Below are positions 1 through 33,962 of a DNA stretch of 33,962 nt, in pieces (positions within the stretch are counted from its first letter, which is position 1; the number at the start of each line of letters is the position of its first letter). Made by a program: the position numbers and the translations under genes. The DNA comes from a virus, in the IMG/VR virus record IMGVR_UViG_3300047481_000645, positions 1 through 33,962 of that record; one strand, given 5' to 3'. The notes beneath the pieces were generated by a model. The model was not told the origin of the DNA. It made no database searches and saw nothing but the letters and a program-made list of their open reading frames with translations.

Positions 1-178
1 ATTGATCTTTTAATTTTACATTAAGTCCCGACTCTCCAACAGTGGTAAACACGTGGATTTTATAGCCGCCGGCTGTATAAACTAAATCACCGCCAGTGAC
101 TTCAAAAAGATCTTCTTTTTTAATGCCTACTGGCTGCTCTCGATTTACTTTGTTTCTTATTGAACTGATAAATGGCAT
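1..178 (-). CDS. Partial fibre-like protein (C-terminus beyond window)
   Basis: An ATG at 178 opens a frame that runs off the left edge with no stop, giving 59 visible residues beginning MPFISSIRNKVNREQPVG. The upstream AGAGAGAAT serves as ribosome binding site. Residues about 25-50 (EVTGGDLVYTAGGYKIHVF) resemble the 'GGYKIHTFT' entry strand of glycine-rich phage tail-fibre domains, which often sit at receptor-binding tips. It follows the 297-aa fibre protein with a 12-nt gap on the same strand, so it continues the adsorption cassette. The function is inferred from this short motif and from context only; the rest of the protein lies outside the window. Confidence 0.6.
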   Translation of the reverse strand, partial: MPFISSIRNKVNREQPVGIKKEDLFEVTGGDLVYTAGGYKIHVFTTVGESGLNVKLKDQ

Positions 179-190
179 TTTTATTCTCTC

Positions 191-1084
191 TTATGATGCT
201 ACCAGCGATGATCCGCCGGTGCTGGTGAATTCGTGTCTACGGAAACCACCCGCTGTAGTTACAGATCCGCCTGTCACAGTTAATGTTCCTGCGGTACTGA
301 TATGAAACACTACCCAATTGTTAGTATCTCTTTTTCTTAGATATAATTCTTCACTGGCTGCCATTGTGCCGGTAGCTGTTAAAGTTACGCCAGCATTCCC
401 TTGTAAAGTAACGGTTCCTGCGCCTTGTCTGTACACCCAGATAACTGTACCAATTGGAAATGCTACCGAGGCATTTGTTGGCACAGTCAAAGTAGCTGTA
501 GTAGAATTATTCATATTGATAACTCCGCCTGCATCGGTCAACTGCATAGTATAACTGGCAGTCTGTACATTTTCTGGTCTTAGACTGTTTGCTTTTCCAT
601 TAACCTGCAATGCAGAAATTGTCAATGTTCCAGTGCTGGGCTGAAACGTTAATTTTGTACTCGAAACTCTTGCTGCGGTTAGATTTCCTGTAGTAGCTGT
701 TCCTAATATAACATAATTGGTTCCAGAATCAGCGGTATTGTCTGTGATAGTCGCACCTGTGGTAGCAAAAGATAATGTTCCCGAGCCGTCGGTAACCAAC
801 GATTGTCCGCTAGTACCATCAACTGCAGGCAACGTCCAAATTAAATTTGTGGTAACTGTGGCAGGTGCTTGAAATCCCACATAATTAGAGTTATCTGCAT
901 CACCGAATCTCAAATCTGATTGACTTGTTAACTGAGCATCGGCGGCAATCAAAAATCGGCCGGTGCCTAAAGGATCAACTGTAATATCTAAATCTTGCGC
1001 GGTGCTGATAACCGCAGTAGGCTGTATTTGTAGTGCTCCTATGCTAGGTTCACCTACTGCACCAGCTGTGAGTTTTCTTGCCAT
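191..1084 (-). CDS. Tail-fibre-like structural protein, 297 aa
   Basis: A complete frame with a good ribosome binding site (GGAGAAATTAGAT before the ATG). The protein is rich in Thr, Ser, Ala, Gly and Val with few charged residues, as expected for beta-structured phage fibres. Residues about 65-105 contain NYVGFQAPATVTTNLIWTLP and a following 'DGTSGQSLVTDGSGTLSF' stretch, a motif that recurs in many phage tail fibres. The C-terminus ends GGFRRHEFTSTGGSSLVAS. It lies between a small beta protein and the partial fibre gene with 12-15 nt gaps, so it is probably co-transcribed with them. No enzymatic motif is visible. Fibre or fibre-accessory is the best description; the exact position in the virion is unknown. 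Confidence 0.6.
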   Translation of the reverse strand: MARKLTAGAVGEPSIGALQIQPTAVISTAQDLDITVDPLGTGRFLIAADAQLTSQSDLRFGDADNSNYVGFQAPATVTTNLIWTLPAVDGTSGQSLVTDGSGTLSFATTGATITDNTADSGTNYVILGTATTGNLTAARVSSTKLTFQPSTGTLTISALQVNGKANSLRPENVQTASYTMQLTDAGGVINMNNSTTATLTVPTNASVAFPIGTVIWVYRQGAGTVTLQGNAGVTLTATGTMAASEELYLRKRDTNNWVVFHISTAGTLTVTGGSVTTAGGFRRHEFTSTGGSSLVAS

Positions 1085-1099
1085 ATCTAATTTCTCCTA

Positions 1100-1426
1100 T
1101 TACGCAGTAGATGTTTCGATACCGTAGCAAACTGCAGATACACCAGCTCCGCTTGATCTTACTACGATGTATTTTCCATTGGTTACATCAAGAACTAAGC
1201 CCGTTCTTTCCAATACACCCTTAGCAGATAAACTTGTGTCATATTCCACGTATTCTGCATCAGTGGGTGTTGTATTTGTGCTCACTGCTATTCTAACAGT
1301 CACTGCACTGCTGCTTCTGTTACAAAGACTTACTGTTGCTACTGTAAAAGTAGTAGCAGGCACAGTATACAAAGTTGTATTTGTTGCTGCGGATAAGTCT
1401 AGTGCGCCTAATCTTCCTGTTGCCAT
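1100..1426 (-). CDS. Small beta-sandwich virion protein, 108 aa
   Basis: The frame has a clear ribosome binding site (CGGAGA, then ATAAATT before the ATG). The predicted protein is almost all beta strand. A central VATVSLCNRSSSAVTVRIAV is followed by a 'YVEYDTSLSAKGVLERTGLVLD' region and a C-terminal strand. This layout (Cys-Asn after a hydrophobic strand, then a V-R-I strand, a PA/SAKG turn and a late V-x-S strand) is shared with the 110-aa protein at 14857-15189 and the 188-aa protein at 18073-18639, so the three look like paralogues. It follows the 2498-aa giant protein. The role is probably structural; I do not recognise a named function. Confidence 0.55.
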   Translation of the reverse strand: MATGRLGALDLSAATNTTLYTVPATTFTVATVSLCNRSSSAVTVRIAVSTNTTPTDAEYVEYDTSLSAKGVLERTGLVLDVTNGKYIVVRSSGAGVSAVCYGIETSTA

Positions 1427-1443
1427 AATTTATTCTCCGTTAT

Positions 1444-1451
1444 TATTTAGT
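1444..1451 (-). promoter_or_regulatory. Candidate T4-type late promoter (ACTAAATA)
   Basis: On the minus strand the octamer ACTAAATA lies about 17 nt upstream of the ATG at 1426 and overlaps the stop of the preceding giant gene. It matches the TAAATA core of the T4 late consensus TATAAATA but differs at the first two positions. The same octamer occurs in the 16247-16364 intergenic leader. Confidence 0.35.
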
Positions 1452-4400
1452 TTAAAAAGTAATTCCAGGCCATTGGATATCCTGTAACTCCGCCTCTAAA
1501 TTCAAACACTGCTTTCATTTTGATGCTAGCACCAGTTATGTTTGTAATTTGATTAGAATCTATCTTAATTGAACCTGCGGTAACGCTATTTACGTTCAAA
1601 GCAGCACCGCCACCACCAATTTGTGCAGCAATATAGGCTTTGATCGCACGTTGAGTCGGTACTACAGTATCTGAATCAGCAGTAAAGAACGGATCTGTTG
1701 AGAATTCGGTGATCGTTGCAGAACCTCCGCCCAGTGTTACTTCACCAAGATTAAGTTCTTGTAGGCCTGAAATATTAAATGCATCTGCATTTAATGTTGC
1801 AACACCTGTACTCTGTTCAATGCTGAATAGGCCACCAACTCTAAAGTTACCGTCTTGGTCAGTTGATGTGTAGAACACACGACCGCCGTCGTTCTCTACC
1901 GTTTCATTGGCCGGTATAGTAGTTTGTGTGGCGGTTCCTGGATAATTTGTTTCTACAACATTACCAGTTCCTATGTCTAAGAAATCGTGTCCTGTTAGTC
2001 GTACTTGACTGTATCTAATACGTGTGGTAATATCTTCTAAATGTTCTGGTGCTTCACTGATTGTAAATGATGGACTTATTTGGAAGAAGCAGGTATATGC
2101 TCCGTCAAAACTTCCCAAGAATGTAAACACGTTTACTAATTTAAAAGTTCTATCTGGTAAATGGTCGAACACAACGTTTGAACCAGGAACTGGTTGTTCT
2201 GTTAATCTTCTTACAGCAACAAAACTGCCGCTTTGATAGATATCTGCATAGCCATCACCTGTGTCAATTTCAGCAGATCCAGTTGAGTATCCTGTACCTC
2301 TATTTGTATAGGTAGGTTGTGATAACACTCCCTTGCCTTTTCTTACAGATGTAGGTGCTTCGTAGATATTGTTTGGATCTGTAATTGTAACTGTTGGTGC
2401 TGTATCATAACCAGAACCAGGTTCGGTCATTCTTATAGCAAACACTTTTTCGTCTGCTACATAAGCTCTGGCTTTTGCTGTAGCTCCGCCTCTGATTCTT
2501 ACCACGTGATTACCGCTGTCTTTGATTATAGCCACCCAATAACCGGTTCTATGCGGGCTACCGAACGCTACAGCACCATAACCGCTGAGAGCATTATCAA
2601 GACCGCCATTAGGTAGCCCTCTTACAGTCCAATTAAGGCCGTTTTCAGAAGTTGCAACATAGCTATAATCCTGAACACTGGCAATATATGCTGTGGCCAT
2701 AAACAGGCCTTGACCGTATCTAACTTCTTGATATCCTGCTACAGTAGAACCGTCTGCAGATCCTAATGTCATGGCAGTCCAAGTTGTACCGTTTATACTA
2801 TATGCTCCAGAATTGCTGTCTGTGGCCACTGCAACAAAAATATTGTTACCAAATGCGACAGAATTCCAAGCAACAGATGCTGGTAAAGTTCTAGCTGTCC
2901 ATGTCACGCCATCTGGGCTACTGGCTGCTGCGGTACTGCCTGTTCTAACTGTAACAAATAAACCTTTACCGTAGGTTATTGCTGTGGCTGCTCCTGTGTT
3001 AGTACCTGTAATGTCCCATACTACCCCATCTAATGAAACAGCTACAGTGCTGTTAGAACTGTTTACAGCTACGAATCTATCATTACCAAACACAACAGAT
3101 GTCCAGTTTGTGCTGGTTGGCATAGTTGTTGCAGTCCAGGTTATACCGTCGTCACTGTAAGCTGCTGCATTAGATCCTGTGCGTATAGCTACAAATCTTG
3201 ACTGTTGAAGAACACTAGATCCGTCTTCGATAAGACCGTGTGCTAATGCTGTCCAGTCACCGGACGACGGTAATGTCATCGCCGTCCAGGTTGAACCATT
3301 GTCAGAATATGCACCTGCTGTAGTACCTCCTGTGCGTAAAGCTACAAATCTACCACCACATCCAAATCCTTCTGCATCAAAGGCTAAAATTGCACCTGAA
3401 GTAGAAACCGCAGTAATAGTTATTACTAAGTCATTGGCACTAGAAAGTCCGCCAAGATTGGTTCCTGCTATAGTAATTGTTTCTAAACGCTCGTAGCCTG
3501 ATCCAGCTGTTTGAATATATGTTGTATATTTCCAACCGTTTCTTACCACAGTAAAATTAGCACCTGTACCTGATCCTGTATATGTACCGTACTGTGAAGT
3601 GTAAGATGCTGTAGTTGATCCAAAAATAACATTAGACCAAACACCGGATGAACTCATAGTGCCTGCTACATTAGTAAATGTAGGTGCTGTAAAACTAACA
3701 GCTGGTTCTATAGTATAGGTAGTAGATGCATCAGGAGTAGCAATTGCTGTACCTGAAATCATATGATCCCAACCAGATGCTCCTGTTGTTTCTTTTACCA
3801 CGCTGGCTATTTTTGTTCCGCTGTTATAAGCACTGATAATTCCAAACTGGCCTACTCCTGTACCTCCTGTGAGATAAATCTTCATTCCTACATAAGCAGA
3901 GCTAGTTTCTGAGTCGGTCGCTGCTAAAGTTAACGAAGTACTCGAACCTGTCTGGGCTGTATTGGAATTTGTGATATATCCAAATCCGCCAAAATTACCT
4001 GATGCTTCTGGGGCATTGGTACTGTCATCAACCAAATCTAATAATCTTACTGTAAAAACTCCATCATCCCTGAATTCGTTCTGCAGCACGTTTGCACCGG
4101 CACCGCCGCCAGTAATTGTCCAGGTAGCTTCTGTATAATCTATACCTGCATTATCAAATTCTAGTTGATAAATTGCTTCTGTATCAGTAAATACCGATCC
4201 TACCACAGCATCAAATTGGAATCTGTTATCAACTGTAGCTGTATTTGGTGTTTCGGTTACATCGTATCCTTCTGCTACTGCACCAAAATCTCCATATGAG
4301 CAGTTACCGTTGGTGCCTCTGATTCTGCCGCCGCCGGTTGATAGATAACCAACGTGGGCATAATAAGTGAACACAGACACTAGTTCTGCGCGGCCGTTGT

Positions 4401-7400
4401 TAGCCACCCAAGCACCGATACCATCACTTATTACCTGTGTAAAATCATTTGATACTATTGAATCGTTACCACCGTTGTGTAATGCTCCGTCAATTTTTTG
4501 ACCAATGGCTGCAGTACCAAAGGTAGAAACTCCTTGTACATAGGGCGAACGAGTATTGATCCAAGTTCTAAAATCGTCAGGACCCCATCCTGGATCAAGT
4601 GAACAATAAGCCCCTGCACTTACTCTAGAAGTTCCGTATTCGTTCGGAGCTAATAAATCTCCGGTCAACCCTTCTAGAGTCATATCTCTAACACCAGTAT
4701 TGTCTCTTAGATAGAACATATCCTCTTCCAAGCTACCTAAAACAGAGTTAGCATATAATCTAGCAGCCATTCTTGACTTATAGTTGCCTGGATATTTAAG
4801 ATCATACTTTAAAGCATCAATATATCTGTTAACATCACGTTCGCACAATGCCGAATCATAATATAAACTAACTGTGAAAGAACCAGATGCACTAGATAAT
4901 GTTAGTGCAGTATTGCTATCTCTAGTTGAGGATACTTTAAATGTAGTTGAACTAACAACATTCTGTACGTAATAGGTAGTATTTGTAGCTAGCCCGCCTA
5001 CAAGTGTACCAGTAAATCTTATCGCAGTATTACGCTGCATCCAACTTGTGCTGCTAACTGTAATTAAATTAGTAGTTGCTGCTGTTGCACTAGCTGTTGT
5101 TGTATAGGTAGAACTTATGTATGCAGACAGTTCGTTGACAATATAAGATCTATTTCTTTCTAATTGTAACAGTGCGTAGTCTGCTGATCGTAATCCTGTT
5201 GCACAAGATGAACCCTCGTCAGTAGCTCCAAAAATTATGTCGTCTAACAAAGTCATCAGTGTTTCAATTCTACTTTGAGCGGTAGCATCACCTCCAACAT
5301 TAGATTTAGCCTGTGTTTTAACGTAACTAAAAGCTGCTCTTGTTGCTGCCTTTTGGTTATTCTCAAAAACATCGCTAGCACTTGATCTCAAATATGCGTA
5401 TGCTGCTTTCAAAGTTTGGAAATTGCTGTTGAACATAAAATCGTATCCAACAGCATCTAAGATTATTCTAGCATCACGTTGACATTTTGCACTGTTATAA
5501 CTTAAAGAGCCATAATTTGCAGTGATGTACGCTGTCATACCTGTGACAATGGTCGAAACTGCTGCACTTAAAGTAGTATAAGCATTGATCAGAGCTGTGG
5601 TGGTAGTCACCGCATTTGTAGCTGCAGGTCTGTCTTCGGTATCTAATACTATACTCAGACCTGTTCCGTTGGTAACAGTTATTGCAGATCCTGCATAACT
5701 TGTAGCAAGTCTAAATGCTGTTGAAGTTAGTCCTGCTGAAATCACATAATATCTAACGTCAACTGTTACACCGTTGGCTGTTGTTCTAGGGACTACAAGA
5801 TCACCTGCCTCTAATCCGTGAGCTGCGCTGGTATTAAAAGTATTTGTACCGGTAATTGAAGATACTGTAACACTTGGTCGGCCAGTAGTTGATCCTGCGG
5901 TAAGGATAGCGGTGATAATATCTATGTTAGCACCAACAAAACTATTCGCTGCAGAACCACCGGTTAAATTCGTAGTATCAGTCCACTGAGTGCTGACATT
6001 GCCAGAAGAAGCAGTTACCGAAGTATTGGCAATAATCTGCTGCATTACAGTTTTTAAACGTCCATATGCTGCTATTGTTGCTGTTACCTCAGTCGAATCA
6101 ATCATCAGAGTTGATCCAGCCCCATCATAATAGGCTAGGCCTGCATTGAGTGTTTGCGTAGACCCGCTGTAAGTTAAATCATAGATCATTGCATCTACGA
6201 TATATCCAACGTCTCGTTTACAGGCAGTTTTACTGTATTTTATTGTTGGATAATTTGTAGTGATATAAGCAATAATTTCAGCTTTGATAAATTCTTTATT
6301 TTCTTTTAATAAAGTTCTGGCATCACCGTAACCTGCAAGATATGAAGAATTGTATCCTGTTGGATCAGCACTAGATGCAAGATTCATTGTACCTACGCTG
6401 AAATCAATACGGTGCTGCATCATTCTTACTAGACGTTTGATATCGGTTTCTTCTACAGTGCTTGCATATGGAAATGCTACATCTTGTGTGCTGGTATTTC
6501 CTGCTGATTCTGTGACATTTGAGCCAAGAATGATCTGTCCCAGAACAGTTTCTAATCTTGTTAGTGTTTCTACACTATACTTAGAATCTGATCTATGTGT
6601 TAAACTTCCTGCAGGACCAGCATTGGTTGAACGTAGCTCGTCTCCAAGCAGTGCAGTTTGTTCTGGTACAATAATAGGCAATGTTTCTCTATATGTTCCT
6701 GTAGCGATTCTTATAAGATTATTAGGACTGTCTCTTTCAGGAATGTTAGTTGCTACACCTGCTGTAATTGCATCAGTGACTATTTCTACTAGATCAGTAA
6801 CTGTGGCCATAACATCTTCGGATGTATAATCGGTATCAATAAATTGGCCAACTACTGCTGTAGAATTATCTCCGTTCAGTGTTTGATAATTTACTGCTGG
6901 TGCTTGATTATCTAGAACTGATTCAACAACTGTAAGAAAATATGTATATGCCGCGACTGATTCATCTGATTCTGCTGCTAGGCCTGCTCCCCCGTAAGGC
7001 ATATTTTCAGATTCTGTTAGTCCTCCTACAAATGCATTAGCAGCACCTCGTGTTCTAACATTACCACCGTGCCCTAGATCGTAGATCAAAGCATCTATGA
7101 TAAAACCAACATCTCTTTCACACTTGTATTCGTCGTAGTCAAAAGATGTAGTAAAAGGTGTGATATTATTTGTTATTTGATATTGAATCCATTCTGTAAC
7201 TTCTTTCTGTATAAATGCGCGATTCATTTCTAACAGATATTTTGCATTTGGATTTCTAGGTCCGTTTTCTACCTGTTCGCAGGCATACCTAATTGTTTTC
7301 CATGGTTTATCAAAGCTTCTGCCCCAAATAGGCGCTGGTAAGTCTACACCATTAGGTGCTACAAAATATTCAAAATCCTGCGCACCCAATGAAACCCATT

Positions 7401-8943
7401 CAGGAATCTCGTCGCCTGCTCTCAATACCTGTCCTTCTAGGCCTATTGGCAATCGTGTTGGGCCATTATTTCCGTAATAAACCAAATCGCCTTTGGTGGT
7501 CAATACTGCGGTATCAGATCCTACTGCAAATAAATTCCAATAAGTACCGGTAACATCTTGATCAGGTCTGCTATTAGCAGCGCCGCCACCCGCTGGTCTA
7601 ATTGTTGAGCCGTCGTCACTTTCTGATCTGTGAGCTAGCACGCAGACATATGTATTGCTATCGTATCTTACAATATCTCCTAACACATAATCCGCATCAT
7701 CGATCCAACTTCCTTTCCAATCAAATCCGCCACTTAATTTTGTCCAGTAAGAACTGTTAGGTGGCTTAGGTGCTACGGTTACTGTCATAGATCCAGTAGC
7801 AGTTGATGGAACAAATGCTGTGCCTCCTGGTTGTGTGCTGATAGTAAATTCAGCTCCACCGGGAATAGTTCTAATATAATAATTTGTATCAGAACTTACA
7901 TTTCCAAAAGTTGTTCCGCTGAATTTCACTGACATTCCTACAACCATATCGGCTGTAGAAGTAACTGTGAACAGACCTGTACCAGCGTTTGAAGCTGTAC
8001 CTGTAGTTACGATAGAAGGAGAATCTGCTGTGGCAAGATATGTATATCCGCCTAGTCTTGCAACTTCACCTACCTTATAAGAAGTGGTATTAACCCAATC
8101 ACTGACAAAACTAAATCCTTTGCTGAATAAACTCCAATTAGATGTGCTAGTCGATGGGACTTCGTTAGAATGATTTAGTAAAGCTACGTATTGATTTCCA
8201 CCGTATCTTACAATATCGCCCGGTTGATAAAGTGTAGCACTATTCCAAGCATCTTCAAATGTAAAACCACCGACTAACTGAGTCCAATTTGCAGAATCTG
8301 TGGCAAACAATGCAGATGCAGTATGATATACAGTACAGATCCATAGTCCGCCACCGTATTTTACTACATCATTTACTTTATATCTTGCTGATACGGTCCA
8401 AGATCCCTTGTAATCTAAACCTGCATTAAATGTATCCCATTTACTTTGATCTGCTTCTAGGCCTAAGGCTGTTGTCGCAGCAGAAGTATGTCCTTGATTA
8501 CAAACATATGTAATCCCGCCATAACTTACTAGATCATTCACTTTATATCTAATTAGAGCGTTCCAAGATCCTTTCCAATCAAAACCTTCTAAGAATAAAG
8601 TCCATTTACCTTGATCATTTTCTAAACCGGATGCTAGAGTTGCAGCAGAAGTATGACTATCATTACAAACATAGAGATATCCTCCATATTTGACAATGTC
8701 ATTTAATTTGTAGAAAGTGGAGATTGACCAATCTCCTTTCCATTCTTGTCCGTCCGACATTAGATTCCATTTAGTAGGACTATATTCTAGGTCCGTATTA
8801 AAATCAGCGGCTGCTGTATGACCTACCGCACAAATATATGTTTTTCCGCCGTATCTAACAACGTCATCAATATAGTATGTTGTAGCGGTCGTCCAAGGAC
8901 CTTTCCATACAAATCTAATTCTACCTAGTTTAAATTCTGCCAT
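1447..8943 (-). CDS. Giant modular tail-fibre/adhesin-like protein, 2498 aa
   Basis: Largest gene in the window; GGAG lies 6-7 nt before the ATG. Visible architecture: residues 1-481 hold seven chitin-binding-like repeats (W..Y..ND.V.YGG..Y.C...HT); about 500-790 start a beta-helix-like part (FVAPNGVD, PWKTIRYA, then TGTYRETLPI), interrupted by a helical module; CxRDV helical modules centre near 610, 915, 1160 and 1370; about 1430-1560 carry LDPGWGPDD, GALHNGGN and NDFTQVISDGIGAW; about 1860-2120 are six Asp-box-like S-x-(D/N)-G-x-x-W repeats; about 2300-2498 form a C-terminus with RIRYSQVRLTGHDFLDIGTG, shared with the neighbouring 1831-aa paralogue. No signal peptide or catalytic triad is seen. 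It is probably a distal tail or baseplate-attached surface-binding protein. The two giants look like a tandem duplication, with this copy enlarged by module gain. Confidence 0.7.
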   Translation of the reverse strand: MAEFKLGRIRFVWKGPWTTATTYYIDDVVRYGGKTYICAVGHTAAADFNTDLEYSPTKWNLMSDGQEWKGDWSISTFYKLNDIVKYGGYLYVCNDSHTSAATLASGLENDQGKWTLFLEGFDWKGSWNALIRYKVNDLVSYGGITYVCNQGHTSAATTALGLEADQSKWDTFNAGLDYKGSWTVSARYKVNDVVKYGGGLWICTVYHTASALFATDSANWTQLVGGFTFEDAWNSATLYQPGDIVRYGGNQYVALLNHSNEVPSTSTSNWSLFSKGFSFVSDWVNTTSYKVGEVARLGGYTYLATADSPSIVTTGTASNAGTGLFTVTSTADMVVGMSVKFSGTTFGNVSSDTNYYIRTIPGGAEFTISTQPGGTAFVPSTATGSMTVTVAPKPPNSSYWTKLSGGFDWKGSWIDDADYVLGDIVRYDSNTYVCVLAHRSESDDGSTIRPAGGGAANSRPDQDVTGTYWNLFAVGSDTAVLTTKGDLVYYGNNGPTRLPIGLEGQVLRAGDEIPEWVSLGAQDFEYFVAPNGVDLPAPIWGRSFDKPWKTIRYACEQVENGPRNPNAKYLLEMNRAFIQKEVTEWIQYQITNNITPFTTSFDYDEYKCERDVGFIIDALIYDLGHGGNVRTRGAANAFVGGLTESENMPYGGAGLAAESDESVAAYTYFLTVVESVLDNQAPAVNYQTLNGDNSTAVVGQFIDTDYTSEDVMATVTDLVEIVTDAITAGVATNIPERDSPNNLIRIATGTYRETLPIIVPEQTALLGDELRSTNAGPAGSLTHRSDSKYSVETLTRLETVLGQIILGSNVTESAGNTSTQDVAFPYASTVEETDIKRLVRMMQHRIDFSVGTMNLASSADPTGYNSSYLAGYGDARTLLKENKEFIKAEIIAYITTNYPTIKYSKTACKRDVGYIVDAMIYDLTYSGSTQTLNAGLAYYDGAGSTLMIDSTEVTATIAAYGRLKTVMQQIIANTSVTASSGNVSTQWTDTTNLTGGSAANSFVGANIDIITAILTAGSTTGRPSVTVSSITGTNTFNTSAAHGLEAGDLVVPRTTANGVTVDVRYYVISAGLTSTAFRLATSYAGSAITVTNGTGLSIVLDTEDRPAATNAVTTTTALINAYTTLSAAVSTIVTGMTAYITANYGSLSYNSAKCQRDARIILDAVGYDFMFNSNFQTLKAAYAYLRSSASDVFENNQKAATRAAFSYVKTQAKSNVGGDATAQSRIETLMTLLDDIIFGATDEGSSCATGLRSADYALLQLERNRSYIVNELSAYISSTYTTTASATAATTNLITVSSTSWMQRNTAIRFTGTLVGGLATNTTYYVQNVVSSTTFKVSSTRDSNTALTLSSASGSFTVSLYYDSALCERDVNRYIDALKYDLKYPGNYKSRMAARLYANSVLGSLEEDMFYLRDNTGVRDMTLEGLTGDLLAPNEYGTSRVSAGAYCSLDPGWGPDDFRTWINTRSPYVQGVSTFGTAAIGQKIDGALHNGGNDSIVSNDFTQVISDGIGAWVANNGRAELVSVFTYYAHVGYLSTGGGRIRGTNGNCSYGDFGAVAEGYDVTETPNTATVDNRFQFDAVVGSVFTDTEAIYQLEFDNAGIDYTEATWTITGGGAGANVLQNEFRDDGVFTVRLLDLVDDSTNAPEASGNFGGFGYITNSNTAQTGSSTSLTLAATDSETSSAYVGMKIYLTGGTGVGQFGIISAYNSGTKIASVVKETTGASGWDHMISGTAIATPDASTTYTIEPAVSFTAPTFTNVAGTMSSSGVWSNVIFGSTTASYTSQYGTYTGSGTGANFTVVRNGWKYTTYIQTAGSGYERLETITIAGTNLGGLSSANDLVITITAVSTSGAILAFDAEGFGCGGRFVALRTGGTTAGAYSDNGSTWTAMTLPSSGDWTALAHGLIEDGSSVLQQSRFVAIRTGSNAAAYSDDGITWTATTMPTSTNWTSVVFGNDRFVAVNSSNSTVAVSLDGVVWDITGTNTGAATAITYGKGLFVTVRTGSTAAASSPDGVTWTARTLPASVAWNSVAFGNNIFVAVATDSNSGAYSINGTTWTAMTLGSADGSTVAGYQEVRYGQGLFMATAYIASVQDYSYVATSENGLNWTVRGLPNGGLDNALSGYGAVAFGSPHRTGYWVAIIKDSGNHVVRIRGGATAKARAYVADEKVFAIRMTEPGSGYDTAPTVTITDPNNIYEAPTSVRKGKGVLSQPTYTNRGTGYSTGSAEIDTGDGYADIYQSGSFVAVRRLTEQPVPGSNVVFDHLPDRTFKLVNVFTFLGSFDGAYTCFFQISPSFTISEAPEHLEDITTRIRYSQVRLTGHDFLDIGTGNVVETNYPGTATQTTIPANETVENDGGRVFYTSTDQDGNFRVGGLFSIEQSTGVATLNADAFNISGLQELNLGEVTLGGGSATITEFSTDPFFTADSDTVVPTQRAIKAYIAAQIGGGGAALNVNSVTAGSIKIDSNQITNITGASIKMKAVFEFRGGVTGYPMAWNYFLN
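2600..3355 (-). repeat. Six-blade Asp-box-like propeller in the 2498-aa protein
   Basis: Six repeats end in SDNGSTW, SDDGITW, SLDGVVW, SPDGVTW, SINGTTW and SENGLNW. They are separated by W..(V/I).(F/Y)G...FVAV strands. The pattern resembles BNR/Asp-box propellers, but with D and G adjacent rather than separated by one residue. No sialidase catalytic arginine cluster is recognisable, so binding is likelier than hydrolysis. Confidence 0.6.
4868..5105 (-). repeat. Roving insert domain, copy 3
   Basis: This copy carries NLITVSSTSWMQRNTAIRF, then TTYYVQNVVSSTTFKVS and a SGSFTVSLYY strand. It splits the fourth CxRDV helical module between its AYISSTY helix and its CERDV motif. The boundaries are approximate. 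Confidence 0.5.
5640..5875 (-). repeat. Roving insert domain, copy 2
   Basis: This copy carries SSITGTNTFNTSAAHGLEAG, then a VRYYVIS strand and TAFRLATSYAGSAITVTNG. It sits between the second and third CxRDV helical modules. The boundaries are approximate. Confidence 0.5.
7501..8943 (-). repeat. Seven ChtBD3-like repeats in the 2498-aa protein
   Basis: Residues 1-481 consist of seven units of about 50-70 residues starting at 1, 70, 125, 180, 231, 281 and 411. Each has a W near its start, then Y..(N/G)D.V.YGG..Y.C or a close variant, often HT, and a closing W. This is the pattern of chitin-binding type 3 (CBM5/12-like) modules. Unit 6 is interrupted by an insert domain at about residues 310-391. 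Confidence 0.7.
7771..8016 (-). repeat. Roving insert domain, copy 1
   Basis: Residues about 310-391 of the 2498-aa protein (LFTVTSTADMVVGMSVKF ... TNYYIRT ... FTIS) interrupt the sixth chitin-binding-like repeat. The same strand pattern recurs at 5640-5875 and 4868-5105. Confidence 0.5.
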
Positions 8944-8961
8944 TTTGCACTCCGTATCGTA

Positions 8962-8969
8962 TATTTATT
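8962..8969 (-). promoter_or_regulatory. Candidate T4-type late promoter (AATAAATA)
   Basis: AATAAATA on the minus strand differs from the T4 late consensus TATAAATA at the first base only. It lies between the stop at 8973 and the ATG at 8943, with a GGAG ribosome binding site in between. The implied leader is short (about 12 nt), which is tight but possible. Confidence 0.45.
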
Positions 8970-8972
8970 TCA

Positions 8973-11900
8973 TTATTGATTGAAAGATTTGTAGAACATT
9001 GCCTGCGCTACAATACTGCCGCTTACTCCAACAGTCTCTACTGTAGACTCAAAATCTGCTCTAACAGGAATAATAATTTTTTGTGTTAATGTATGGTTTA
9101 TTAAATCAGGACCAACTCTTACAAAACCAGCAATAAAGCTAGATGTTGAAATTTCTGATCCACCCACTGTTAATCTGTTATTCAAATAAGCAGCAATAGC
9201 TTTCTGTGTAGGAACTATGTTGTTTGAATCAGCGGTAAACAGTGCATCGGTTGAGAATTCTCTAATAACAACTCCGGAGCCGCCTAATCTTACTCCACCA
9301 ATTCTTAGTTCTGTTAATCCTGACAGGTCAAAGAAATCAGCACTGATTGTTACTATACCTGTTGCCTGTTCCACAGCAAATAGTTCACCTGCTCTAAAGT
9401 TACCGCTTTGATCTGTGCTGGTATAGAATACTCGACCGCCAGATTCCTCATAAACTTCATTTTCTGGAGTAGGTTGGTAAACACCAGTCGCATAAATTTC
9501 AGGATAATTAGTTTCTTCAAAATTTCCAGTACCGATGTCTAAGAAATCGTGTCCGGTAATTCTTACCTGACTGTATCTTATACGTATAGTTCCCGAAGTA
9601 CCATGCGTAAAATAATCTCTTGTTTTAATATTAGGTGTTAATCTTAATGTAGCACTAAGTCCGCCATTAATTGCACCAAGCTCTTCAACATCAACTAACT
9701 GATAAACCTGGGCATTGCCTGTAAACTGTACCTGAGCTCCGGGTTTTGGATAGAAACCTAGTCCGTCAACTGTTACAAATTTACCCACAGGATATACATC
9801 AGCATAACCGTCACCGGATATAGTTACAGTTGTACTAGAAGTCCTATATCCAGAACCACGATTAATCCATTCAGGATTTGTTAATACACCGTCTCCTAAT
9901 CTAACTTCTAGAACTGCATCGCTAGTCGAACTAGGATCTGTTATTGTGTAAGTTGGTGGTTCTCTATAACCAGATCCTGTATCCCAAAATTTTACTTTTG
10001 AAATTATTCCCGATGTTACTTCGACTCTGCCTAGGGCACGCTTTCCGGTTCTAATTCTTTGGAAATTAGCATTATTGTCTGCTACAGCTACCCATAAAGG
10101 TGTATTAGCTCCTGTGCTTGAATCGTCCAATTCTATATAGGGATTGCCTAATGTAACAGAAGTATAGACTGCAGATGTTGCAAGAGTTCTACCTGTCCAA
10201 TTTATTCCGTCTGGGCTCGTTGCTGAATATGTTGTTAAATCTGCTGTGGGGTCTCCGCCCACTACTCTGTTACCTGTACTGCCTACAGCAAAGAATATTC
10301 CCTGTCCATATCTTACTTTAGTCCAGCTATGAGGTGTTGATCCGTCCTGCTTAGGCATAGTTGATGCATACCAGGTGATTCCGTCAAAGCTATATGCACA
10401 ATCGCCTTGAGATGACACAGTGATCCATCTATTATTGCCGTAGGCCACAGACACCCAATCTCGCTGACTGCTGTCTGCTACGACATCCATGACTGTACCT
10501 GACCAATTTATTCCGTCGTCACTATAAGCAGCTACGTTGTTAGAATTAGCAATAGCTACCCAACGGCCTTTACCATAGGCTAGATCTATCCATTGATTTT
10601 CTGTAGAATCACCGATTACTGGCATACTAGAAGAAATCCAAGTCTGGCCGTTTAGAGAATATGCTGAACTGTTTAGATTTTCAGCAACTGCAACAAATTT
10701 TCCTCCACCATATGCTACCGCTGTCCAATTTCTAGATGCTGGCATAGTACGAGCAGTCCAAGTTATTCCGTCGAATGAACTTGAACATTGATTACTGCCG
10801 TATCTTATGGCTACGAATCTATTATTACCTGCTGCTACTCCTGTCCAATCACCGCTACTAGGCATATTGAATGAAACCCAGTCTAGTGCATTAGCTGAAT
10901 AGACACCAGCACTTCCGCCTAACGCTACTGCCACAAACTTACCGCTATGTCCAGTTCCTTCGTAGGTAAAAGAAATTATTGAATTAGTACTATCTTCACT
11001 TGTAGCTGTTACAGTAATTGTAATATCGTTGATACCTATTTGGCCGCCTATCGAATTTCCTTCTATGGTTATTGTATCACCTACAGAATATCCTGCACCT
11101 GCATTAACCAATGTTACTGAATATTCTCTTCCTACTTGATCAACATTAAAAGTTGCAGTAGCCGCAGGAATATCGATCGTCTGTCCTGATCCACTATCTC
11201 CAACTACGTTAGTAAATGATTGAGTAAGTTCACCGTAACAGATATCACTCCAAAAAGTATTAACAGTGGTGTTAACTGCTGCTACTGAAAAATCTGGCTC
11301 ACTAAAAGTGATTCTTGGTTCTATTCTATATCTTGTTGTAGTGTCGATAGGATTGGCAATCGCTTTTCCTGCTATCACATGATCCCAACCTGGGGTATCA
11401 TCGGATTCTTTTGATACTGAAACCACCTTAGATGTTGTATTGTAAGCAGTAACATATCCATATTGTCCTGTGCCCGTGCCGCTAACAATAATAATTCGTT
11501 TTCCTAAATAATCTGCTTGTAAATTTATGTCAGAAGCAGAAATGGTGATAGATGTTAGATCACCGTTGGGAGTGGTATGAACCTGAGCATTGCCTTGAAT
11601 AACACTGTAACCACCACCGCCTATTATTTCTGACGCCGGTGTTGTTGAAGTATCAATAGGACGAGCTTCAAAAATAGCTTGATCCCTAAAATCTTCAAAA
11701 CTTACTGATGCACCCGTTCCAGCTGAAGTAAATGTTGCACCAGCCTGAGTATATCTTTCTCCAGCATTATAAAATTCTAATATTTGTATTTCGTCAACAA
11801 ATTCACCAGCAAATGCATTTGCAACAATCGCTTGATTATTTCTTGTATTGATTGTGATTGTTTCAGGAGTTTCGGTCGAATCATTGCCGTCGGCAATCGC

Positions 11901-14468
11901 ACCGTAATTTCCGTACGAACAGTTTCCGTTGGTGCCTCTTATGATACCGCCATTTTCAGCTAGGTATCCGATGGTACAATAATATGTAAATACCGAAACT
12001 AATTCTGCTCTACCATTGTTTTGAACCAACGCTCCAATTCCGTCGCTGAGTACCTGTGTAAAGTCATTGCTGACCATTGAACGATTTCCACCGTTATGTA
12101 ACGCTCCATTGATCTTTTGTCCTGTACAAGCAGTACCGATATTTGTCACACCTTGGATATAAGGTGATCTGGTAGTGATCCAAACGCTTTGATCGTTCGG
12201 TCCCCAGCCCGGATCTAAACCAACAAATGTTCCTCCTGTTGGTCTTCTATAAAGGTCAAATACCGTAGGTGGATTTAAAATTCCTGTTAGACCTTTAAGA
12301 GTACAATCTCTTAGTCCAGTAGCATCTCTCATATAGAACATGTCTTCTGAAGAACTACCTTCGACTGCGCTAACGTAACCTCTTGCTTCTCTTAATGTTT
12401 TGTAATTTCCTGTATATTTGATATCGTAGATAAAACTATCTATAATTCTAGGTAATATTTGTCTGTAATAAATTTCAGGTACAGTATATAACGGATAAGT
12501 TAGTTGTAAAAATTTTACAATTTCATTTACACAGAAAGCTTTATTTGCTGCTAAAACCAATGCTGCATTTAAATATTCTTGATCTGTGGTTATGGTGTTT
12601 GAACCGCTGACATTCGGGGTGCTGCCTGTCCCTGCAATATGATAATCGATATATTGATTAAATGATGTAATCAAAGATTGCACTGATAGTGCAGGAGCTT
12701 CTCCTGTTTCCTGACCTGTATCTAATCCCAATGTTACCGGATTCAAAGTGTTTGTATTTGTTTTAGCGGGATTAAGTGTAGTCTGTGCTAACAAAGTCTG
12801 TATAATATTAGATAATCTTGTTAGTCCAGCTTTGAAATATATTCTGTCAGTGGCCAGTGCCGGATCAGCATCTGCTGCTGTTATTACTGTTGATCTTAAT
12901 TCAGATCCTAATACCACTGTTCTTTTAGGCACAACTATCGGTAAAATTTCTTCAAACACTCCTGTGCCAACATTGATAGTTGTAAAACCAGAAAAACCGT
13001 CGTCGGCTCTATAACAGGCATAGCGTACAGTTCTCCAAGGAGATGACGAAATAGTTCCTCTTAGAGGATCGTCACCGTCATCAACACCGTCTTTGCCTAC
13101 AAAAAATACTCGAGCTATAGTACCAAATACTCTATACTCAGCACTGTTATCGCTATTAATGCTTAATAACTCCCCTTGATTACCAAGTTCAATATTTGTT
13201 ACACCAAAAGTACTGGTGTCTCCTGCTAGACTTCTTGATAAATCATAGGTAAGCAGGTCACCTAACTGTCTTAGACCTACGTTAGGTCCTGCGCTTTGTA
13301 TTAATATATCCCAATAGATAAATCCTGATCCACTGTCACCAGGATAGTTTTGATCCGATGCTAGATGTTCAAAGTTACACTTGTAAACGTCACCGATAAA
13401 AGTAACTAGATCTCCTGCAGCATAAGTTTGACCTTCAGTCCAGGCTCCCCTAGCATTTTGTCCTATATCTAATACTTCCCAATTACTGGTATCTAGATAA
13501 TCTACAGAGCTTCCGTCAGCGGTTGTATCTAACAAAGCCACATATAAGATTCCGCCTCTGCGGACTACATCGCCGGTTTTGTAAGTATTAGTAGAACTCC
13601 ATAGTCCTATGAAATTATAATTCTCAGATAATTTCTGCCAATACGGATCATTCGTTTCTGCTTGATAAGATGATAGATATGGGTTTTGTCCGTAACTTGA
13701 TCTCAGTGCTAAATAGGTAAAGCCTCCGTGTCTAACCACACTACCGATACCGTAATAAGTTGAATTATTCCATTCGCCGTTGAATTCAGCACCCAATAAT
13801 TCTACTTCCCATTTTGTAGCATCAAATTCAGATGATGAAGTATAACCTTCTAAACAGATTAATAATGTACCATCACGAAGTACAATATCGTTTGGCTTAT
13901 ATCTTGTACTTACAGTATAATCACCTTTAAACTCAATACCTACAAAATGTGTTGCCCAGTTACTGCTGTCAAATTCTAATCCGTTAGCAGTAGTGGTTGA
14001 AGTATGTTCAATTGTGCATTTATAGACATTACCGCCGTAGCGTACAACATCATTGACTCCGTATCTGGTCAGTGCCTGCCAGTTTTGTCTGTAATTATAA
14101 CCAGCTGCATAAACAGTAACGTCTGCGATGTTAGAATTAAATAACGCACCGGAAGTAAAACTGTTAACTGTTAAGTAGAGATTACCTGCATATTTTATAA
14201 TATCTCCTGGATTATATAATGTAGTAGCTGCCCAATTACCTCTGTAGAGGTATCCGTCAGTCATTTTTCTCCAGGCTGGTGTAAAATCAGTATCACTAGG
14301 ATTGGCTAGAAATGTTTGATCGGAAGCAAAAATACCTGCTGTATGCTGTCTCATACAGACCCAACTAGCTCCGCCATATCTTACTATGTCGTCTTTATTA
14401 TAGACTGTGGTAGTAGTCCAATTGTTTCGCCAGGTATATCTAATCCTGCTGATCTTAAATTCTGCCAT
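8973..14468 (-). CDS. Giant modular tail-fibre/adhesin-like protein, 1831 aa
   Basis: Paralogue of the adjacent 2498-aa protein. Both start MAEFK followed by (I/L)xRIR and an aromatic W. Residues 1-394 hold seven chitin-binding-like repeats. A beta-helix-like start follows (VGKDGVDDGDDP, SPWRTVRYACYRADDGFSGF, INVGTGVFEEILPI), here uninterrupted. One diverged helical module (NKAFCVNEIVKFLQLTYPLY, RIIDSFIYDIKYTGNYK) leads into the shared core EDMFYMRDATGLRDCTLKGLTG, LDPGWGPND, GALHNGGN and NDFTQVLSDGIGALVQNNGR. Six Asp-box-like repeats lie near residues 1175-1430, then a conserved C-terminus with RIRYSQVRITGHDFLDIGTG. GGGG lies upstream of the ATG. Probably a virion surface-binding protein; the exact virion position is unknown. 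It reads as the shorter, less embellished member of the pair. Confidence 0.7.
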   Translation of the reverse strand: MAEFKISRIRYTWRNNWTTTTVYNKDDIVRYGGASWVCMRQHTAGIFASDQTFLANPSDTDFTPAWRKMTDGYLYRGNWAATTLYNPGDIIKYAGNLYLTVNSFTSGALFNSNIADVTVYAAGYNYRQNWQALTRYGVNDVVRYGGNVYKCTIEHTSTTTANGLEFDSSNWATHFVGIEFKGDYTVSTRYKPNDIVLRDGTLLICLEGYTSSSEFDATKWEVELLGAEFNGEWNNSTYYGIGSVVRHGGFTYLALRSSYGQNPYLSSYQAETNDPYWQKLSENYNFIGLWSSTNTYKTGDVVRRGGILYVALLDTTADGSSVDYLDTSNWEVLDIGQNARGAWTEGQTYAAGDLVTFIGDVYKCNFEHLASDQNYPGDSGSGFIYWDILIQSAGPNVGLRQLGDLLTYDLSRSLAGDTSTFGVTNIELGNQGELLSINSDNSAEYRVFGTIARVFFVGKDGVDDGDDPLRGTISSSPWRTVRYACYRADDGFSGFTTINVGTGVFEEILPIVVPKRTVVLGSELRSTVITAADADPALATDRIYFKAGLTRLSNIIQTLLAQTTLNPAKTNTNTLNPVTLGLDTGQETGEAPALSVQSLITSFNQYIDYHIAGTGSTPNVSGSNTITTDQEYLNAALVLAANKAFCVNEIVKFLQLTYPLYTVPEIYYRQILPRIIDSFIYDIKYTGNYKTLREARGYVSAVEGSSSEDMFYMRDATGLRDCTLKGLTGILNPPTVFDLYRRPTGGTFVGLDPGWGPNDQSVWITTRSPYIQGVTNIGTACTGQKINGALHNGGNRSMVSNDFTQVLSDGIGALVQNNGRAELVSVFTYYCTIGYLAENGGIIRGTNGNCSYGNYGAIADGNDSTETPETITINTRNNQAIVANAFAGEFVDEIQILEFYNAGERYTQAGATFTSAGTGASVSFEDFRDQAIFEARPIDTSTTPASEIIGGGGYSVIQGNAQVHTTPNGDLTSITISASDINLQADYLGKRIIIVSGTGTGQYGYVTAYNTTSKVVSVSKESDDTPGWDHVIAGKAIANPIDTTTRYRIEPRITFSEPDFSVAAVNTTVNTFWSDICYGELTQSFTNVVGDSGSGQTIDIPAATATFNVDQVGREYSVTLVNAGAGYSVGDTITIEGNSIGGQIGINDITITVTATSEDSTNSIISFTYEGTGHSGKFVAVALGGSAGVYSANALDWVSFNMPSSGDWTGVAAGNNRFVAIRYGSNQCSSSFDGITWTARTMPASRNWTAVAYGGGKFVAVAENLNSSAYSLNGQTWISSSMPVIGDSTENQWIDLAYGKGRWVAIANSNNVAAYSDDGINWSGTVMDVVADSSQRDWVSVAYGNNRWITVSSQGDCAYSFDGITWYASTMPKQDGSTPHSWTKVRYGQGIFFAVGSTGNRVVGGDPTADLTTYSATSPDGINWTGRTLATSAVYTSVTLGNPYIELDDSSTGANTPLWVAVADNNANFQRIRTGKRALGRVEVTSGIISKVKFWDTGSGYREPPTYTITDPSSTSDAVLEVRLGDGVLTNPEWINRGSGYRTSSTTVTISGDGYADVYPVGKFVTVDGLGFYPKPGAQVQFTGNAQVYQLVDVEELGAINGGLSATLRLTPNIKTRDYFTHGTSGTIRIRYSQVRITGHDFLDIGTGNFEETNYPEIYATGVYQPTPENEVYEESGGRVFYTSTDQSGNFRAGELFAVEQATGIVTISADFFDLSGLTELRIGGVRLGGSGVVIREFSTDALFTADSNNIVPTQKAIAAYLNNRLTVGGSEISTSSFIAGFVRVGPDLINHTLTQKIIIPVRADFESTVETVGVSGSIVAQAMFYKSFNQ
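10180..10945 (-). repeat. Six-blade Asp-box-like propeller in the 1831-aa protein
   Basis: Blade motifs are SANALDW (degenerate), SFDGITW, SLNGQTW, SDDGINW, SFDGITW and SPDGINW. They are spaced by W..VAYG...FVAV-type strands. The count matches the paralogue; the first blade has lost the D-G pair. Confidence 0.6.
13287..14468 (-). repeat. Seven ChtBD3-like repeats in the 1831-aa protein
   Basis: Units start at residues 1, 77, 128, 182, 231, 288 and 341. They have the W..Y..(N/G)D(I/V)V.YGG..Y.C pattern, and unit length is 49-76 residues. Unit number equals that in the paralogue, so the array predates the duplication or is held at seven. Confidence 0.7.
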
Positions 14469-14479
14469 TTTTTACCCCG

Positions 14480-14845
14480 TTAACTTGAATGTCCTGTTGG
14501 ATATGTATAATTTTGATTTATTCTTTGCACTAATTGACCTGATGCATTCACATAATAAAGAATAGGTCGATTATCCCATCTATATTGGGTCCAAATTAAA
14601 TTATCATAGACAGTATTATGCTCTTCATCTATACCATCAAAAAAGTCTATGCCTGGCTCAAAATCTTCAAAATTTTCTGATGGGATTCCAGGCTCATTTA
14701 ATTCTATACTATCTTTATCTTTTAACTGGTCGCTGCGAATTAAGAAAATTTCTCCGTCATCGTTTCTTCTAATAAGATATAAAAATCTAGGACTATCTCC
14801 TAGTACTTCTTGTGGTGTTACGCCTAAATAATAATTTGCAGACAT
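14480..14845 (-). CDS. Conserved hypothetical structural protein, 121 aa
   Basis: The ATG is preceded by AGGAAAATTT. The protein begins MSANYYLGVTPQEVLGDSPR and is acidic in the middle (SENFEDFEPGIDFFDGIDEE), ending in Tyr-rich sequence (RQ.NYTYPTGHSS type). I do not recognise a family. It lies 11 nt upstream of the 1831-aa giant gene and 11 nt downstream of the small beta protein, so it is almost certainly in the same late transcript. It may be an attachment, assembly or chaperone protein for the adjacent fibres, but this rests on position only. Confidence 0.5.
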   Translation of the reverse strand: MSANYYLGVTPQEVLGDSPRFLYLIRRNDDGEIFLIRSDQLKDKDSIELNEPGIPSENFEDFEPGIDFFDGIDEEHNTVYDNLIWTQYRWDNRPILYYVNASGQLVQRINQNYTYPTGHSS

Positions 14846-14856
14846 AAATTTTCCTA

Positions 14857-15189
14857 TTATGATATTTCTACATAGCTGACTGTAGCATCTACACTATCCG
14901 AAGTATCGGTCACGATCCTAAAACCTGTGTTTTCGGGTAAAATTAATTTTTCACCTTGTGTTATCAATTTAACTGAAGTGTTAGGAGGAATAGTAAGTCC
15001 TTTTATGTAATGTGCAACAGTAGTGTCAGCCCCAACAACCATAACATCAGCTATAACAGTATCGTAGTCTGTGACATTAGATAAATTACACCCTATTACT
15101 GTAGCTCGAACACCTGCACCGATAGTTACTACATCTGTTGGGACTGTTCCTATCTGAGTTACTAGTGAATGTTTAAAAATTGTTGGCAT
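14857..15189 (-). CDS. Small beta-sandwich virion protein, 110 aa
   Basis: AGGATAACGAA precedes the ATG. The protein is nearly all beta with pattern TIGAGVRATVIGCNLSNVTD, then DTVIADVMVV, a AHYIKGLTIPPNTSVKL stretch, a 'LILPENTGFRIVTDTSD' strand pair and a final DATVSYVEIS strand. Corresponding elements occur in the 108-aa (1100-1426) and 188-aa (18073-18639) proteins, which points to a small paralogous family scattered through the cassette. It sits 4 nt after the 350-aa fibre gene. It is probably a virion component, perhaps a connector or decoration protein; no named function can be supported. Confidence 0.55.
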   Translation of the reverse strand: MPTIFKHSLVTQIGTVPTDVVTIGAGVRATVIGCNLSNVTDYDTVIADVMVVGADTTVAHYIKGLTIPPNTSVKLITQGEKLILPENTGFRIVTDTSDSVDATVSYVEIS

Positions 15190-15193
15190 TTCG

Positions 15194-16246
15194 TTATCCT
15201 AAAATTAACGCATAAGCGGCAGCAATATCTGCTGCACCTGCTGCACTTACCGCGCCCGCTGATCCTGCTGGGCTCGCCCATGAAGCACCGTCCCATACTT
15301 CTAATGCTAGAGACGATATGTTAAATCTTGTCATTCCTAATACAGCATAAGCGGTTGGACGTTGAGCATTATCGCCCCTAGGAGGAACAAAACCGTTAGT
15401 TCCTGCTAATTTAAAATATCCCGTACCACTTTGAACTATCTGTGTGATAGCTCCGCTGACTAAATTGGTTATAGTATTGTCTACTATTTTAAAATTTGCT
15501 AGTCGAACACCGCCTGAACCATTGCCGTCAATTATAATGTCTTGTCCAGTAGTTGTAGTAATCTCATTATCACGGAACATGAGATTACCTACGTCAAGGG
15601 TACTTACCGCAAGATTGTCTGTGACTACATTGCCAATATAGGCGCTTTTCCATCTAAAGGCAGCAGATCCTAAATCGTAGGTATTATCTGCCTGAGGAAT
15701 TAAATCACTTTGAATGCTTGCGTTGATTGTTATTGTATCTGCAAGACTATCGCCAATGATAAGATTACCATTGAGCTGTATGTTACCGACAGCAGAAATA
15801 TCACCGGACACTGCAAGATTTCCAGTGATATTGGTTGTTGATTGAATGTTAACTGTTCCGCTGCCGTTTGGTTGAAGTTCTATAGATGCATTTGAATTAA
15901 AAGTAGAAATTATATTTCCCGAAATTTCAATTTCGTCTACTTGTAATTTTGAATGATAGATTGTTGCTTGTCCACCAGACGGACTAAAACTTATAGTGTT
16001 TAAATCACTTTGTATCGTGTTTCCGTAGATACTTAATGTACCTACGTCAACTTGATTATCAACGACTAAATTTGTTGTATGAGTAGTGCCGCTTACTTGT
16101 AGATCAGAATCTGGTGCAGCAGTGTTCACCCCGACCCTGAGATTGTTTACATCTAGATAAAGTAGATCCGTCTCAAAAGCCAGATCAACCCCGTCACGAG
16201 TAAGATTCGACTTCAGGAGCGGTCCAGAAATACGACCAATGGCCAT
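15194..16246 (-). CDS. Fibre-like structural protein, 350 aa (paralogue A)
   Basis: A GAGGAG ribosome binding site precedes the ATG. The N-terminus MAIGRISGPLLKSNLTRDGV and following DLAFETDLLYLDVNN are shared with the 360-aa upstream gene. The middle has fibre-type repeats (ITGNLAVSGDISAVGNIQLN, LIIGDSLADTITI) and a 'NTYDLGSAAFRWKSAYIGNV' motif that is common in phage tail fibres. The C-terminus ends AAYALILG, matching IYTIILG in the paralogue. No enzymatic residues are visible. The long leader (16247-16364), with a promoter-like octamer and a hairpin beside the ribosome binding site, suggests its own transcription start. Probably a beta-helical fibre or baseplate-associated structural protein. 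Confidence 0.65.
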   Translation of the reverse strand: MAIGRISGPLLKSNLTRDGVDLAFETDLLYLDVNNLRVGVNTAAPDSDLQVSGTTHTTNLVVDNQVDVGTLSIYGNTIQSDLNTISFSPSGGQATIYHSKLQVDEIEISGNIISTFNSNASIELQPNGSGTVNIQSTTNITGNLAVSGDISAVGNIQLNGNLIIGDSLADTITINASIQSDLIPQADNTYDLGSAAFRWKSAYIGNVVTDNLAVSTLDVGNLMFRDNEITTTTGQDIIIDGNGSGGVRLANFKIVDNTITNLVSGAITQIVQSGTGYFKLAGTNGFVPPRGDNAQRPTAYAVLGMTRFNISSLALEVWDGASWASPAGSAGAVSAAGAADIAAAYALILG

Positions 16247-16262
16247 GCGTTCTCCTCATACC

Positions 16263-16275
16263 CCGTGTTTCACGG
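16263..16275 (-). promoter_or_regulatory. Leader hairpin next to the ribosome binding site
   Basis: CCGTG and CACGG pair perfectly around a 3-nt AAA loop in the minus-strand leader. The hairpin ends about 5 nt upstream of the GAGGAG ribosome binding site of the 350-aa fibre gene. It could protect the 5' end or tune translation. There is no U-tract, so it is not a terminator. Confidence 0.35.
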
Positions 16276-16345
16276 TTAACCACCTTACATTGCGGGTTTA
16301 CCACAGTTTAACCATACGAGGATTGGTCGTCCACGTAATCAGTAG

Positions 16346-16353
16346 TATTTAGT
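16346..16353 (-). promoter_or_regulatory. Candidate T4-type late promoter (ACTAAATACTACT)
   Basis: The minus-strand ACTAAATA followed by CTACT resembles the extended T4 late consensus TATAAATACTATT except for the first two bases and one downstream base. It lies in the 118-nt gap upstream of the 350-aa fibre gene, giving a leader of about 90 nt. Confidence 0.5.
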
Positions 16354-16364
16354 CTGATTGGAAA

Positions 16365-17447
16365 TTAACCAAGTATGATGGTATAGATATGGCCCAGGTC
16401 TTCCATATCGATTACTGAAACACCCCCTCCTCCCGCACCGATCGAAGGAGACCAAACTGTTCCGTCAAAACATTCAAGATAATTTCGATCGGTATTCCAT
16501 CTAGTCTCTGCAAGCTCGGGTGTTAGACGTCGTTCTGCATCGGTACCGGCAGGAACGACCATTGCATTGTTACCTGTAAAATTAGTATAACCTATTCCTG
16601 TAGATCCCAATGTTATAGCGGTATTATTAAGATTAGTTATGTCGCTGTCTTGCCATTTGGTTCTTTCTATATAGATAATACCTGTATCGGGTAATATTTC
16701 TATATCATCATTTGATTGTAAAGCAGATATTGTGTTTGTTAGGCCATTTAATCTTGTTTGACTACTAATATCTACTATATCAGGATACCAAAAATTTACT
16801 TTGGTTTCATCTGTAAACCATAATTGACTCCATCGTCTTGGGGAAGAATCTCCAGTATCTTCGCCTAACGACCATATAAGATCTTGTCCGGGAATAATAT
16901 CTTGTGTAAAATCAGGAGCTACGGTTACTGTATCAACAATATTATCACCTATGATTAGATTACCACCTAAAATAATATTCTGTGGTGTGGTAATATTTCC
17001 TGAAACATTTAGATTACCTAAAATATTAGTGTCAGCAACTATTTGTGTTGAACCAGATCCGTTTGGATCTATGACAATATTACTGTTGTTTGAGGAAAAA
17101 ATACTATTTCCGTCAAACACTAGATTATTAGTGGCTACACGATCGTGAAATATCGTTGCGCTTCCTGTATTGGTTCTTAGATTAATTGGGCCTGTTGAAG
17201 TTGTAAATGTAGAAGAACTATTAATTATAATATTTGCTACATTTGCAGCAGTGTCTACAATTATATCAGTGGTGTGAAAATCGTGATTTATATCTAGATC
17301 GTAAACAGAAGAAGGATTCTTCTTAATTCCTATACTGTCGTCATTGACATCTATGTATAGTAAGGTAGTTTCGAAGGCTAGATCTACGCCGTTTCTCAAC
17401 AGGTTCGCTTCTAACAAAGGTCCTGTTATTCTACCTAGCTGAGGCAT
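16365..17447 (-). CDS. Fibre-like structural protein, 360 aa (paralogue B)
   Basis: Closely related in layout to the next gene. It starts MPQLGRITGPLLEANLLRNG then VDLAFETTLLYIDVNDD, has an INLRTNTGSATIFHDRV block, then LGNLNVSGNITTPQNIILGG and LIIGDNIVDTVTV, and ends IYTIILG. The region around DLIWSLGEDTGDSSPRRWSQ corresponds to the 'YDLGSAAFRWKSAY' fibre motif of the paralogue but carries an insertion. Its stop is followed by the 118-nt leader of paralogue A. GGAAAC precedes the ATG, and the gene begins 2 nt after the previous stop. Probably a tail-fibre or baseplate-associated structural protein. Confidence 0.65.
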   Translation of the reverse strand: MPQLGRITGPLLEANLLRNGVDLAFETTLLYIDVNDDSIGIKKNPSSVYDLDINHDFHTTDIIVDTAANVANIIINSSSTFTTSTGPINLRTNTGSATIFHDRVATNNLVFDGNSIFSSNNSNIVIDPNGSGSTQIVADTNILGNLNVSGNITTPQNIILGGNLIIGDNIVDTVTVAPDFTQDIIPGQDLIWSLGEDTGDSSPRRWSQLWFTDETKVNFWYPDIVDISSQTRLNGLTNTISALQSNDDIEILPDTGIIYIERTKWQDSDITNLNNTAITLGSTGIGYTNFTGNNAMVVPAGTDAERRLTPELAETRWNTDRNYLECFDGTVWSPSIGAGGGGVSVIDMEDLGHIYTIILG

Positions 17448-17449
17448 GA

Positions 17450-18076
17450 TTAGTTTCCGAAGTTATAGAAAACCGTTACGTACTTAGTGAGAGGAACAGT
17501 TCCTAACGGGCTGGCGCCAAAATCTAAATAATATCCTGCAGGATAGCTTCCTGCGCCACCGTAAAAAGCGGCCGAAGGAACACCTGCTGGGTTTTGTACC
17601 AATGTCCAATTATCGCTGTAAATTTGTATTACATTTTCAACCAAAACGATTAACGGATAAGTGTAAAGTCCTGTGCCGGCACTACCTCCCGCTACTAATG
17701 TTGGAGGGGACCAATTTACTCCAAGATTTTGCAGAGGACCAAAATATTGTTCTACACCGTCTCCAGGACCTATGGTTTGTTTTATAACTGTGCCACCGCC
17801 GGCAGCTCTTACTGTTTCCCAAACACCAGCAATAAGACATTCTAATTGATTAAGTGTAAGATTATAACGTATTAGTCCGTCTGCATATTCCGAACTTGAC
17901 GAAACTCCGGATGCTGGATATCTTACTCCGGAAGTCTGCGGACGCTGGGCCGTAGTACCTTGAGGCAGTCTCAATCCTCCGGTAAGGTCCATAACAGCAC
18001 GACCATATTGATTGGTAAACAGTGTTTGATCTCTCACACTGAATTTTCCGAGATGTTTTTGTTTTAGAAATTTCAT
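17450..18076 (-). CDS. Structural protein, 208 aa
   Basis: I place the start at the ATG at 18076 (MKFLKQKHLGKFSVRDQTLF), whose first bases overlap the TGA of the preceding gene in an ATGA arrangement, rather than at a TTG 36 nt further upstream. The protein has GRAVMDLTGGLRLPQGTTAQ and 'RP' turns followed by DGLIRYNLTLNQLECLIAGV, a fibre-style 'ntt.q.e.y.dg.W' element also seen at the ends of the 350- and 360-aa proteins. A Gly/Tyr/Pro-rich second half ends TKYVTVFYNFGN. Translational coupling to the 188-aa gene is likely. Virion structural role inferred; family not recognised. Confidence 0.55.
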   Translation of the reverse strand: MKFLKQKHLGKFSVRDQTLFTNQYGRAVMDLTGGLRLPQGTTAQRPQTSGVRYPASGVSSSSEYADGLIRYNLTLNQLECLIAGVWETVRAAGGGTVIKQTIGPGDGVEQYFGPLQNLGVNWSPPTLVAGGSAGTGLYTYPLIVLVENVIQIYSDNWTLVQNPAGVPSAAFYGGAGSYPAGYYLDFGASPLGTVPLTKYVTVFYNFGN

Positions 18077-18639
18077 ACTTCTAATGAACTCACAGTTGCA
18101 GTCAACAAACAACGTATAGCTGTTCCGTCACCGGATCCTGCTGCACCGGCAGTAAAAGTATCTCCCACTGCAGGAGCACCTCCTCCCCAAGATCTTTGAG
18201 TAGAAGTTGGGGCAACAACGTTCCAATTTGTTGTAGTGCCTAATGTTAAAATTTTATAATTTGCTCCGACCACAAACGATCCTGCAGTTTCTGTGCCGCC
18301 CGTTGTGCAACTTACATGAATAGAATCGTTGTCATCTAAAACTATTCGTTCTTCTGAAAAGAAAAATGTTTCTCCTGCTGGAATGATTAAATTACTTGCT
18401 ACTAAATTATATGTACCTGGAGTTGTATAACCTGCTTTTGAACTATCTACAATATAGATATTAACTGTAGATTGATTAACTGTTTCATCTGTAAGATTAA
18501 CTGTTCCTGTATTACATAAAATTATTGTTGTGACTGCACGTCTTTCTGCAGTTCCGCCAGTAGCACCGGTATCAGTAGCTTTAAAAATTTGATATGCATC
18601 AGTTAGTGCGGTTGAAAATACTGGTGTGTTTGTTATCAT
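18073..18639 (-). CDS. Small beta virion protein with inserted module, 188 aa
   Basis: Residues about 1-118 follow the pattern of the 108- and 110-aa beta proteins: VTTIILCNTGTVNLTDETVN, VNIYIVDSS, NLIIPAGETFFFSEERIVLD, SIHVSCTTGG. The final strand (TATVSSLEV) matches DATVSYVEIS of the 110-aa protein. Between them lies about 60 residues (VVGANYKILTLGTTTNWNVV ... GDTFTAGAAGSGDGTA) of a module often found inserted in phage structural proteins (a 'Y.I.tlG.T.w...GA....G..Ftatg.G.G.GTA' pattern). AGAGAGAATT precedes the ATG. A virion structural role is likely; the exact location is unknown. Confidence 0.6.
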   Translation of the reverse strand: MITNTPVFSTALTDAYQIFKATDTGATGGTAERRAVTTIILCNTGTVNLTDETVNQSTVNIYIVDSSKAGYTTPGTYNLVASNLIIPAGETFFFSEERIVLDDNDSIHVSCTTGGTETAGSFVVGANYKILTLGTTTNWNVVAPTSTQRSWGGGAPAVGDTFTAGAAGSGDGTAIRCLLTATVSSLEV

Positions 18640-18652
18640 AATTCTCTCTTAT

Positions 18653-19720
18653 TTAAAATAGCATGCTCCAAACTAGAGATCTACGTCTACCCATTAATTC
18701 ATCACGGTTATCAGCTGAGGTTACAAAAAATATTCCAGAATTGCCAGTTTCTTCTGTACCTGTGTATAGCAAAGTTGAACCTGCATTATAAGTAGGTCCT
18801 GAACCAGTACCGTGTGCATTGTTTTCTATTTCTAAAGCATACTCTAAAATAACTTTTCCAGATCCCGGAGTACTTAATCTGATAGGTTGCCCGCTCAGTC
18901 CAAAACCAGTGCTTATTTCAGTGTCTTGGATTTCTAATCCTTGTATTGCTGTTCGATCGTTATAAAAAAATGTATTTTGAACTCCGTCTACGAACACACC
19001 TATAGTGCTTTCATTAACATTAGATACTGTTTCAAAATTAAAATACTGTATAGATCCGGGATTGGTTATATCATCAGGAACATCAGAGTCTGCAATAATT
19101 ATTCTTGTGTCAGTGGCGGTAGAATCCCCCACACCAGGTGATCTAATCTGAAATGTGGGATTATTTTGAATAGCATCATCTACATATTTTTTATTAGGTA
19201 CATCGTCGTCGTCGGTGACTAAATTTTCATACGGCGAATTTCCAGTGGCTACTCCGTCATCATTAATTTCTCTGTTTCCTACATTAACAACACCGCTGCC
19301 GTTTCTAATTAAAATCAAATCTGGCTGTGTTGAATCAGTGTAAATTCTTCTCAGTTTTAAATTACTGTTTTCAAAACTCAAAGGATTCGGAACACTGCCG
19401 TTGGCGATGATCCAAGATTCGATAGATTCATCAAATAAAAATGCTGCTCTAGGAACCTGCGAAGAATCTACATAACTTCCTCTGTCAATTTCAATACCGG
19501 AGTATTGTAGACTAACACCTGGGCCAGTTTCTCCGTAATTTAAAATTATAATATTGTCATTAACATTTAAATTTTCAGCACTAACCGTGAGAGTGTCACC
19601 TTCGACTACAAGGTCTCCTGTTACTCTAACCTGGCCTGTAAGACCAGGATCTAATGTTATCTTAGATCCTTCTTTGGTCTTAATATTATAGTCGCCGTTT
19701 ACCTGAAGAAACTGTCCCAT
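18653..19720 (-). CDS. Fibre-like structural protein, 355 aa
   Basis: GGAAATACG precedes the ATG. Residues about 25-85 (GQVRVTGDLVVEGDTLTVSA, NLNVNDNIIILNYGETGPGV, YSGIEIDRGS) form the 'l.v.GdL.V.G.t..v....l.v.DN.i.lN.GE.g.GV....aGi.vdRG' block that is widespread in T4-like phage fibres, followed by FLFDESIESWII. A later DDVPNKKYVDDAI is the 'tkkYvDda' fibre segment. The C-terminus is short and basic (GRRRSLVWSMLF). This strongly supports a tail-fibre or fibre-base protein. It lies 13 nt after the 156-aa gene, in the same transcription unit. Confidence 0.7.
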   Translation of the reverse strand: MGQFLQVNGDYNIKTKEGSKITLDPGLTGQVRVTGDLVVEGDTLTVSAENLNVNDNIIILNYGETGPGVSLQYSGIEIDRGSYVDSSQVPRAAFLFDESIESWIIANGSVPNPLSFENSNLKLRRIYTDSTQPDLILIRNGSGVVNVGNREINDDGVATGNSPYENLVTDDDDVPNKKYVDDAIQNNPTFQIRSPGVGDSTATDTRIIIADSDVPDDITNPGSIQYFNFETVSNVNESTIGVFVDGVQNTFFYNDRTAIQGLEIQDTEISTGFGLSGQPIRLSTPGSGKVILEYALEIENNAHGTGSGPTYNAGSTLLYTGTEETGNSGIFFVTSADNRDELMGRRRSLVWSMLF

Positions 19721-19733
19721 CGTATTTCCTAGA

Positions 19734-20204
19734 TTACATTGTTGCAGTGATCGGCGTTAATACGATATAGTCTGCAGACGAATCATTTTCTAAATACCAG
19801 TTGTACTTGGTTTGATCGTGGTTATTTGCATCGTTTGAATCTTCGCCTCTCCAGAATCCATTACTTAGATCTGGGCTGGAAGGAAAACCGTAGGCAATTC
19901 TTCGTGTTAGTTTAGCAATAGGTACTAATCCCTGATCTAACAAGCCAGTAGTAGATCCTTGGATTCGCATTTCTCCATCTGCGTTAGGAGTAGTGTCAAC
20001 TAGTTTACAAACTTTGTAATTGGCCGGTGTTGAAATTTGTCCGATACGGCAAACAACAAAACTGCTGGCACCTCGTTGTTTAATAATCACACCATCTGTT
20101 CGGTTGGTAGAACCATCGTAAAATTCGCAGGTAATACCTGTTGCACTTGCCGGAGTACCGATAACATCAGTACCATATACATCTTTTCTTAGTGGACGTC
20201 CCAT
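19734..20204 (-). CDS. Virion structural protein with MGRPL N-terminus, 156 aa
   Basis: The strong ribosome binding site AAGGAG is 7-8 nt before the ATG. The MGRPLRKDVYG start resembles short virion proteins starting 'MGRPLNKRYFG' in marine T4-like phages. The body is beta-rich with FVVCRIGQISTPANYKVCKL, then 'GEMRIQG' and a Trp/Asn-rich end (KYNWYLENDSSADYIVLTPI). It is the first gene of the post-capsid structural cassette after a small conserved gene, and is preceded by an 89-nt leader with a hairpin and a late-promoter-like octamer. Probably a virion protein; the precise role is not known to me. Confidence 0.6.
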   Translation of the reverse strand: MGRPLRKDVYGTDVIGTPASATGITCEFYDGSTNRTDGVIIKQRGASSFVVCRIGQISTPANYKVCKLVDTTPNADGEMRIQGSTTGLLDQGLVPIAKLTRRIAYGFPSSPDLSNGFWRGEDSNDANNHDQTKYNWYLENDSSADYIVLTPITATM

Positions 20205-20238
20205 TTGTTTTCTCCTTGTGTTGACGTTCTAGGTCTAC

Positions 20239-20252
20239 GCGGTGGGTACCGC
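20239..20252 (-). promoter_or_regulatory. Leader hairpin upstream of the 156-aa gene
   Basis: GCGGT and ACCGC pair perfectly around a 4-nt loop (ACCC on the minus strand) in the leader between the candidate promoter at 20291 and the ATG at 20204. No U-tract follows, so it is not an intrinsic terminator. It may be an RNA-stability or processing element. Confidence 0.3.
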
Positions 20253-20290
20253 ATAAGTCCGAATCATACGGCACTTACCTTATGATATTT

Positions 20291-20298
20291 TATTTATC
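20291..20298 (-). promoter_or_regulatory. Candidate T4-type late promoter (GATAAATA)
   Basis: GATAAATA on the minus strand differs from TATAAATA at the first base only. It overlaps the end of the 89-aa gene and would start an approximately 80-nt leader for the 156-aa gene and the downstream fibre cassette. Confidence 0.45.
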
Positions 20299-20563
20299 CT
20301 CTACTCATTAGAGCCATTAGCTCTAGTTTTTCTACTGTTAATAAAACTCTATTGATTGATTCTATTTCTTTCTGTGCATTTTCAAGATATTTTTTACTTT
20401 TAGTCTGTCTATAATATACACCTGCTATACTATAATTTTGTATATGATTTTCTATAATGTGTTCAATTTGATTAACATCATGCGCAAACATTGAAAACCG
20501 TTTACGCCAAATTCTAAGCTGTTCTCTTAACTGCGGAAAATCCTTTTCTGATTCTATCTGCAT
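20294..20563 (-). CDS. Conserved small helical protein after gp23, 89 aa
   Basis: This short, charged and probably all-helical protein (EKDFPQLREQLRIWRKRF, then HIIENHIQNYSIAGVYYRQT, and SINRVLLTVEKLELMALMSR) lies just downstream of the capsid-gene terminator. Genes of this size and pattern follow g23 in other aquatic T4-like phages as I remember them, without a known function. A CGTAAATA octamer just upstream could be a weak late promoter, allowing expression past the terminator. The helical pattern would fit a small assembly factor; that is conjecture. Confidence 0.55.
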   Translation of the reverse strand: MQIESEKDFPQLREQLRIWRKRFSMFAHDVNQIEHIIENHIQNYSIAGVYYRQTKSKKYLENAQKEIESINRVLLTVEKLELMALMSRG

Positions 20564-20585
20564 AACTCAGATATTTACGCCAAAC

Positions 20586-20609
20586 AAAAAGGCTCCGAAG
20601 AGCCTTTTT
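20586..20609 (-). terminator. Intrinsic terminator after gp23 (UUCG tetraloop)
   Basis: On the minus strand GGCTC-TTCG-GAGCC forms a 5-bp GC-rich stem closed by C(UUCG)G, an exceptionally stable tetraloop. Five A residues precede it and five U residues follow, extending the pairing to 10 bp. It lies 22 nt past the gp23 stop and should end or reduce transcripts of the capsid block. The flanking A and T runs would also let it act on the opposite strand. Confidence 0.9.
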
Positions 20610-20630
20610 GATTTACTAGAAAATTTACTA

Positions 20631-21803
20631 TTAAGCAAATTTTAGGTTAGCTGTAGTTACAGCAACCTTGCCTAGATAGTCAGCAGCGTTACCTAGAGAT
20701 GATGCTGTGTTTGTTAACTCAACATATCCATAACGTGTCATGAAGCTAACTACTGGCTCAAATGTGCTAGGATCTAGAACAACACCACTGCTCATCAATG
20801 GAATGTATGGGCAATAGAATGCTGCTGCGTCAGATTCGCTAGAACCTTTGTAGCCAACTAGAACATCATCAGATGTTGCATAGCCGTTAACATAGATCTT
20901 CATTGCGCTGTTCAATGTACCAACAAACTTGGTGTTTGTAGGTGCTTCAAATGTGCCTTCTGTGGTTCTTGCGAATGCAGAAGTTGTTGCGCTTTGTAGC
21001 AATGTTAGAACTGTTGGAGATACAACAGCCCAGTTACCAGCACCACGACGTGTACGCTGAGCGATCAAGTTTGCAACACGGTTGATCTGAACAGCTAGAG
21101 CAGCGTGTTCGTCACCAACGAATGTAGCAGTACCAGAAACTGCGTTTTGGTCATAGGTTAGTACTGTACCAGCCAATGAATTCAATGATCCAAGAACTTC
21201 TTGATCGATTTCAGCAGTGATTTCTTGAGCAAGAGCTGCCATGATTTCTGCTTCGATATCGATACCCTGTTGAGCTTGTGCATCTTGTGCAGCTTCGAAA
21301 GTCCAGCGAGCTGATAACTTACGAGTTTTAGCTTCAACAGTTTGTTTCAAGATTTGAATGCTCATTCTGTTTCCAGCTACACCTTCTAAAGCGGCTGTAG
21401 CAGCAGCTTTGTCGTTAGCAGCAGAACCAGAATAACCTTCTGCAATCTTGAATGGGCTTAGTGCCTCTTCACCAGCGGTTACATCAGTACCCCCTGTGCT
21501 GTTAAAGCTATCTGCATAGCGAACACGTAGAGTATGGATCTGACCAACTGGTCCAGTCATTGGCTGTACGCCAACTAATTCATTAGCGATGACCGTAGGC
21601 ATCACACGTCTGATCACTGGAAGGATCACACGATTTAGGGTTGCAACGTTACCGGCGGATGTAGCACCAGAGGTAGCACTTTCTGCGAGATACTTGCGGG
21701 TATTCTCTAGAGTAGTTGCCATCACTGTACGCTTAGTACCTTGTAGGCCTTCAAGTAGTGCCTCTTTGGTTTCCGACCAGCGTGACTCGAGTAGTTGTGA
21801 CAT
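20631..21803 (-). CDS. 23: Major capsid protein gp23
   Basis: Identified by position after protease and scaffold genes and by T4 gp23-type sequence: KYLAESATSGATSAGNVATL near the start, LPVIRRVMPTVIANELVGVQ, MTGPVGQIHTLRVRYAD, then WAVVSPTVLTLLQS and the C-terminal IPLMSSGVVLDPSTFEPVVS. Residues 39-41 are L-A-E followed by S, the expected gp21 cleavage site that removes the N-terminal propeptide in T4. At 390 residues it is well short of T4 gp23 (521). The missing length is probably in the region of the T4 insertion domain. AAGGAG lies before the ATG, consistent with high expression. It assembles the icosahedral shell on the gp22 core and is matured by gp21. Confidence 0.95.
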   Translation of the reverse strand: MSQLLESRWSETKEALLEGLQGTKRTVMATTLENTRKYLAESATSGATSAGNVATLNRVILPVIRRVMPTVIANELVGVQPMTGPVGQIHTLRVRYADSFNSTGGTDVTAGEEALSPFKIAEGYSGSAANDKAAATAALEGVAGNRMSIQILKQTVEAKTRKLSARWTFEAAQDAQAQQGIDIEAEIMAALAQEITAEIDQEVLGSLNSLAGTVLTYDQNAVSGTATFVGDEHAALAVQINRVANLIAQRTRRGAGNWAVVSPTVLTLLQSATTSAFARTTEGTFEAPTNTKFVGTLNSAMKIYVNGYATSDDVLVGYKGSSESDAAAFYCPYIPLMSSGVVLDPSTFEPVVSFMTRYGYVELTNTASSLGNAADYLGKVAVTTANLKFA

Positions 21804-21814
21804 TATAGTTCTCC

Positions 21815-22912
21815 TTAAACTTTAAGTCCCGCAAGCCTGCGGATGTCAAAAATTTCAGCGGTTTTTTCTTCTCCGCCGATAGCTTGTGCCTGTGCTTTAT
21901 CGCCTGTGATTTCTTTGCCTTCTGATAGTACTTTCTTCGCCGGTGCACCTGTGCCGTTCATCACAGCTGGTAGGTACTTGTCGAAAGCTGTACGTAGCTT
22001 TTCAGTTTGAACTGATTCTAATAGACTGCTCATGACTTCCTTCTTATCGCCTGCTAAAGGATTTAACAACTCGCTCATTAGTTCTTTACGAGTAGCTGAA
22101 TCTTTAGCAATACGTAATTGAGATTCTTTGCTTTCTACTAGTTGTTGTGTTTCTGCAACAATTTTAGCTGCTTCTTCTAGCTCTGCTTCTTTTTGTTTTA
22201 CAACTTGAAGAAGTTTCGCAGTTTCAGATTTCTCATTTAAGTGAGATGCAGCATACTCGCTGGCGAAACTTTCAAAAATTCTGCGACCGAAGTCATTCTT
22301 ACGAGCAGCTTCGATGTCCTCACGTAGCTGTGTCATTTCAGAACGTAGGCCTTTCGACACAGTTTCTTCGATGATTTTAGCTGAACGTGCAATAAAATCT
22401 TTTTTCAGTGCTTCAAATTTTACCTTGCTTTCGCGAACCAATTTAACTTTGGTTTCAGCTAGGTCTTTTTTGTCGCTGTGGAATTCTGCGATTTCTTTCG
22501 CTAGGGCATCCACGATAAAAGATTCTAATTTAGCAACATTAGATGCTACCTGCTTGCGATCTTCGTGTAATTCGCTCAACTCTTTCTTAAGATTATTCAA
22601 GACAAATGATTCCATTGCTTTAGAATCGTCTTTCATTTTCTTGTGATATTTTGCACGGGCTTCAATTAGGCCTTGACGATCTTCTGCAAGTTCGCCTAGT
22701 TCTGCTTGTAGTCTGTCGGATAGCATGGCTTCAACAGCCTCTACCATTGCAGACTTGTCGTGCTCATATTTCTGAGCGAACTCTTCACGTAGTTCAGCAG
22801 TGACTTGATCACGGTTTTCTTGGATTCTGCTTTGCCAAGCATTTTCAATTTCCGATTTGATCTCTTCGGAAATCACATTGTTTTCAAACAACTGTTTTAC
22901 TATATCTAACAT
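21815..22912 (-). CDS. 22: Prohead core scaffold protein gp22
   Basis: A 365-residue, highly charged protein predicted to be almost entirely coiled coil, located between protease and capsid genes as in T4. The C-terminal KTAEIFDIRRLAGLKV is characteristic of gp22 from aquatic T4-like phages. Numerous (L/I)-x-E tripeptides (for example ELAED, ELSEL, EIAEF, DLAET) match the T4 prohead-protease cleavage rule, as expected for a scaffold that is degraded to peptides during maturation. AGAGGAGAATCAC precedes the ATG. The first residues (MLDIVKQLFENNVISEEIK) are helical and may contact the shell. It acts inside the prohead as the assembly core. Confidence 0.9.
   Translation of the reverse strand: MLDIVKQLFENNVISEEIKSEIENAWQSRIQENRDQVTAELREEFAQKYEHDKSAMVEAVEAMLSDRLQAELGELAEDRQGLIEARAKYHKKMKDDSKAMESFVLNNLKKELSELHEDRKQVASNVAKLESFIVDALAKEIAEFHSDKKDLAETKVKLVRESKVKFEALKKDFIARSAKIIEETVSKGLRSEMTQLREDIEAARKNDFGRRIFESFASEYAASHLNEKSETAKLLQVVKQKEAELEEAAKIVAETQQLVESKESQLRIAKDSATRKELMSELLNPLAGDKKEVMSSLLESVQTEKLRTAFDKYLPAVMNGTGAPAKKVLSEGKEITGDKAQAQAIGGEEKTAEIFDIRRLAGLKV
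21829..21842 (-). promoter_or_regulatory. Hairpin at end of gp22 upstream of gp23
   Basis: CCGCA and TGCGG pair perfectly around a 4-nt loop in the last codons of gp22, about 12-15 nt upstream of the gp23 ribosome binding site. It could shield the gp23 mRNA 5' end after processing or influence coupling. No U-tract follows, so it is not a terminator. Confidence 0.3.
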
Positions 22913-22926
22913 GTGATTCTCCTCTG

Positions 22927-23556
22927 TTATTTGAGTCCAGAGATAATTCTCTTGAGACTCTCTGCTAGGTATTTCTGTGCCTTAAGATCGCCTTTGACTT
23001 CTTGTGCTATTCTAAATGCCTGATATCCACCTGTATTATTCATAAGGTGTTCATAAACTGGTGTAGGATAAGCTCCCGGGGCGCTGGGTTGTGCAACAAC
23101 GTCCACTGTAATAATTTCAAAACCTTGGACATTACCGCCGCCGTCAACTTCGCCACTGCCCCTGCTTGAAACTCCTAGTTTCACTCCCGACTCCAACATA
23201 GTCTGTACTAGTTGACCCATTGGAGTAGGAAGGATTTTAAGTTTTCCGTAGCCGTTAGGACCGTCCATCCACATCTTGGTAATCATGTGACTAACACGAT
23301 CAAGATTGATTTTCAAATCCTGAGGATGATCAACTTCTCCAAGAACTGAGTAGCCGCCAGAGATCTGTTCGTTGAGCGTTTTGACAGCCCTGCCAATTTC
23401 CTGAGAAGAATAAACACGTTGATTTGCATTACGGATGTCTCCTTGGATGCAAATCCCGTTTAAGTGCAGTGACTTTTTACCGTCACTGCTCTCATCTCGC
23501 TCCAAGACAATCTTAGCCTGGTCAAAACTCAAATGTTCTGATAGAGTAGTTTTCAC
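22927..23556 (-). CDS. 21: Prohead maturation protease gp21
   Basis: A 209-residue serine protease of the T4 gp21 type. GEVDHP at residues 73-78 supplies the catalytic His (H77), and GVSSRG at 128-133 supplies the nucleophile (S130 or S131). NGICIQGDIRNANQRVYS and DRVSHMITKMWMDG are further conserved blocks. The start is GTG at 23556 with AGGA 8 nt upstream. T4 gp21 cuts after (L/I)-x-E in head proteins and destroys the core. Matching sites are visible here in gp23, gp22, the acidic core protein and the N-termini of the two putative internal head proteins at 31394-33264. The length matches T4 gp21 (212 aa). Confidence 0.93.
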   Translation of the reverse strand: MKTTLSEHLSFDQAKIVLERDESSDGKKSLHLNGICIQGDIRNANQRVYSSQEIGRAVKTLNEQISGGYSVLGEVDHPQDLKINLDRVSHMITKMWMDGPNGYGKLKILPTPMGQLVQTMLESGVKLGVSSRGSGEVDGGGNVQGFEIITVDVVAQPSAPGAYPTPVYEHLMNNTGGYQAFRIAQEVKGDLKAQKYLAESLKRIISGLK

Positions 23557-23569
23557 CTATATAGTCCTA

Positions 23570-24403
23570 TTATCTACGACCACGGAAAAGGCTTTGCTTG
23601 TTGTCTGCTGATTCAGCAGAACCTTTTTTCTCAGCACCATGTCCGGGCTCTTTTTTGCTGAACGCATTGCCAGCTTTGCCGCCTGGAACATTGATGTTGC
23701 CAGCATTATCTTCTTTTGGTGAACCTTTTAAAAGACCGTTACCTTTCAGTGCACCTGTTTCGGAACCAGATGCGCCATCACGACCGCTTAGAATGTTTGC
23801 AGTTGTGCCGCCCATATCGTTCTTCATATTGTCTACAATAGATTTTGTGTTGTCAGCTTTTTCAGCAGCACCTTTCTTTTCAGCACCGTGACCAGCTGGA
23901 ACTTTTTCTACGTATTCACGAACTGTTTCTAGATCAAACCCGTCTTTCATTTCTTCGTCGCCGCCCATTTCGTCGCCGCCTTTGAGTTCATCAAACTTGG
24001 CTTGTAGTTCGTCAACGATAGCGTCTAGATCTTGGAAAAGTTCTTCTTCGCTTTTTTCACCTTCGCCGCCTTCTTCTTCGTCACCCATTTCTAGGTCACC
24101 TTCTAAGTCGTCGGTTGGATCTCCACCCATATCGCCCATATCATCATCGGCTTCGATAGCGATATCTTCAAATTCTTCGTCTACTTTTTCGTCGTCTTCA
24201 TCTTCTTCTTTGTGACTAGCTTCATCAACTTCTTCGTCGTCTTCGTCTTCGTCTGAAGCTTCTTCTAGCTCGTCCTCGATAAGACTTTCATAAATTTCAC
24301 GAGATTTCGCTACTACGTACTCGTGGAAAAGTTCTTCTGCTTTGGCTTGATCATCGTTGACCAAGCTCTCGAGCATTTGCTCAAGTGTGGTTTTATCTGC
24401 CAT
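23570..24403 (-). CDS. Acidic prohead core protein (gp67/gp68-like)
   Basis: A strong ribosome binding site (AAGGAG then AATAAATT) precedes the ATG. The N-terminal TLEQMLESLVNDDQAKAEEL and LFHEYVVAKSREIYESLIED form a helix typical of prohead core proteins. Residues about 45-150 are extremely Asp/Glu-rich, like the T4 core peptides derived from gp67. The C-terminal third repeats a GHGAEKKG(A/S)AE-ADN motif twice (near residues 173 and 253). LEE and similar tripeptides could be gp21 sites. It lies directly upstream of gp21, in the slot of T4 genes 67/68. The exact T4 counterpart is uncertain; the role in the prohead core is likely. Confidence 0.7.
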   Translation of the reverse strand: MADKTTLEQMLESLVNDDQAKAEELFHEYVVAKSREIYESLIEDELEEASDEDEDDEEVDEASHKEEDEDDEKVDEEFEDIAIEADDDMGDMGGDPTDDLEGDLEMGDEEEGGEGEKSEEELFQDLDAIVDELQAKFDELKGGDEMGGDEEMKDGFDLETVREYVEKVPAGHGAEKKGAAEKADNTKSIVDNMKNDMGGTTANILSGRDGASGSETGALKGNGLLKGSPKEDNAGNINVPGGKAGNAFSKKEPGHGAEKKGSAESADNKQSLFRGRR

Positions 24404-24440
24404 AATTTATTCTCCTTGAATTGACAAAAGGCTGTAGTTT

Positions 24441-24448
24441 TATTTAAC
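24441..24448 (-). promoter_or_regulatory. Candidate T4-type late promoter (GTTAAATA)
   Basis: GTTAAATA on the minus strand keeps the TAAATA core of the late consensus. It lies 38 nt upstream of the acidic core protein ATG in a 65-nt gap, well placed to drive the core-protease-scaffold-capsid block. Confidence 0.4.
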
Positions 24449-24468
24449 ACGCAGATAATATTCAGGCG

Positions 24469-25116
24469 TTAAATGGTAGTTTTTTGAAGGATTTGGTCGC
24501 TGTAAATACTGCCCGGAAATCTTTTTTCAAAATCAGCGAATGATAGATGTTTTAGATTATATATTTCTTTACTTAGTTTTTCCGGAATGTAATTTTGTGA
24601 AGGATCTATTACTCTGTAATAGGTAATATTACGGAATTCTTTTATTACTTTTTCTGTCTGACTTGCCCAATTTCCGTGGAATGTAGCAGAATCTTGGCTC
24701 TTTTTATAGTTGAATGTATCAGCATATACATTGTTAAATTTGCCGTTTATACCGGTATAATCAAAACCAAAGATATATATTTCTCCGTATCCGTGTGTGG
24801 ATGCGAACCACAATGCAGTCGGTCCTGAGCTCCACCCTTTATGCGGACTGAAAAAATTTAAACCGTGTTTTGAGCTGATTCCTTTGTTAGGATTTGTCCA
24901 AACCTGATGATTTTTGTGATAGCCTGCAGACACTATTTCGTTGACCATTTTAACATCAACGGCTATTAGATAGTGGGGTTCAAATTCTCTATATTGGGCG
25001 TTGCACCCGTAGACTGTTCCGCTTTTTAGTAAAAAATTAGGATCTACTTTTAATCTGCTAACACCGTTACCTAGAACGAATGCAGGAGTATTATTGGGCT
25101 GGTTGTTCTGCTTCAA
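24469..25116 (-). CDS. Glycosyltransferase-like protein (GT42/DUF115-type fold)
   Basis: This 215-residue protein is not a typical head protein. AFVLGNGVSR (residues 12-21), TVYGCNAQYREF (34-45), YLIAVD (49-54) and SSGPTALWFASTHGYGEIYI with FGFD (97-119) recall nucleotide-sugar-binding GT42 sialyltransferases and DUF115/MptE-like proteins: 'GNGPS', 'C' after the second strand, 'D' after the third, and 'sG..AL..A..lG...I.l.G.D'. Substrate unknown. The start is TTG at 25116, overlapping the upstream gene by 26 nt; no ATG is available before the conserved motif, so translation is probably coupled. It sits inside the capsid block and may modify virion or host glycans or serve another transfer reaction. 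The enzyme class is an inference from motifs only. Confidence 0.5.
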   Translation of the reverse strand: MKQNNQPNNTPAFVLGNGVSRLKVDPNFLLKSGTVYGCNAQYREFEPHYLIAVDVKMVNEIVSAGYHKNHQVWTNPNKGISSKHGLNFFSPHKGWSSGPTALWFASTHGYGEIYIFGFDYTGINGKFNNVYADTFNYKKSQDSATFHGNWASQTEKVIKEFRNITYYRVIDPSQNYIPEKLSKEIYNLKHLSFADFEKRFPGSIYSDQILQKTTI

Positions 25117-25339
25117 CTGGAGTTCCGTACATTTGTTTGATAAATTCTAACTCTGACTCTTTTTCAAATTCGTGAGCTTCGCTCTGCATTCTAAGCTGAT
25201 TGATTTGTCTTAGAGTTAGACGTATTTTTCTTGTATCATCTTTTTCTAAAATACTGCTGTCTCGTTCGTTAGAATAACGACGATCTACAGAAAAATCGTT
25301 AGTGTTATCGTTGAAATATAAAAATTCTAATAGAAGCAT
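25091..25339 (-). CDS. Conserved small protein of the gp20-gp21 interval, 82 aa
   Basis: A charged, probably helical protein with SVDRRYSNERDSSILEKDDT and KIRLTLRQINQLRMQSEAHE. Proteins of this size and sequence style lie immediately downstream of the portal gene in aquatic T4-like phages; T4 has the small core protein gp67 in this slot, but I see no clear sequence match to it. No good ribosome binding site precedes the ATG, and an AATAAATA octamer sits only 5 nt upstream, so translation may rely on coupling to gp20. A head-assembly role is inferred from position. Confidence 0.6.
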   Translation of the reverse strand: MLLLEFLYFNDNTNDFSVDRRYSNERDSSILEKDDTRKIRLTLRQINQLRMQSEAHEFEKESELEFIKQMYGTPVEAEQPAQ

Positions 25340-25343
25340 CTTG

Positions 25344-25351
25344 TATTTATT
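25344..25351 (-). promoter_or_regulatory. Candidate T4-type late promoter (AATAAATAC)
   Basis: AATAAATA on the minus strand is one base from the late consensus and overlaps the gp20 stop. It is too close (5 nt) to the next ATG to give that gene a normal leader, so if active it would mainly serve the genes further downstream. Confidence 0.3.
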
Positions 25352-27047
25352 AAATTTCTGCTGCAGGTGCTGCTGGTTCTTCAGCCGGAGCTTCTGCTGC
25401 TGCGGCCATGTCCGGAGATGCTTCTGCTGTTTGTCCTTCGGCAGCTGATTGTAGGCCGCCGCCTGAAATTCCTATAGATCTCATTTCACCTGCGGCATCT
25501 AATGCTGGTTTTAATTTACCACTGTTTTCTTCTTTCCATAGTATTTCGTTTTCAACGATTTCTTCTTGTGTTAAACCTAGGAAACGTTTTAATCCAAAAC
25601 GTTTACTGATATAAGGAATCTGTGTTAACTGTGCATAGGTCGCTACTCTAGCTGTATCCAATTCTGATTGTCTGTAGGCTGCGAAGTTCTGTGGGGTATT
25701 AAATTTTAATTCAAATAATCCTGGATCAATATTAATACCGCTGTCATTTAACCAAGTTTTAAATTCTTGATCAAAAGTTTCTCCAATCATAGATTGCAGG
25801 CGTTTGCAATATTCATTAAATCTCAATTCTTGAATATACGCTGTACCAACTTTACCGTCCGCTACATTATTTGGTTGCTCATCAATAGCTGTAGGTAGAT
25901 AAGAACTCGGAATTCTTAAAGCGCGGAATAGTTTATTAGTAAAATAACGTAAATCTGTGATCTCACCAAGATTAGTTCCGCCCGGCAAGGTTTCAACTTT
26001 TGAACCCCGACCTTCTGCTGTTTGTGGGAAAAAATAATCTTCAGATACAGATAATGGATTATAACTGGCATCCATAACATTCGCGCCACCACCTGTGGCA
26101 CTCGGGATGCGACGTTGTTGAATTTCATTTTTAACACGCTCAACAAAACTCATAGCCATGTGAGCTGGCATATTACCTACGTCGACATAAAAAATTCTAC
26201 GTTCTGGAGCACGTTGGATACGATAGATAATGATCGCATCTTCCAACAATTCTTTTTGTTTATAAACTTTGAATACCGATTCTAACAACGAATTACCAAA
26301 AGGATAGTTATTATCCAATCCTTCACTTAGGCTAATGTGTACAACATTTTTAGCATCGATAGTTACTTCGTTAGCTTGATTGTTAAATCTTGTACCTGGA
26401 GGTTGTGCTGCTGAGCCAACCATTCCACGACCAAATCCTCCACCGCTAGTATAGCTGCTGGTGCCACTAGGTGCTGTGTTTGTAGTACCGTGGGGAGTTA
26501 CTGCGATTAACTCTTTGAAATTAAAATTAATATCTCGAACAACATATTGTTCAGGAATCTTACCTTCTGATTCGTTTACGATAATCTTAGAAACTTTAGC
26601 AGCATCTACAAATAACCATTTTTTGGTTTCAGGATCTCTTACAAAAAAACAGTCTCCGTATTTGAAAGCATTTCTAACTATACGGAAAATTCTAGTTTCA
26701 AATTGCTGTAACTTGCTCCATTTTTGTAAACTTTCTTTTAATAGTTTTGTTTCAGTGGTTGTTGCTCTACCTCTGAAAAAGCAATGAAACGGGGTAGCAT
26801 TTTCTTTATCTTTCTGTGTGCAGAATTCTGCTAGAATATCTAGGGCCGCATTAACTTCCGAATCCATATCCATGGTATCGTATTGCATATAGCGTTCAAC
26901 ACGATTAGGAGCTCCAGCATATACATCTGGTAAAAATGAACTATAGTTTGCTCGAGCCGGACCCGGACGACCTTTGCCCCCCAAAGGACTCATTGATCTA
27001 GATTCGTTATCGATCGTTACCGGTGTAAAATATTTTTTCCAACTCAT
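25350..27047 (-). CDS. 20: Portal vertex protein gp20
   Basis: Recognised from T4 gp20-type blocks: VERYMQYDTMDMDSEVNAAL with DILAEFCTQKD, RIFRIVRNAFKYGDCFFVRD, EDAIIIYRIQRAPERRIFYV with DVGNMP, MDASYNPLSVSEDYFFPQ, and RFNEYCKRLQSMIGETFDQE. The length of 565 is close to T4 (524), with a low-complexity Ala/Pro/Glu-rich tail (AAAAEAPAEEPAAPAAEI) and a Gly/Ser-rich insertion near residues 185-220 (GTSSYTSGGGFGRGMVG). The portal forms the dodecameric ring through which DNA enters and to which the neck attaches. It begins 12 nt after the tape-measure stop and is probably co-transcribed with it. gp20 is widely used as a marker for T4-like phages in water samples. Confidence 0.95.
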   Translation of the reverse strand: MSWKKYFTPVTIDNESRSMSPLGGKGRPGPARANYSSFLPDVYAGAPNRVERYMQYDTMDMDSEVNAALDILAEFCTQKDKENATPFHCFFRGRATTTETKLLKESLQKWSKLQQFETRIFRIVRNAFKYGDCFFVRDPETKKWLFVDAAKVSKIIVNESEGKIPEQYVVRDINFNFKELIAVTPHGTTNTAPSGTSSYTSGGGFGRGMVGSAAQPPGTRFNNQANEVTIDAKNVVHISLSEGLDNNYPFGNSLLESVFKVYKQKELLEDAIIIYRIQRAPERRIFYVDVGNMPAHMAMSFVERVKNEIQQRRIPSATGGGANVMDASYNPLSVSEDYFFPQTAEGRGSKVETLPGGTNLGEITDLRYFTNKLFRALRIPSSYLPTAIDEQPNNVADGKVGTAYIQELRFNEYCKRLQSMIGETFDQEFKTWLNDSGINIDPGLFELKFNTPQNFAAYRQSELDTARVATYAQLTQIPYISKRFGLKRFLGLTQEEIVENEILWKEENSGKLKPALDAAGEMRSIGISGGGLQSAAEGQTAEASPDMAAAAEAPAEEPAAPAAEI

Positions 27048-27059
27048 TTTATTTTTCCA

Positions 27060-30000
27060 TTATATAGTGAAAACATCACCTGACAGATTGGATTGCACTG
27101 AAAGTTGTCTTTCTCCTACATCAATTTGTTGTCGATTTATTCCTATGAGAACATCCATCTTAGTATTTAAGCTGGCTAACAACGATTCAGCCGATTCTTG
27201 ATTACGTCCTGGTACAGTTTTTTGTCCAGGTGTGCTAGGTTGAACTTCTGCTTCCTTTCTAGCTTTTTCTTCTGCTGCTTTTCTTGCAGCCTGGGCTTCT
27301 AATTCAGTTTTAGGAGTTTCAGCTGCGCCTACCTTGCTAGTAGCCGGAGTGCTAGGAGACATTCCTGGAGATGCTGCTTTGGCTGTAGGTTTTTCTGTTG
27401 ACTCTTTCTGAAAATCGGCTAATTTCTTCTCTGCTGCCGCCAATGTCTGTGCTGCAACTTTTTTCTCTGCATCTGTTTTTGCGTAACTCAGTTCGTCTCT
27501 AGCGGAATCAACCGCTGCTTGTTTATCAAATGCTTCCAGTTTCTTTTGAGATTCTACAGCACGTTTAACAGCTTCCGCTTTTTCTTTGTCTGTACCAGTA
27601 AAGGCTGCTGCTTTATCTTTTTCAAACTCTTTGACTATTTCGGCTCTTTGTTCTGTTCTTGCTTTTTGTTTTTTCTCTCTATCGCCTTCTACAAACATTG
27701 ATGATTTCTGTTGTTCTGCAAAAGTCATTAATGAATTTATAGGACTACTTAGATCAACTTCTTTGGTTGTTGATGCTGCATCTTTAGCTGCATCAGCAGT
27801 TTCTTTTGCAGATGCTGCTCCTTGGCCTAATGAACCGCTTGCAGATTTGATATGTTTAGCTCCGGTTTCTTTATATCCTGTAACTTTTTTATCAATATCT
27901 AATTTTAGTTCTTCACGCTTCTCCTGATTTTTAATAGCCTTGAGTCGTTTTCCTTCTTCAGTGGCTTCAATAGCATTTTGTTTTCTTCGGTCTTCTAATC
28001 GTTGTTGTATTTCTTTTTTCTCTTCTTCTAAGGCTTTTTTCTCTTCTTCTCTGGCTTTTTCTTCTTCGTCAGATCTACCCATACCTGGAATCTTAGCAAT
28101 GATATCGCCAATAGCGCCGGTAAATTCTTTGAACTTAACTTTAATTAAACGAAGTCCATCTCCTAACATATTAAATCCAAATCCCGCCTCTTCTAATTTC
28201 TTATATAAGAAAAAGAATCCAGCAGCTATGGCACCTACTGCGGCTATTAACGGTAGGAATGGAATTGTCGCGGCTATCAAAGCTGTGCCAAAACTAATCA
28301 GTGCACCTATACCTGTAACTAATTGATAGGTAGCATAGGCAGTTAATGCTGTTAATAAAGTAGCAAATATTGGAGTAAGATTATCTGCGATGAATGATCC
28401 TATCGCTTGAAAAGCTGGCCATACATAGTCTTTGATTATTCCACCAAGTGCTTTGAATACCGGGGTGACTATTTCTCCTATGGCTGATGCTATGTCCATA
28501 AATGTAGGCAAGAACGAATCTCGAACAAATACAACAACATCTAGAAACGCTGGGTATAATGTATCTCTAAAGAATGCACCAATTTCTTCAAATATAGGTT
28601 TGAAAAAGTCTTTTAAGGTAGTGGCAACATCTTGGATGACCGGTATTAAAGTATCAACGAAAAATCCTACCAATACCTGCATAGCAGGAATCACGTAGGT
28701 GTTTATTATTTCTCCTAAGAACTTTAGTGCTGGTTCTAGCACTGCTGTTAAAATACCTGCCACTACATTAAAAGCAGGAACCACAAATGTTTGAACAAGG
28801 CCAGCTAACAGAGTAAATGCCTTTAACATTAGATCAAGTATACCACTGTTGGCCAATGCCATCTGAAAACCGTTACTAAACGCTGCTAGAGTTTGTTTGG
28901 TCTTTTCCATCTGTGCAGCCATACCGTCAGTTTTATTAATAGCGTTTTCCTGTTCAGCAGTTGCCTGTATCAGACCATCTTTGGTAATATTAGCAGAATC
29001 ATTCATCATCATGAATGTCTTAGCTATGTCTTTGTTATACCTAGCATTGTCTCCGTATTGTTTCTTGGCCGCTGCACCTTCCATCTTTAAAAGATTTTGA
29101 AGTTCTTGTTGTTGAGCAACTGTTGGGGCGATACCTCGTTTACTCATTTCAGCAAACTCTGCCATTTTCGCTGCAGACTTAGGCATCAATGCCATAAACT
29201 GTTGACTTTCCTCAGTGGTAGCTGTACCTGTGGCCATGATGTCTTCAGCTACGCTTCTTAGTCCTGGAGGCAATCCCGTTATAGTGTTCATCATTTTCTT
29301 AGCTTCGGTAGCGTTCATATTACCTACCATCGCTTGGAATTGTGCCGACGCTGCTAATTTTGCCTGAGCATCTTCTTGTTGTTTTCTTGTTTCGCCTGTG
29401 ATTTTTGCCAATGCATCAATTTCTTTGAGATATGATCTGCTGCCTTTGGCTAGATCTGCATTGCTCATTCCCTGAAGCTTGCCTAAACTGCCCATTAACT
29501 TACTGTATGAAGCGATACCTTGATTAACATCAGCTGTGCTAAAACCCAATGCATATAAATCGTTGCTGGTTTTTCGTACGGCATTTGAAATTTGACTGAA
29601 TCTATTTGCACCAGCTTCAGTAGTACCACCTAACAGTCTTAGACCTTCTCCGTTCTGTGCTATCATCTGACCAAATTTTTCCATGGTCATTCCTGCGCCG
29701 CTGGCTGCTCTAGAGAAATTAGTTATACTTCCGCCAAATGTAGCACCAGCGGCTGTAGCACTTTGAAACGAATCTGTTACTTTAGTTGCTGCCGAAGCCA
29801 CTGCTGCGAAGATGGTACCTACTACTGGAATACCAGAAAATACTCCGGCAGCGTTTTCTACACTGTCTCCTACATTGGCAAATGTCTGAACGATTTGTGC
29901 TGCTCGTTCACCGAGGCCTAATACACCTCTTCCAGCAGTCTCTACGATTTTTGTAAGTCTGCCCATCCCAAAGCTAACCAACCCAACTGCTCTTCCAACT

Positions 30001-30257
30001 CTACCAAAAGCATCACCGCTTTCTTTAACTTCTTTAGTAGTTTGTTGTGTAGTTTTGGTGCTTTCTTTGACTGCTTTGGTCTGCTGATTTAATGCTGCAC
30101 CTCCAGCTCCGCCGCCTGTACCGCCACCTGCGCCTCCAGCTCCACCTTTGCCTGCACCTTGCATAGCTTTGAGAATTTCTTTCAAGGTGGCTTCAGAGGC
30201 AGCATTCTTAGCTACTACATTACCAATTCCAGGAATATCGATTGTGACTTGAGCCAT
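27060..30257 (-). CDS. Tail tape measure protein, 1065 aa
   Basis: A long helical protein with classic tape-measure features. The N-terminal TIDIPGIGNVVAKNAASEAT is followed by a Gly-rich linker (33-53). Residues about 85-480 are helical (RFSQISNAVRKTSNDLYALG). Residues 490-634 contain ten 15-residue repeats each with a Pro in register. Hydrophobic stretches follow at about 634-686, compatible with a membrane-active segment. A highly charged coiled coil starts at about 728, then a disordered Pro/Thr/Lys tail and C-terminal SLLASLNTKMDVLIGINRQQ. Using the rule of about 0.15 nm per residue, it could set a tail up to about 160 nm. The probable chaperone pair gp26/gp51 is divergent and adjacent. 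It is functionally equivalent to T4 gp29, though much longer. Confidence 0.8.
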   Translation of the reverse strand: MAQVTIDIPGIGNVVAKNAASEATLKEILKAMQGAGKGGAGGAGGGTGGGAGGAALNQQTKAVKESTKTTQQTTKEVKESGDAFGRVGRAVGLVSFGMGRLTKIVETAGRGVLGLGERAAQIVQTFANVGDSVENAAGVFSGIPVVGTIFAAVASAATKVTDSFQSATAAGATFGGSITNFSRAASGAGMTMEKFGQMIAQNGEGLRLLGGTTEAGANRFSQISNAVRKTSNDLYALGFSTADVNQGIASYSKLMGSLGKLQGMSNADLAKGSRSYLKEIDALAKITGETRKQQEDAQAKLAASAQFQAMVGNMNATEAKKMMNTITGLPPGLRSVAEDIMATGTATTEESQQFMALMPKSAAKMAEFAEMSKRGIAPTVAQQQELQNLLKMEGAAAKKQYGDNARYNKDIAKTFMMMNDSANITKDGLIQATAEQENAINKTDGMAAQMEKTKQTLAAFSNGFQMALANSGILDLMLKAFTLLAGLVQTFVVPAFNVVAGILTAVLEPALKFLGEIINTYVIPAMQVLVGFFVDTLIPVIQDVATTLKDFFKPIFEEIGAFFRDTLYPAFLDVVVFVRDSFLPTFMDIASAIGEIVTPVFKALGGIIKDYVWPAFQAIGSFIADNLTPIFATLLTALTAYATYQLVTGIGALISFGTALIAATIPFLPLIAAVGAIAAGFFFLYKKLEEAGFGFNMLGDGLRLIKVKFKEFTGAIGDIIAKIPGMGRSDEEEKAREEEKKALEEEKKEIQQRLEDRRKQNAIEATEEGKRLKAIKNQEKREELKLDIDKKVTGYKETGAKHIKSASGSLGQGAASAKETADAAKDAASTTKEVDLSSPINSLMTFAEQQKSSMFVEGDREKKQKARTEQRAEIVKEFEKDKAAAFTGTDKEKAEAVKRAVESQKKLEAFDKQAAVDSARDELSYAKTDAEKKVAAQTLAAAEKKLADFQKESTEKPTAKAASPGMSPSTPATSKVGAAETPKTELEAQAARKAAEEKARKEAEVQPSTPGQKTVPGRNQESAESLLASLNTKMDVLIGINRQQIDVGERQLSVQSNLSGDVFTI
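28356..28790 (-). repeat. Ten 15-residue Pro-register repeats in the tape measure
   Basis: Prolines at residues 494, 509, 524, 539, 554, 569, 584, 599, 614 and 629 are exactly 15 apart. Each sits in a hydrophobic-x-P-(A/I/V/T)-(F/M/L) context (VVPAF, LEPAL, VIPAM, LIPVI, FKPIF, LYPAF, FLPTF, VTPVF, VWPAF, LTPIF). Confidence 0.9.
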
Positions 30258-30283
30258 TATTTAAAAATCCAGAAAAATGCGCA

Positions 30284-30291
30284 TATAAATA
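30284..30291 (+). promoter_or_regulatory. T4-type late promoter for gp26 (TATAAATACTA)
   Basis: This is an exact match to the T4 late-promoter octamer TATAAATA and extends to TATAAATACTA of the longer consensus TATAAATACTATT. Initiation near 30298 would leave a leader of about 27 nt with GGAG before the gp26 ATG. In T4, gp55 recognises this element, with gp33 and the gp45 clamp as co-activators. Confidence 0.85.
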
Positions 30292-30313
30292 CTAATACGG
30301 CAATAGTATTTAT
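30285..30313. repeat. Perfect 10-bp inverted repeat formed by facing late promoters
   Basis: ATAAATACTA (30285-30294) is the exact reverse complement of TAGTATTTAT (30304-30313), with a 9-nt spacer. The arms are the -10 elements and initial regions of the two facing late promoters, so the initiation sites nearly coincide. Confidence 0.85.
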
Positions 30314-30314
30314 T
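30307..30314 (-). promoter_or_regulatory. T4-type late promoter for the tape measure (AATAAATACTATT)
   Basis: On the minus strand AATAAATACTATT matches the extended T4 late consensus at all but the first base. Initiation near 30300 would give the tape-measure gene a leader of about 43 nt. Confidence 0.75.
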
Positions 30315-30324
30315 GGAGATCAAA

Positions 30325-31185
30325 ATGTCAGAAAATCAAAGAACGATAGTGAGCGGTAATCCTTTAGCAAATTATTTTAGACAACCTAAAATATGGCTGA
30401 AGCTACCTTCGGAAGGAAAATTCTATCCTAAAAATGCCATCGATATTTCTGCCAATGGCACATATCCAGTATATGCGATGACTGCCAAAGATGAATTGAT
30501 GTTCAAAACTCCGGACGCATTGTTATCCGGAGAAAGCACTGTACAGGTTATCAAAAGCTGTATTCCTGCGATTATGGATCCTTGGAAGATGCCTAGTATC
30601 GATCTTGATGTTTGTTTAATTGCTATTAGAATCGCTACCTATGGTGAAACCATGGAGTTAAACAGTACTTGCCCTCATTGCAAAGCAGAAAATGAATTTG
30701 AAATGAATTTAACTGCTTGGTTAGAAAAATTTGGTACATTTGTCTATGAAGAAACTGTAACTATCGATCCGTTGACTTTTTATCTAAGACCCTATACCTA
30801 TCAAGAAGTCACTAAGAATACTATCAAAACTTTTGAACAACAGAGAATTTTTTCAATTGTCAATGACGAAAACATCAGTGACGAAGAAAAAGTAGAACGT
30901 TTTGGTAAAAGTTTTGTTAAACTCACTGAATTAACTGTAGATATTGTAGCCGGTTGTATTGCAAAAATACAAACACCAGAGGGCGAAACCAGCGATCCTA
31001 ATCAGATTAAAGAATTTATCTACAACTGTTCTAAAGATGTGTTTGAACGTATCTCTGAACATATGACCAAACTCAAAGAAAATGTCGAACTTAAACCTCA
31101 AGATGTTGTCTGTAAAGAATGTGAAACACCTTATATTCTACCTGTAACCATGGATCAGTCAAATTTTTTCGCAGTAAGATCTTAA
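30325..31185 (+). CDS. 26: gp26-like baseplate hub/tail assembly protein
   Basis: Start chosen at the ATG at 30325 (MSENQRTIVSGNPLANYFRQ), because GGAG at 30315-30318 is its ribosome binding site; a TTG at 30313 would overlap that site. The 286-aa protein matches the T4 base-plate gp26 family as found in aquatic phages: PKIWLKLPSEGKFYPKNAI, ELMFKTPDALLSGES, CIPAIMDPW. Two CxxC pairs, C116PHC119 and C263KEC266, look like a zinc ribbon. Only this gene and the following -1 frame read on the plus strand, from an exact late promoter. The last codons contain a slippery run, and a gp51-like frame follows, so it probably also exists as a 357-aa frameshift fusion, recalling the tail-assembly chaperone pair of lambda-like phages. 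Confidence 0.8.
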   Translation: MSENQRTIVSGNPLANYFRQPKIWLKLPSEGKFYPKNAIDISANGTYPVYAMTAKDELMFKTPDALLSGESTVQVIKSCIPAIMDPWKMPSIDLDVCLIAIRIATYGETMELNSTCPHCKAENEFEMNLTAWLEKFGTFVYEETVTIDPLTFYLRPYTYQEVTKNTIKTFEQQRIFSIVNDENISDEEKVERFGKSFVKLTELTVDIVAGCIAKIQTPEGETSDPNQIKEFIYNCSKDVFERISEHMTKLKENVELKPQDVVCKECETPYILPVTMDQSNFFAVRS

Positions 31186-31209
31186 CATTATCCCTGCCGG
31201 AGATCTTAC
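31161..31209 (+). promoter_or_regulatory. Probable -1 programmed ribosomal frameshift signal
   Basis: In the gp26 frame the heptamer reads A-AAT-TTT (31161-31167), a canonical X-XXY-YYZ site, overlapped by T-TTT-TTC (31164-31170). Six nt later, GTAAGATCT (31174-31182) pairs perfectly with AGATCTTAC (31201-31209) around an 18-nt loop; the gp26 stop at 31183-31185 begins that loop. A -1 slip enters an open frame of 76 codons that lacks its own start. The stem is only one-third GC, so its strength is modest. Confidence 0.75.
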
Positions 31210-31397
31210 AGGAAGCTGAACAATTAGACAAAGAGGCACGGATAATAAAGAAAGATGTTCTCAAACTGTGTTGGTATATGAGAGGTCTTTCTTACAGTGA
31301 AGGTATGAATATGAGTTACGATGAAAGAGAAATCGTAGCAGAGATTATCAAAGAAAATCTAGAAACTACCAAGAAAACAGGTTTAAATTTCTTTTAA
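31167..31397 (+). CDS. 51: gp51-like hub assembly protein, expressed by -1 frameshift
   Basis: The frame is open from 31125 to the TAA at 31395-31397, but its first ATG (31278) lies halfway through and has no ribosome binding site; there is no GTG or TTG earlier. The encoded residues after the slip (RSKILTLSLPEILQEAEQLD, KLCWYMRGLSYSEGMNMSYD, IIKENLETTKKTGLNFF) match what I remember of cyanophage gp51-like hub assembly proteins, which share a WYMRG core and a NLETTKKSG.PFF end. Expression as a gp26-gp51 fusion of 357 residues is therefore inferred; coordinates are given from the slip site. The last 4 nt overlap the stop of the convergent gene at 31394. T4 gp51 is a larger, separate catalyst of hub assembly. 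Confidence 0.7.
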   Translation, partial: FRSKILTLSLPEILQEAEQLDKEARIIKKDVLKLCWYMRGLSYSEGMNMSYDEREIVAEIIKENLETTKKTGLNFF

Positions 31398-31828
31398 AGA
31401 TTGTTTTTATAATTTACAAGAATCTGTTTTTGTTCGTCCGAAAGACTCTTACCTTGTTGAGCATCTTTCAGTGTACGCATTAAAGAATCAGTGTCAACAG
31501 ATGTTCTAACTGTGCCTTTTCTTAGACCATTGATCAGTCTATTCAATCTATCCTGATCATCTGCATACATAGGCTGTCCATTGTGCAGCCTAGACACTGT
31601 GTCTTTGATTTCAAAATCTTTTATGCCTTGCACGGTTGGCTGAGATCTTGTCACAGTTTTTTTCACAGACTTGTTTACTGTTGGTTGCTTGGCTCCCTTA
31701 GATCTAAAGGGATTCCATTCATCGTCTGCAGTCGGAGCATCGGTATTTTGATATTTTGACCAACCGGTAAAATCTTTGACCTTACTCCATAGAGAGTCTC
31801 GTTCAAAGATAAATTCTTTGGCTTTCAT
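31394..31828 (-). CDS. Putative internal head protein with capsid-targeting N-terminus, 144 aa
   Basis: The N-terminus MKAKEFIFE-R closely resembles the T4 capsid-targeting peptide of internal proteins (MKTYQEFIAE-A), sharing EFI-x-E at the expected gp21 cleavage point; cleavage would fall after residue 9. The remainder is basic and polar (KSVKKTVTRSQPTVQG), with a helical C-terminal part (DRLNRLINGLRKGTVRTSVD), suitable for packing with DNA. The start overlaps the preceding gene's stop by 4 nt (ATGA), implying translational coupling. A structural or cargo role in the head is inferred; no enzymatic motif is visible. Confidence 0.55.
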   Translation of the reverse strand: MKAKEFIFERDSLWSKVKDFTGWSKYQNTDAPTADDEWNPFRSKGAKQPTVNKSVKKTVTRSQPTVQGIKDFEIKDTVSRLHNGQPMYADDQDRLNRLINGLRKGTVRTSVDTDSLMRTLKDAQQGKSLSDEQKQILVNYKNNL

Positions 31829-33264
31829 CTAGGTTTAAAAAAACTAAATGGAACTCGACCCTCAGATACTAAATTACCTTTACGAATAATTGAATCTGAA
31901 GTTACTCCCATTAGACGTTCTCTGTCTGCATCAATTTCTGTTACTGGCTTGGCGTATCTGATAAACACACCAGATCCAACACTTTCATCGATGCGCACTC
32001 TGAGATTTAGATCGCTCCAGATCATGCCGTGCTCTCTCAACATGTTAGTGATAGATCTGTACACGCTCTGTGACAGGAATCTTTCTCCGGCTTTGGCATT
32101 CGCTGACCATGCCTGTTGCAGTGCTGCCACATCCATGCCACGCTGTGCGAATCCCATGATCTTCTGTGCAGCTGCCACGCCACTTTCTTTGTCACCTTTG
32201 GCCATCTTAGCGATATCTGCCTGCACTGCCTGTGCCATCTGATCAGGCAATGGTTTGGTACCGCTGGCAACTTTACGCATGTCGCCTTTGGCTTTTTCAA
32301 AGGTATCTGAAGCGGCTTTGTTAGCAGGTGCTGCTGGTTTTGATTTCGCAGGTGCTTCTGGAGCAGCACTGGCAGCTGGCGCAGCGGCGTCAGTAGGAGC
32401 GGTGCCGCCGCTGGAGGGTGCATTTAGATCTGGTTCTACTTTAGGTTGCCCTGTGGCAGTGGTACCTGCGGTCTTGCTTCCGGGACCTGCTGCTGGCGGT
32501 GCTACGGGAGCATCAGCTTTCTGATCTGCTGGACTGGGTTGTGTTAATGATTTCTGTAACAACTGTAGAATACGCTGTTTGCCTTTTTTGTCTAACTTGT
32601 CAATGTTGGCTTTGACCTGAGCATACATGGTCTGTCCAGCCTGTCCTGCGTCTTGACCAGCTGTGGCCTGAGCAGTTTTAGCCATGGCCTGAGCTGCAGC
32701 GCCGGTTTGTGGTTTAGCTGCTGGAGTTCCGGCAGGTCCTGCTTTGTTAACATCCTGCGCTGTAGGTGCTGTGGCAGTATCTGTGCTGTCATCAGCATTG
32801 GGACTAGGATCTCCCGCTACTGTGGCCTTACCTCCTGCATAACCTTTCTTAAATGCTCGACCTATGCCGGCAACGCCACCTGCCACAGCACCTGCTGCTT
32901 TGGCAACTCCACCGACACCTCGTCCGATGTATTTGCCAACTGAGTCCAATGGGCCTTCCGCCACACCTTGCTGAGTTAGCATATCAATTGCTTGTTTGGC
33001 TACCTGTGCCATCATTTCTGGATTCTCTTCTGCTTCTTGACCTTCTTGTCTCATAAATTGATAGGCCTGGCGAAGTGTTGTATCTTTACTGCGTTTTACA
33101 TCCTGGAAGTAGTCGCCTAATTCATCAGCAACAGTATCGATCATATCTTCGCCTGCTTGAGCACCATTGTAAATATCTTGTAATACTGACAACACAGCAC
33201 TTCTTAAATCATCGGAGCCTTCGTCTAGCTGTTGACTTTCTGTTAATACTTCATTGATTTTCAT
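31825..33264 (-). CDS. Putative internal head protein, Ala/Pro-rich, 479 aa
   Basis: Begins MKINEVLTE-S, containing I-N-E and L-T-E tripeptides that fit the gp21 rule and resemble a T4-type capsid-targeting peptide. A second candidate site (QQGVAEGPLDSVG) precedes a Gly/Ala-rich helix (residues about 105-140). A long Ala/Pro/Thr/Gln-rich low-complexity linker follows (about 145-330), interrupted by MYAQVKANIDKLDKKGKQRI, a module also present at the C-terminus of the upstream gene. The C-terminal about 150 residues look folded (ERFLSQSVYRSITNMLREHG, then DLNLRVRIDESVGSGVFIRY, ending VPFSFFKPR). The gene lies 1 nt after the upstream stop. Function unknown; packaging in the head and possible ejection with DNA is the hypothesis. 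Confidence 0.55.
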   Translation of the reverse strand: MKINEVLTESQQLDEGSDDLRSAVLSVLQDIYNGAQAGEDMIDTVADELGDYFQDVKRSKDTTLRQAYQFMRQEGQEAEENPEMMAQVAKQAIDMLTQQGVAEGPLDSVGKYIGRGVGGVAKAAGAVAGGVAGIGRAFKKGYAGGKATVAGDPSPNADDSTDTATAPTAQDVNKAGPAGTPAAKPQTGAAAQAMAKTAQATAGQDAGQAGQTMYAQVKANIDKLDKKGKQRILQLLQKSLTQPSPADQKADAPVAPPAAGPGSKTAGTTATGQPKVEPDLNAPSSGGTAPTDAAAPAASAAPEAPAKSKPAAPANKAASDTFEKAKGDMRKVASGTKPLPDQMAQAVQADIAKMAKGDKESGVAAAQKIMGFAQRGMDVAALQQAWSANAKAGERFLSQSVYRSITNMLREHGMIWSDLNLRVRIDESVGSGVFIRYAKPVTEIDADRERLMGVTSDSIIRKGNLVSEGRVPFSFFKPR

Positions 33265-33265
33265 G

Positions 33266-33962
33266 TTATGCGGTTCCTAATTGTTTTTGGAGGTAAGCTA
33301 TTAATCTAGTCCTATCTTTCTTATTTAACTGATTTACACTGGTTTTTACAGTAGCGTATACAGATTGTGCAGCAGGATCAGTTTTTGCTGCACTGGACAC
33401 AGGTAATTTCATGTCTGCATAGACTTTGTCTATGACAGCAGTATCTATACCGCCAAAGTCTAGCAAAAACTTTTTTAATTCTTCAGAATCTGTAGGCGAA
33501 CCTTCTAGTTTCCAAGCTGCCAGTAGTTTAGCACTAGTGACCTTTTCCGTGGCCTGCTTGCCCACCCATTCAGCACCTTTACTCACAGCACCAACAACTT
33601 TGCCAGCGGCACCTTTGACCTTGTCTAGGAATCCTGCTTCTGTGAGCACACGATCAAACACTAGATAAATCTGTCCTTCGCTAAGTGGACGAGTCTGTAC
33701 GTAATAACTTTCTTGACGAGCTTTTTTTAGATCTCCAGCAGCAGCCACAGCACCCTGACTTAAGGCCTGTCCAGCCTGTGCCATACCATTGATCCACTGT
33801 GTTAGTCCGTCGTTGGCCAGTTGATCGGATCTAGCATTTACCATGATGTCTTTGATAGCTGACTTGTAGTCAGCGGATCTTATTTCCTGCGCGATCTTTG
33901 CCAATGTGTCATAGCCACCAGATTGACCATCTCTGATCATACGCATGGCTTCTTCTATGGCT
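33266..33962 (-). CDS. Partial virion-associated protein sharing modules with the 479-aa gene
   Basis: The frame is open to the right edge, so the N-terminus is missing; the ATG at 33946 is preceded in frame by codons for AIEEA and is probably internal. Visible parts: a helical stretch (SADYKSAIKDIMVNARSDQL), RPLSEGQIYLVFDRVLTEAG with an L-T-E tripeptide, a Gly/Ala-rich helix (LDKVKGAAGKVVGAVSKGAE), a small domain (LLAAWKLEGSPTDSEELKKF) and a C-terminal QSVYATVKTSVNQLNKKDRT followed by RLIAYLQKQL. The last block and the 'xxE-LD-V-Gly-rich' arrangement also occur in the next gene, so the two probably belong to one system. The function is unknown. Confidence 0.55.
   Translation of the reverse strand, partial: AIEEAMRMIRDGQSGGYDTLAKIAQEIRSADYKSAIKDIMVNARSDQLANDGLTQWINGMAQAGQALSQGAVAAAGDLKKARQESYYVQTRPLSEGQIYLVFDRVLTEAGFLDKVKGAAGKVVGAVSKGAEWVGKQATEKVTSAKLLAAWKLEGSPTDSEELKKFLLDFGGIDTAVIDKVYADMKLPVSSAAKTDPAAQSVYATVKTSVNQLNKKDRTRLIAYLQKQLGTA

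Follow-up and report, generated by a model that had tools for sequence, protein, structure and literature searches.

A conserved slippery site predicted to fuse gp26 to a gp51-like tail by −1 frameshifting in T4-like and jumbo phages

The window analysed here, a virus contig of 33,962 bases, carries the T4-type head genes gp20 (portal, 25350–27047), gp21 (protease, 22927–23556) and gp23 (major head, 20631–21803), together with a gp26 gene whose 3′ end is the subject of this report (Table 1). Window gp26 matches PF12322 with 61.3 bits against a cut-off of 24.5, placing it in the T4 gp26 family, and matches phrog_150 (baseplate hub) at 1.5e-22 in a PHROG search. On the opposite strand, 67 nt from gp26, lies a probable tape-measure gene, so that gp26 shows the adjacency typical of G/GT-type genes; this neighbour's own Pfam and PHROG matches are weak, and its identity leans on the annotation of relatives. 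Further away on the minus strand, two giant paralogous ORFs (1447–8943, 2498 aa, and 8973–14468, 1831 aa) have N-termini built of repeated modules of the type 'W..Y..ND.V.YGG..Y.C...HT', and are probably tail-fibre or adsorption proteins.

Table 1. Features at the gp26 locus of the window.
Feature	Position	Strand	Basis
Probable tape-measure gene, 1065 aa, divergent from gp26	27060–30257	−	position; RaK2 counterpart annotated tape-measure-like
gp26, 0-frame product, short form, 286 aa	30325–31185	+	ATG 30325, TAA 31183–31185; T4 gp26/PF12322 family
Overlapping heptamer A AAT TTT	31161–31167	+	in phase; conserved in close relatives only
Putative slip site T TTT TTC	31164–31170	+	0-frame phase, seven codons before gp26 stop; kept in distant lineages
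−1 extension, gp51-like tail, 75 aa + stop	31170–31397	+	from CGC at 31170; translation, dN/dS 0.28
Putative stimulatory hairpin, 5′ arm	31174–31182	+	covariation
gp26 0-frame stop TAA	31183–31185	+	read directly
Putative stimulatory hairpin, 3′ arm	31201–31209	+	covariation

The window gp26 gene ends ...AAT TTT TTC GCA GTA AGA TCT TAA, and both A AAT TTT and the overlapping T TTT TTC can be read directly from it in the 0-frame phase, as a preliminary description of this DNA had pointed out. That description had also noted a −1 frame open from 31125 to 31394 (stop at 31395–31397) whose first ATG, GTG or TTG lies at 31278, and a perfect 9-bp stem with the gp26 stop within its loop; both are present as it described them, and the stem has an additional U-G pair (31183/31200). 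Its 6-nt spacer holds for A AAT TTT, whereas T TTT TTC, the heptamer that is conserved, lies 3 nt from the base of the stem. A slip at either heptamer would give the identical product, ...DQSNFF/RSKILTLSLPEIL..., a predicted fusion of 282 + 75 = 357 aa with the junction SNFF/RSKIL. Across the 25 ORFs of the window (11,011 codons), a census of in-phase X XXY YYZ heptamers (Y = A/T, Z not G) returned 30, and the gp26 site is more than a chance occurrence because it is the only one leading into a long −1 ORF (77–78 codons; next best, 26).

Scanning viral contigs with a gp26 alignment yielded 80 loci with 45–66% identity to the query, which together with four close relatives, seven isolates and the window make up our jumbo-type set. 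T TTT TTC occurs in phase, 10–25 nt 5′ of the gp26 stop and followed by an open −1 tail, in all 86 jumbo-type loci that reach the site (two contigs ending before or at it are excluded), and a re-scan of these loci again found it. The −1 tails follow the pattern FFR..[IL]L...CWYMRG...ETTKK.GLPFF or a divergent equivalent. Likewise, each of the 80 cyanophage-type loci extending to the site has the in-phase heptamer and a −1 tail, with two contigs ending inside the tail. The heptamer persists in isolates at 24–37% identity (Phosso, Atu_ph07, PA5oct, 121Q, RaK2, CBB and Vibrio 2.275.O) and is also found in P-SSM2, S-PM2, KVP40, phiW-14, AS-szw, SCTP-2 and Desulfovibrio phage 7757, while the run is lengthened to 7–8 T in Cr30, XacN1, phiM12 and HTVC008M. 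Twelve lineages all have the codons NNT TTT TTC, though each of these genes makes free use of the synonyms; multiplying the probabilities calculated for each gene from its own synonymous codon use gives P ~8e-11, a figure that serves as a guide only, as it treats lineages as independent that are not fully so. The retention of a slippery run in related genomes, which the preliminary description had proposed as a check, thus extends to both jumbo-type and cyanophage-type relatives. Because the base preceding the T run varies among relatives whereas T TTT TTC is invariant, and because A AAT TTT itself varies, we discarded the latter as the principal slip heptamer; the proposed −1 frameshift at the end of gp26 gains support from conservation, covariation and selection, but with T TTT TTC as its heptamer.

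Taken by itself, the window stem has an ordinary fold energy (z = −1.45), and the hairpin is convincing because of covariation rather than energy. In 45 relatives of the window, 88.9% of the cells of the stem are paired, compared with 26–53% for slid versions, and 31 cells show two-sided compensatory changes against 7.2 ± 2.2 in shuffles, as expected of the covarying stem that had been anticipated. RNAalifold recovered the core of the stem unaided, and the full stem is absent in about ten of the 45 relatives. The pair formed by covarying columns 27 and 54 links the wobble positions of a Lys and an Ile codon; since the −1 frame lets either base vary freely, this covariation is not due to the protein. 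The pseudoknot suggested earlier between TGCC in the loop and GGCA downstream had 67.6% of its cells paired against 63.8% in shuffles, a marginal excess, and we did not adopt it. An Rfam search of the frameshift region gave no match. Unrelated strong folds occupy the equivalent 3′ position in Atu_ph07 (z −6.3), S-PM2 (−5.5), PA5oct (−3.5), P-SSM2 (−3.3) and Phosso (−3.2), and RaK2 has no strong fold downstream of its slip site. On the T4/cyanophage side, all nine lineages have a Shine-Dalgarno (SD)-like element 5′ of the slip site, with a gap of 6–9 nt in eight and 16 nt in phiM12; its dG ranges from −5.5 to −9.8, where values of −6 or below arise in 5% of the background. The element is absent from all ten jumbo-side lineages examined, and we read the downstream structure and the upstream SD-like element as two ways to stimulate one shift. 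In the −1 frameshift of Escherichia coli dnaX, an upstream SD-like element, the slippery heptamer A AAA AAG and a downstream hairpin together produce a shift that truncates the protein. This layout matches the cyanophage side, but the heptamer here is U UUU UUC, and the shift would extend the product.

The window gp26 gene therefore very probably yields a short protein and a longer one made by slipping back one base. Most ribosomes would terminate at 31183 and release gp26, while a fraction would shift one base backwards at U UUU UUC, with tRNA-Phe re-pairing in both the P and A sites and the downstream hairpin aiding the slip; these slipped ribosomes would go on to complete the gp26–gp51 fusion. 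We infer ribosomal slipping at T TTT TTC, and its efficiency, from the sequences. Full-text searches of the open literature returned neither a gp26/gp51 frameshift nor gp26–gp51 paralogy as the relic of one, though an earlier report in a subscription journal is possible.

The preliminary description stated that T4 encodes gp26 and gp51 separately, which is true of the genes, two divergent ones lying side by side, but T4 gp51 itself consists of a gp26-type domain plus a tail and so corresponds to a pre-fused long form. T4 gp26 (8.8e-64) and T4 gp51 (3.9e-52) are paralogues that both match PF12322 end to end, and gp51 extends beyond this domain, matching phrog_150 to position 280 as well as phrog_634, the cyanophage gp51 family. 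In cyanophages the phrog_150 profile is divided between two frames (4–234 and 227–278). Aligned to conceptual fusions, T4 gp51 runs unbroken across the junction, opposite LQSFF-RISMAHEDLESYYKINFALMQHHKYSL..., and T4 gp26 ends in ...RGLKEFFELL, coded GAG TTC TTT GAG, without a slip site. A tail HMM built from frameshifting phages only matches gp51 of T4 (1.3e-7) and of 44RR (7.8e-9) and gave no match to gp26 of either, so the tails of the cyanophage and KVP40 type are homologous to the T4 gp51 tail. For the jumbo-type tail, position and weak similarity hint at the same correspondence: in comparison with the T4/cyanophage gp51 tail, the 121Q tail scores E = 0.0045 and the window tail 0.15, and the window tail, which is longer, aligns to the gp51 tail with an hhalign probability of 25%. 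Direct hhalign comparison of small jumbo alignments with single T4 sequences was uninformative because single divergent sequences served as targets, and the relationship to the T4 proteins was settled with Pfam, PHROG and the tail HMM.

In a tree of the domain, the gp26 pair and the gp51 pair of T4 and 44RR group together (89/84) within a cluster of frameshifting phages that does not include the jumbo phages, although support is moderate because the branches are long. KVP40 and AS-szw, which also belong to the Straboviridae, retain one gene with a slip site, and every frameshifting isolate searched whole has one gp26-type domain, with no separate long-form gene found. An ancestral frameshift gene was likely duplicated in the T4 line, one copy being fixed short and the other long; in T4 and 44RR2.8t the frameshift pair would thereby have been replaced by gene 26, a short form that no longer has the slip site, and gene 51, a fused form in one continuous ORF. 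The direction of this change, from frameshift to two genes, we infer as well. We regard it as likely that the T4-like and jumbo phages inherited the −1 shift pair from their ancestor and that T4 genes 26 and 51 are duplicated descendants of this pair, a derived case of the G/GT rule. Outside the Straboviridae, the two-gene state is seen in Campylobacter phage CP220 (Eucampyvirinae), where short 26-like and fused 51-like genes lie ~8 kb apart, perhaps a second replacement.

In the G/GT class of tail-assembly chaperones, the short form binds the tape measure, the tail of the long form binds the tube protein, and both are absent from virions. Lambda gpG/gpGT and P2 E/E′ resemble the window in having a short product with a rarer −1 extension, a heptamer near the 3′ end and a tape-measure neighbour. 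Site, phase, conservation, selection and covariation in the window likewise point to two products of the G/GT type, the longer of them predicted. The window proteins differ from both pairs in belonging to the T4 gp26 family (PF12322), and Pfam and PHROG profile searches found no similarity of window gp26 to G-type chaperones. AlphaFold models had pLDDT values of 83 (gp26) and 93 (tail), and neither gave a match among solved structures (E ≤ 1 for gp26 against the PDB); a sequence search found no relatives with solved structures either. Because the gp26 model lacks a PDB match, no fold link to G-type chaperones can be drawn, and its viral fold matches are, where named, T4 gp26-type hub proteins. 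The likeness to G/GT is thus at the level of gene expression, and we found no kinship with known G-type chaperones.

A published account (PMC3004832) presents T4 gp26 and gp51 as chaperones of hub assembly, with gp51 an essential protein of unknown function that the particle does not contain. This description, along with the absence of a fold match to solved chaperones, would suit a real frameshift whose pair acts only in baseplate-hub assembly, without a G/GT-like link between tape measure and tube. We consider this reading unlikely, if far from negligible, as the short/long architecture equals that of G/GT and the pair is linked to the tape measure by gene order: in Cr30, gp26 and gp51 are followed by one ORF and then the annotated tape measure, and T4 has the order 51-27-28-29. 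This position beside the tape measure fits gp26 and the gp26–gp51 fusion being the T4-like equivalent of G and GT, with a presumed chaperone role. Overall, we put at roughly 0.9 the probability that the window gene makes gp26 and a frameshifted gp26–gp51, a G/GT counterpart that would be ancestral and that is represented by two paralogous genes in T4 and 44RR2.8t.

The −1 frame shows purifying selection as soon as gp26 has ended: over the 24 codons that directly follow its stop, the median pairwise dN/dS is 0.28, compared with 1.0 and 1.95 in the other frames. In most jumbo-type loci the first ATG comes only after this stretch, so the ribosomes translating it have entered from gp26 or used an unusual start. 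Cyanophage gp26/gp51 loci (P-SSM2, S-PM2; gp51 in phrog_634) share the slip site and the −1 overlap with the window but differ in their shorter tail (~60 aa), upstream SD-like element and conserved in-frame ATG just past the gp26 stop. A similar ATG is present in the close relatives L001–L003 (92–95% protein identity) and absent from L004 and the window, and a separate gp51 made by reinitiation is possible in the cyanophages and L001–L003. Such starts, the TAATG of KVP40, the ATGA overlaps of Phosso and Atu_ph07, and the annotation of gp51 as its own gene by depositors of several records, P-SSM2 and S-PM2 among them, would be expected if gp51 were in general a separate small protein restarting at or after the gp26 stop by translational coupling, the T run being incidental. 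In the window, however, the first ATG, GTG or TTG lies ~95 nt beyond the stop, and half of the tail would be lost. Among 85 full jumbo-type loci, 73 have no ATG in the first 12 codons of the −1 frame, and 38 have no ATG, GTG or TTG there or upstream in the −1 ORF. Most jumbo-type relatives therefore lack a gp51 start while keeping the run, the reverse of the clear start without a slippery run that had been named in advance as evidence against a frameshift. Coupling would also leave the invariant NNT TTT TTC, the upstream SD-like element and the fused T4 gp51 unexplained, and we judge it very improbable.

The homopolymer at the junction, with its 7–8 T in Cr30, XacN1, phiM12 and HTVC008M, could in principle yield the fusion by transcriptional rather than ribosomal slippage. 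Most lineages, however, have exactly six T and then C, which is short for polymerase slippage, and both the hairpin that covaries and the SD-like element lying 6–9 nt away are stimulators of ribosomes and not of polymerases; we hold this explanation to be very improbable. Homopolymers in metagenome data are classic error sites, and a seventh T would give a single fused gene, but six T followed by C recur in ~165 independent contigs and in sequenced isolates, all with the 0-frame stop kept, and we therefore rejected a sequencing or assembly error, which the preliminary description had raised, as having a negligible chance of being correct.

With frameshifting as the preferred reading, the short and long proteins would form the T4-like counterpart of the G/GT-type chaperone pair. 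A review describes the G-T frameshift as conserved in long-tailed phages 'except T4' (PMC5009743); our analysis suggests that this exception is only apparent, as T4 seems to have split the short/long pair into genes 26 and 51. The neighbouring position of gp26 and gp51 would be explained, the essential T4 gp51 would gain a candidate role as the long chaperone, and the locus would offer a case of a frameshift replaced through gene duplication. Cyanophage and jumbo-phage genomes would also turn out to have gp51 annotated wrongly or not at all: P-SSM2 and S-PM2 records give gp26 and gp51 as two separate genes, the tail is unannotated in those of PA5oct, RaK2 and AS-szw, and in Atu_ph07 it is cut to 40 aa.

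The Ackermannviridae examined (Salmonella phage Vi01 and Vibrio phage 1.255.O) have no T6 heptamer, and Vibrio phage 1.255.O has a TAATG overlap instead; the site seems to have been lost or replaced in this family. In Bacillus phage SP-15 the 3′ end of gp26 has GAA TTT TTT CAC beside a gp51-like tail (..MAIFERKEMYSRLL..) that is read in the +1 (= −2) frame, and a +1 or −2 shift may here take the place of −1.
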